Source: Pseudomonadota bacterium (lineage in GTDB: Bacteria; Pseudomonadota; Gammaproteobacteria; Xanthomonadales; Xanthomonadaceae). From it: a DNA stretch of 46,474 bases. Position numbers and translations under genes: made by a program. Position 1 is the first letter of the stretch; the number at the start of each line of letters is the position of its first letter. The stretch is from assembly GCA_030528565.1 (NCBI GenBank), contig JAUMYP010000001.1, forward strand, positions 75,715-122,188. The letters run 5' to 3'. The notes under the pieces are model-generated. The model saw nothing but the letters and a program-made list of their open reading frames with translations. It was not told the DNA's origin and did not search any database. Positions 1 through 46,474 of this stretch are shown here, one piece after another.

Positions 1-23
1 CGTGTGGCGGGCTTGTCGTTATC

Positions 24-116
24 TGGCGGAGACTGAGGGATTCGAACCCTCGATAGAGCTTTTGACCCTATACTCCCTTAGCAGGGGAGCCCCTTCGGCC
101 TCTCGGGCAAGTCTCC
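24..116 (-). tRNA. tRNA-Ser (anticodon GCU)
   Basis: Read on the minus strand this folds as a class II tRNA. The acceptor stem pairs GGAGACT with AGTCTCC, followed by G and an encoded CCA (24-26). The anticodon loop CTGCTAA gives GCU (serine AGC/AGU codons). There is a long variable arm, and the T arm contains GGTTCGAATCC. It lies downstream of csrA in the same direction, the usual csrA-tRNA-Ser arrangement in gammaproteobacteria. Confidence 0.97.
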
Positions 117-167
117 TGGAATGTGGCCTGCTGGCGTTGCCGTAAGCAGGCTGGCTAGGATAGCAAG

Positions 168-374
168 TTATTCGCCGGGGGGCAAATGTTCTTTTCCACC
201 GACCTGGTTGGATTCATCATGAATACGGCGGTAGATTTCTTCGCGGTGTACGGCGACATCCTTGGGGGCGGTAATGCCCACGCGAACCTGGTTGCCTTTG
301 ACGCCCAGCACGGTGACGGTGACCGAGTCACCAATCATCAGGGTTTCACCAACACGGCGGGTAAGAATCAGCAT
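168..374 (-). CDS. csrA: Carbon storage regulator CsrA
   Basis: A 68-residue RNA-binding global regulator. It acts as a homodimer that binds GGA motifs in mRNA leaders and controls translation and stability of carbon-storage, motility and biofilm transcripts. The whole CsrA fold is visible: [16 protein letters not shown] at the N-terminus, the [11 protein letters not shown] strand and the V-HREEIY helix with the conserved RNA-binding arginine. The tail after residue 55 is non-conserved, as usual. A ribosome site AGGAG (384-388) sits about 10 bases before the ATG. The gene follows alaS and precedes tRNA-Ser, as in other gammaproteobacteria. Confidence 0.97.
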
Positions 375-383
375 GATGTAAAG

Positions 384-405
384 CTCCTGTGTGGCGGTTC
401 CACAC
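384..405 (-). promoter_or_regulatory. csrA leader hairpin with GGA motifs next to the ribosome site
   Basis: On the minus strand the csrA leader forms a hairpin, GTGTGG / AACCG / CCACAC (389-405). Right after it comes AGGAG, the ribosome site (384-388). Both the hairpin and the ribosome site contain GGA, the core recognised by CsrA. This looks like the autoregulatory layout known for E. coli csrA. Binding here is inferred. Confidence 0.4.
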
Positions 406-491
406 TCTTATGTTATTGACGTTTGAATGCTTGCGGGAAGCATAACAGCACAGTGAATGTTATGTGTATTTATTTCATTCATCTGCTTGAA

Positions 492-3125
492 TCAGGGGTG
501 CAGTGCCAATGATTTGGGGAGTTCGGCCAGGGCTTCGACAAGCGCCGGGCCGTCCTCGCCACCGCCTTGTGCCATGTCCGGACGGCCGCCACCCTTGCCA
601 TTGATGCGGCGGGCGACATTGCCGAGGATTTCCCCGGCCTTGAACTTGCCCTGGGCACTGCCGGAAACACCGGCGACCAGCGCCACCTTGCCGTTGCCGT
701 CGGCCCCGGCAAGGACGATGACGGCATCCCCCAGTTGTTGCTTCAGGCTATCCATGGCTTCGCGCAGGGCCTTGGCATCGAAGCCTTCCAGCCGCTCGGC
801 CAGCACCTGGATGCCGTTGACCTGTTGCGCGCGGCTGGCCAGGTCGCGGGCGGCGCCGCTGGCGGCCTTGGCCTTGATGGCTTCCAGTTCGCGTTGCAGT
901 TTTTTCTGCTGCTCCAGCAGCTGACGCAGTTTGTCCACGCTGTCGCTGGCGGCGCCACCGAGGAGCCCGGCGATTTCGGCAAGACGGTGTTGTTCTTCGG
1001 CAATGTAATCCAGTGCGGCCTGGCCGGTGACCGCTTCGATACGGCGCACGCCAGCGGAGACGCCACCTTCGGAGATGATTTTGAACAGGCCGATATCGCC
1101 GGTGCGCCGGGCATGGGTGCCGCCGCACAGCTCGATGGAGCCGGGGCCGAACTTCAGCACGCGCACTTCATCGCCGTATTTCTCGCCGAACAGTGCCATC
1201 GCGCCGAAGTCGAGTGCTTCCTGCATGCCCATATGGCGGATTTCACCGGCATGATTGGCGCGGATTTCGGCATTGACGCGGCGTTCGATTTCGGCGATTT
1301 CCGCAGGGCTGACCGGCTGGAAGTGGGCGAAGTCAAAGCGCAGGCGGTCGGGCGCCACCAGCGAGCCTTTTTGCTGGGCATGGCTGCCCAGCACCTGGTG
1401 CAGGGCGGCGTGCATCAGGTGGGTGGCGCTGTGGTTGAGCACGGTGGCCTGACGGCGCTCGGCATCAACCCGGCCTTGCAGTTTGTCGCCGACTTTTAAC
1501 GAGCCGGAGGTGAGTGGGCCGATATGGCCGTGGAACTGTCCGGCCAGCTTCAGGGTATTGCGCACGTCGATGCGGCTGCTGGCGTTTTCCAGCGTGCCGG
1601 TATCGCCGACCTGGCCGCCGGACTCGGCATAGAACGGGGTGCGCTCGAGAATTACGACCAGCTCGTCACCGGCAGCGGCCTCACTTACCGGCTTGCCGTC
1701 CTTGAGCATGGCGAGCACGGCAAGGCCATCGTCTTGCAGCTGCTCATAGCCGCTGAACTGCGTCGGTGAAAGTTGTGCGACCAATTCGGCGGGCAGCTGG
1801 ATGCCACCACCGAACTTGCCGGCAGCGCGGGCGGTGTCTTTTTGCTGCTGCATGGCGGCATTGAAGCCCTCCATGTCCACCGATAGGCCGCGCTCGCGGG
1901 CGATATCGGCGGTCAAATCCACCGGAAAGCCGTAGGTGTCGTACAGGCGGAAGGCATCCTGGCCGGGGATGGTGCCGGAGGATTTTTCCGCCACTTCGTT
2001 GAAGATACGCATCCCGGCATCCAGGGTTTCGGCAAAGCGTTCTTCTTCGGCCTTGAGGGCGCGCTCGATGGTGGCGCGCTCATTGCGCAGAATCGGATAG
2101 GCCTCGCCCATCAGGGCGTCGAGGGTTTCCACCAGCTTGTGGAAGAACGGCTGGCGCACGCCCAGCATCCAGCCATGGCGCAGGGCGCGGCGGATGATGC
2201 GGCGCAGTACATAGCCACGGCCTTCGTTGGAGGGCAGCACGCCATCGGCAATCAGGAAGCTGGCAGCGCGGATATGGTCGGCAATCACGCGCAGCGATTT
2301 GTTATGCAAATCCTGGGTGCCGGTCAGCTCTGCAGCGCGGGCAATCAGGGTCTGGAACAGGTCGATTTCATAATTGGAGTGCACGCCTTGCAGTACCGCA
2401 GCGATACGCTCCAGCCCCATGCCGGTATCCACGCAGGGCGCGGGCAGCGGGGTGAGAGTGCCATCGGCAGCGCGGTCGAACTGCATGAACACGTTGTTCC
2501 AGATTTCGATAAAGCGGTCGCCGTCCTCATCCGGCGAGCCGGGTGGGCCGCCGGCGTAAGTCTCGCCGTGGTCGTAGAAAATTTCCGTACAGGGGCCGCA
2601 GGGGCCGGTGTCGGCCATCTGCCAGAAGTTGTCCGAAGCAAACGGCGCGCCCTTGTTGTCGCCAATGCGGATAATGCGGTCTTCCGGCAGGCCAATCACA
2701 TCGCGCCAGATGGCGAAGGATTCGTCATCGGTGTGATAGACGGTGGCCAGCAGGCGCTCTTTGGGCAGCTTCCAGACTTCGGTCAGCAGCTCCCAGGCCC
2801 AGCTAATCGCTTCTTTTTTGAAGTAGTCGCCAAACGACCAGTTGCCCAGCATTTCAAAGAAAGTGTGGTGGCGGGCGGTATAACCCACCGAATCCAGGTC
2901 GTTGTGCTTGCCGCCAGCGCGCAGGCAACGCTGCACATCGGCGGCGCGCACGTAATTGCGTTTTTCAGCACCCAGGAATACGTCCTTGAACTGCACCATG
3001 CCGGAGTTGGTGAACAGCAGGGTGGGGTCATTGCCCGGCACCAGCGGGGCGGAAGGCACGATGGTATGGCCGCGGGCGGCAAAGAAATCGAGAAATTCTC
3101 GGCGGATTTCGGCAGTGGTTTTCAT
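492..3125 (-). CDS. alaS: Alanyl-tRNA synthetase AlaS
   Basis: An 877-residue class II synthetase that charges tRNA-Ala and hydrolyses mischarged Ser/Gly-tRNA-Ala; the length is normal for the family. The N-terminal catalytic core is recognisable from [15 protein letters not shown] and the [19 protein letters not shown] motif. The editing domain has [11 protein letters not shown] and [12 protein letters not shown], the zinc-binding H-x3-H and C-x3-H sets, at roughly residues 570 and 670. A C-terminal oligomerisation region follows. The frame is open 28 codons further upstream, but homology begins at MKTT (3125), so that start is used. No good ribosome site precedes it. csrA follows and recX precedes, all on the same strand. 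Confidence 0.97.
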
Positions 3126-3312
3126 GGGCTGGACAAAAGATGTGGTCTGGCAGGCAAGTACGCATATGCCCGCAGCATCCCGGCAGGGCGGGGCGGGCAG
3201 GGCTTGCACAAGGTTGCCAAGATTAACAGGGCTTGGACTCTATGCGGGCGTAATGGCGGAAAAACAAGTTGCAGGGCGGTCGAAAACGCAGTCAGCGGAT
3301 GCCAAGAAGAGA

Positions 3313-3327
3313 CCTTGAACAGGCTCT
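3313..3327. repeat. Dispersed 15-bp repeat, copy A (CCTTGAACAGGCTCT)
   Basis: One of three exact copies of CCTTGAACAGGCTCT in the window (also 6335-6349 and 14388-14402). This copy lies 40 bases beyond the recX stop, in the recX-alaS gap. The core can fold as CCT / TGAAC / AGG. Function unknown. Confidence 0.55.
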
Positions 3328-3366
3328 TAGCCGGAAAACGGTCGGCGGGGGATTGTGGACAGGGTT

Positions 3367-3872
3367 TCAGAAGTCGTCGTCAAACCAGTCGCCATTTATG
3401 GCCTGGCGCATTTGCTCGCGGGTAAAGCCGCGGCGTAGCAGCAGGTCGGCAGCTTTGCGTTGGCGTGCCGGGTCATTGGCCAGCGTTTCGCCAAAACGGC
3501 GCTGTACCAGGTTATGCGCCAGTTGGCTCCAGTTTTCTTCAACTGACTCAAGGGCTTGCCGGATGATGTCGCTCTCCAGCCCGTGCGCGCTGAGTTCTGC
3601 ACGGATATGCAGTGGCCCATAACCCTGCATGGCGCGGTTGCGCGCCAGGCTTTCGGCAAAGCGTTCGTTGCTTTGCCAGCCCGCATCTGTCATTTGTTCA
3701 ACGGCGCTGGCGGCTTCTTCACGGCTAATGCCGCGCGCCTGGAGTTTCAGCAACAGTTCTTTGCGGGAATGTTCGCGGCGAACCAGAAGCCCCAGCGCAC
3801 GTTGCGCCGGGGTCTGTTCGCGCCGCTGCCGACGGCGGCGGGCAGGAGCTTCACCATCGGCAGGCGGCTGGT

Positions 3873-3876
<4 letters not shown>
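3367..3876 (-). CDS. recX: Recombination regulatory protein RecX
   Basis: A 169-residue modulator of RecA that binds the RecA-DNA filament and limits its extension and ATPase activity. It has a basic N-terminal stretch (ARRRRQRRE) followed by the three-helix RecX repeats, including [19 protein letters not shown] and [10 protein letters not shown]. The length fits the family. Its ATG (3874-3876) overlaps the recA stop in a 4-bp ATGA junction, so the two are translationally coupled. That gives the usual recA-recX order. The acidic end GDWFDDDF is not conserved. Confidence 0.95.
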
Positions 3877-4913
<1,037 letters not shown>

Positions 4914-5059
4914 GGGACTGTCCTTATGTGATTGGAATGATGGGGAGAGTTTGCGGCATGGCTGTCGCAAAAGCTGCGACTGAGCCGATATGCAAGCAAA
5001 ATATTTTTGTTGCCCGCGAGTTGAAAGTGGAAAAACCGGCCGCGCGGGTCGGAAAACGG

Positions 5060-5707
5060 CTATCGGTTGGGTCTGACAAGGCCACAGTACAGCCCTTCGA
5101 TGGCGAAATCCTGCCCCGGCAGCACTTCAATCGGGGCGTAGTCGGGATTGCGCGGCAACAGTCGGATGCGGTCGTGGGTCTTTTTGAACAGCTTGACGGT
5201 GATTTCCTCGTCGATGCGCGCCACCACAATCTGGCCGTTGCGGGCTTCCGGGGTGCGGTGCACGCCAATCAAGTCGCCATCGAAAATGCCCTCGTCAATC
5301 ATCGAGTCGCCCTTGACCTTGAGCAGATAGTCGGGCCTGGGCGAGAACAGCACGCGGTCGAGAATCAGCACCTGGTCGGAGCCAATATCTGCGCCAATCG
5401 GCAACCCGGCTGCCACTTGCCCCAGTACCGGCAGCTGGATGGCGTTTTCATCCAGTGCCGATAGCGGCTGACTACTCTTAGGCAGGACATCCGCGCGCAG
5501 GATGCGCAGGCTGCGCGCCACACCGGGCTTGCGCTCAATGGCGCCGGCCGCTTCCAAGGCTTCCAGATGGTACTGCGCAGCACGCACCCCCCTGAAGCCG
5601 AAGGCGCGGGCGATTTCAGTTTGGGATGGGGGATAGCCGTCCACAGTAATGCGCTCGGCGATATAGGCGAGGATGGCTTCCTGGGTGTCGGTGAGGCTGC
5701 TGTTCAT
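5060..5707 (-). CDS. lexA: SOS repressor LexA
   Basis: A 215-residue transcriptional repressor of the SOS regulon that cleaves itself when RecA filaments form. The winged helix-turn-helix is at about residues 25-65. The cleavage site is Ala100-Gly101 in QVAAGLPIG, and the catalytic dyad is Ser135 (KGDSM) and Lys172 (TVKLF). The frame stays open far upstream, but homology starts at [16 protein letters not shown], with its ATG only 4 bases from a LexA box. No ribosome site lies between box and ATG, so the mRNA may be leaderless. The gene is probably autoregulated and sits at the head of lexA-recA-recX. Confidence 0.97.
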
Positions 5708-5711
5708 GTGT

Positions 5712-5742
5712 GCAGTATTACTACTAAGTGCGCAGATTGCAA
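5712..5742 (-). promoter_or_regulatory. lexA promoter with overlapping LexA box
   Basis: On the minus strand TTAGTAGTAATACTGC (5712-5727) matches the Xanthomonas-type LexA site TTAGTA-N4-TACTAA at all but the last two bases. A -35 like TTGCAA (5737-5742) and a -10 like TAATAC (5715-5720), 16 bp apart, overlap it. The predicted transcription start falls at or next to the lexA ATG (5707). The box also lies upstream of the divergent YchJ-family gene. Confidence 0.8.
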
Positions 5743-5784
5743 GTGTCCCTACCGCCGCTGGCGGCAATCTGCTGCAATAAGGTG

Positions 5785-6165
5785 ATGAAAAACTTGCCTT
5801 GTCCCTGTGACCCAGCCCGCGAATACGCCACCTGCTGCCAGCCGCTGCATGAGGGGCAGCCTGCAAACAATGCCAAAGCCCTGATGCGCTCGCGCTACAG
5901 CGCCTATGTGCTGCGGCTGGAGGATTATTTGCAGCTGACCTGGCATGAAGCCACATGCCCGCAGGTGCCGATTCTGCCACCTGCCGGGCAGGTGAAGTGG
6001 CTGCGCCTGAAAGTGGAGTCATACCGGCAACTGGATGAGGCGCATGCGCAAGTCACCTTTCTTGCCCGTTATATCGAAGCCGGACGGCATGGGCAGATGC
6101 GTGAAACCAGCCGCTTTGTCAAAGAAAATGGCCGCTGGTTGTATCTGGACGGGAAAGTCGAGTAA
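5785..6165 (+). CDS. YchJ family (UPF0225) protein with N-terminal SEC-C-like cysteine motif
   Basis: A 126-residue member of the YchJ family. The N-terminus carries a short metal-binding cysteine motif (CPCDPAREYATCCQP, residues 5-19) of the SEC-C type. An NTF2-like fold follows (LMRSRYSAYVLRLEDYLQLTWH ... EASRFVKENGRWLYLDG-type pattern). Biochemical function is not established for the family. The ATG at 5785 with AATAAGGTG upstream is chosen because homology begins at MKNLPCPC; the longer frame runs into the lexA promoter. It is transcribed divergently from lexA, and the LexA box lies in the shared gap, so SOS control is possible but unproven. Confidence 0.85.
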   Translation: MKNLPCPCDPAREYATCCQPLHEGQPANNAKALMRSRYSAYVLRLEDYLQLTWHEATCPQVPILPPAGQVKWLRLKVESYRQLDEAHAQVTFLARYIEAGRHGQMRETSRFVKENGRWLYLDGKVE

Positions 6166-6484
6166 GTCGCAGGATGACGAAATTCCGGTAGCAGCGAACT
6201 TGGAGGCTCTGTCGATAGCCGCAAACAGGCTTTCAGATGCTCTTGACTCTCTGGTATTGCTCGACGGGTTGCCGCTGTCATCGTGGCGTGTGCATGAAGA
6301 ATTTGTCCCATGGTGCGGCCTTCCATTTAAGAAGCCTTGAACAGGCTCTCAGCGGAGAGATCCGGCAATGTACGGATTTGGCAGATGCGCTGCCAGCGCG
6401 CCATTGCTAATCGCGTACTGCGGTTGCCAGGCTTGACCCGGAAGCCGAAGATACGCGGGCTTGAAATCTTGTGAGAAATGAAAC
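6166..6484. other. 319-bp gap without a convincing gene
   Basis: Between the YchJ-family gene and sdhE. Short open frames occur on both strands but none resembles a protein family. The only structured signal is copy B of the dispersed repeat (6335-6349). A promoter for sdhE must lie in the last 100 bases, but I cannot pick a convincing -35/-10 pair. Confidence 0.5.
6335..6349. repeat. Dispersed 15-bp repeat, copy B (CCTTGAACAGGCTCT)
   Basis: Second exact copy of the 15-mer. Here the flanks extend the fold to AGCCT / TGAAC / AGGCT, a perfect 5-bp stem with a 5-base loop. It lies in the gap between the YchJ-family gene and sdhE. Confidence 0.55.
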
Positions 6485-6739
6485 ATGAGCGATGCCGATA
6501 TGCTCGAGCTCAAGCGTATCCGCTGGCGTTGCCGTCGCGGGATGCGGGAGCTTGACCAGTTGTTTGAACGCTATCTTGAGCGTTGCTGGGCGGGAGATTC
6601 CGAGGCGCAGCGGGCGCTTTTCCTACGCCTTCAGGATTGCGAAGACGACAAACTATGGCGGTGGTTCATGGGCTATGAGGAGGCGGGTGATGCCGAAATC
6701 GCCGCACTTGTCCAGCGCATCCGCGACCTGCCGCCTTGA
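6485..6739 (+). CDS. sdhE: FAD assembly factor SdhE (YgfY/CptB)
   Basis: An 84-residue protein of the SdhE family, which promotes covalent attachment of FAD to the flavoprotein subunits of succinate dehydrogenase and fumarate reductase. The diagnostic RGMRELD motif is at residues 18-24, followed by the conserved [10 protein letters not shown] segment. Length and helical pattern match E. coli YgfY. A gene for a small membrane protein overlaps its end by 50 bp, matching the sdhE-ygfX pairing of enterobacteria. Confidence 0.93.
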
Positions 6740-7136
6740 GTGGCAGCCATCGCGTTTTGTGGAGACCTGGCTGTTGTCATTGTCGCTGCTTGCGCCGCTG
6801 GCGCTCTGGGCATCGGCACTGCCGCGCATGTTGGCGCTTGCGCTGATGCCGCTGGTCGCGGCGTTGGCCTGGCTTGCCTTGTGGCGCTATCGCAAACGCC
6901 CGCGCTATCGTTTGCTGCTGCGTGCTGATGGCGGTTTGTGGGTGGATGAGGTGTTGGTTGAAGATTGGCAGCTTCAGTGGCGCGGGGCATTGGCGTTTTT
7001 GCAATGGCGCGAGGGCGGGCGCTCTGTGGCGCTGGATTTCTGGCCCGATACCTTGCCTGCCCGGTTGCGACGTGAACTGCGACTGGCTTCGCCGCCGATG
7101 AGTGCTGTATCGGCGGCGGCAGGAATGGCAACATAG
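6690..7136 (+). CDS. YgfX-like small membrane protein
   Basis: About 148 residues. An N-terminal hydrophobic hairpin (roughly residues 25-65: [15 protein letters not shown] and [18 protein letters not shown]) would span the inner membrane twice. A basic, soluble tail with a [14 protein letters not shown] segment follows. E. coli ygfX (cptA) occupies the same place behind sdhE and has the same topology; sequence similarity by eye is weak. The start at 6690 has an excellent GGAGG 7 bases upstream. An upstream ATG at 6675 is in frame but lacks one. The gene overlaps sdhE by 50 bp, so coupled translation is likely. Described YgfX roles (toxin-like or SDH-related) are disputed. Confidence 0.75.
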
Positions 7137-7162
7137 CGCACTGTTTTTTGATAAGGATTTCC

Positions 7163-8407
7163 ATGTTCAAACCGCTGCCCATCGCCATCGGCCTGCGCTA
7201 TCTGCGCGCCAAGCGCCGCAACGGGTTCATCTCGTTCATTTCGCTGGCCTCGGTGCTGGGGATTGCCATTGGCGTGATGGTGCTGATTACCACGCTCGCC
7301 GTGATGGGCGGGTTCCAGCGTGAAATCCGTGACCGCATGTTGCAGATGGTGTCGCACGCCACGGTGGCCGCCGATGGCGCGCAGATGGACAACTGGCAGG
7401 AGGCGATGAATCTGGCGCGTGCCGATGCGCGCGTGGCCGGTGCCGCCCCGTATGTGGATACCCAGGGACTGATTCAGGGGCCGCGCGAGCAGCCGGCGAT
7501 GATTCGCGGAATTGACCCGGCACAGGAAAAATCGGTTTCGGTAATTGAAGAAAAAATGCGCCAGGGCAGCTTGGAGTCGCTGCGCGCGGGTGAATTCAAC
7601 ATCATTCTCGGGCGTGAATTGGCCACCTGGCTGGGGGTTGGCGTCGGCGACAGTGTGGTAGTGATGACTTCCAAAATCAGCGCCACGCCCGTGGGGGCGG
7701 TGCCACAGACCAAGCGCTTTACCGTGTCCGGGCTGTTCGAGGCCGGTTACAACGAGCTTGACCGGGGACTTGCGCTTGTCAATATCCGGGATGCGCAGCG
7801 GGTGCTGCGGATGGGCGATGCGGTGACCGGGGTGCGGCTGAAAATGCATGACATGGACGAAGCAGGGCGGGTGTCGGTGGACCTGGCCTTGAAGCTCGGC
7901 GGTCCGTACCGGGTCAGCGACTGGATGTACGAGAACGCCAACATGTTTCAGGCGATGAAGATGGAACGCACCATGATGGGCATTTTGCTCTCGCTCATCA
8001 TCGCCATGGGCGCGTTCAACCTGGTGTCCTCGCAGGTGATGCTGGTGACCGACAAGCAGGCCGATATCGCCATCCAGCGCACCTTGGGCATGAGCCCTGC
8101 GCAGGTCATGCAGGTTTTCATGGTGCAGGGCAGCCTGATTGGCCTGATTGGCACCGTGCTCGGGGTGGTGGGCGGCATCGTGCTGACGCTGAACCTTGAG
8201 CGCATTCTTGGCCTGATTGAATCGGCTTTCGGCGTGACCCTGCTGCCTGCCGATGTGTATTACATCACTGGCTTGCCGACCGAGTTGCGTAGTATGGATG
8301 TCATCACCATCGCCTGCGTGGCCTTGCTGATGGCCTTCATCGCTACCCTGTATCCGGCCTGGCGTGCGGCGCGCACCGCGCCTGCGGAGGCATTGCGTTA
8401 TGAATGA
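7163..8407 (+). CDS. lolC: Lipoprotein-releasing ABC transporter permease, LolC/LolE (LolF-like)
   Basis: A 414-residue inner-membrane permease of the LolCDE/LolFD system, which extracts outer-membrane lipoproteins and passes them to LolA. It has one N-terminal membrane helix ([21 protein letters not shown]), a large periplasmic domain, and three C-terminal helices ([53 protein letters not shown]). The stretch [12 protein letters not shown], near residue 180, corresponds to the LolC hook region that contacts LolA. ATG 7163 follows ATAAGGAT. The stop overlaps the lolD start. No second permease gene is present here, so it may act as a homodimer or pair with a distant LolE. Confidence 0.92.
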
Positions 8408-9125
8408 GAAGCTTCCATCAACTGCCGGCGACTTCGTGCTCCGTGCCGAGCAGCTTGCCAAGGTGTATGCCGAGGGCAAGCTGAAGACGCCGGTGTTCTC
8501 AGGCCTGGAACTTGCCGTGCGCCAGGGCGAAACCGTCGCCATCATCGGCGCTTCCGGGGTGGGCAAGAGCACCTTGCTGCATCTTCTGGGCGGGCTGGAT
8601 ACCCCCAGTATGGGCGAAGTCTGGGTGGCCGGGCAGCGCATGAGCGCCTTGAGCGATGCCGCGCGCGGCAAGCTGCGCAACAAATCGCTGGGCTTTATCT
8701 ATCAGTTCCACCATCTGCTGCCGGAATTCACCGCGCTGGAGAACGTGATGCTGCCGGTCTTGCTCTCCGGCATGGACATGGCGACTGCCCGCAGCCGCGC
8801 CGAAGCCTTGCTGGCGCAGGTTGGACTTGCACACCGGCTGGAGCACAAGCCGGGCGAGCTGTCCGGCGGCGAGCGCCAGCGCGCGGCGGTGGCGCGTGCG
8901 CTGGTCAATAAACCCGCCTGCGTACTGGGCGATGAGCCTACCGGCAATCTGGATGAAAAAACCGCAGCGGTGGTATTTGACCTGATGCTGGCGCTGAACC
9001 GTGCAGAAGGTACCAGCCTGGTGCTGGTCACCCACGACCGGCGGCTGGCACGGCGGCTTGACCGGGTGCTGGAGCTGCATGAGGGGCGCTTGATGGAAGT
9101 CGCCCCGGAAGACTTGGGCGTTTAA
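8400..9125 (+). CDS. lolD: Lipoprotein-releasing ABC transporter ATPase LolD
   Basis: A 241-residue ATPase subunit that powers lipoprotein release with the LolC-type permease. Walker [10 protein letters not shown] is at residues 50-58. The ABC signature LSGGERQR, Walker B/D-loop [10 protein letters not shown] and switch histidine THDRR are all intact. ATG 8400 overlaps the lolC stop (8405-8407) by 8 bp, a clear sign of one operon. comEC starts 2 bp after its stop. Confidence 0.95.
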
Positions 9126-9127
9126 CC

Positions 9128-11485
9128 ATGTGCGCGGCAAGGACGCCGCTGCTTTCCCCGGCCAGTGTGGCCGCACTGCTGCTGGGCATGCTGGCCGCCA
9201 GCCGTTTGCCCGGCTTGCCGCCTATGCCACTGACTGCTGTGCTGTTACTGGCAGGTTTCGCGCTGTGGCTGCGCTTGCAGGACTGGCGCCGCTGGCTGGG
9301 GGCGCTGGTTTTCGGTGGCGCACTTTTGATGGCGCAGGGCAGCCTGCGGCTTGCCGCGCAACTGCCAGCTACTCAGGAAGGCGCTGATGTGCTGATTCGC
9401 GGGCGGATAGTCAGCCTGCCGGTGCATGAGGCGCGCCGCAGCCGCTTTCATTTCCAGGTGGCAGACAGCGCCGATATGCCTGGCGAGTTGCGTGGCAAAC
9501 GGCTGCGTCTGGGCTGGTACGACGGCTTTGGCAAGGCGGATGAAGCCGCACCGCCTGCGGCGCGTCATCAGTTGCGCGGCGGCGAAACATGGCAGTTCAA
9601 AGTGCGGCTGAAACGGCCGCGTGGCCTGCGCAACCCCGGTGGTCTGGACAGTGAACGGCAGATGCTGCTGGAAAACATCGCCGCACAAGGCACGGTGCGC
9701 GACTCCGATAGCAATCAAAGGCTGGCAGCAGGCAGCGGCGTTATCGCCTGGCGCGAGGCGATGGCCGCCCGCATCCAGGCGGGCACGCCGGAAGCGGGCG
9801 CACGCTTTGTGGCGGCGCTGGCCATTGGCGATACCCGTGGGCTGTCGGATGCCGACTGGCAGGCGCTGCGCGCCACGGGACTGACGCATTTGATTGCCAT
9901 TTCCGGCTTTCATGTCGGCATGGTCGGGCTGGCTGCCGCCGGGTTGATGTTCGTGGTGTGCTGGCTGCTGCCCGGGCTGGGCAGGCTTTTTCCGCGACGT
10001 ATCTGGATGCTGCTGGCCGCAACTGCGGCGGCCTTTGCCTATCTGCTGGCAACCGGCGCATCGCTACCTACGGTGCGCACGGTATTGATGAGCGTATTCG
10101 TGGCAGGCGCAATGCTGCTACGCAGGCAAACACGCATCGCGCAATCAGTGGCGCTGGCATTGGCTGCCATGCTGCTGATGGCGCCGCTATCCATCTTGCA
10201 ACCGGGCTTTTGGCTGAGCTTTGGCGGGGTAGCGTGGCTGGCCTGGGTGCTGCAATCGGCCAAATCCGGGCATATCCGGCAGTTTTTGCTGGCACAGGCG
10301 GTGGCAACGCTGGGGCTGTTGCCGCTGACGGCGGTGTTTTTTGCGCAAGCCTCCATTGCCGGGCCGGTAGCCAACCTGCTGGCGGTGCCGTGGTGGAGCC
10401 TGGTGGTGGTGCCGCTGTCGATTCTCGGCGTATTGGTGGAAATATTGCTCACAGGCGGCGGACAGTTTTTCTGGACACTGGCTGCAAAGGCTTTTGAGCC
10501 AAGCTGGCAGTTGTTTGCGCAGATGGCCGCATCGCCTTATGCGCTGGTACGGCTGCCAGAGGCGGCATGGTTCGCCCTGCCATTGGCGCTGCTCGGCGCA
10601 TTCGCGCTGATGCTGCCGCGCAGCGTGCCGGGCAAATGGCTGGCGGCGGTTTTGCTGCTGCCGCTGCTCTGGCCCTGGGTGCCGCGTCCCCGTTCGGGCG
10701 AGCTGGAAATCGTGCAACTGGATGTGGGGCAGGGCACGGCAATTTTGCTACGTACCCGGCAGCACGATGTTTTGTACGACACAGGCCCCGCGGCGGCGGG
10801 CGGCTTTGATGCCGGTGAGCGCGTGGTGCTGCCTGCACTCCACGCACTGGGGGTGCGCAGGCTCTCGGCCATCATCATCAGTCATGCCGATGCTGACCAT
10901 GCCGGAGGCTTGCCGGCCGTGCAGGCAGCTTTCCCCGACGCACCGCTTTGGGCGCCACCCGGCGCCGGACTTGCCGATGCCAAAGACTGCACCCGGGACA
11001 GTCACTGGCAGCATGATGGCGTGGCTTTTGCCTTTCTGCACCCGGTGGCGCATTTCCCCTATCTCAGGAACCAGTCCAGCTGCGTGCTGCGCCTGCAAAG
11101 CCAATACGGCAATGCGCTCCTGACCGGCGATATCGACCGGCTGATTGAAGCGCGCCTTATGCGCAGCGCAGCGGATGCCTTGCAGGCCGACATCATCACC
11201 GTACCGCATCATGGCAGCGCAAGCTCATCGACACCGGCCTTTGTGCAGGCCACGGGTGCAAAACTGGCTCCGGTATCGGCCGGGCATGGCAACCGCTTCG
11301 GCCATCCCCGGCAAGCGGTATTGCGGCGCTGGCAGCAACAGGGCGCGGAAACACCCGTCAGCTACCAGCACGGCGCCATCCGCGCACGCCTTGGCGCTGA
11401 TGGCGTCACTTGGCAGGGCGAGCGCAGCCGCTACCGCAGGTTCTGGGATGCCGCTATGCTGGAAAAAGCCCTGGAAAATGAATAG
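9128..11485 (+). CDS. comEC: DNA internalisation/competence protein ComEC (Rec2)
   Basis: A 785-residue polytopic inner-membrane protein expected to carry transforming single-stranded DNA into the cytoplasm. The N-terminal part has membrane helices and a soluble domain (DUF4131/OB-like, about residues 50-190). The central Competence domain contains the typical GLTHLIAISGFHVGM and several helices. The C-terminal metallo-beta-lactamase-like domain, from about residue 530, carries SHADADHAGGL near 585 and a second VPHHGSASS. The length is full. It starts 2 bp after lolD, so it may share that transcript. With the pilus genes at 18.7-23.6 kb it suggests natural competence. Confidence 0.94.
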   Translation: MCAARTPLLSPASVAALLLGMLAASRLPGLPPMPLTAVLLLAGFALWLRLQDWRRWLGALVFGGALLMAQGSLRLAAQLPATQEGADVLIRGRIVSLPVHEARRSRFHFQVADSADMPGELRGKRLRLGWYDGFGKADEAAPPAARHQLRGGETWQFKVRLKRPRGLRNPGGLDSERQMLLENIAAQGTVRDSDSNQRLAAGSGVIAWREAMAARIQAGTPEAGARFVAALAIGDTRGLSDADWQALRATGLTHLIAISGFHVGMVGLAAAGLMFVVCWLLPGLGRLFPRRIWMLLAATAAAFAYLLATGASLPTVRTVLMSVFVAGAMLLRRQTRIAQSVALALAAMLLMAPLSILQPGFWLSFGGVAWLAWVLQSAKSGHIRQFLLAQAVATLGLLPLTAVFFAQASIAGPVANLLAVPWWSLVVVPLSILGVLVEILLTGGGQFFWTLAAKAFEPSWQLFAQMAASPYALVRLPEAAWFALPLALLGAFALMLPRSVPGKWLAAVLLLPLLWPWVPRPRSGELEIVQLDVGQGTAILLRTRQHDVLYDTGPAAAGGFDAGERVVLPALHALGVRRLSAIIISHADADHAGGLPAVQAAFPDAPLWAPPGAGLADAKDCTRDSHWQHDGVAFAFLHPVAHFPYLRNQSSCVLRLQSQYGNALLTGDIDRLIEARLMRSAADALQADIITVPHHGSASSSTPAFVQATGAKLAPVSAGHGNRFGHPRQAVLRRWQQQGAETPVSYQHGAIRARLGADGVTWQGERSRYRRFWDAAMLEKALENE

Positions 11486-11523
11486 CCTCCCGGTCCCCTA
11501 ATGTCATACAGTCTTAGCTTTTC

Positions 11524-11553
11524 TTGCATCAGCCAGATTGGCTACTGTAGAAT
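11524..11553 (+). promoter_or_regulatory. Probable sigma-70 promoter of rplU-rpmA
   Basis: TTGCAT (11524-11529) and TAGAAT (11548-11553) are separated by 18 bp, about 60 bp before the rplU start. They lie in the only gap between comEC and rplU. Assigned by consensus match. Confidence 0.5.
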
Positions 11554-11616
11554 TGCCAGTTACCTTGGCTACGTCAGTCAAGGGCGACCACAATAACTAC
11601 AGAGGAATGCTTGGTC

Positions 11617-11925
11617 ATGTATGCAGTACTGGTTACTGGCGGTAAGCAATACCGCGTAGCTCAGGGCGACACCCTGCGCGTTGAAAAGCTGGACGTGGAA
11701 GCGGGCAGCGAAATCAAATTCGACAACATCCTGATGCTGGGTGATGGCGAGGGCGTGAAGCTTGGCGATGCGCTGAAGGGCGCTGCCGTTTCCGCCAAGG
11801 TGGTGGGCCACGGTCGTGCCGACAAGGTGAAGATCGTCAAATTCCGTCGCCGCAAGCACCATCGCAAGCAGATGGGGCACCGTCAGCATTACACTGAAAT
11901 CGAAATTACCGGCATCAACGGTTAA
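11617..11925 (+). CDS. rplU: 50S ribosomal protein L21
   Basis: A 102-residue ribosomal protein of the large subunit that binds 23S rRNA. The start [18 protein letters not shown] is diagnostic, and the [22 protein letters not shown] rRNA-binding end is typical. ATG 11617 is used because the family begins MYAV. An in-frame TTG at 11611 lies too close to the AGAGGA ribosome site (11601-11606). It forms the standard operon with rpmA, and obgE follows. Confidence 0.98.
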
Positions 11926-11937
11926 GGAGAAAGACTC

Positions 11938-12195
11938 ATGGCACACAAAAAAGGCGTAGGCTCCTCGCGCAACGGCCGCGATTCCAATCCGAAGTACCTG
12001 GGCGTCAAGATTTATGGCGGTCAGGCGATTGAAGCTGGCAACATCATCGTGCGTCAGCGTGGCACCCAGTTCCACCCGGGTCCGGGTGTGGGGCTTGGCC
12101 GCGATTACACCCTGTACGCGTTGCAGGACGGCAAGGTGGAATTCTCCGTCAAAGGCCCGCTGAAGCGCCGCACCGTAAGCGTCGTGGCAGAATAA
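11938..12195 (+). CDS. rpmA: 50S ribosomal protein L27
   Basis: An 85-residue ribosomal protein whose N-terminal tail reaches the peptidyl-transferase centre. The sequence [24 protein letters not shown] followed by [21 protein letters not shown] is unmistakable. It lies 12 bp after rplU with AAGGAGA as ribosome site. A strong terminator-like hairpin follows. Confidence 0.98.
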
Positions 12196-12216
12196 GCTGC
12201 TGCTGGCTGAATCTGA

Positions 12217-12246
12217 CAAACCCCGCTGCGGCGGGGTTTGTTATTT
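12217..12246 (+). terminator. Rho-independent terminator after rpmA
   Basis: A 10-bp perfect stem, CAAACCCCGC / TGCG / GCGGGGTTTG (12217-12240), followed by TTATTT. It separates rplU-rpmA from obgE. The stem is nearly the same as that after pilA1 (19145-19170). Confidence 0.85.
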
Positions 12247-12272
12247 CTGCCGTTATCCAACACTCTCCGTAG

Positions 12273-13319
<1,047 letters not shown>

Positions 13320-13464
13320 GCTGCAGCTGCCTGCTGTCACTGTAGGCAAGACAGCTTGTGCCGGGAAAATAGTACGGCTTGAATGAATTCGCTCGCCTGC
13401 ATGGGGGCGATAGGGTGGCATTCAGCGCTGGAAAAATCGCCTCAATTCGGTTCTAATTGTGATG

Positions 13465-13489
13465 TGGCGCACAAAAATTTTGTGCGCCA
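13465..13489. promoter_or_regulatory. 25-bp perfect palindrome upstream of the ODP gene
   Basis: The arms TGGCGCACAAAA (13465-13476) and TTTTGTGCGCCA (13478-13489) are exact inverse complements around a single A. It lies 145 bp after obgE and about 40-85 bp before the ODP gene. It could be an operator for a dimeric regulator, or a terminator of obgE with a GGCGCAC stem (GTTTATT follows). An operator fits the AT-rich, nearly loop-free centre slightly better. Confidence 0.6.
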
Positions 13490-13572
13490 GTTTATTGATG
13501 TTGTTGGGCTGCTGACCATGTCCGGTAGTGATGGCGCAACAAAATATTCACAATTCAGGGGCTTCAGGAAAA

Positions 13573-14385
13573 ATGCGTTCCGGAACGGTATTGTTTGAGA
13601 ACGAAAATCATCTTTGTGTTGTATTCAATGATTTGGTGCCCGGGGAGGATGGAGTTCAGGCCAATCAGTTCTTGGTGGTTGATCATGGTCAGGCGGCTCT
13701 GATTGATCCGGGTGGAGACTTGCTTTACACGCCGCTCTGGCTGGCAATTACCGGCTACGCACAGTTGCAGGATATCCGCTGGATTTTGACCTCACACCAG
13801 GACCCGGATGTTGTCGGCGCAGTGGGGCGCTGGCTTGCCAATACCCCGTCGCAGGTAGCTTGCTCCCAGCTATGGGGGCGTTTTGTTCCGCACAATGTGT
13901 CCAATTACCAGCAGGGGGAGCTGGGGCAAGACCGCTATTACCTGATTTCTGATGGTGGCGGGAAAATGCCGCTAGGCAAATCTGCCATGTATGCGTTGCC
14001 GGGGCATTTCATGCACTCAGTGGGCAATTTCTGCTTTTACGACCCGGTAAGCCGCATTCTGTTTTCCGGAGATATTGGCTCTTCTTTGATTCCCAATAAC
14101 GAGAAATATCAGTTCGTGTCCAGCTTCGAGCAGCATGTCAAACGTATGGTGGGCTTTCACCGCCGTTACATGACATCTAACCGGGTGTTGAAGCTGTGGG
14201 TGAGCATGGTGCGCCAGCTCGGCCCGTCGATGATTGTGCCGCAGCATGGCTTGCCTATGAAGGGCAAGGAGATGAATGCCTTCTTGTCCTGGCTTTATGA
14301 CCTGGAGTGTGGGGTGGATCTTTTGAAGCCGGAGCATTACTCACTGGGTGTACTGAAGGCCGCAGGGCTGCCCTTGAGCGCCTGA
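13573..14385 (+). CDS. Oxygen-binding di-iron (ODP-like) metallo-beta-lactamase-fold protein
   Basis: About 270 residues, related to the metallo-beta-lactamase domain of flavo-di-iron proteins. The metal ligands expected for an ODP-type di-iron site are visible: HQDPD at residues 75-79, PGHFMHSVGN (His145/His148), SGDIG (Asp167) and PQHG (His225). There is no flavodoxin domain. ODP proteins of this type bind O2 and, in Treponema denticola, work in chemotaxis; the role here is unknown. The start at 13573 follows AGGA and fits the GTVLFENENH family start. ATG 13531 (or GTG 13528) would add about 14 residues. Its codon use looks slightly less GC-rich than its neighbours. Repeat copy C begins 3 bp after the stop. 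Confidence 0.78.
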   Translation: MRSGTVLFENENHLCVVFNDLVPGEDGVQANQFLVVDHGQAALIDPGGDLLYTPLWLAITGYAQLQDIRWILTSHQDPDVVGAVGRWLANTPSQVACSQLWGRFVPHNVSNYQQGELGQDRYYLISDGGGKMPLGKSAMYALPGHFMHSVGNFCFYDPVSRILFSGDIGSSLIPNNEKYQFVSSFEQHVKRMVGFHRRYMTSNRVLKLWVSMVRQLGPSMIVPQHGLPMKGKEMNAFLSWLYDLECGVDLLKPEHYSLGVLKAAGLPLSA

Positions 14386-14387
14386 GG

Positions 14388-14402
14388 CCTTGAACAGGCT
14401 CT
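14388..14402. repeat. Dispersed 15-bp repeat, copy C (CCTTGAACAGGCTCT)
   Basis: Third exact copy of the 15-mer, immediately after the ODP stop codon. GGCCT / TGAAC / AGGCT gives a short stem-loop followed by CTAAAAA. A terminator-like role is possible but the stem is very short. Confidence 0.55.
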
Positions 14403-14452
14403 AAAAACCGGCGTTTATTCTTCAGGATTTTCTGAACGACAACTAAATGCGC

Positions 14453-14476
14453 AATGCCCGGCTTTGGCCGGGCATT
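14453..14476 (-). terminator. Hairpin terminator after dksA
   Basis: A perfect 10-bp stem, AATGCCCGGC / TTTG / GCCGGGCATT, lies 44 bp beyond the dksA stop and may serve both converging genes. Thymine runs on either side are short (GCGCATTTAG on the dksA strand), so efficiency is uncertain. Confidence 0.6.
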
Positions 14477-14519
14477 GTTGTATCGGGCTCTTGCTTGAAG
14501 AACTGAAACCCAGGGGGGC

Positions 14520-15233
14520 TTAATCGCCCAACTGCTTGCGGCGGATTTCCCAGCGCTCCTGGGCGTCGATGGTGCGCTCGGCTTCCGGGCGGGCTTCAAG
14601 CCGTTCCAGGCCGATTTCTTCGCCGCTATCCACGCAATAGCCGTAGTCGCCTTCATCCACGCGACGAATCACGCTGTCAATCTTGCTGATGAGTTTGCGG
14701 TAACGGTCGCGGGTACGCAGTTCCAGGGCATTTTCCGTCTCGCGGCTGGCGCGTTCGGCCTCATCACCGATATCGCGCACTTCGTCCTTCAGGTTCTCGA
14801 TGGTCTGTTTGGATTCCTCGACAAGCTCCTCACGGCGCGCCACCAGCTTTTGACGGAAGTACTCCAGCTGCAACGGGTTCATGTACTCCTCATCTGCAGA
14901 AGGCTTGTAGTCCTTGGGCAGAAGTGGACGGCCGGTCGCCTCGTCGGTTTTGAACTTGACGGCCTTGCCCTTGGGCTGGGCCTGTTCGACCTTTTTGCCG
15001 GGATTCAGCACTACGCGCAGCACCTTGGCCGGCTTTGCAGGTTTTTCTGCTGGCGCGGCCGCGCTCTTGCGTGCAGCCGCCTTCTTGACGGCAGCCTTTT
15101 TGGCTACAGTTTTCTTGGCGCCTGTGCTTTTGGCGCTGTCCGTCTGCGCCGTGACTGCTGCCTTTTCAACTGCCTTGCCAGCTTTTACAGTAGCCTTGGT
15201 TTCGGTTTTTTTGACGGTTTTCTTGACTGCCAC
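14520..15233 (-). CDS. dksA: RNA polymerase-binding transcription factor DksA with lysine/alanine-rich extension
   Basis: About 237 residues. DksA binds the secondary channel of RNA polymerase and, with ppGpp, inhibits rRNA promoters and activates amino-acid promoters. Residues 1-95 form a basic K/A-rich extension. The coiled coil follows, with the tip motif DIGDEA (D154-x2-D157-x-A159), matching the essential DxxDxA. In the zinc-finger region only Cys200 of the four usual cysteines remains (CVDS and TIDA replace the two CxxC pairs), so zinc binding is probably absent. GTG 15233 is chosen because AAGGAAAC lies just upstream. yidD is divergent. Confidence 0.88.
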
Positions 15234-15249
15234 TTTCGTTTCCTTGAAC

Positions 15250-15265
15250 TTCCCGGAACCGGGAA
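15250..15265. promoter_or_regulatory. 16-bp inverted repeat in the dksA/yidD divergent gap
   Basis: TTCCCGG-AA-CCGGGAA is a 7+2+7 perfect inverted repeat only about 17 bp upstream of the dksA start, inside its leader. It could be an operator or an mRNA hairpin that affects translation. No known regulator is assigned. Confidence 0.35.
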
Positions 15266-15326
15266 AGCGAGGCTTTATAGCCCAGCCGTCCGGCTCCTGC
15301 AAGCGTGTTGCCTATTCATTTTTGTC

Positions 15327-15587
15327 GTGATTGCCCGTTTCCTCATTTTCCTGCTGCGCAGCTATAAACTGTTCATCAGCCCATTGCTTGGACAGCGTTG
15401 CCGGTTTGCGCCCAGTTGCTCGGAATACGCAATGACGGCGATTGACCGCTTTGGCCCGCTTAAAGGCTGCTGCATGGCGGCCTCCCGGCTTGGCCGCTGC
15501 ACCCCGCTGCATCCCGGCGGCTATGACCCGGTACCGCCCGCACCTGAATCCGTATCTGAAGCATCTGAAGAAAAGGAGTCCGCATGA
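15327..15587 (+). CDS. yidD: Membrane protein insertion efficiency factor YidD
   Basis: About 86 residues, YidD (UPF0161) family. The protein is thought to assist YidC-dependent insertion of inner-membrane proteins. The conserved core [33 protein letters not shown] is complete up to [10 protein letters not shown], and the N-terminal IARFLIFLL helix is amphipathic or membrane-binding. The start is taken as GTG 15327; no ATG is available at the right place and no clear ribosome site is seen. It overlaps the dihydroorotase gene by 4 bp (ATGA). Usually yidD lies with rpmH-rnpA-yidC, so this location is atypical. Confidence 0.85.
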
Positions 15588-16930
15588 CATCCACCCTTGT
15601 CAAAAATGCCCGTTTGGTGAACGAGGGGCGCGAGTTCGAGGCTGACCTGCGCATTGAAGGTGAGCGCATCGCAGCTATCGGCGCTGCGCTTGCTGCCCGC
15701 CCCGGCGAAACGGTATTCGATGCCGCAGGCCGCTGGCTGATGCCCGGCATGATTGATGACCAGGTGCATTTCCGCGAACCGGGGCTTACCCACAAGGGCG
15801 ATATCGCCAGCGAATCCGCCGCTGCGGTGGCCGGGGGCATTACCAGCTTCATGGACATGCCCAATACCAACCCGCCGACACTCGACAGTGCTGCACTGGA
15901 GGCCAAATATGCCCTCGCCAAAGGCCGCGCCTGGGGCAATTACGGCTTTTATCTGGGCGCCAGCAACGACAATATCGAGGCCATCCGCGCCCTCGACCCG
16001 AAAACCAGCCCCGGCATCAAGGTGTTCATGGGGGCGTCCACCGGCAATATGCTGGTGGATGATGCGGAAATTCTCGATGCCATTTTTCGCGATGCGCCCA
16101 CCCCTATCATCACCCACTGCGAAGACACGCCGACCATCGACGCATTGATGGCGCAGCATCTGGCGCAGTACGGCGATGCGCTCAGCGCAGATTTTCACCC
16201 GGCCATTCGCAGCCGCGAGGCTTGCCTGAAATCCAGCACGCTGGCGGTGACGCTGGCGCGCCGCCACAATGCCCGCCTGCATGTGCTGCATATTTCCACC
16301 GCCGATGAGCTGGCCTTGTTCGAGGCCGGCCCCTTGATTCGTGCCGATGGCAGCAAAAAGCGCATCACCGCCGAAACCTGCGTGCATTTCCTGCACTTCA
16401 GCCGCGAGGACTATGCCCGGCTTGGCAACCAAATCAAATGCAATCCGGCCATCAAGGAAGCCAGCGACCGCGACGCACTGATTGCCGCTCTGGCAGAAGA
16501 CCGTATCGATGTCCTGGCCACCGACCACGCCCCGCATGGCTGGGAGGAAAAGCAGCAGCCCTATGCCAGGGCGCCCAGCGGCCTGCCACTGGTGCAATAC
16601 GCCCTGCTGACCGCGCTGGAACATGCCCATGGCGGCGCATTGAGCCGCGCCCGCATCGTGCAAAAATTTGCCCACGCACCGGCGCAGCTGTTCGATGTGG
16701 CTGAGCGCGGCTTCCTGCGCGAAGGCTATTTTGCCGACCTGGTCCTGGTGGAAGACTCGCCACTCACCGTACAGCGTCAGGACGTGCTTTCCAAATGCGG
16801 CTGGTCACCATTTGAGGGGCATACCTTCAAATCACGCATCGCCGCTACCTGGGTCAACGGTCAAATGGTTTGGGATGGTCAAGCCCTGAGAGGCCAGCCA
16901 CAAGGCCGCCGTCTGGAGTTTGCCCGATGA
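15584..16930 (+). CDS. pyrC: Dihydroorotase (DDQVHF subclass)
   Basis: A 448-residue amidohydrolase of pyrimidine synthesis, interconverting carbamoyl-aspartate and dihydroorotate. Recognisable elements: [16 protein letters not shown] (residues 58-73), MPNTNPPT, the [12 protein letters not shown] segment with the expected carboxylated lysine, ITHCED, HVLHIST, and the catalytic aspartate in ATDHAPH. The first histidine of the usual H-x-H metal motif is Gln60. I recall the same DDQVHF form in Bacteroidetes dihydroorotases, so this is probably a subclass trait. Confusion with allantoinase or hydantoinase is possible but less likely. The ATG overlaps the yidD stop, and the stop overlaps the next lipoprotein gene. 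Confidence 0.87.
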
Positions 16931-17334
16931 ACATGACCGCCGTTTTGTTGTCTGCTTGCATGCTGGCCGCTTGCGCTGCGCCGCAAAAGCAGGAAAGCAC
17001 ACCGCCCTCCCATTGGGCAGGGCAACCGGATACCGCCATGCCTTCTTCGTCAAAACCCATCCCGCCGGAGTTCCGCCCGGTGCTGCCCGGCAGGCCAGTC
17101 CCCGGCAGCCGTATCAGTGTTCCCCGCACCGTCAAGGCGGGAGAAACGCTTGAGGGGCGTGTCCCGGTGGGTAGCCAAGTGACGGTCAACGGACAGGAAA
17201 CTGCCGTGGATGAAAACGGCAACTTCAGCTACCCGGTGGAAAAATCGGCCAGCGGCAGCCTGAATGTCCGCATCAAACGCCCGGCACCCGATACACGTCC
17301 GCCGATGCCACTGCGGGTACAAATCATCCGCTGA
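16927..17334 (+). CDS. Small lipoprotein with Ig-like/glucodextranase-B-like domain
   Basis: About 135 residues. The N-terminus [20 protein letters not shown] is a lipoprotein signal with a lipobox LAAC (Cys16), so it should be acylated in the envelope. A proline-rich linker follows (about residues 20-60). The C-terminal part, VPVGSQVTVNGQETAVDENGNFSY, has the strand pattern of small bacterial Ig-like domains. Function unknown. The ATG at 16927 overlaps the dihydroorotase stop (ATGA), so it is translated with the pyrimidine gene, an unexplained coupling. Confidence 0.75.
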   Translation: MNMTAVLLSACMLAACAAPQKQESTPPSHWAGQPDTAMPSSSKPIPPEFRPVLPGRPVPGSRISVPRTVKAGETLEGRVPVGSQVTVNGQETAVDENGNFSYPVEKSASGSLNVRIKRPAPDTRPPMPLRVQIIR

Positions 17335-17403
17335 GTGCTGCTTTATCACAGCCGGAAATCTGCCGCTTGCATCGCACTGGGGTGAGCGGCGGTGGGGGAA
17401 TGA

Positions 17404-17433
17404 CCACAAAAAAACCACATGCATGGCATGTGG
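17404..17433 (-). terminator. Terminator of tRNA-Val
   Basis: On the minus strand the stem CCACATGC / CAT / GCATGTGG is followed directly by a run of seven T (complement of the A-run 17408-17414), about 24 bp past the tRNA-Val 3' end. It may also stop plus-strand transcripts weakly (CTGTTTGTTT). Confidence 0.8.
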
Positions 17434-17456
17434 CTGTTTGTTTCACCCGTATAGGG

Positions 17457-17531
17457 TGGTGGGCGGTACAGGGTTCGAACCTGTGACCCCTACCATGTCA
17501 AGGTAGTGCTCTACCGCTGAGCTAACCGCCC
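17457..17531 (-). tRNA. tRNA-Val (anticodon GAC)
   Basis: On the minus strand GGGCGGT pairs with ACCGCCC, followed by A and an encoded CCA. The D arm contains AGCTCAGCGGTAGAGC. The anticodon loop CTTGACA gives GAC (valine GUC/GUU). The T arm has GGTTCGAACC. About 75 nt. Confidence 0.97.
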
Positions 17532-17636
17532 GAAGGAGGCGCATCTTAAACATCTTGTAGTTGCTTGGCAAGTGTCTTGCCATTGGCGCTTGAGTGGTTT
17601 TCGGTTAATTTTGCCTGCCCTTGATTTGGAACTGGC

Positions 17637-18521
17637 ATGACTGCCCCTGCCACGCCGCGCCTGCTCGCCATTGCCTCCGCCTTGCTGGCGGTGTATGTGA
17701 TTTGGGGCTCTACTTACCTGGCCATTCATTTTGCGTTGCAAGGCGGTTTCAGTCCGTTCTTGCTGGGCGGCATGCGTTTTTTGCTGGCCGGTGGCTTGAT
17801 GTTTGCCGTGCTGAGGTGGCGCGGCGTGGCAGCACCCACCGGTGCGCAGTGGCGTAATCTGTGGGTGATGGGCGGGCTGCTGCTGGCGCTGGGCAATGGC
17901 ATGGTCAATTACGCCGAGCAAACCGTGTCATCGGGCTTGACCGCAGTGGCGGTGGCTTCATCTGCTATCTGGATGGGGGTATTTGCACTGCTGCGTGGTG
18001 AGCGCCCCAGCCATATGGAATGGCTGGGGGTTGCCGTTGGTTTTGCCGGGGTCATGTGGCTCAATATCGGCGGCATGCGCGGTGGTTCGGCTGCGGGTTT
18101 GTTGGCGTTGTTGCTGGCCGCGCTGGCCTGGGCGTATGGCTCTGTCTGGAGCCGCGGGCGTGACCTGCCCACGCCGTTCATGGCTGCTGCCGGGCAGATG
18201 CTGTGCGGCAGTGTATTGATGCTGGGGGTGGGCCTTGTCAGCGGTGAGCGCATGAGCATGCCCGATGGCAAAGGCATGGCAGCATTCCTGTATCTGCTGT
18301 TTTTTGGCTCGATTGTCGGCTTCAGTGCCTATATCTGGCTGCTGCATCATGTGCGCCCGGTTCTGGCGGGCAGCTATGCCTATGTCAATCCGGCCATTGC
18401 GGTCATGCTGGGCGCATGGCTTGCCAACGAGCGTGCCAGTGCAACCGAGCTCGGGGCGATGGCAGTCATCCTGGCCGGTGTGGTGGTGATTACCCTGGGT
18501 AAAGCCATCCAGCGGCACTGA
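17637..18521 (+). CDS. EamA/DMT-family transporter (YedA-like)
   Basis: A 294-residue inner-membrane permease of the drug/metabolite superfamily with ten predicted helices in two EamA repeats. It begins with the family-typical YVIWGSTYLAIHFAL. The second repeat ends near YVNPAIAVMLGAWLANERAS, followed by a last helix. Such proteins often export amino acids or other metabolites; the substrate cannot be read from sequence. ATG 17637 has a GGAACT ribosome site. It stands alone between tRNA-Val and the pilin genes. Confidence 0.9.
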   Translation: MTAPATPRLLAIASALLAVYVIWGSTYLAIHFALQGGFSPFLLGGMRFLLAGGLMFAVLRWRGVAAPTGAQWRNLWVMGGLLLALGNGMVNYAEQTVSSGLTAVAVASSAIWMGVFALLRGERPSHMEWLGVAVGFAGVMWLNIGGMRGGSAAGLLALLLAALAWAYGSVWSRGRDLPTPFMAAAGQMLCGSVLMLGVGLVSGERMSMPDGKGMAAFLYLLFFGSIVGFSAYIWLLHHVRPVLAGSYAYVNPAIAVMLGAWLANERASATELGAMAVILAGVVVITLGKAIQRH

Positions 18522-18564
18522 ACCGGCGATTGGCATGGGCACGGCGGTATCAGCTCGGGCAAAA

Positions 18565-18581
18565 GTGACGCAATGCGTCAC
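18565..18581. promoter_or_regulatory. 17-bp palindrome upstream of the pilA promoter
   Basis: GTGACGCA-A-TGCGTCAC is a perfect 8+1+8 palindrome about 60 bp before the -24 element of the sigma-54 promoter. That is the distance where enhancer-binding activators such as PilR usually bind. Which regulator binds is not known from sequence. Confidence 0.5.
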
Positions 18582-18640
18582 ATGTTTACCTTTTAGTCAG
18601 TTGTTCTGGGGATTTAATCCTTGAAAATCATTGGGTTACA

Positions 18641-18657
18641 TTGGCATGGCGTTTGCA
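18641..18657 (+). promoter_or_regulatory. Sigma-54 promoter of pilA1
   Basis: TTGGCATG-GCGT-TTGCA matches the sigma-54 consensus YTGGCACG-N4-TTGCA at every key base except C to T at one position. It lies 94 bp before the pilin start. Type IV pilin genes are classically driven by RpoN and PilR. Confidence 0.85.
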
Positions 18658-18750
18658 TTAAAGCTGATGCAGGCGCAACACGCCGCAACCGACCGGGGGA
18701 CCGGTAGGGCGCAGTTCCAAACAATTCACTACCTACATAAGGAGTTCACC

Positions 18751-19122
18751 ATGAACAAGCAACAAGGTTTCACCCTGATCGAACTGATGATCGTGGTCGC
18801 CATCATCGCCATCCTGGCCGCCATTGCGCTGCCGCAGTACCGCAACTACACCCAGCGCAGTGCAAACAGCGCCTGCTTGGCCGAAGCCAAGGCTTATATG
18901 GGGGTAGCTGTAGCTGAAGCTGCTAATGCAATGAATAGTGTTGGTGCCCCGACCATGCCGACCTTCAAGGCACAGGCTTGTGCTTCGGGTGTGGATTTGA
19001 CCGTTGCCAACTATAATGCAGGTGCTGAGTTGACCTTTGTGGCCAAAGAAAGCGGTAATCCCGACCTGAAGAAGGACACCAAGTGCAACGCAGCCTCTGG
19101 CTCCTGCAGCTTGGCCCCGTAA
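18751..19122 (+). CDS. pilA: Type IV major pilin-like protein 1
   Basis: A 123-residue prepilin. The short leader MNKQQG is cut after Gly6 to give [24 protein letters not shown], with the conserved Glu at mature position 5. The long hydrophobic helix forms the pilus core. Cysteines at 42, 77, 112 and 119 suggest two disulfides, with CNAASGSC as a C-terminal D-region loop. ATG 18751 has TAAGGAG upstream. It has a strong sigma-54 promoter and is closed by a strong hairpin, so it is probably the main pilin. The processing enzyme PilD is encoded downstream. Confidence 0.93.
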
Positions 19123-19144
19123 TTAAGAGCATGTAGTAGCATGA

Positions 19145-19173
19145 ACAAACCCCGCTGCAGCGGGGTTTGTTTT
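19145..19173 (+). terminator. Terminator/attenuator between the two pilin genes
   Basis: A 26-bp perfect palindrome (19145-19170; core AACCCCGCTGCAGCGGGGTT) followed by TTT. It lies 22 bp after the pilA1 stop and should limit readthrough into the second pilin. Confidence 0.85.
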
Positions 19174-19208
19174 ATCCGGGATTTCAATGGAAATAGTGAG
19201 GCATTGTC

Positions 19209-19571
19209 TTGAAAAAACAAGACGGTTTTACTTTGGTTGAGCTAATGATTGTAGTGGCGATTATCGCCCTGCTGGCGGCCATTGCCTTGCCACAGTACCG
19301 CAATTACACCCAGCGTAGTGCCAATAATGCCTGTATGGCAGAGGCCAAGTCATACATAAGCATGTCAGTAGCCTATCTTGTTAACGATGATGAAAGCGCA
19401 GTGCAGGCGCCACCTAATATCTCCTGCGTCAGTGGCAACAAGCCAACCAAGGTCGACTATGACAATGGTCATACCCTGACTTTTGTGCCACATCAGCGTG
19501 GTAATACCGCTTTGCTGCGCAATACCGTTTGTGATGTCGGCTCTACAAGCTGTAGCCTGGTGAGCCCGTAG
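19209..19571 (+). CDS. Type IV pilin-like protein 2
   Basis: A 120-residue second prepilin with leader MKKQDG and mature [24 protein letters not shown]. The first 47 residues are almost the same as in pilin 1 (including [10 protein letters not shown]). The C-terminal half differs, but the four cysteines are kept (42, 73, 108, 115). The start codon is TTG (19209) with a GTGAGG ribosome site, and a strong terminator lies upstream; both predict lower expression. It may be an alternative or minor pilin, or a silent donor for variation. Confidence 0.9.
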
Positions 19572-19733
19572 GCGTCATCGCCACTGTGCCGCGGCCTGGG
19601 TTCTGTCAAAGACGGTTTTAGGCTAAGTTATAGGGGGTGGCAGTGCAGAGGCTGATATGGGGTATGCAAGCAGCATCCTTAAGCCATGCCAAGCCCGCCC
19701 GTCATTCCAGATTCAGAACCTAAGGGGTCTTTA

Positions 19734-21470
19734 ATGAGCACTGCAAGCGCCCAGGCCAATTTGGTGGGCATTACCGGCATTACCCGCCGCCTGGTGATGG
19801 ATGGTGTACTGACTGCCGAGGTGGCCCGCAAGGCACAGGACGATGCGGCCAGTGCCCGCAAGCCCATCGCCGCATTTTTGCTGGATAGCCGCCTGGTCAG
19901 CAGTGCGCAGCTTGCTGCGGCCAATGCGGTTGAGTTTGGCCTGCCACTGCTTGATTTGGGAGCGATGTCCGGGGCACCGGATATATTGAAGCAGGTCTCT
20001 GAGGAGCTGATTCAAAAACACAGGATTCTGCCGCTGATGAAGCGCGGCAACCGGCTGTTTGTGGCGATGGGTGACCCGGTGGATCAGGCCGGGCTGAACG
20101 AAATCAAATTCCAGCTCGGGCTGAATATCGAGCCGGTGATGGTTGACCCGGCACAGTTGCTGCGCACCTATGAAATCTGGCAGGCAGCGGCTTCCAGCGA
20201 TATTGATGCCATGCTTGATGGCGACGAAGAATTTGGCCAGCTGGAAGTTGCCGATGATATAGAGGATGCCGGCGGCGAAAAAGGCGTGGATGCCAAGGGT
20301 GATGACGACACGCCGATTGTCAAATTTGTCAACAAATCGCTGGTGGATGCCATTCGCCGCGGTGCGTCGGATATTCACTTCGAGCCTTATGAGGACACCT
20401 ACCGGGTGCGCTACCGCATTGACGGCGTGTTGCGCACGGTCAGCCGTATTTCGCACAAGTTGCATTCGCGGATTGCCGCACGCTTGAAGGTGATGTCGCA
20501 GTTGGATATCGCTGAAAAGCGTATCCCGCAGGACGGTCGCATCAAGCTCAATATTTCCAAAACCAAGCAGATGGACTTCCGTGTCAGCACCCTGCCGACG
20601 CTGTTTGGTGAAAAAATCGTGTTGCGCCTTCTGGATGGTGGCGCGGCCAAGATGGGTATTGAAAAGCTGGGCTATGAAGAAGACCAGCAAAAGCTGTTCA
20701 TGGATGCCATCCACAAGCCCTATGGAATGGTGCTGGTCACTGGCCCCACCGGCTCGGGTAAAACGGTGTCGCTGTATACCGCGCTCGGCATCCTGAACGA
20801 TGACAGCCGCAATATCTCCACCGTGGAAGACCCGGTGGAAATCCGTTTGCCGGGTGTGAACCAGGTGCAGCAGAACAACAAAACAGGCATGACCTTTGCC
20901 GCTGCCTTGCGCAGCTTTTTGCGCCAAGACCCGGACATCATCATGGTGGGTGAAATCCGTGACCTGGAAACGGCAGAAATCGCCGTGAAAGCAGCGCAAA
21001 CCGGGCATATGGTGCTTTCCACCCTGCATACCAATGATGGTCCGCAGACCATTTCGCGGTTGATGAACATGGGCATTGCGCCGTACAACATCACCAGTTC
21101 GGTGACGCTGGTGATTGCCCAGCGTCTTGCCCGCCGCCTGTGTCCGGCGTGCAAAAAAGAAGTGCATGTGCCGGAGAACGCCTTGCTGGCAGAGGGCTTT
21201 ACTGAAAAAGACATTGCCGAAGGGTTCAAGGTTTATGAGGCGGTGGGTTGCAGTGAGTGCTCAAGCGGGTATAAAGGGCGTACCGGGATTTATCAGGTTA
21301 TGCCCATGACCGAAGAAATCCAGTCAATTGTGCTGGAAGGGGGAAATGCCATGCAGATTGCAGAAGCGGCGCAGCGCTCCGGGGTGCGTGATCTGCGCCA
21401 GTCCGCTTTGCTCAAGGTCAAGCAGGGCGTTACCAGCCTGGCTGAAATCAACCGCGTTACCAAGGATTAA
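19734..21470 (+). CDS. pilB: Type IV pilus assembly ATPase PilB
   Basis: A 578-residue cytoplasmic hexameric ATPase that powers pilus extension. An N-terminal GspE/MshEN-type domain (about residues 20-165) is followed by the secretion ATPase core, with Walker A GPTGSGKT at 337-344, an Asp box, and the conserved VGEIRDLETAEIAVKAAQTGH. The C-terminal CPAC ... CSEC tetracysteine binds zinc. ATG 19734 with TAAGGGG upstream is preferred to an in-frame ATG at 19686. pilC follows at 5 bp. Confidence 0.96.
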   Translation: MSTASAQANLVGITGITRRLVMDGVLTAEVARKAQDDAASARKPIAAFLLDSRLVSSAQLAAANAVEFGLPLLDLGAMSGAPDILKQVSEELIQKHRILPLMKRGNRLFVAMGDPVDQAGLNEIKFQLGLNIEPVMVDPAQLLRTYEIWQAAASSDIDAMLDGDEEFGQLEVADDIEDAGGEKGVDAKGDDDTPIVKFVNKSLVDAIRRGASDIHFEPYEDTYRVRYRIDGVLRTVSRISHKLHSRIAARLKVMSQLDIAEKRIPQDGRIKLNISKTKQMDFRVSTLPTLFGEKIVLRLLDGGAAKMGIEKLGYEEDQQKLFMDAIHKPYGMVLVTGPTGSGKTVSLYTALGILNDDSRNISTVEDPVEIRLPGVNQVQQNNKTGMTFAAALRSFLRQDPDIIMVGEIRDLETAEIAVKAAQTGHMVLSTLHTNDGPQTISRLMNMGIAPYNITSSVTLVIAQRLARRLCPACKKEVHVPENALLAEGFTEKDIAEGFKVYEAVGCSECSSGYKGRTGIYQVMPMTEEIQSIVLEGGNAMQIAEAAQRSGVRDLRQSALLKVKQGVTSLAEINRVTKD

Positions 21471-21475
21471 TCATC

Positions 21476-22735
21476 ATGTCGGCTACCCGTACTGCAGCTT
21501 CCAATACCAGTCGTACTGCACAGCAGCAACCGTTGCCTACTTTTGTCTGGAAAGGCAAGGACAAGCGTGGCATTGTCATGAAGGGCGAGCAGCAAGGTAA
21601 AAGCGAGGCATTGGTGCGTGCCGAGCTGCGCCGCCAGGGCATTACCGTGGATTCGGTCAAGCCCAAACCCAAGCCGCTGTTTGGCAAGACCGGCAGCGCA
21701 ATCACGGCAAGGGAAATTGCCGTGTTCAGCCGGCAAATCGCCACCATGATGAAATCGGGTGTGCCGATTGTGCAGGCACTGGAAATTATCGGCAGCGGTC
21801 AGAAAAACCCGCGCATGGCTGACATGGTCAACAACCTGCGTGCCGATATTGCCGGGGGCTCTTCCATTTACGAGGCGATGGCCAAGTATCCGGTACAGTT
21901 TGATGAGCTATACCGCAATCTGGTGCATGCCGGTGAAGCTGCGGGTGTGCTGGAAACCGTGCTCGATACCATCGCCAATTACAAGGAAAACCTGGAGGCG
22001 TTGAAGGGCAAAATCAAAAAGGCATTGTTCTACCCGATTATGGTGATTGCGGTGGCGATCATCGTCAGTGCCGTGCTGCTTATCTATGTGGTGCCGCAGT
22101 TCGAGGATGTGTTCAAGAGCTTCGGTGCGGATTTGCCCGCCTTTACCCAGATAATTATCAATGCCAGCCATTTCATGGTGAAGTGGTGGTGGTTGTTATT
22201 GCTGGCAACGATTGCTGCGGGGGGCGGCTTCATATTTGCATTCAAGCGTTCGCTGAAATTGCAGCATGCCATTGACCGTTTGCTGCTACGGGTGCCGGTG
22301 ATTGGCAAAATCATGAACGACTCGGCCATTGCCCGTTTTTCGCGTACGCTGGCGGTGACCTTTGCTGCCGGTGTGCCGCTGGTAGAGGCATTGAATACGG
22401 TTTCCGGTGCAACCGGCAACATGGTGTATGCCGAGGCGGTGTCGCGTGTCCGTGATGATGTGGCCGTGGGGCACCAGGTCAACTTCGCCATGAAGCAAAC
22501 CAATCTGTTCCCGCATATGGTGGTACAGATGACCGCTATTGGTGAAGAAGCAGGTGCGCTCGATACCATGCTGTTCAAGGTGGCCGAGTTTTACGAGCAA
22601 GAGGTCAATAACACCGTGGATGCGCTGGCCAGCCTGATCGAGCCATTCGTGATGGTGATTATTGGCGGCCTGGTGGGCAGCATGGTGATTGGCATGTATC
22701 TGCCGATCTTCAAACTGGCTTCAGTGGTTGGTTAA
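21476..22735 (+). CDS. pilC: Type IV pilus inner-membrane platform protein PilC
   Basis: A 419-residue GspF-family protein with two repeated cytoplasmic domains and three membrane helices (PIMVIAVAIIVSAVLLIYVVP; WWWLLLLATIAAGGGFIFAF; a last one near FVMVIIGGLVGSMVIGMYLP). The motifs VFSRQIATMMKSGVPIVQAL and FSRTLAVTFAAGVPLVEAL mark the two repeats. It couples PilB to pilin polymerisation. It is packed between pilB and pilD. Confidence 0.96.
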   Translation: MSATRTAASNTSRTAQQQPLPTFVWKGKDKRGIVMKGEQQGKSEALVRAELRRQGITVDSVKPKPKPLFGKTGSAITAREIAVFSRQIATMMKSGVPIVQALEIIGSGQKNPRMADMVNNLRADIAGGSSIYEAMAKYPVQFDELYRNLVHAGEAAGVLETVLDTIANYKENLEALKGKIKKALFYPIMVIAVAIIVSAVLLIYVVPQFEDVFKSFGADLPAFTQIIINASHFMVKWWWLLLLATIAAGGGFIFAFKRSLKLQHAIDRLLLRVPVIGKIMNDSAIARFSRTLAVTFAAGVPLVEALNTVSGATGNMVYAEAVSRVRDDVAVGHQVNFAMKQTNLFPHMVVQMTAIGEEAGALDTMLFKVAEFYEQEVNNTVDALASLIEPFVMVIIGGLVGSMVIGMYLPIFKLASVVG

Positions 22736-22738
22736 AAC

Positions 22739-23605
22739 ATGGCGTTTCTTGATCAAAACCCGATACTGGGCTACCCGGTGGCGGCAGTGCTGGGGCTGGC
22801 GGTTGGCAGCTTTTTGAATGTGGTGATTTTGCGCCTGCCGCGACGCATGGAGTGGCAATGGAAACGTGATGCACGGGAGATTCTGGAGCAACCGGAAATC
22901 TACGATCCGCCGCCGCCAGGGGTAGCGGTAGAGCCTTCGCACTGCCCGAGTTGCAAAGTCCGGCTGCGCTGGTTTGAAAACATTCCGCTTTTTAGTTGGC
23001 TGATTCAGGGGGGCAAATGCCGCCACTGCAAGAGCGCCATTTCGGCACAGTATCCGCTGGTGGAATTCATGACCATGCTGCTGTCGCTGGCCTGTGTCTG
23101 GCAGTTCGGGTTTGGCTGGCAGGGGTTTGGTGCGCTGCTGTTTACCTGGTTTTTGCTGGCAGCCTCGGGTATCGACTTCCGGACCACGTTATTGCCCGAT
23201 GCGCTGACCTTGACCTTGTTGTGGCTAGGTTTGGTTGCGGCGCATGAAAACCTCTACATCACCCCGAAAGCGGCAATTGCCGGTGCCGTGCTGGGCTATC
23301 TCAGCCTGTGGACGGTATGGTGGCTATTCAAGCAATTGACTGGCAAGGAGGGCATGGGGCATGGCGACTTCAAGCTGCTGGCGGCCATCGGTGCCTGGTG
23401 TGGTGTTTCGGCGATTTTGCCGACCATTCTGATTTCTTCGGTGGTGGGGGCGATTGTGGGTTCGATTTGGCTGGCCATGAAAGGCCGCGATAAAGCTACG
23501 CCGCTGCCGTTTGGTCCGTACTTGGCGATTGCAGGCTGGATCGTGTTCATGTGGGGCGAACCATTGCTTGCCGGTTATATGCGTCTCAGTGGTCTGGGTA
23601 GCTAA
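22739..23605 (+). CDS. pilD: Prepilin peptidase/N-methyltransferase PilD
   Basis: A 288-residue polytopic membrane aspartic protease that cuts prepilin leaders and methylates the new N-terminus. The cytoplasmic loop has the tetracysteine set Cys69, 72, 94 and 97. Catalytic aspartates are Asp146 (GIDFRT) and Asp210 (GMGHGDFK). N-terminal GSFLNVVILRLP is typical. It starts 3 bp after pilC. Both pilins in this window are expected substrates. Confidence 0.96.
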   Translation: MAFLDQNPILGYPVAAVLGLAVGSFLNVVILRLPRRMEWQWKRDAREILEQPEIYDPPPPGVAVEPSHCPSCKVRLRWFENIPLFSWLIQGGKCRHCKSAISAQYPLVEFMTMLLSLACVWQFGFGWQGFGALLFTWFLLAASGIDFRTTLLPDALTLTLLWLGLVAAHENLYITPKAAIAGAVLGYLSLWTVWWLFKQLTGKEGMGHGDFKLLAAIGAWCGVSAILPTILISSVVGAIVGSIWLAMKGRDKATPLPFGPYLAIAGWIVFMWGEPLLAGYMRLSGLGS

Positions 23606-23611
23606 ACCGTA

Positions 23612-24238
23612 ATGTGCAGGCAGGCGGTTCCGGTTTTTGCCATTGGCCTGACCGGCGGTATTGCCTCGGGCAAGAGCGTGGTAGAAGCTGCATTCATGCA
23701 GTTGGGTATCGAAGTCGTGGATGCCGACCGGGTTGCACGTGATTTGGTTGAGCCGGGGCAGCCTGCACTTGCCGAAATCGTCCGCTATTTTGGCTGCGAG
23801 GTTCTGGATGCGCAGGGGCGGCTTGACCGTCCGCTGTTGCGTCAGCGGGTTTTTGCCAATATCGGCGAACGGCAGGCACTGGAAGCCATTTTGCATCCAC
23901 GTATCCGTGCGGAAGTCCATCAGCGCTGCATGGCTGCGACTTCTGCTTATGTCATTGCCTCCATTCCTTTGTTGACTGAAGGCGGGGGGCGTGAGGCCTA
24001 TCCGTGGCTTTCCCGTATTTTGCTAGTGGATGTGTCCGAGCAGACTCAGCAGCAGCGGCTGATGCAGCGTGACCAGATTGATAAGACGCTTGCCGAGCGC
24101 ATGTTGGCGGCTCAAGCCAGCCGTGAACAGCGGCAGGCAATAGCCGATGATATTTTGTGCAACGAAGACAGTCCTGCTGCCCTGCAACAGCGTGTGGCCG
24201 GGCTGGACAGGCTTTACCGGCAGTTGTGCAACAGCTGA
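23612..24238 (+). CDS. coaE: Dephospho-CoA kinase CoaE
   Basis: A 208-residue kinase for the last step of coenzyme A synthesis, phosphorylating the ribose 3'-OH of dephospho-CoA. The P-loop GGIASGKS is at residues 15-22; EVVDADRVARDLV and the IPLLTEGGGREAY lid region are conserved. It lies 6 bp after pilD, the pilBCD-coaE order common in gammaproteobacteria, so it is probably in the same transcript. A hairpin with TTTCC follows at 24310. Confidence 0.95.
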   Translation: MCRQAVPVFAIGLTGGIASGKSVVEAAFMQLGIEVVDADRVARDLVEPGQPALAEIVRYFGCEVLDAQGRLDRPLLRQRVFANIGERQALEAILHPRIRAEVHQRCMAATSAYVIASIPLLTEGGGREAYPWLSRILLVDVSEQTQQQRLMQRDQIDKTLAERMLAAQASREQRQAIADDILCNEDSPAALQQRVAGLDRLYRQLCNS

Positions 24239-24309
24239 GCGGCTATCAACAAAAATGCAGCAATAAACAAAAAGCGGGGAAACTTGCCTGTCCGGTGAGC
24301 TGGCTTGGC

Positions 24310-24331
24310 GCCGGGCATTTGCCCGGCTTTC
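24310..24331 (+). terminator. Hairpin terminator after coaE
   Basis: GCCGGGC / ATTT / GCCCGGC followed by TTTCC, in the convergent gap between coaE and the aminopeptidase. It may serve both strands; the T run is short. Confidence 0.6.
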
Positions 24332-24361
24332 CAATATTTGTGGCTTTTAGCTCAAGGCCTC

Positions 24362-25756
24362 TCAGGGCTTTTGAGCAGGCTCTTGGCCGAAGCGTTTTTC
24401 AAGCATGGCAAAACAGGCGCGCAGTCCCTGGGCTTCGCCGCCTGCCGGGCGGCCGGGGCGGTCGGTGTCGTTCCAGGAATACACGTCCAGATGCGCCCAG
24501 GGCAGGTTCTCGGGGACAAAGCGTTGCAGGTACAGCGCGGCGGTGACGCTGCCGGCCATGGAGGAGTTGCTGGCGTTGGCCAGGTCGGCGATGCCGCTTT
24601 TCAGATAGCGCATATACGGCTGCCACAGTGGCATTCGCCACAGCGGGTCAAAGCAGTCCCGTCCGGCTTGCAGCCAGTCCTCGGCGACAGCGTCATCATT
24701 GGCGTACAGCACCGGCAAGTCCGGCCCCAGTGCAATGCGTGCGGCGCCGGTCAGGGTGGCAAAGTCAATCATCAGTGCGGGTTTGTCCTCGGCTGCGCGG
24801 GCGAGGGCATCGCATAGCACCAGGCGGCCTTCGGCATCGGTATTGTCGATTTCCACGCTCAGCCCCTTGCGGGTGGCGATGACTTCGCCCGGGCGCAGCG
24901 CATTGGGGCCGACGGCGTTTTCCACGGCGGCTACATACAGCGACAGCCGTACCGGCAGGCGGCGCTTGATGATGAGTTCGGCCAGGGCGATGGCATGTGC
25001 GGCGCCGCCCATGTCCTTTTTCATATTGCGCATGCCGGCGCTGGCCTTGAGGTTGAGGCCGCCGGTGTCAAAGCATACCCCTTTGCCGACCAGCGCCAGG
25101 CGCGGATGGGCGCTCTCACCCCACTCAAGATGTAGCAGGCGTGGTGCGCGGTGCGAGGCGCGGCCGACGGCATGGATGGCCGGGTAGTTTTGCGTGAGCA
25201 AGTCATCAGCTGCGATGACTTCGAGCTGGCCGCCGTGGCGGTCGGCCAGCTCGCGCACGAGGGCTTCCAGCTCATCCGGGCCCATATGTTCGGTCGGGGT
25301 GTTGATTAGGTCGCGGGTACGCACGCAGGCGGCGAGCAAGTCCAGCGTGCGTGCATCGGCCTTATCGTCCAGCACCAGCCGGGCGGGCTCGCGCAACGGT
25401 TTTTTGTAGCGGTCGAAGCGATAGCTGCCCAGCCCCCAGCCCAGCAACAGGGCGTTGCGCGCTGCGGCATCCAGCTCGCTGCCGGGCTGCCAGTCGCCAG
25501 GCGGCAGGGCAAATGGGGCGTGAGCATAGGCGAACGGGTCAAGCCGGTTTTCCATGCCAAGCACAGCCGATTCCACCCCTCCTTCGCCGGGCAGCAGAGC
25601 CACGGTGCCGGAGGCGGCAGTGTATTTCTGCGCATCCAGCCACTGGCCGATGGCGGGCAATTGCAGTTTGCGCCAGACATCGAATTCATCGCTGCGCACG
25701 CAGTAAAAGGTTTTGGCGTTTTCGCCCTGGCGGGTCAGTCCGGGTTGCGGGTTCAT
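24362..25756 (-). CDS. Leucyl aminopeptidase family (M17) metallopeptidase
   Basis: A 464-residue cytosolic aminopeptidase. The C-terminal catalytic domain has the M17 signature NTDAEGRL, preceded by GKGVCFDTGGLNLK (metal-ligand lysine and aspartate) and KKDMGGAA. The N-terminal domain is divergent and shorter than PepA, as in the PepB-like or leucyl aminopeptidase family proteins. It removes N-terminal residues from peptides. Its start overlaps the stop of the upstream HAD gene by 4 bp. The last codons run into a degenerate copy of the dispersed repeat (24369-24383). Confidence 0.92.
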   Translation of the reverse strand: MNPQPGLTRQGENAKTFYCVRSDEFDVWRKLQLPAIGQWLDAQKYTAASGTVALLPGEGGVESAVLGMENRLDPFAYAHAPFALPPGDWQPGSELDAAARNALLLGWGLGSYRFDRYKKPLREPARLVLDDKADARTLDLLAACVRTRDLINTPTEHMGPDELEALVRELADRHGGQLEVIAADDLLTQNYPAIHAVGRASHRAPRLLHLEWGESAHPRLALVGKGVCFDTGGLNLKASAGMRNMKKDMGGAAHAIALAELIIKRRLPVRLSLYVAAVENAVGPNALRPGEVIATRKGLSVEIDNTDAEGRLVLCDALARAAEDKPALMIDFATLTGAARIALGPDLPVLYANDDAVAEDWLQAGRDCFDPLWRMPLWQPYMRYLKSGIADLANASNSSMAGSVTAALYLQRFVPENLPWAHLDVYSWNDTDRPGRPAGGEAQGLRACFAMLEKRFGQEPAQKP

Positions 25757-26499
25757 TGCGGTTCTCTAGAAGGATTTTGGGCTTCCAGCCAGTCGGCCAG
25801 ATGCGTGAGGGTGGAAAAAACAAGGTCGGGCGTGAAGTCGCTGCGCGGCCAGGCGGGGTGGCGGGGGTAGGCATCTTCACGATGCAGCCAGCAGGCTTTC
25901 AAGCCTGCCTGGTGTGCGCCGGCAATATCGGTTTCGATGTCATCGCCAACATGCAGGGTGTTGGCAGGGGCGCTGCCCAGTGTTTGGCAGGCGTGCAGGA
26001 AAATTGCCGGGTCGGGTTTGGCCTTGCCAAACATGCGTGCGCTGACCTGGCTGTGGAAATGTCCGGCAATGCCGATGGCGGCCAGGTCGGCATTGCCATT
26101 GGTCAGCGCGCAGACCGGCACACGGCGGGCGATACGCATGAGTGCGGCATGGGCATCGGGATAGAAATCCACGCGGTTGCGCTCGGCAAAGAATGCTTGA
26201 TAGGCCGGTTCGGCCAGTTCGCTGTCGTAGCCGCTTTGGGTCAGCGCCATTGCAATGCACTGGCGGCGCAGCCAACTGGCATCGTGGGATTTTTCCGGGA
26301 AGCGTGCAATCAGCTGCTCACGCAGCTCACGCATGGCGGAGGGCGGAAATTTCCCGGCTGCCCTGGGGGCGTGTTGCAGAAACCAGCGGTGCAGTACCTG
26401 CTCGATACGCTCACCAATCGGGGCGAATGGCCAGAGCGTATCGTCCAGGTCCAGGGTGATGGCCTGGACTGCAAAATCAGGCACCGCGCTGGGACTCAT
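25753..26499 (-). CDS. HAD-superfamily phosphatase (YigB-like)
   Basis: A 248-residue haloacid-dehalogenase hydrolase. Motif I DLDDTLWP is at about residues 17-24, motif II is ALTNGN, the lysine of motif III is GKAKPDP, and motif IV is HVGDDIETD. An alpha-helical C1 cap lies between motifs I and II. The family member YigB of E. coli dephosphorylates FMN and sugar phosphates; substrate here is inferred only. It overlaps both neighbours by 4 bp. Confidence 0.88.
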   Translation of the reverse strand: MSPSAVPDFAVQAITLDLDDTLWPFAPIGERIEQVLHRWFLQHAPRAAGKFPPSAMRELREQLIARFPEKSHDASWLRRQCIAMALTQSGYDSELAEPAYQAFFAERNRVDFYPDAHAALMRIARRVPVCALTNGNADLAAIGIAGHFHSQVSARMFGKAKPDPAIFLHACQTLGSAPANTLHVGDDIETDIAGAHQAGLKACWLHREDAYPRHPAWPRSDFTPDLVFSTLTHLADWLEAQNPSREPQ

Positions 26500-26903
26500 A
26501 CCAGCCCGTCGCGGCGCAGTTTTTCGTGATGTTGGCGCAGGGTTTCGTTCTCGGCGCTGCCATTGCTGGCCGTGGCAGCTGCACCGGCGGCAGCTTGTGC
26601 GCCCTGGCTGGCAGCAGCCTGCATGTGTGAAAACTGTGCGCTTGCGGCCTTCATGCCGCCGCTAATCAGATTGGCAAAGCCCATGCCCAGTTGCAAAACA
26701 TTGCTGCCGCCGAGTTTGCTTACCAGCTTGCCGTGGCCGACCAGAAAGCCCGAGGCCAGTCCGGCCACCAGCACGCGCCCCGGTGTCCAGGCCGCGTGCC
26801 AGGCGCTGCGGGTCTGGCGCAGATTGGCGCCCACGCTACGTCCGTGTGCTTCCAGCGTTTGCTCGGCTGCGGTGACTTTTTCAATCAGTTGATGAAAGCC
26901 CAT
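26496..26903 (-). CDS. Hypothetical protein with one hydrophobic segment (YqjK-position)
   Basis: About 135 residues. It has an N-terminal helical part (MGFHQLIEKVTAAEQTLEAHGRS) with a WHAAWTPGRVLVAGLASGFLVGHG segment that may insert in the membrane. An alanine-rich second half ends in a charged tail. I do not recognise the family with confidence. It lies behind YqjD- and YqjE-like genes, the position of yqjK in E. coli, so a related envelope role is possible. ATG 26903 is used; a TTG lies one codon earlier. Confidence 0.7.
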   Translation of the reverse strand: MGFHQLIEKVTAAEQTLEAHGRSVGANLRQTRSAWHAAWTPGRVLVAGLASGFLVGHGKLVSKLGGSNVLQLGMGFANLISGGMKAASAQFSHMQAAASQGAQAAAGAAATASNGSAENETLRQHHEKLRRDGLV

Positions 26904-26914
26904 CAAATACTCCG

Positions 26915-27382
26915 TCAGCTATGCTCATCGTGGGCGGTGGTTTGGGTGGTTTGCAGCTCGCCCAGGCCCATTTTGGCCAGTTGCCTGCGCGTGGCGCGCA
27001 TTTGGGTGTGCTCAAAATAGGTCAGCGCACGCCAGGCGGAAACGGCCGTGGCCGCAAGGCATAGCAACCCGACCAGCAGCAGGGAGAGCCACCAGGACAG
27101 TTTGAGATAGGTCACCAGTGCCGCTACCAGTGCTGATGTCAGTAGCAGTCCGCCAACAGCTCCCAGCACCACGGCCACGGCGGTGAAGGCTACGCTGCGG
27201 CCTAGCGCACTGCGTGCCAGGGCAATATCGGCCACTACCAGCGCACGCAGGGCGCGTGCGCTGGCAAGCGTGGCAGCGAGGCTGGCTTTGCTGCCTTCGC
27301 CAACCTGGCGGAAGGCTTCCAGAATGTCCGGTGCGGGTTCTCTTTCTGGCGCACCGTCTGGCGTTTGGCCTTGCGCTTGCAT
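26915..27382 (-). CDS. Phage-holin-family (DUF1469/YqjE-like) membrane protein
   Basis: About 155 residues. A polar N-terminus is followed by a helix ahead of two adjacent membrane segments (SVAFTAVAVVLGAVGGLLLTSALVAALV and LSWWLSLLLVGLLCLAATAV) and a charged C-terminus. This is the layout of the holin-like DUF1469 family, not a real phage gene. ATG 27382 is chosen since it heads the conserved part and sits 4 bp after the upstream stop. It is part of a three-gene set with the ElaB/YqjD-like gene. Confidence 0.82.
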   Translation of the reverse strand: MQAQGQTPDGAPEREPAPDILEAFRQVGEGSKASLAATLASARALRALVVADIALARSALGRSVAFTAVAVVLGAVGGLLLTSALVAALVTYLKLSWWLSLLLVGLLCLAATAVSAWRALTYFEHTQMRATRRQLAKMGLGELQTTQTTAHDEHS

Positions 27383-27386
27383 GACC

Positions 27387-27740
27387 TTACTGCTCGTTGC
27401 CGCCGCCCAGACGTGCCAGTTTGGCAATCGCCCAGCCCGCGGCAAAGGCGATGCCGAAGGCGGTCAGCGGACGCTCGCGAATCAGGTCGGCGGCACTGTC
27501 AATCATGTCGCGGCTCTTTTCCATCAGTACATCCATTTGTTCCTTGGCGGCAGCGCCGAGGTCTTCGGCGGCGTGCTTGCCGGCGGTGGCGGTGTCGCTA
27601 AGTTCTGCCTTGACGTAGGCAGTGCCGGCACGCAGTTCTTCACCGGCAGCAGCTGCGGCGCTCTTGATGGAGTCGCCGGTGTGGACGGCGGCTTGCTTCA
27701 GGTGGCTGCCGGCTTCGGAGAGGTTTTCTTTCACGCTCAT
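27387..27740 (-). CDS. ElaB/YqjD/DUF883-like membrane-anchored protein
   Basis: A 117-residue protein. A long amphipathic helix (about residues 1-90; KENLSEAGSHLKQAAVHTGDSIKSA) ends in a single C-terminal membrane anchor starting with the characteristic RERPLTAFGIAFAAGWAIAKL. E. coli YqjD and ElaB share this plan and bind ribosomes at the membrane in stationary phase. ATG 27740 follows AAAGGAG. It is the first gene of the small set after the protease gene degQ. Confidence 0.85.
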   Translation of the reverse strand: MSVKENLSEAGSHLKQAAVHTGDSIKSAAAAAGEELRAGTAYVKAELSDTATAGKHAAEDLGAAAKEQMDVLMEKSRDMIDSAADLIRERPLTAFGIAFAAGWAIAKLARLGGGNEQ

Positions 27741-27763
27741 GGTTTGCTCCTTTGGAGGTTGGG

Positions 27764-29218
27764 TTATTGAATCAGAATTTGCCCGCGTTGACCGTTGCGC
27801 CACAGGCGCAGCAGCAAGCGTTGGGGCGGGTTGCGGAAGCTGGCACGGAAACTTGCCAGGTCGTTGAATTCGCCACTGGAGGCGGCGAGGATGACATCGC
27901 CCTCGCGCAGCCCGCTTTGTGCTGCGCGACTGCCATGGGCAACGCGACTGACCAGTACGCCGCTGGCACCCTGGCGGCGCAGCGATTCGGGCAGTTCGGC
28001 AAAGGTCACGCCATCCAGGCGCGGGTCAAGGCTGGCGCCATCGCGTGGCTGCTCCCTGAGCTGCGCGTTTAGTTGCAGCGGCTGGCCATCGCGGCGGATA
28101 TCCAGTGTTATACGGGCATTGGCAGCTTGCAGGCCCTGGAAATTGCGGAAGGCTTCGGCGCTGTCGATGCGCTGGCCGTTGGCGGCGACAATCACGTCGC
28201 CTGCCTTCAAGCCTGCGGCTGCGGCAGAAGAATCCGGGTATACCCGGGTGATGAGCGCGCCCTGAGCCGGGGCAAGGCCAGCGGCCTGTGCGCTGCGTAC
28301 ATCAAGATCACGGGTTTCAATGCCGAGCGTGCCGCGTCGCACCTGGCCGCCGTTTTCCAGCAACTGCTGCATGATGCTGCGGGCAAGATTGGTGGGAATG
28401 GCAAAGCTCAGGCCAATATTGCCAGCCATCGAGCCGCGCGGGTTGAAGCTGGCGGTATTGATGCCGATGAGCCGCCCCTGCAAATCCACCAGCGCGCCGC
28501 CGGAATTGCCGGGGTTGATGCTGGCATCGGTCTGGATGAAGTTCTGGAAACCCACGCCAGGCAGATTGCTGCGACCCACTGCCGAGATGATGCCGGAGGT
28601 CACGGTCTGGCCAACGCCAAACGGGTTGCCAATGGCCACCGCAAAATCGCCCACGCGCAGTGTGCTGCTGTCGGTCATGGCGATGGCGCTCAGGCGCTCG
28701 GCCGGAATACGCATCAGCGCGATATCGGTATCCGGGTCGGAGCCGAGAAATTCGGCTTTCAGGGTGCGGCCATCGGCGAGCGTCACCGACACATCATCGG
28801 CGTTTTCAATCACATGGTGATTGGTCAGCACATAGCCTTTGGCCGCATCGACAATCACCCCCGAACCCAGTGATTCGTTGATGCGTTCCTGGGTGAGCTC
28901 GGGAAACATGCGCCGGAAAAACGGGTCATTGCCGAACGGGCTGACACGCACGCGTTGCTGGGTATGCACGCTGACCACTGCCGGCATTACTCGCTCCAGC
29001 ATCGGCGCCAGGCTCGGGACTTGCCCGCCGCCTGCCGTTTGCGGCAACTGGCTGACCGGCAGGGCGGGCGCAGGCGCAGGTTCGGCATGACCGGGCTGGG
29101 TCAGCGCATCACGCATCGCGGTGGCGGCAAATCCGCCAAAACCGGCGGTCGCTGCCAGTACCAGCAAGGTGGGCAGGGGACGGGGAGCGCGTGGGGCAGG
29201 CTTTTGATTCATCGGCAT
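27764..29218 (-). CDS. DegP/DegQ-family (Do) periplasmic serine protease
   Basis: A 484-residue periplasmic protease/chaperone for misfolded envelope proteins. An N-terminal hydrophobic segment (about 16-36) serves as signal or anchor. The trypsin-like triad is His135 (TNHHVI), Asp165 (DTDIAL) and Ser239 (NPGNSGG). Two PDZ domains follow (about 300-390 and 400-484). Closest in layout to MucD/DegQ. The start is 29218 or two codons later (29212); neither has a strong ribosome site. It is divergent from the SET gene. Confidence 0.93.
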   Translation of the reverse strand: MPMNQKPAPRAPRPLPTLLVLAATAGFGGFAATAMRDALTQPGHAEPAPAPALPVSQLPQTAGGGQVPSLAPMLERVMPAVVSVHTQQRVRVSPFGNDPFFRRMFPELTQERINESLGSGVIVDAAKGYVLTNHHVIENADDVSVTLADGRTLKAEFLGSDPDTDIALMRIPAERLSAIAMTDSSTLRVGDFAVAIGNPFGVGQTVTSGIISAVGRSNLPGVGFQNFIQTDASINPGNSGGALVDLQGRLIGINTASFNPRGSMAGNIGLSFAIPTNLARSIMQQLLENGGQVRRGTLGIETRDLDVRSAQAAGLAPAQGALITRVYPDSSAAAAGLKAGDVIVAANGQRIDSAEAFRNFQGLQAANARITLDIRRDGQPLQLNAQLREQPRDGASLDPRLDGVTFAELPESLRRQGASGVLVSRVAHGSRAAQSGLREGDVILAASSGEFNDLASFRASFRNPPQRLLLRLWRNGQRGQILIQ

Positions 29219-29362
29219 CCATCATGCAGGTGGGGCAGTGGTGTGGATGTGAAAGCCGCATCCGTACCGTGTCCGGCAGCTTACGATAAAACTGCATGAT
29301 GATGGTGGTCGAAATCTGGCAACAGGCCGGGCAAAATGAGGTTTTCTTGTTGCGGTGAGCGC

Positions 29363-29857
29363 ATGCCGAAAAGTGCCAAAGACCGGATTGAACGCAGGCA
29401 GTCGGCCATTCACGGCAATGGAGTATTTGCTACTGGTGCGATTGCCAAAGGCGAGTACATTGTGCGTTACAAGGGGCGGTTGCGCAGTCATGCAGAGGTG
29501 GATGCCGACTATGGCGAGCTGGCAGAAACCGGCCACACTTTCCTGTTTACCCTGAACGATGAATACGTGATTGATGCCAACTTTGAAGGCAATATCGCCC
29601 GCTGGATAAATCACAGTTGTTCGCCCAATTGCGAGGCGATTTTGTACGAAGATGAGCAAGGTCGTCGCGATAAAGACAAAATCCGTATCCATGCCCTGCG
29701 TGATATCGCAGTGGGTGAGGAGCTTTCTTTCAACTACGGCATTGTCTTGCAAGAGCGACATACCCCGGCCTTGAAAAGGCTCTGGGCATGCCACTGCGGT
29801 GCGCTGCAGTGCACGGGGACTTTGTTGCAGCCCAAAAAACGCAAAAAAGCGATTTGA
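29363..29857 (+). CDS. SET-domain protein (putative protein lysine methyltransferase)
   Basis: About 164 residues, an almost bare SET domain. Seen: HGNGVFA near residue 17, the pseudoknot motif WINHSCSPNC at 81-90, ELSFNYG with Tyr125, and a post-SET cysteine set (Cys143, 145, 150 with Cys90) that should bind zinc. Such enzymes use SAM to methylate lysines. Bacterial targets are mostly unknown; chlamydial NUE methylates histone-like proteins. A lysine-rich HU is encoded two genes on. ATG 29363 (GGTGAG upstream) is preferred to ATG 29336. The stop abuts the stop of the next gene. Confidence 0.88.
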   Translation: MPKSAKDRIERRQSAIHGNGVFATGAIAKGEYIVRYKGRLRSHAEVDADYGELAETGHTFLFTLNDEYVIDANFEGNIARWINHSCSPNCEAILYEDEQGRRDKDKIRIHALRDIAVGEELSFNYGIVLQERHTPALKRLWACHCGALQCTGTLLQPKKRKKAI

Positions 29858-30280
29858 TTACAGTGCCACACGGCGCGGTTCGAGCCAGGAGAGCAGGAGG
29901 CCAAGCATGAGTGTGGCCGTGGTGGCAAGCACTATTTGCTTGATGAGCAATTGCGCGGGCCAGGGCTGTAGCGCGTAAAAGACGAGGTAGCCGGGAATGG
30001 TGGCGGTCAGCGCCATCACGCTGCCAAACCGCAGGCCATTGCGTGGTGTGGTGGCCTGCGGATGTACAAGGCTGTACAGCCAGGTCAGGCCAAAGCCGGT
30101 CAAAACATGGGCAAGCAACATCCACGGCAGGTGGCGCATGCCATCTGTCGCGCCGCGTACAAGACCCCGGGCAACCAGTGCTGCATAGTCCTCCCGCAGC
30201 AGCAGGCCATGAATCAGGAAGTTCAATACCAAAGCCGCGATGCCGGTCACGATGGCGCAGAGCCAGAAGCGTTTGTTCAC
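29858..30280 (-). CDS. Small four-helix membrane protein of unknown function
   Basis: A 140-residue hydrophobic protein with four likely membrane helices (FWLCAIVTGIAALVLNFLIHG; LPWMLLAHVLTGFGLTWLY; GSVMALTATIPGYLVFYAL; LLIKQIVLATTATLMLGLLLSW). The pattern resembles DUF1761-type proteins but I cannot assign a family firmly. It converges on the SET gene with no gap at all (29857/29858). Confidence 0.75.
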   Translation of the reverse strand: MNKRFWLCAIVTGIAALVLNFLIHGLLLREDYAALVARGLVRGATDGMRHLPWMLLAHVLTGFGLTWLYSLVHPQATTPRNGLRFGSVMALTATIPGYLVFYALQPWPAQLLIKQIVLATTATLMLGLLLSWLEPRRVAL

Positions 30281-30319
30281 CGTTTTTCCATTAGCGATGC
30301 ACTGGGCGCAGATGATAAG

Positions 30320-30360
30320 GCCGCAAAAAAACCGGAGCCAGTGACTCCGGTTTTTGCGGC
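30320..30360 (-). terminator. Terminator of the HU gene
   Basis: A long stem, with CCGGAG / CCAGTGA / CTCCGG at its core flanked by A-run and T-run arms and GCCGC/GCGGC outer pairs. It lies 14 bp after the HU stop. It looks effective on both strands. Confidence 0.8.
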
Positions 30361-30373
30361 GCTGCCGGGTGAA

Positions 30374-30799
30374 TCAGGCGGCGGCGTCCTTGAGCTTCTT
30401 CAGCGGTTGCAGCTTGACTTTGACCGAGGCCGGTTTGGCGGCGAATACCTGTTCTTCCTTGGTAAACGGGTTGATGCCCTTGCGCTTGGGCTTGGCCGGC
30501 ACCTTGACCACCTTGATTTTGAAAAGTCCCGGCAGGGTGAAGGCGCCTGCGCCCTTTTTGTGTACCGAGGCATGGATGGTGGACTCCAGCGCAGCCAGCA
30601 CGGCTTTGACATCCTTGCTGGTCACTTCTGCATGTTCGGCAAGATGCGCAACCAGTGCCGATTTGGTCAGTACATCGGCAATCGGTTTCATGGTCTTGGC
30701 CGCAGTTTTCTTGGGTGCGGCTTTTGCTGGGCTTGCCTTGGAGGCAGCGGTTTTGGCGGTGGTGGTTTTTTTCGGCGCAGCAGCTTTCTTCGTGGCCAT
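30374..30799 (-). CDS. HU-family DNA-binding protein with histone H1-like lysine/alanine tail
   Basis: A 141-residue nucleoid protein. Residues 1-36 are a K/A/P/T-rich tail (MATKKAAAPKKTTTAKTAAS and onward), like eukaryotic H1 or bacterial AlgP/HctA tails. The rest is an HU/IHF fold: KSALVAHLAEHAEVTSKDVKAVLAALE, then FTLPGLFKIKVVKVPAKPKRKGINPFTKEE, the DNA-binding beta arm with the conserved proline. ATG 30799 follows AAGGAAC. It would bind and compact DNA. The tail is a plausible target for lysine modification; a SET gene lies 0.5 kb away. Confidence 0.9.
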   Translation of the reverse strand: MATKKAAAPKKTTTAKTAASKASPAKAAPKKTAAKTMKPIADVLTKSALVAHLAEHAEVTSKDVKAVLAALESTIHASVHKKGAGAFTLPGLFKIKVVKVPAKPKRKGINPFTKEEQVFAAKPASVKVKLQPLKKLKDAAA

Positions 30800-30947
30800 G
30801 GGTTTGATGTTCCTTTGTCAATGGTTTGAGATGCGCGGCGTTGACCGGCAGCCCAATGTAGAACAGGCCTTGTCTCCGAGCCAAGCGTTTTTGAGGGATT
30901 TTGGGACAGAAAAATCCTGAATAGCCGTTGCGCCGCCTATTCAGGTT

Positions 30948-31838
30948 TTACCAAAGCATTTCGCCGCGAATCACGCAGGCCACTTTGCCGCCCGACCAGA
31001 TATCGCCAGCCTCATCCACCGAAAGCACAAGCTGGGCGTCAAAGCCGATTTCCCGCCCCTGGCTGACGCGATAACTGGACTTGTCGCCGGGCAGGGCATC
31101 TTGCTGTGCAAGCCAGGCGGCAAGGGTGGCATTGGCCGCGCCAGAGGCGGCGTCTTCAAATGGGGAGCCATTGCCGACCCAGGCGCGCACCGCCAGTTCG
31201 TAGTCCGGGCTCTGGCTGCGGGCATAGGCGCAGATGCCCATGCTGTTGGTCGCCTGTGCCAGGGCGGCAATGGCTTGCCAGTCGGGTGTGGCGGCGCGCA
31301 GTTCAGCCTCCTCGGCCACTTCCACCAGCCACCAGCGGCGGCCACCGTCCATCAGCGCCGGTGGCAATGCGCCCAGCTTGAGTGCGGCCAGGGCATTGCC
31401 AAAGCGCAGGTCGCGGGCACTGGCGGTTTCCACAAGCTGCGCGCGCGGGGTGCGGATGGCGATGCTGGGGTTTGCAGCCTCGCCACTGACTTTCAGCGGC
31501 AGCTTGCCGGCCATGCCGTGCTGCACCAGAACACCATCGCGGGGCTGGGCAAGCCCGGCGGCCAGCACGGCGCGGGCGGTGCCCACGCTGGGGTGTCCGG
31601 CGAACGGGACTTCGCGGCGCGGGCTGAACATGCGCAGCCGGTAGCTGCTGTCGCTGTCGGTAGCGGGTAGCACGAAGGTGGTTTCCGGCAGCCGTGTCCA
31701 GCGGGCGATGGCCTGCATCTCATCATCGCCAAGGCCCTCGCCATCGAGCACTACGGCCAGCGGGTTGCCTACACCGGGGCGGTCGGCAAAAACATCAAGT
31801 TGCATGAAAGGACGCGGGCGCGGGCTGTGTTTGCTCAT
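30948..31838 (-). CDS. PhzF-family isomerase/epimerase
   Basis: A 296-residue protein with the two-lobed diaminopimelate-epimerase-like fold. It begins with the typical MQLDVFADRPGVGNPLAVVLDG. The catalytic glutamate is Glu52 in LPETTFV. FSPRREVPFAGHPSVGTA and the second-lobe GNGSPFEDAASGAANATLAAWL are conserved. Phenazine synthesis is not implied, since no other phz gene is present; substrate unknown. Divergent from lysAC with only 48 bp between. Confidence 0.92.
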   Translation of the reverse strand: MSKHSPRPRPFMQLDVFADRPGVGNPLAVVLDGEGLGDDEMQAIARWTRLPETTFVLPATDSDSSYRLRMFSPRREVPFAGHPSVGTARAVLAAGLAQPRDGVLVQHGMAGKLPLKVSGEAANPSIAIRTPRAQLVETASARDLRFGNALAALKLGALPPALMDGGRRWWLVEVAEEAELRAATPDWQAIAALAQATNSMGICAYARSQSPDYELAVRAWVGNGSPFEDAASGAANATLAAWLAQQDALPGDKSSYRVSQGREIGFDAQLVLSVDEAGDIWSGGKVACVIRGEMLW

Positions 31839-31886
31839 AGAATGTCCGTCTTTCCGGGAATCCGGTGTGCTGTCGGGTTAGTGTAA

Positions 31887-34472
31887 ATGTCGTCCATCTC
31901 TCATGCCGCCCGTTGGCGGGTTTTAAAGTTCGGTGGCAGCAGTGTTTCGCAGCGGGCGCGCTGGGACAATATCGGCCGCATTGCCGCTGCGCGGGCGCAG
32001 CATGGCCGGGTATTGGTGGTGGTATCGGCGCTTTCGGGGGTGACCAATCAACTGCAGGCGATTGCCCAGGGCGAGAATATCGCCGCCCATGTCGCCGCGC
32101 TTGTTGACCGGCATCTGGACTTTGCCAAGGCGTTGGCGCTGGATGCCGACAGCGTGCTGGGTGAGCGTCTTGCAGCCTTGCAAGCTCTGGCCTGTGATGC
32201 GCGCGCGGCCAGCCGCAGCCTTGACTGGCAGGCAGAAGTGCTGGCGCAGGGCGAGCTGCTTTCTTCTACGCTGGGGGCGGCCTATTTGCGCGCGCAGGGA
32301 CTGGATTTTGGCTGGTGCGATGCGCGTAACTGGCTTTCGGCGCTTGCCCTGCCCAACCAGAGCGACTGGGCCGGGCGTTTGTCGGTGAATTGCCAGCGCC
32401 ATGCGGATGAGGCCTGGCGCCAGCGTTTTGCCGCGCAGCCTGGCCGGATGTTGCTAACCCAGGGTTTCATCGCCCGTCACCCGGATGGCGGCACGGCGAT
32501 TCTGGGGCGGGGTGGCTCGGATACTTCGGCGGCGTATTTCGGTGCCTTGCTGGGTGCCGATGCGGTGGAAATCTGGACCGATGTGCCGGGCATGTTCAGC
32601 GCCAATCCGCGTGAGGTGGCCGATGCGCGGCTGCTGGCGCGGCTGGACTATGCCGAGGCGCAGGAGATTGCCACCACCGGCGCCAAAGTGCTGCATCCGC
32701 GGGCTATCGGCCCCTGCCGCGAGGCGCGGGTGCCGATGGCGATTCTGGATACTTCAAGGCCGGAATTTCCCGGCACGCGCATTGATGAGCGTGCCGCCAC
32801 CGTGCCGGGCGTGAAGGCCATCAGCCGCCGTAACGGCATCGTGCTGGTGTCGATGGAATCTATCGGCATGTGGCAGCAGGTCGGCTTCATGGCCGATATT
32901 TTCGAGCGATTCAAACGCCACGGCCTGTCGGTGGACCTGATTGGCTCCTCGGAAACCAATGTCACGGTATCGCTGGACCCGAGCGAAAACCTGATGACCA
33001 CCGATGTGCTCTCGCGCCTGTCCGAAGATTTGGCCAGGGTGTGCCGGGTGAAGGTGATTAGTTCCTGCGCGGCCATCACCCTGGTGGGGCGCGGCATGCG
33101 TTCGCTGCTGCACAAGCTCTCGACGGTCTGGGCGCGCTTTGGGCAGGAGCGTGTGCACCTGATTTCGCAGTCCTCCAATGACCTTAACCTGACCTTCGTC
33201 ATCGACGAGATGGATGCCGATGGCCTGATACCGCACCTGCATGCCGAGTTGATAAAAAGCGGCGCCATGCCGGTGCGGGAGAAGCATGTATTTGGCAGCA
33301 GTTGGCGCCGGCTGAATGAGGCGCAAAAACCGCCGCTGCCGAAGTGGTGGCAAAGCCGCCGCGCCGAGTTGCTGGCCTGCGCCGCCGAAGGCACGCCGCG
33401 CTATGTATATGACCTGCCGACCTTGCGCGCGCAGGCGGCCAGGCTCAAGGCCGTGAATGCTGTGGAGAGGCGCTATTTCGCCATCAAGGCCAATCCGCAT
33501 CCGGCCATTTTGCGCGCGCTGCATGAGGAAGGCTTCGGGTTTGAGTGCGTGTCGCTGGCGGAAATCGAGCATGCCTTTGCCCAGGTGCCGGGCTTGCAGC
33601 CCGGAGATGTACTGTTCACCCCGAGCTTTGCGCCGCGTGCCGAATATCAGGCCGCGCTGGCGCGTGGCGTGCGCCTGACGCTGGACAATCTGGAGGCGCT
33701 GCACAACTGGCCGGAACTGTTTGGCGGTAAGGAAATCTGGCTGCGCGTGGACCTGGGGCGCGGCGATGGTCATCATGCCAAGGTGGTCACCGGCGGCAGC
33801 GCCTCCAAGTTCGGCCTGCCGCTGGCGCGTATCGAGGCTTTTGTTGACAAGGCGCGTGCGCTGGATATGCGCATCACCGGGCTGCATGCGCATCTGGGCA
33901 GCGGCATCCAGTCGCCCGCGCATTGGGCAGGGGTGCAGGCCGAGCTTGCCACCCTGGCCGATGGCATTGGCACCATCGAAACCTTGAACCTGGGCGGCGG
34001 CCTGCCGATTCCCTATCAGCCCGAAGATGACGAATTTGACCTGGACGGCTGGGCCCGTGCGGTGGCCGAGGTCAAGGCGGCCTTCCCGCGCTATCGCATC
34101 GCCATCGAGCCGGGACGCTTCCTGGTGGCGCAGTGCGGCGTGCTGCTCAGCCATGTCACCCAGGTGGTGGAAAAAGAAGGCGTGCGCCGCGTTGGCCTGG
34201 ATGCGGGCATGAATGCGCTGCTGCGCCCTGCCCTGTATGAGGCCTGGCATGACATCCGCAATCTCTCGCGGCTGGAAGATGCGCGCACGCGCAGTTTTGA
34301 TGTGGTCGGGCCGATTTGCGAAAGCGGCGATGTATTGGGGCACGGCCGCGAACTGCCGGCGGCCACCACCGAGGGCGATGTAATGCTGGTTGCCGATGCC
34401 GGCGCCTATGGCTATGTGATGGCCAGCCACTACAACCTGCGCGCCTTGCCGCAGGAGCATGTGCTGGATTGA
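31887..34472 (+). CDS. lysAC: Bifunctional aspartate kinase/diaminopimelate decarboxylase (LysAC)
   Basis: An 861-residue fusion catalysing the first and last steps of lysine synthesis. Residues 1-300 are the aspartokinase domain (KFGGSSV from Lys14; GRGGSDTSAAYFGALLGAD). ACT domains follow to about 455. Residues 480-861 are a PLP-dependent diaminopimelate decarboxylase with Lys534 in YFAIKANPHP, HAHLGSGI, the EPGRFLVAQ segment and GPICESGDVLG. This fusion is characteristic of Xanthomonas and relatives. No good ribosome site precedes ATG 31887. murL follows 13 bp later, tying meso-DAP use to peptidoglycan genes. Confidence 0.96.
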   Translation: MSSISHAARWRVLKFGGSSVSQRARWDNIGRIAAARAQHGRVLVVVSALSGVTNQLQAIAQGENIAAHVAALVDRHLDFAKALALDADSVLGERLAALQALACDARAASRSLDWQAEVLAQGELLSSTLGAAYLRAQGLDFGWCDARNWLSALALPNQSDWAGRLSVNCQRHADEAWRQRFAAQPGRMLLTQGFIARHPDGGTAILGRGGSDTSAAYFGALLGADAVEIWTDVPGMFSANPREVADARLLARLDYAEAQEIATTGAKVLHPRAIGPCREARVPMAILDTSRPEFPGTRIDERAATVPGVKAISRRNGIVLVSMESIGMWQQVGFMADIFERFKRHGLSVDLIGSSETNVTVSLDPSENLMTTDVLSRLSEDLARVCRVKVISSCAAITLVGRGMRSLLHKLSTVWARFGQERVHLISQSSNDLNLTFVIDEMDADGLIPHLHAELIKSGAMPVREKHVFGSSWRRLNEAQKPPLPKWWQSRRAELLACAAEGTPRYVYDLPTLRAQAARLKAVNAVERRYFAIKANPHPAILRALHEEGFGFECVSLAEIEHAFAQVPGLQPGDVLFTPSFAPRAEYQAALARGVRLTLDNLEALHNWPELFGGKEIWLRVDLGRGDGHHAKVVTGGSASKFGLPLARIEAFVDKARALDMRITGLHAHLGSGIQSPAHWAGVQAELATLADGIGTIETLNLGGGLPIPYQPEDDEFDLDGWARAVAEVKAAFPRYRIAIEPGRFLVAQCGVLLSHVTQVVEKEGVRRVGLDAGMNALLRPALYEAWHDIRNLSRLEDARTRSFDVVGPICESGDVLGHGRELPAATTEGDVMLVADAGAYGYVMASHYNLRALPQEHVLD

Positions 34473-34485
34473 GGAGAAAGCGTGA

Positions 34486-35841
34486 ATGAGTAGTTTCGGG
34501 CGCGACCAGATGCGCGTGTTTCGTTTTGTGCGCCGTGACATGGACTTGTCCAGCGGCAGCATTGAGCTGGTATATGCCTTTGACGATGGCGCAGAATGGA
34601 TTGAGCGCATCAGCATCCCCGGTGCGCCGTTTGTGCTGGATGAGGCGCGCGCCGGGGCATTGCAGCAGGCCTTGACCCTGCTGCACCTGATTGCCGGGGT
34701 GAGCTATTACAAGGCGGCGGTGCCGGGCGAAATCCGCGTGGAATACACGCAACTGGATGAGGCCAGCGTCGCGCTGCTGGACACCATCTATTTGCAGGGG
34801 CTGGGTGAATTTGCCTATCGCAACGGGCTGGATTTGCGCGCGCGCATCCGCTTCCCGCGTGCGGGCCAAGCACTGCCGCAGGCGCCTGCGCTTGGCCTGC
34901 GCCAGCACGCGCTGGTGGCCATTGGCGGCGGCAAGGACTCGCTGGTGTCCATCGAAACCCTGCGCCGCGCCGGGGAGGCGCAAACCGTGACCTGGATTGG
35001 CAACTCGCAACTGATTCGCGCCTGTGCCGAACATACCGGGCTGGCCACGCTCAATATCAGCCGCCAGCTTGCCCCCGAGCTTTTCGAGGCTAATCGTCAG
35101 GGCGCATGGAACGGGCATATTCCGGTGACGGCCATCAATTCCGCCATCATGGTGGTGGCCGCCATCCTGACCGATGCCGACCAGGTGGTGTTTTCCAATG
35201 AACGCTCGGCCAGCTACGGCAGCCTGATTGCAGGCAGCGGCGAAGTGAACCACCAGTGGTCGAAGGGCTGGGATTTCGAGCGCCGCTTTGGCGAGCATGT
35301 CGCGCAGCATGTGGCCGCCGACCTGCATTACTACTCGCTGCTGCGGCCCTTGAGCGAGCTGGCGGTGGCGCGGCAGTTTGCCAAAAGCAGCCATTACGAT
35401 GCGCATTTTTCCAGCTGCAACCGCAATTTCCATATCCTTGGCGAGCGCCCGGCCAGCCGTTGGTGCGGGGTCTGCCCGAAGTGTCATTTCGTGTTTCTGG
35501 CACTTGCCCCGTTCATGCCCAAGCCACGGCTGACCGGCATTTTTGGCCGCAACCTGCTGGATACCGAAAGCGAGCAGGCCGGTTTTGATGCGCTGATGGA
35601 ATACCACGACCACAAGCCGTTTGAATGCGTAGGCGAAGCGCGTGAATCGCGTGCGGCGATGGCGGCGCTGGCCGAGCGTCCGGAGTGGCAGGAGGATGCG
35701 CTGGTACGCCGTTTCGCCAGGGAAATCGCCCCGCAATTGCAGGGCGAGGACCTGTCGTTGGCGGCATTGCTCAACCCCGCTGGCGAGCATCGCATTCCGC
35801 CTGCCCTGTGGGAGCGCATCCGTGCAGATTTCGCAGCTTGA
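34486..35841 (+). CDS. murL: UDP-MurNAc-L-Ala-L-Glu epimerase MurL
   Basis: A 451-residue enzyme matching the MurL family described in Xanthomonas oryzae, which epimerises the terminal L-Glu of UDP-MurNAc-L-Ala-L-Glu to D-Glu in an ATP- and Mg-dependent reaction. A PP-loop-like nucleotide motif GGGKDS is at residues 147-152. A C-x2-C-x2-C cluster (Cys327, 330, 333) may bind metal. ATG 34486 has GAGGAG upstream, overlapping the lysAC stop. Its end overlaps the murD2 start by 20 bp. This replaces the usual MurI glutamate racemase route. Confidence 0.93.
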
Positions 35842-37207
35842 CGGCCAGCGCGTCGCGCTCTGGGGCTGGGGGCGGGAAGGCCGCGCCGCCTGGCAGGCAT
35901 TGCGCCGCCGCCTGCCCCATCTGGCGCTGACGTTGTTTTGCAATCCGGCTGAAGCGGCCGATGCGGCGCAACTGGGCGATGCCCGGCTGTCGTTCGAGTT
36001 CGAGGCCAGTGGCGAAAACCTGGCGCGTTTTGACTGGGTGGTGAAATCCCCCGGCATCAGCCCGTATGGCGAGGCAGCGCAGTTTGCCGCCGCGCGCGGC
36101 ACGCGCTTTATCGGCGGCACCGGGCTGTGGTTTGCCGAGCGCGGTGCGGATGCATCCATCTGCTGCGTTACCGGCACCAAGGGCAAGAGCACCACCAGCG
36201 CGCTGCTCGCACATCTTTTGCGCGCTGCCGGGCAGCGCACTGTACTGGCCGGCAATATCGGCCTGCCGCTGCTGGAGCTGCTGGACACGCAGGCCGAACG
36301 CTGGGTAGTGGAGCTGTCCAGCTACCAGACCCGGGATGTGGCCGAAAGCGGCGTGCGTCCGCAGCTTACCATTGTCAGTAATCTCTTTCCCGAACATCTG
36401 GACTGGCATGGCAGCGAGCAGTGCTATGTCGAGGACAAACTGGCGTTGCTGACGGGCGCGCGCCCGCAGCACGCCATTTTGAACGCCAACGATGCGCAGC
36501 TTGCGGCGCTTGACTTGCCCGACACCATCATCCACTGGTACGGCCAGCCCGATGGCTGGCATCTGCGCGGCGATGTGCTGTATCGCGGTGGGCAAAAAAT
36601 ACTCGATACTCGCCGCCTGCCACTGCCGGGACGGCATAACCGCAGCAACCTGTGTGCGGTACTGACTGCGCTGGAAGTGCTGGGACTGGATGCCGTGGCG
36701 CTTGCGCCGCAGGCCGAAACCTTCATGCCACTGCCCAACCGCCTGCAAACCTTGGGACGGCGTGAAGGCGTACTCTGGGTCAACGACTCCATCAGCACCA
36801 CCCCGCACGCCACCCTGGCGGCGCTGGAGGTATTTGCTGATGAAAAAACCGTGGTGCTGGTCGGCGGCCATGACCGCGGGCTGGACTGGCAAGCCTTTGC
36901 CGATGGCATCCGCCCACGTCCCCCGCATGGCATCGTCACCATGGGCGCGAACGGCGCGCGCATCCACGCATTGCTGGCGCCGCTGGCCGCAGAAAACCGC
37001 TTCAAACTGGCTGCCGCAGAAAACCTGCCCGCAGCCGTGAATGCGGCAAAACAGATGCTGCAAGGCAAGGGCGTACTGCTGCTCTCCCCCGGCGCACCCA
37101 GCTTCGGCGCCTACCGTGATTATGTGGAACGTGGCCAACACTTCGCCCGCCTTGGCGGCTTCGACCCGGCGCTGATTGCTTCAATCAAGGGACTTGGCGT
37201 GGCTTGA
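35822..37207 (+). CDS. murD2: UDP-MurNAc-L-Ala-L-glutamate ligase MurD2
   Basis: A 461-residue Mur ligase that adds L-Glu, not D-Glu, to UDP-MurNAc-L-Ala; MurL then inverts it. The P-loop GTKGKST is at about 118-124. The central ligase motif [18 protein letters not shown], and C-terminal [15 protein letters not shown] and [10 protein letters not shown] are conserved. GTG 35822 is chosen with GGGAG 8 bases upstream; the frame stays open upstream inside murL. Its 3' end has a second, displaced copy at 37996-38127, beyond a toxin-antitoxin pair, which marks an insertion here. Confidence 0.92.
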
Positions 37208-37237
37208 GTAAAACATCCAAGCGAGCCGAATTAATAG

Positions 37238-37256
37238 CCATGGCAGTTTGCTATGG
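37238..37256 (+). terminator. Hairpin after murD2
   Basis: CCATGGCA / GTT / TGCTATGG forms an 8-bp stem with one G-T pair, 30 bp past the murD2 stop. There is no T run, so it is a weak terminator at best. It lies at the left edge of the inserted segment. Confidence 0.35.
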
Positions 37257-37279
37257 CGCCGATGGGGGATTGCTTGCAA

Positions 37280-37323
37280 TTGCACGGAGAGGTATCAAAG
37301 CATTAGTATGACCATATGGTCAT
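37280..37323 (+). promoter_or_regulatory. Promoter and operator of the toxin-antitoxin pair
   Basis: TTGCAC (37280-37285), 18 bp, then TAGTAT (37304-37309) form a plausible promoter. A perfect 16-bp palindrome ATGACCATATGGTCAT (37308-37323) overlaps the -10 region, 15 bp before the antitoxin start. This is the expected place for autorepression by the antitoxin or the antitoxin-toxin complex. Confidence 0.65.
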
Positions 37324-37338
37324 TTTTGAGGGCAAGAG

Positions 37339-37575
37339 ATGAAAAATGTATCCGTTGTAGAAGCCAAGGCGCATTTTTCGGCCTTGCTGACCGAGGTGGA
37401 GGCGGGTGCGCAAGTGGCTGTTACCCGGCATGGCAAGGTGGTAGCGCGTCTGGTGCCCGAGCAGGAGCCAACGGCATTGGATGCGCTCAAGCACCTGTGG
37501 GCAGGCGATAGGCGTGAAATGGATTTGCAAGAGCCTGATGACCTGCCGGCGTCGCCCGTGGCCTCGCTGGATTGA
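37339..37575 (+). CDS. Type II antitoxin, Phd/YefM family
   Basis: A 78-residue antitoxin. The N-terminal DNA-binding and dimer fold is clear: MKNVSVVEAKAHFSALLTEV then VAVTRHGKVVARLVP, the usual Phd/YefM pattern. The acidic C-terminal part (GDRREMDLQEPDDLPASP) should wrap the toxin. ATG 37339 has GGGCAAGAG upstream. The toxin gene follows at 3 bp. The pair sits between two copies of the murD2 3' end. Confidence 0.93.
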   Translation: MKNVSVVEAKAHFSALLTEVEAGAQVAVTRHGKVVARLVPEQEPTALDALKHLWAGDRREMDLQEPDDLPASPVASLD

Positions 37576-37578
37576 GTC

Positions 37579-37983
37579 ATGTTGTATGTGCTTGATAGCA
37601 ATATCCTGATTGCCATGCTCAAGGGAGATGCCCGGGTCGCTGCGCGCCTGGCAACGCTGCCCTTGAGTCACCTGCGCCTGTCTTGCATCGTGCTGGGTGA
37701 GCTGGAGTTTGGTGCGGAAAAAAGTGCTTGCAGTGTGCAAAACAGGGCGCGCATCGCCGAATTGAAGCAATGCATGCCGTTGCTGGGTATCGATGCAGAA
37801 ACCGCCTCACATTACGCTCATATCCGCCAGGTGCTGGAAGCTCGCGGTACGCCTATTGGTGCCAATGATCTGTGGATTGCCGCACAGGTGCGCAGCATTG
37901 GCGCTACGCTGGTCAGCCATAACCTGCGCGAGTTTCAAAGAGTGGATGGCTTGCTACTGGAGGACTGGTTGGCACCTCGCTGA
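37579..37983 (+). CDS. vapC: VapC-family PIN-domain toxin
   Basis: A 134-residue PIN-domain ribonuclease. Acidic active-site residues Asp6 (VLDSNIL), Glu41 (GELEFG) and Asp97 (ANDLWIAA) are intact, with VSHNLREFQRV at the fourth site. Such toxins usually cut tRNA or rRNA. Intact residues suggest an active toxin held in check by the Phd-type antitoxin just upstream. Confidence 0.93.
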   Translation: MLYVLDSNILIAMLKGDARVAARLATLPLSHLRLSCIVLGELEFGAEKSACSVQNRARIAELKQCMPLLGIDAETASHYAHIRQVLEARGTPIGANDLWIAAQVRSIGATLVSHNLREFQRVDGLLLEDWLAPR

Positions 37984-37995
37984 TACAGCTCACGG

Positions 37996-38127
37996 CTGCT
38001 GATTTCCCGCGGCGCACCGGGTTTGGGTGCTTGCCGCGATTATGTGGAACGCGGCAAACACTTCGCCCGCCTCGGTGGCTTTGACCCGGCGCTGATTGCC
38101 GCCATCAGCGGGCTTGGGGTGGCTTGA
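37996..38127 (+). pseudogene. Displaced 3' end of murD2
   Basis: These 132 bp (44 codons including the TGA) align without gaps to the last 132 bp of murD2 (37076-37207). Of the 43 encoded residues 35 match. Changes are concentrated near its 5' edge (Pro to Arg, Ser-Phe to Gly-Leu, Tyr to Cys in the [11 protein letters not shown] region). It has no start of its own and is cut off from the rest of murD2 by the toxin-antitoxin genes. Read as the original gene end, displaced when the pair arrived with a replacement end, now decaying. Confidence 0.85.
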
Positions 38128-38186
38128 ATGACTCTGATGCTTTTCGGCGTGAGCTCGTTTTGAGCAGGGATATTGCCGTTTGTTTG

Positions 38187-38430
38187 ATGCCGGGATATGC
38201 GCCCGGCAGCGCACCTACTTTCTTTGTTGGCAAAGATGAGGCAAAGAAACCAGCCCTGGCTGCCGTGCCCCGCTACGCGGGATGCCCTGTGTTCCTCGCG
38301 GCCAATGGCGGCAGGGCAAACTTAGCTAAGCTCAAACACGCCCTGCCTTCTTCCATTGGTCGCTGCGGTACTCGGCACGGCAGAACAGGGCGGAAAATCA
38401 AAAGCAGCTGCCGGGCGCATATCCCGGCAT
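38187..38430. repeat. 244-bp nested inverted-repeat element (MITE-like)
   Basis: Outer arms of 24 bp are perfect inverse complements (38187-38210 and 38407-38430; core CCGGGATATGCGCCCGG). Inside, in order, are CTGCCGTGCC/GGCACGGCAG (38260-38269, 38374-38383), CCAATGG/CCATTGG (38302-38308, 38353-38359) and GGCAGGGC/GCCCTGCC (38310-38317, 38340-38347). A palindrome CTTAGCTAAG (38321-38330) is at the centre. A small hairpin TCTTTG/TTGG/CAAAGA lies at 38221-38236. No credible protein is encoded. It looks like a miniature mobile or palindromic element that could fold as one long hairpin. Confidence 0.75.
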
Positions 38431-38517
38431 TGAGAAGCCGCCAGTGGCCGCAGCATCCGAAACAAGCACCTCACCTCAATTGGCTCTGGCAGGCACTACG
38501 GATGCGGAGTGCCTGCC

Positions 38518-40041
38518 TCAACGCCCGCTTGTCTGGCTGCGGATAAAGCGCCGCACGTCGTTGGCGAGCTTCACCAGTTCCGGCTCGTTGACGTACATCA
38601 TGTGCCCGGCATCGTAGTAATGCCATTGGATGCGCTCTTGCGGGATGCCGCTGCGGTTGAGTGAATATTCCGCGCCCAGCAGCGGGGTGGCATGGTCGTA
38701 CCAGCCTTGCAGGGCGAGGATGCGCAGGCCACTGTTTTGCCGCAGCAGGCGGCCGACATACGGGGCGAGGCTGATATACGCCGTGCGGCCACCGCTTTGC
38801 CCGCCACTGGGGTTCCAGTCCCAGGGGCCGACGCCGCCGATGACGTTGTACTGGATATCCGGCGAGTATTTCAGTGTTTGCCGCGCATAGCTGTTCATCG
38901 CGGCGGTATAGGCCGCATCAATGCCGTAGAAGCTGGGGTCGTTTTCGCCAAATTCACCGGCATTGTCGGCATCACGCCCGGTATAGCGGCCATCAAGCCG
39001 CCCCACCACGAGACCTTGCTCGCGCAGCAGCTCCTTGTAAAAGCGCCCGGGCACAACGCGCAGCTCGGCGCGCTCCAGATAGTCCTCGGACAACCCGCTG
39101 TAACGGGCAAGTCCGGCGCGGACTTTGGCGCGCTCATCCGCAGGCAGGGCATTGCCCTTGACCAGTGCGCTCAGATACGGGCCAAGGGCAAAGCGTCGTG
39201 CTTCCTCGACAAAATCCGCGACCTGGGCTGGCGGATTCGCTACCTTGCCGTGATACCAGGCAGTGGCGGCATAGGTTGGCAGATTGACCACATGCGCCAT
39301 TTCGTTGCCCGGCACTTCTGCCGACAGGCCAAAGTCGAGGATGGTGGAAATCAGCAGGATGCCGTTCAGGGCGACATCGTTGTAGCCGCCTTCCAGCTCG
39401 TTGGCCACGGCAATCGAGCGAGTAGTGCCATAGCTTTCGCCGCCGACATATTTGGGCGAGTTCCAGCGCTGGTATTTGCCAAGCCACAGGCGGATGAACT
39501 CGGCGATGGAGACCGCATCGGATTTGACGCCCCAGTACTCCTTGGCCTCGGTGCCGGGCAGGGCGCGACTGAAACCGGTGCCGACCGGGTCGATGAATAC
39601 CAGGTCGGCTACGTCCAGCAGGGCATGCGGGTTGTCCATCAGCGGATAGGGCGGCGCGCCGTCATCGCGGGCATCGGAAGGCACGACCACACGTTTGGGG
39701 CCAAAGGCGCCCAGGTGCAGCCACAGCGAGCCGGAGCCGGGGCCGCCGTTGAACAGGAACAGCACCGGCCGCGAGGCATCTCGCGGGGTTTTCAGATAAG
39801 TGGTGGAGTAAATCGCCGCTTTGGGCTTGCCGTCCTTGTCCTTGAGAAAGATTTCTCCGGCAATCGCCTCATACGCCATCTTGCTGCCGCCAAATTGGCC
39901 GCTGTGCCGGGTGACGGACTCCAGCGGCTGCCGGGCTGTCTGCTGCGGGTTGGCCTCCTGTTTGTCCTGCGCGGCCAATGGCGAGGCAAGGGCCAGTATC
40001 AATAGCGCACTGAGGGCGGCAATATGGGAGCGATAGCGCAT
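38518..40041 (-). CDS. S10-family serine carboxypeptidase-like protein, secreted
   Basis: About 507 residues. A signal peptide MRYRSHIAALSALLILALAS ends near ASPLAAQ, so it is exported. The substrate-binding FNGGPGSGS is at 98-106, the catalytic Ser203 is in GGESYG, and the aspartate and histidine lie near WYDHATPLLG and DAGHMMYVNEP. The length agrees with bacterial S10 peptidases common in xanthomonads. ATG 40041 is chosen for the signal peptide; the frame is open 25 codons further upstream. It probably removes C-terminal residues from peptides in the periplasm or medium. Confidence 0.9.
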   Translation of the reverse strand: MRYRSHIAALSALLILALASPLAAQDKQEANPQQTARQPLESVTRHSGQFGGSKMAYEAIAGEIFLKDKDGKPKAAIYSTTYLKTPRDASRPVLFLFNGGPGSGSLWLHLGAFGPKRVVVPSDARDDGAPPYPLMDNPHALLDVADLVFIDPVGTGFSRALPGTEAKEYWGVKSDAVSIAEFIRLWLGKYQRWNSPKYVGGESYGTTRSIAVANELEGGYNDVALNGILLISTILDFGLSAEVPGNEMAHVVNLPTYAATAWYHGKVANPPAQVADFVEEARRFALGPYLSALVKGNALPADERAKVRAGLARYSGLSEDYLERAELRVVPGRFYKELLREQGLVVGRLDGRYTGRDADNAGEFGENDPSFYGIDAAYTAAMNSYARQTLKYSPDIQYNVIGGVGPWDWNPSGGQSGGRTAYISLAPYVGRLLRQNSGLRILALQGWYDHATPLLGAEYSLNRSGIPQERIQWHYYDAGHMMYVNEPELVKLANDVRRFIRSQTSGR

Positions 40042-40127
40042 CGGGCAACTCCGGCATCTTGGGAAAGATGCCGATGTTGCGGCAAAAAAACTTGGCCGCC
40101 ATCGGCCAAAGGTCATGGCGGAGCGAT

Positions 40128-41135
40128 TTATTTTTCGCGGTTAAGTGCGTAATGCGCCAGGCCACGCAGCGCCGCGCAGGCTTCGTTGTCGGGCAGGGGA
40201 GCAAGTGCGGCCTCGGCACGCCGGGCAAATTCCGCAGCGCGTGCGCGGCTATAGCTGAGCGAGTCATGTGCATTGATGGCGGCAATCACTTCCGGCAGGG
40301 CGCTGACATCGCCGTTTTCGACAATTTGCCGCAGTCGCTCGCAGGTGGCAGGGTCGGCATGCTGCATGACATGAATCAGCGGCAGGGTCATCTTGCCTTC
40401 GGCCAGGTCATCGCCGAGATTCTTGCCCAGCGTTTGCGCATCCGAGGCATAGTCCAGCACATCGTCAGCAATCTGGAAGGCATAGCCCAGCGCTAGGCCG
40501 TAATCGTGCATCGCCTCCTGGGTGGCGGCATCAGCACCTGCCAGCAGTGCGCCAAGACGGGTGGCGGCGGCAAACAAAATCGCTGTCTTGCGCTCAATGA
40601 CGCGTAGATAGGCGGTTTCGTCGGTATCGGGGTTGCGTACATGCAAAAGTTGCAGCACTTCGCCTTCGGCAATCTGGTTGGTGGTGTCGGCCAGAATCTG
40701 TTGCACCGGCATGGATTCAAGCTCGACCATCAACTGGAAGCTGCGCGAATACAAAAAGTCGCCGACCAGCACGCTGGCAGCATTACCCCAGACCGCATTG
40801 GCGGTACGGCGGCCACGGCGCAGCTCGGACTCGTCCACCACATCGTCATGCAGCAGGGTGGAGGTATGGATGAATTCCACCACCGCGGCCAGTTGATGGG
40901 CATCCGCGCCCTGATATCCCAGCGCGCGCGCAGCCAGCAGCAGCAACATGGGGCGCAGGCGCTTGCCACCGGCGCTGATGATGTATTCGGAAATCTGGTT
41001 GATAAGCAGCACATCAGAGGCCAGACGGCGGCGGATCAGCGCATCCACGGCGGCCATGTCGGGCGCGGCAAGCGCCTGGATGGCGGGCAGGTCAAATTGG
41101 GGCGTTCGGACTTGGACGGTATTCATATTGCGCAT
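40128..41135 (-). CDS. ispB: Octaprenyl (polyprenyl) diphosphate synthase IspB
   Basis: About 335 residues, a trans-prenyltransferase making the side chain of ubiquinone. First Asp-rich motif LLHDDVVDES, second QIADDVLDY, with GGKRLRPMLLLL upstream. The start is either ATG 41135 (MRNMNTVQ) or ATG 41126 (MNTVQ). 41135 is chosen because a perfect TATAAT ends 6 bases before it, which would make a leaderless mRNA; there is no ribosome site for either. ssb is divergent. Confidence 0.93.
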   Translation of the reverse strand: MRNMNTVQVRTPQFDLPAIQALAAPDMAAVDALIRRRLASDVLLINQISEYIISAGGKRLRPMLLLLAARALGYQGADAHQLAAVVEFIHTSTLLHDDVVDESELRRGRRTANAVWGNAASVLVGDFLYSRSFQLMVELESMPVQQILADTTNQIAEGEVLQLLHVRNPDTDETAYLRVIERKTAILFAAATRLGALLAGADAATQEAMHDYGLALGYAFQIADDVLDYASDAQTLGKNLGDDLAEGKMTLPLIHVMQHADPATCERLRQIVENGDVSALPEVIAAINAHDSLSYSRARAAEFARRAEAALAPLPDNEACAALRGLAHYALNREK

Positions 41136-41141
41136 TGCGCC

Positions 41142-41147
41142 ATTATA
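41142..41147 (-). promoter_or_regulatory. -10 element of ispB (TATAAT)
   Basis: A perfect TATAAT on the minus strand, separated by six bases (GGCGCA) from ATG 41135, so transcription should begin at the start codon itself. No convincing -35 hexamer is seen 16-18 bp upstream. Confidence 0.55.
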
Positions 41148-41237
41148 GGCGGGCGGCATTGCGCGGTATCATCCCATCCCTGTGGCGGCACTTGGGCCGT
41201 AAAACACCAGCAGAACACAATCAGGTAAGGAAAAGAC

Positions 41238-41801
41238 ATGGCACGTGGCATCAACAAGGTGATTCTGGTCGGCAATCTCGGCAATGACCCGGAAACCTCA
41301 TACACCCAAAGCGGGATGACGGTCACCAAAATCAGCCTGGCGACCACCACGGTACGCAAAGACCGTGACGGCATGCAGCAGGAAAAAACCGAATGGCATC
41401 GCGTGACTTTCTTTGGCAAGCTTGCGGAAATCGCCGCCGAATACCTGCGCAAAGGCCGTCAGGTGTATGTGGAAGGGCGGCTTAGCTACGGCAGTTATGA
41501 AAAAGACGGCGTGCGCCACTACACCACCGACATCATTGCCGATGAAATGCAGATGCTGGGCGGCGGTGGCCGTGGGGATGATGGCGGTTTTGGTGGTGGT
41601 TATGAGCAGCGCGGCCCGCGCCAGCAACCGGCACAACGCCGTGAGCCGCAGCAGCAGGGCGGCTATGCTGATGATGGCTACGGCAATAACTACGGCAGTA
41701 GCCAGGGCAGCAGTCGCGCACCGCAACGCCAGTCCAGCCCGCCACCTGCGGCGGATTTTGGCGGCGGTGACGGCTTCGATGATGACGATATCCCGTTCTG
41801 A
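41238..41801 (+). CDS. ssb: Single-stranded DNA-binding protein Ssb
   Basis: A 187-residue tetrameric protein that coats single-stranded DNA in replication, repair and recombination. The OB fold covers about residues 1-110 ([51 protein letters not shown]). A long Gly/Gln/Arg-rich linker follows, then the acidic protein-interaction tip DDDDIPF. ATG 41238 has TAAGGAAA upstream. Confidence 0.97.
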
Positions 41802-41899
41802 CCGAAAATTGCTGTGAGTGCGTCTGGCGGCGGTCAGCCGCAGACGCTACGCCTTCGTACTTGTTGATTACCTGACTTGTTTGTTTAAGGAAACCCTTG

Positions 41900-43963
41900 A
41901 TGAAGCTCCATTCTGCGCTTTTGCCGTTTGCGCTGTTTTGCGCTTTGCCTGTCGCTGCCCAGGCCAGTCGTGGTTTTACCGTGGAGGACATGGTGCGGCT
42001 GGACCGCTACAGCGCGCCGCAGATTTCCTCTGATGGCCAAACGGTGATTTACCTGCGCCGCACGGTGGATGCCGGGCTCAAGGCCAGCACGGCGCTATGG
42101 GCGGTGGCAAGCCAAGGCGGCGCGGCGCGGCAAATCAGCCCGGTGGGCTGGAGTGTCAACAGCCCTTCACTCTCTGCCGATGGCAAGACGGTGTATTTCC
42201 TGAGCGCTAAGCAGGGCAGCTCGCAGTTGTATGCGCAGTCGCTGGCAGGCGGCACGCCGCGGGCGCTAACCGATTTGCCGCTGGATGTGGAGACTTACAA
42301 GTTTTCGCCCAGCGGCGATGCGGTGGCGCTGGGGCTGGCCGTGTATCCGGACTGTGGCGCGGATTTGGCCTGTAGCAAGCAACGTCTGGAGGATGCGGGC
42401 AAGCAAAAAACCTCCGGTGTTCTGTACCAGCAAATCTTTGTGCGTCACTGGGATACCTGGGCTGATGGCCGCATGAACCGTGCCTTTGTGGCGCGCGTGG
42501 GGGATGCGCCTGCCAAAGACGCTGTGCTGGTCAGCGGCGGTGTGGCGGGCAATATCCCGTCCAAACCGTTTGGCGATTTTTCTGACCTGGCCTTCTCGCC
42601 CGATGGCAGGCAGCTGGTGATGAGTATCCGCGAAGCGGGGCGTGGCGAGCCGTGGAGCACCAATTTCGACCTGTATCTGGTCAATGCCGATGGCAGCGGC
42701 CAGCCGCGCAACCTGACCCGGGGCAACCCGGCCTGGGACGGCGGCCCGGTATTTTCGGCCGATGGCAAGAAGCTCTATTACTGGGCGATGCAGCGGCCCA
42801 AATTCGAGGCCGACCGCCATGCGCTGACCGAGATGAATCTTGAAACCGGGCAAGTGCGCGAAATCGCCCCGAATTGGGACAGGTCGGCCAATGGCATCAC
42901 CTTGTCGGAGGATGGCAAGACCATTTACGCCAGCGCCGATGATATCGGGCAGCGTCCGCTGTTTGCCATTGACATCGCCACAGGCCAGGTACGCAAACTG
43001 GCCGAGGGCGGCAGCACTGGCAATATCTCGGTGGGCGGCGGCAAGCTGGCCTTCACCCGCAACAGCCTGAAGTCGGGCGACCAGATTGTTGTCATGCCCG
43101 CAACAGGCGGCCATGCCCGCGCGCTCAGCCCTTCGGCTGCCGAGCAGCAACCGGCGGTGCGTTTTGGCGACTTCGAGCAGTTCAGCTTCAAGGGCTGGAA
43201 TGACGAAACCGTGTACGGCTATGTGGTCAAGCCCTGGAATTACCAGGCAGGCCAACGCTATCCGGTGGCGTTTTTGATTCATGGCGGCCCGCAGGGCAGC
43301 TTTGGCAATGGCTGGAGCTATCGTTGGAACCCGCAAACCTACGCAGGCCAGGGCTATGCGGTGGTGATGATTGATTTCCACGGCTCCACCGGCTATGGCC
43401 AGGCGTTTACCGATGCCATCAGCGGTCACTGGGGCGACCGCCCGCTGCAAGACCTGCAGAAGGGCTGGGCAGCGGCGCAGCAGCAATACCCGTGGCTGGA
43501 TGGTGAGCGCGCCTGTGCGCTGGGGGCAAGCTATGGCGGCTTCATGACCAACTGGATTGCCGGCAACTGGTTCAATGCCGATGGCAGCGCGCCGTTCCGT
43601 TGTCTGGTCACCCATAACGGCGTATTCGATACCCGTTCGATGGGGCTGGTGACCGAGGAGCTATGGTTCACCGAATGGGAGATGGGCGGCACGGTCTGGG
43701 AAAAGCCGGAAAACTACGAGCGCTTCAATCCCGCGCGTCATATCGGCAAATGGCAGACGCCGATGCTGGTGGTGGGCGGACAAAACGACTTCCGCGTGCC
43801 GATTGACCAGAGCCTATCCGCCTTCACCGCCTTGCAGCGCCGTGGCATCGACTCGCAGTTCCTGTACTTCCCCGATGAAAACCACTGGGTGCTCAAATCG
43901 CATAACAGCGTGCAGTGGCATCGCACCGTCAATGCCTGGCTTGCCAAGCATCTTGGCAAGTAA
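41900..43963 (+). CDS. S9-family prolyl oligopeptidase-like peptidase, secreted
   Basis: About 687 residues. A signal peptide MKLHSALLPFALFCALPVAA directs export. The N-terminal half is a beta-propeller of WD40/TolB-like blades (repeated SPDG/SADGK turns). The C-terminal alpha/beta-hydrolase domain has Ser544 in GASYGG, Asp in GGQNDFRVP and His in DENHWV. Similar to xanthomonad dipeptidyl aminopeptidase/acylaminoacyl peptidases. ATG 41900 follows AAGGAAAC. A terminator follows. Confidence 0.93.
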   Translation: MKLHSALLPFALFCALPVAAQASRGFTVEDMVRLDRYSAPQISSDGQTVIYLRRTVDAGLKASTALWAVASQGGAARQISPVGWSVNSPSLSADGKTVYFLSAKQGSSQLYAQSLAGGTPRALTDLPLDVETYKFSPSGDAVALGLAVYPDCGADLACSKQRLEDAGKQKTSGVLYQQIFVRHWDTWADGRMNRAFVARVGDAPAKDAVLVSGGVAGNIPSKPFGDFSDLAFSPDGRQLVMSIREAGRGEPWSTNFDLYLVNADGSGQPRNLTRGNPAWDGGPVFSADGKKLYYWAMQRPKFEADRHALTEMNLETGQVREIAPNWDRSANGITLSEDGKTIYASADDIGQRPLFAIDIATGQVRKLAEGGSTGNISVGGGKLAFTRNSLKSGDQIVVMPATGGHARALSPSAAEQQPAVRFGDFEQFSFKGWNDETVYGYVVKPWNYQAGQRYPVAFLIHGGPQGSFGNGWSYRWNPQTYAGQGYAVVMIDFHGSTGYGQAFTDAISGHWGDRPLQDLQKGWAAAQQQYPWLDGERACALGASYGGFMTNWIAGNWFNADGSAPFRCLVTHNGVFDTRSMGLVTEELWFTEWEMGGTVWEKPENYERFNPARHIGKWQTPMLVVGGQNDFRVPIDQSLSAFTALQRRGIDSQFLYFPDENHWVLKSHNSVQWHRTVNAWLAKHLGK

Positions 43964-43971
43964 TCCATACC

Positions 43972-44009
43972 CAAACCCCTGCCGCAGCATTGGGCAGGGG
44001 TTTGTTTTG
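43972..44009 (+). terminator. Rho-independent terminator after the S9 peptidase
   Basis: A 12-bp perfect stem CAAACCCCTGCC/GGCAGGGGTTTG (43972-43983, 43993-44004) with a 9-base loop, followed by TTTTG. Confidence 0.85.
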
Positions 44010-44032
44010 TCCGCTGAACCGGAGATAAGCCG

Positions 44033-45295
44033 ATGGCGCTAACTGCCGCCTCCAATACCACCGCCCCACTGATTAGCAATGACGTGGTGGTATTTGGCCT
44101 GCTGGCCGCCACGCTGGGGCTGATTTTTTATCTTGCCAGCGGCCCTACGCCGTTCTGGAAGAAGTTCTTCGCCTGGGTGCCGGCACTGCTGCTGTGCTAT
44201 TTCATCCCGGCGCTATACAACACCTATGGCCTGATTGATGGCACCCGCAGCGCCATCTACAACCCGGTCGCCAGCCGCATCCTGCTGCCTGCGGCACTGG
44301 TGTTGCTCACCCTTTCGGTGGACTTGAAAGGCATCCTGAAACTCGGCCCACGGCTGTTGTTCGTGTTTTGTGCAGGCACCCTGGGCATCGTGCTCGGCGC
44401 CATCGTCAGCTTCGTGCTGCTGCAATGGCTCTGGCCTACGGCGGTGGCCGGGGACACCTGGAAAGGCATGGCGGCACTGGCTGGTAGCTGGATTGGCGGT
44501 GGCGCCAATATGGTGGCGGCGCGGGAAATCTTTGAAGTCGATGCCACCTTGTTTGGCCAGTTTTCAGTGGTGGATGTGGCCATTGCCAATATCTGGATGG
44601 CGACCTTGCTGTTTCTTGCCGGGCGCTCGGCGCAAATCGACAAGGCCAGCCGCGCCGATACCCGCGCCATCGACGAAATGAAGGCGCGTGTCGCCGCCTA
44701 TGAGGCGGCCAATGCCCGTATTGCCAGCCTCACCGACCTGATGCTGATTATCGGCCTTGCCTTTGGCGTGGTTGGGCTGGCACATGCCATTGCCACCCCG
44801 GCATCTGCCTGGGCGGGGGTGCATGTGCCCTATGCTGCGCGGCTCAGCCTGGATACGCCGTTTGTGTGGATTGTGATGTTCTCCACGTTTACCGGCCTTG
44901 CGCTCAGCTTTACCCGGCTGCGCAAGCTCGAAGACGTGGGCGCATCCAAACTGGGGGCGCTGTTCCTGTATTTCCTGATTGCCAGCATCGGCATGCAGAT
45001 GAACTTCAAGCAACTGGCTGACCGCCCGGAACTCCTGGTGATTGGCGTGTTGTGGATGCTGGTGCATATCGGCGTGCTGTGGGCAGCAGCGCGCATGGTG
45101 AAGGCGCCGCTGTTCTATTTCGCCATGGGCTCGCAGGGTAATATCGGCGCGGCGGCTTCCGCCCCGGTGGTCGCCGCCGCCTTCCACCCCTCGCTGGCAG
45201 CGGTGGGCGTACTGCTGGGCACGGTGGGCTATGCCACCGGCACCGTGGTCGCCTACGGCCTTGGCCTGATACTGAAATGGCTGGCCGGTGCATGA
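44033..45295 (+). CDS. DUF819-family membrane protein
   Basis: A 420-residue polytopic membrane protein with about ten or eleven helices. The family (YjcL-like) is recognised by ALAGSWIGGGANMVAAREIFEVD and, near the end, GSQGNIGAAASAPVVAAAFHPSLAAVGVLLGTVGYATGT. This two-half pattern suggests a transporter; no substrate is established. ATG 44033 follows GGAGATAAG. It stands alone behind a terminator. Confidence 0.9.
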   Translation: MALTAASNTTAPLISNDVVVFGLLAATLGLIFYLASGPTPFWKKFFAWVPALLLCYFIPALYNTYGLIDGTRSAIYNPVASRILLPAALVLLTLSVDLKGILKLGPRLLFVFCAGTLGIVLGAIVSFVLLQWLWPTAVAGDTWKGMAALAGSWIGGGANMVAAREIFEVDATLFGQFSVVDVAIANIWMATLLFLAGRSAQIDKASRADTRAIDEMKARVAAYEAANARIASLTDLMLIIGLAFGVVGLAHAIATPASAWAGVHVPYAARLSLDTPFVWIVMFSTFTGLALSFTRLRKLEDVGASKLGALFLYFLIASIGMQMNFKQLADRPELLVIGVLWMLVHIGVLWAAARMVKAPLFYFAMGSQGNIGAAASAPVVAAAFHPSLAAVGVLLGTVGYATGTVVAYGLGLILKWLAGA

Positions 45296-45455
45296 GCTTG
45301 GCCGCATGCATTGCAAACGACGGGCAGCCTGCAAACTGCCCGTTGTGATTTTGATGGCCTGGCCGGTTGCAACCGCGGCATCAGTATTGGCGGATGCAAG
45401 CCTGGCATTCATCCCTGTTGTGGCAATGTGTGCGCTTTCGTATTGAGAACCGCAG

Positions 45456-46427
45456 ATGAAAACCACTGAAACCCAGGCTGTATTGCATATCGCCCTGATG
45501 GCCGGTTTTGCCGATGGCGCCAAGCATGAACGCGAGCGCGAGGCGATACGCCGCATTGCCGAGAGCCTGGGCAATGACCCGGCGGTGAACCTGCCTTCGC
45601 TGTATCAGAATGTGTTGCTAGGGCGCGTCACTCTGGCGAGTGCAGCAGCGGCGCTGGAAAGCGAAGCAACCCGGCAACTGGCTTACGAGATGGCCGTATG
45701 CCTATGCGATGCCGATGGCGTACACAGTAGCGCCGAACGCGCCTTTTTGCAGGATTTGCAGCAGCAGCTTGGGCTTGCCAGGGCACCCAGCGACAGCTTT
45801 GTGCAACAGGCCGACAGCCTGGCTGCCGCCGCCGTGCCGGGGGCTGTCAGCCCGGCAGCCGCCAGTGCCACGCCGCCGCCGCTGACAGTGATTGACCGCG
45901 ACCAGCTGGAAGCGCAAATCCGCAGCGCCGCCATCACCAATGGCGCGCTGGAATTGCTGCCGGAAACCCTGTCCACCATGGCCATCATCCCGCTGCAAAT
46001 GCGCCTGGTGTATCGCATTGGCAAGGCGCATGGCTATGAGCTGGATAGCGGCCATATCAAAGATTTCCTGGCGACACTGGGGGTGGGGCTGACCTCGCAA
46101 TATCTGGAAAACGCCGGGCGCAAGTTATTGGGTGGCATGCTGAAAAAGGCCGGTGGCCGCATGCTGGGCGGTGTGTTGGGCGGCCTTGGCAAGCAGGCCA
46201 TCAGTTCCGGCATGAGCTTTGCCAGCACCTATGCGCTGGGGCATGTGGCGCTGGCGTATTACGCCGCTGGCCGCAAACTCTCCACCGATGTCTTGAAAAG
46301 CAGCTACCAGAGCCTGTTCGGCCAGGGGCAGCAGTTGCAGGCACAGTTGCGACCGCAAATCGAGCAGCGCGCGCAAACCCTCGATATGGGCGAAATCATG
46401 CAACTGGTACGCGGCAAGGTGGTGTAA
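45456..46427 (+). CDS. TerB-like plus DUF697 (YcjF-type) protein
   Basis: A 323-residue protein. Residues 1-110 are an all-helical TerB-like domain (AGFADGAKHEREREAIRRIAE; EMAVCLCDADGVHSSAERAFLQDL), with acidic positions that may bind metal. An Ala/Pro-rich linker follows (about 115-145). The C-terminal half contains MRLVYRIGKAHGYELDSGHIKDFLATLG and glycine-rich hydrophobic stretches to YALGHVALAYYAAGR, the DUF697 pattern of GTPase-associated membrane proteins. Role unknown, possibly envelope stress. Only a weak GAGAA ribosome site. Nothing recognisable follows to the window end. Confidence 0.82.
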   Translation: MKTTETQAVLHIALMAGFADGAKHEREREAIRRIAESLGNDPAVNLPSLYQNVLLGRVTLASAAAALESEATRQLAYEMAVCLCDADGVHSSAERAFLQDLQQQLGLARAPSDSFVQQADSLAAAAVPGAVSPAAASATPPPLTVIDRDQLEAQIRSAAITNGALELLPETLSTMAIIPLQMRLVYRIGKAHGYELDSGHIKDFLATLGVGLTSQYLENAGRKLLGGMLKKAGGRMLGGVLGGLGKQAISSGMSFASTYALGHVALAYYAAGRKLSTDVLKSSYQSLFGQGQQLQAQLRPQIEQRAQTLDMGEIMQLVRGKVV

Positions 46428-46474
46428 GAGCCATGCCTTTCAAGGTCTTTGCTCTGTCCCCTTAAGCTCCACCA

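Follow-up and report, generated by a model that had tools for sequence, protein, structure and literature searches.

How a lone toxin–antitoxin pair came to lie directly behind the unbroken murD2 gene, with the end of that gene repeated on the other side of the pair, is the question raised by a 46,474-nucleotide stretch (hereafter the window) of contig JAUMYP010000001.1 from a bacterium of the Xanthomonadaceae (GCA_030528565.1).

The toxin–antitoxin pair and the repeated end of murD2

The murD2 gene (35825–37207, + strand; TIGR01087, E 1.6e-86) has murL as its neighbour (34486–35841, + strand; NF041275, E 7.1e-244, above cut-off), and the name MurD2 is based on this neighbour together with PMC8788868. 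A murD2 match is found in 60 of the 60 genomes searched, part of the matches being incomplete. A repeat search over 35000–40000 has shown that the 3′-terminal 132 nt of murD2 form an ungapped direct repeat with 83% identity and a spacing of 920, the near copy lying at 37076–37207 and the far copy at 37996–38127, both on the + strand. In a blastn comparison of the window with itself this repeat has an E value of 6e-32; at E up to 1e-3, one pilin gene pair is the sole further direct repeat of at least 40 nt within 6 kb. By reading, two pilin-like genes and pilus-assembly-like genes are present in the window. The translations of the two copies give the same residue at 35 of 43 codons, in agreement with an earlier note on this DNA, which had described both this gap-free recurrence and a Phd/VapC-type pair between the copies.

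The pair consists of a Phd/YefM-family antitoxin of 78 aa (37339–37575, + strand; PF02604, E 7.6e-12; TIGR01552) placed directly before, and 3 nt apart from, a VapC-type PIN-domain toxin of 134 aa (37579–37983, + strand; PF01850, E 1.3e-15), with both Pfam matches above their cut-offs. The acidic residues in the first three motifs of the PIN toxin, which presumably form the active site, agree with both aligned relatives, and the fourth motif reads S-H-N versus T-D-N in both. The tRNA(fMet)-specific VapC models score below their NCBIfam cut-offs (NF047863, E 1.7e-31, 109.3 bits versus 140; NF010285, 78.2 versus 143). An operator-like palindrome with a perfect 16-nt core (37308–37323) lies ahead of the antitoxin gene at 37303–37325 on the + strand, and two remote relatives, in Mycetohabitans and Mesorhizobium, have the same gene order and a similar operator at the equivalent place. 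The pair is therefore predicted to be a type II toxin–antitoxin system, with a Phd antitoxin and a VapC-type PIN toxin. A spacer (37208–37302) separates the murD2 stop from the operator, and the G+C content of 37208–37338 is 46.6%. A 12-nt junction (37984–37995) connects the toxin stop to the far copy, and the protein similarity to the two plasmid relatives stops near the toxin stop. Neither promoter-like hexamers nor a terminator-like site are seen between the genes; Rfam gives no match within 37000–38600, and PADLOC reports no system.

The anatomy of the locus resembles that of e14 in icd of E. coli and of tRNA-targeting islands. There, too, the element goes into the 3′ end of a gene, which the near copy makes whole again, a partial relic persists beyond the element, and the gene would be regained if the two copies recombined. 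This likeness speaks for entry through a site-specific recombinase, the integrase and everything else in the element having been deleted since, as the accessible text of PMC6379469 gives e14 a 163-bp duplicated icd 3′ end that completes the gene and a relic on the far side. However, e14 is a 15-kb site-specific prophage in that text, whereas the insert here is 0.8 kb with no recombinase identified. The antitoxin and the toxin are the only genes identified between the copies, the other listed frames being short or overlapping. The re-supplied gene end and the far relic are found here but an integrase is not found among the identified genes, and this route of entry appears very improbable.

Empty sites and divergence of the two tails

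The related species G005 and G009 have no pair and a single murD2 tail. The G005 sequence that matches 30316–37209 of the window leads on to the part starting at 38409, the two aligned pieces being 45 nt apart, and past the murD2 stop it matches the bases past the far copy here, placing the segment corresponding to 38128–38186 directly 3′ of murD2 in G005 by sequence reading and synteny. G009 shows the same continuity, with 188 nt between the aligned pieces, and there the same S10 peptidase gene follows murD2 at a distance of about 290 nt. In the window this S10 serine carboxypeptidase-like gene occupies 38518–40116 on the − strand (PF00450, E 1.6e-12), and by synteny it is next after murD2 in both relatives. 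Since G005 and G009 lack the pair, and since the flank of the far copy lies directly 3′ of murD2 in G005, the pair is an insertion, as the earlier note had proposed; empty sites, by which it had suggested checking this, are seen in G005 and G009.

All amino-acid damage in the far copy is confined to its first 13 codons, with five amino-acid changes in the first 39 nt, among which P5R, S9G, F10L and Y13C hit positions conserved in 28 or 29 of 29 relatives, and with none relative to G005 in the last 93 nt, so that the protein of its last 30 codons is identical to that of G005. The earlier note had recognised the changes at conserved positions, but its description of the far copy as an old, decaying end finds no support in that form, a decayed or foreign look being confined to the first 39 nt. 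At sites where G005 and G009 agree, the private changes of the far copy are at tail positions 7, 14, 25, 27, 36, 38, 78 and 81, the first 39 nt accounting for six of the eight (binomial p 0.010 against uniform decay), and those of the near copy are at 42, 57, 61, 105, 108, 113, 114, 117 and 123. This mosaic gives a Fisher p of 0.002 with a cut chosen afterwards, and a permutation p that allows for the choice of split of 0.013 with G005 and 0.013 with G009 as the reference. It is gone with G012 as the reference (p 0.76), the tail of G012 being itself divergent, and silent differences at 78, 81 and 87 run contrary to it. The mosaic is statistically modest.

The near–far dS is 0.56, inside the between-species range of the murD2 body (0.35–0.74). 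The dS of the near copy against G005, estimated from few sites, is 0.51 over the whole tail and 0.73 over the last 93 nt, with 0.35 for the murD2 body, and a greater divergence from G005 in the near copy than in the gene body is thus not clear; the S10–G005 row of the substitution-rate table (dN 2.1) is a misalignment and was left out. The distance between the tails is that of separate species, which appears too large for a local duplication. Near and far copies nevertheless share states at positions 21 and 102 that are absent from G005, G009 and G012, and at 45 and 99 that are absent from G005 and G009, and given these shared states both tails may come from one lineage.

If the murD2 end, or the whole gene with later trimming, had been duplicated in tandem long ago in this lineage, with the pair then inserted between the copies and the far one decaying neutrally, this would agree with the unique states shared at 21 and 102. 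However, over its last 93 nt the far copy contains only two private changes, both silent, versus about 24 expected under neutral decay (Poisson 2e-8), and no protein-altering private change versus about 17 expected (Poisson 5e-8), by which an old in-place duplication with a neutral far copy is rejected. In addition, an adjacent tail duplication is found in one of 297 family genomes; the other 296 show none at E 1e-4, three of the 297 being without any match, and G005 and G009 are single-tailed. The tandem origin is the least credible of the explanations weighed here. A second tail match in G258 is on a different contig, inside a long open frame. The two observations by which the earlier note would have abandoned an insertion, a full murD2 tandem beside the site and a far copy without the pair, have not been seen.

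A proposed crossover inside the murD2 tail

The favoured reading, with a probability of about 0.4, is that the pair and a piece of the murD2 3′ end from a related bacterium were integrated by recombination inside the murD2 tail, most simply by a single crossover. In its favour are the empty sites, the mosaic, the conflict between the species-level dS and the scarcity of private changes in the 3′ part of the far copy, the G106 locus described below and the exchange between species next to murD2; against it are the loss of the mosaic with G012 and the states common to both tails. The donor fragment would have comprised a murD2 tail, the spacer, the operator, the antitoxin and the toxin. This fragment would have been circularised by fusion of its toxin end to an internal point of the murD2 tail, and the circle would have crossed over once with the resident tail, at a point within positions 39–104 of the tail. 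The gene would afterwards consist of resident sequence up to the crossover and then of donor sequence (the near copy), and the far side would consist of donor sequence up to the crossover and then of the resident tail and the native flank (the far copy), no integrase being required. In this reading the foreign source of the 3′ part of the near copy, the circle and its one crossover are inferred, and the choice of the native tail is a candidate assignment. Since the tail contains substrate-site residues, insertions that re-supply it would be favoured. According to the accessible text of PMC3240628, recircularised, end-trimmed DNA has produced gene-end duplications of 109–950 bp around the insert by one crossover, through general recombination, in lacZ of E. 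coli in the laboratory. That case differs from the present one in that it involves a laboratory plasmid selected by a drug marker, whereas natural occurrence with a toxin–antitoxin pair would be the case here.

Since the near and far copies share states absent from the closest relatives, the donor would be a close relative. The insert DNA (query 37208–37995) has a match in one of 395 family genomes, its own, and in none of the other 394 (two candidates scored per genome). Sixteen other genomes of the genus give only murD2 tails and fragments of 28–59 nt, and no near tail with the pair. The toxin is detected in nine of 297 family genomes at E 1e-20, in seven of 299 genomes of the order at E 1e-28 and in one of 369 genomes of the class at E 1e-35, the own genome being counted each time; the others are at most 50% identical in the family, and the best other in the order is 55% identical. 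Among the best 5000 plasmid records listed there are five matches at 60–80% identity, and the plasmid matches to the insert query begin only at its base 96; phages give five weak records, and IMG/VR gives one locus at 43%. Neither a donor nor a free circle has been found in these searches. The suggestion in the earlier note that the near copy may have come from another strain or species is supported insofar as the divergence fits an outside source for one tail, but no lineage with the near tail and the pair has been found.

Exchange between species is indicated next to murD2. The window is 99% identical to G012 over 34437–35525 and 84–86% identical at 19686–26529. Since the identity to G012 elsewhere is 84–86%, murL and not murD2 is read from these identities as a stretch exchanged between species; the idea that murD2 itself is foreign, raised by its 87% identity to G012 versus 99% for murL, was dropped. 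The exchanged murL stretch and the pilin-like and pilus-assembly-like genes of the window are in keeping with linear import, in which donor murD2 and the pair would enter by homologous recombination upstream and illegitimate joining into the resident tail downstream, so that the donor would have supplied the near copy together with part of the gene body, and the far copy would be wholly resident, its first 39 nt having decayed later. Such homology-facilitated illegitimate recombination needs no circle and is known in naturally competent bacteria according to the accessible text of PMC3240628. However, such events generally delete rather than duplicate resident DNA in that account, and uniform decay is at odds with the clustering of far-private changes in the first 39 nt. 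Linear import is considered unlikely.

The earlier note had regarded the pair as hard to lose without damage to murD2. This is not supported, because the intact 3′ part of the two copies contains stretches of 14, 16 and 17 nt without a mismatch, and recombination between these stretches should remove the pair and yield a complete gene. Loss by recombination between copies is reported for e14 and icd in the accessible text of PMC6379469. A pair can settle directly behind a probably essential gene, leave it unbroken and could be lost again cleanly. The ccd genes between folA and apaH are comparable in that they were inserted at an intergenic site that is plastic and in which repeat elements accumulate as well (PMC7167474); they differ in that the accessible part of that paper does not describe an entry footprint, whereas a 132-nt gene-end footprint is present here, whose substitution pattern tells an old duplication from imported DNA.

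Gene-end relics at other toxin loci

In G106, of a related genus, two 3′-end relics of a CN-hydrolase gene lie behind two toxin pairs in the same layout. The first relic, the last 36 CN-hydrolase codons, is behind a VapB/VapC pair (E 1e-11), and the second follows a PIN_3 toxin gene with its putative antitoxin (E 2e-6); one relic lies 10 nt past a VapC stop. The toxin locus of G062, from the same genus as G106, has a whole second gene copy. Bracketing repeats scoring at least 60 are found at four of 17 testable pair loci, the window included, versus two of 241 gene-stop controls. For this test 19 pairs were entered, of which L049 and L102 were too short; the Phd-only loci of the own genome (L106–L108) were not entered, and eight artefacts from stops near stretch ends were left out of the controls.

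This enrichment agrees with a target duplication of the kind reported for restriction–modification genes, for which insertion with a long and variable target duplication is said, by papers citing Nobusato et al. 2000 and Furuta et al. 2010, to occur. In this explanation the pair would have copied about 130 bp of its target, a later interspecies exchange of murD2 would have altered the near tail, and the 5′ part of the far copy would have decayed. The locus has several features in common with those insertions: the unit is lone and addictive, no transposase has been found in it, the direct repeat around it comes from the target gene and measures about 100 bp, and relatives (G005 and G009) have an empty site with a single target copy. 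Both length and anatomy fit the duplications 'of the order of 100 bp' of lone restriction–modification units in the accessible text of PMC3874152. It is unlike them in that a toxin–antitoxin pair is involved and that 17% of the positions differ between the copies, in a mosaic pattern. The unique states common to near and far are as in copies of one ancestor, yet a one-target origin has to be set against that divergence, the mosaic and the dS, and a second recombination event ending within the tail is needed. Moreover, the mechanism of the restriction–modification class is itself unexplained, and the enrichment drops to two of 15 versus two of 241 (p 0.018) when the window is left out and G062 and G106 are treated as a single case. 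Target duplication is rather doubtful. The G106 locus would be compatible with both crossover import and target duplication and does not separate the two.

The locus is a variant of known gene-end insertions, here with a lone two-gene toxin–antitoxin pair, and the gene-end layout may be a recurring scar of the entry of pairs into chromosomes. It is tentatively suggested that lone pairs can spread as riders on gene ends: a host 3′ end and a pair would cross in together, re-supply the end and leave a relic behind the toxin stop, with ordinary recombination acting as the integrase, and repetition of this process would build arrays like that of G106, with the order gene–pair–relic–pair–relic. Since relics are also present at the second locus, where both the toxin families and the host gene are different, the footprint is searchable at scale and the question is testable. 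Among 21 further loci carrying VapC or Phd genes, six have direct repeats of at least 40 nt (L034, L035, L039, L044, L070 and L071). A reading of the L034 and L035 repeats as dispersed intergenic ones was dropped in view of the gene-end relics of G106 and the second gene copy of G062. Both repeat copies are on one side at L039, the repeat is intergenic at L044, one copy is inside a recombinase frame at L070, and the repeat at L071 is part of a MucR gene.

Repetition of the murD2 end

The final 132 nt of murD2 (37076–37207, the near copy) recur without gaps at 37996–38127 (the far copy) with 83% identity and the same residue in 35 of 43 codons when the translations are compared, and comparison of the window with itself gives this match an E value of 6e-32. 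The two copies are separated by genes on the + strand for a 78-aa Phd/YefM antitoxin (37339–37575) and a 134-aa PIN/VapC toxin (37579–37983), in agreement with the earlier note, which had described both the ungapped repeat and a Phd/VapC-type pair between its copies. The sole other direct repeat of at least 40 nt inside 6 kb is a pilin gene pair (E up to 1e-3). Two tandem pilin-like genes with 5′ parts 76% identical are seen at 18631–19571. The far tail shares its frame with the toxin (37981–38127), the toxin stop and four codons intervening, and stays open to the old stop.

The product of murD2 is a MurD-family ligase by profile match, and the gene upstream is murL (NF041275). The genome (2.25 Mb, 71 contigs) has the Lysobacteraceae strains NML95-0200 and NML07-0707 as close relatives. 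MurD2 and MurL are reported to substitute for D-Glu formation in Xanthomonas and its relatives, where a gene for it is absent (PMC8788868). The glutamate racemase model TIGR00067 has no match in the window's own genome, and as a control it matches in 10 of 14 genomes, in 8 of them above cut-off. Pro433 and Phe435 of X. oryzae MurD2 are placed near glutamate in a reported model (PMC8788868), and our motif matching suggests that Pro-Ser-Phe of the tail is the counterpart of this site; both Ser and Phe are altered in the far copy. We infer that murD2 is essential and that its tail is needed. In another genome (G008, contig C143, 20080–21615), the MurD2 match is split into two pieces about 180 nt apart within a single open frame of 537 aa, which points to an in-frame insertion inside the protein.

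Empty sites and the slot behind murD2

In the close relative G005, window 30316–37209 joins 38409–45361 with only 45 nt between, and in G009 the corresponding junction is between 37210 and 38407, the aligned pieces being 188 nt apart. The distance from murD2 to the beginning of the serine carboxypeptidase-like S10 gene (38518–40116, − strand) is about 157 nt in G005 and about 290 nt in G009. The bases directly after the murD2 stop of G005 match those after the far-copy stop, not the near-copy stop, so that in this empty site murD2 leads directly into the far-copy flank. In G012, 30322–37207 is kept with no match beyond within the 60 kb examined; where the S10 flank would be, reading of the sequence shows a transposase-like stretch and another gene instead (loci L003 and L074), and the slot seems to have been hit again.

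A query with the tail had matches in 294 of 297 family genomes (E 1e-4). Two matches in a single genome occurred only in the window's own genome and in G258; the two of G258 lie on different contigs, within long open frames. Of 395 family genomes, with two candidates scored for each, only the window's own matched the insert DNA (37208–37995). Among the loci of 29 relatives, with ORFs read by eye, murD2 is followed by a small hydrolase-like gene in at least 13, by the S10 gene in G005 and G009 and by still other genes elsewhere; judged by gene content, the slot is plastic. Immediately downstream of the far copy, 38187–38430 forms a unit of about 244 nt whose 24-nt inverted arms are perfect and which resembles a small dispersed repeat element; a similar stretch is inverted at the same place in G009, and one arm only is present in G005.

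Age and ancestry of the two tails

The dS between the near and far copies is 0.56 (0.53 over codons 14–43); that of the murD2 body is 0.35, 0.35 and 0.74 and that of murL 0.08, 0.42 and 0.54 against G012, G005 and G009, respectively. In-place decay that long, with a clock set by the silent changes of the near copy and resting on few sites, predicts about 24 changes in the last 93 nt of the far copy, about 17 of them altering the protein. Relative to G005 and G009, only two private changes are present there, and both are silent (Poisson 2e-8 and 5e-8). The earlier view of the far copy as an old, decaying end is thus not supported as it stands, only the first 39 nt having a decayed or foreign look. 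This age conflict is the firmest result of the analysis. A recent duplication, for its part, cannot yield the nine private changes of the near copy in this stretch. The decay count and these nine changes therefore indicate that one tail comes at least partly from another lineage or that the near tail was later exchanged. The proposal that the near copy may have come from another strain or species is in part supported.

In an analysis for mosaicism, the copies were compared with the tails of G005, G009 and G012. At sites where G005 equals G009, the near copy is private at nine positions of the tail (numbered 1–132), every one at 42 or beyond, and the far copy at eight, of which six lie no further than 38. 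A split at 40, picked afterwards, gives Fisher p values of 0.002 with G005 and G009 agreeing and 0.028 with all three references unanimous; a permutation test allowing for the choice of the best split gives 0.013, 0.013 and 0.76 with G005, G009 and G012 as reference, respectively. The reference set is not clean, because the G012 tail is itself divergent at its end and the tails of G005 and G009 resemble each other unusually closely over roughly the final 60 nt. A state common to the near and far copies and absent from all three references is found at positions 21 and 102. The mosaic is suggested, not proven, by this comparison.

The explanation we favour, at a probability of about 0.4, is that a fragment consisting of a donor murD2 tail, the spacer (37208–37302) and the pair was recircularised and crossed over once inside the resident tail. 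The near copy would then be resident 5′ and donor 3′ sequence and the far copy donor 5′ and resident 3′ sequence, so that a single crossover would produce the pattern of differences seen. In E. coli crosses, a trimmed recircularised plasmid is reported to give partial duplications of the gene end in 56 of 60 clones, of 109–950 bp in the 14 clones sequenced (PMC3240628). Target duplication followed by exchange is rather unlikely; duplications of long target stretches have been reported around lone restriction-modification units (PMC3874152, PMC3031569), whereas here the duplication surrounds a toxin–antitoxin pair. The window is 99% identical to G012 over 34437–35525, with a change point at about 35526, and 84–86% over 19686–26529; the former stretch covers most of murL and reads as a recent exchange between species, which by such comparisons is normal in these genomes. 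Linear import with one illegitimate end is slightly less probable than target duplication.

The near and far copies are identical over tail positions 43–56, 62–77 and 88–104, all in the part of the far copy still encoding a normal tail, so recombination in these runs would delete the pair, with a normal gene remaining, contrary to the expectation that it would be hard to lose without damaging murD2. Excision of e14 from icd is reported to leave a normal gene likewise (PMC6379469). Toxin addiction, if the toxin is active, would oppose loss; murD2 would not. Gene-end duplication as described for e14 is here found at a lone toxin–antitoxin pair, of which no report was found in the literature searched by title and abstract start; a review describes the integration mechanisms of toxin–antitoxin systems as still unelucidated (PMC7167474).

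Parallel loci and relatives of the pair

Toxin relatives in G062 and G106, from one genus of the same family, are also flanked by copies of a host gene end. In G106 (L092, 4974–7767), behind a CN-hydrolase gene (PF00795) come, in order, a gene for a PIN_3 toxin together with a small frame presumed to be its antitoxin, without Pfam match, a first relic of 27 hydrolase tail codons (E 2e-6), a MazE-type antitoxin (PF04014) with a PIN toxin (PF01850), and a second relic comprising the last 36 codons (identity 61%, E 1e-11), a tail relic thus lying behind each pair; the repeat is 221 nt including flank and restarts 10 nt past the VapC stop. In G062 (L091, 3847–6787), the CN-hydrolase and VapC genes are followed by a complete second copy of the hydrolase gene (repeat of 905 nt, 94%) starting about 98 nt past the VapC stop. 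Both repeats include flank resembling a dispersed repeat, and no empty site was found for them. From their arrangement, these loci are the closest parallel to the murD2 finding. In G369 (L100), copies of an intergenic repeat flank a Phd/VapC pair, one of them beginning directly after the toxin stop, and G043 (L103), of the same genus, is a weaker case with a score of 43. One kind of short intergenic repeat flanks both pairs.

When the 250 nt past the toxin stop were scored against the 2.5 kb before the pair, with a threshold of 60 chosen after the scores were seen, 4 of 17 testable pairs (the window, G062, G106 and G369) and 2 of 241 gene stops, both in G062, reached it (one-sided Fisher 0.0002). 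Without the window, which was the reason for looking, and with G062 and G106 counted once, the counts are 2 of 15 and 2 of 241 (p 0.018).

The nearest relatives of the pair among the best 5000 records listed are on plasmids of Mycetohabitans (64–65%) and Mesorhizobium (62%), and since their antitoxins and an operator-like palindrome also align with those of the window, conservation of the unit extends from about 37303 as far as the toxin stop. Toxin matches occur in 9 of 297 family genomes at E 1e-20, its own included, the others at 50% identity or less, so the pair probably came from outside. The fourth motif of the predicted toxin is S-H-N, and T-D-N in both aligned relatives. On a Mesorhizobium plasmid (L071), a partial MucR-type gene copy (16–275) precedes the full gene (5882–6188) by 5.9 kb, with a toxin–antitoxin pair and panBC between.
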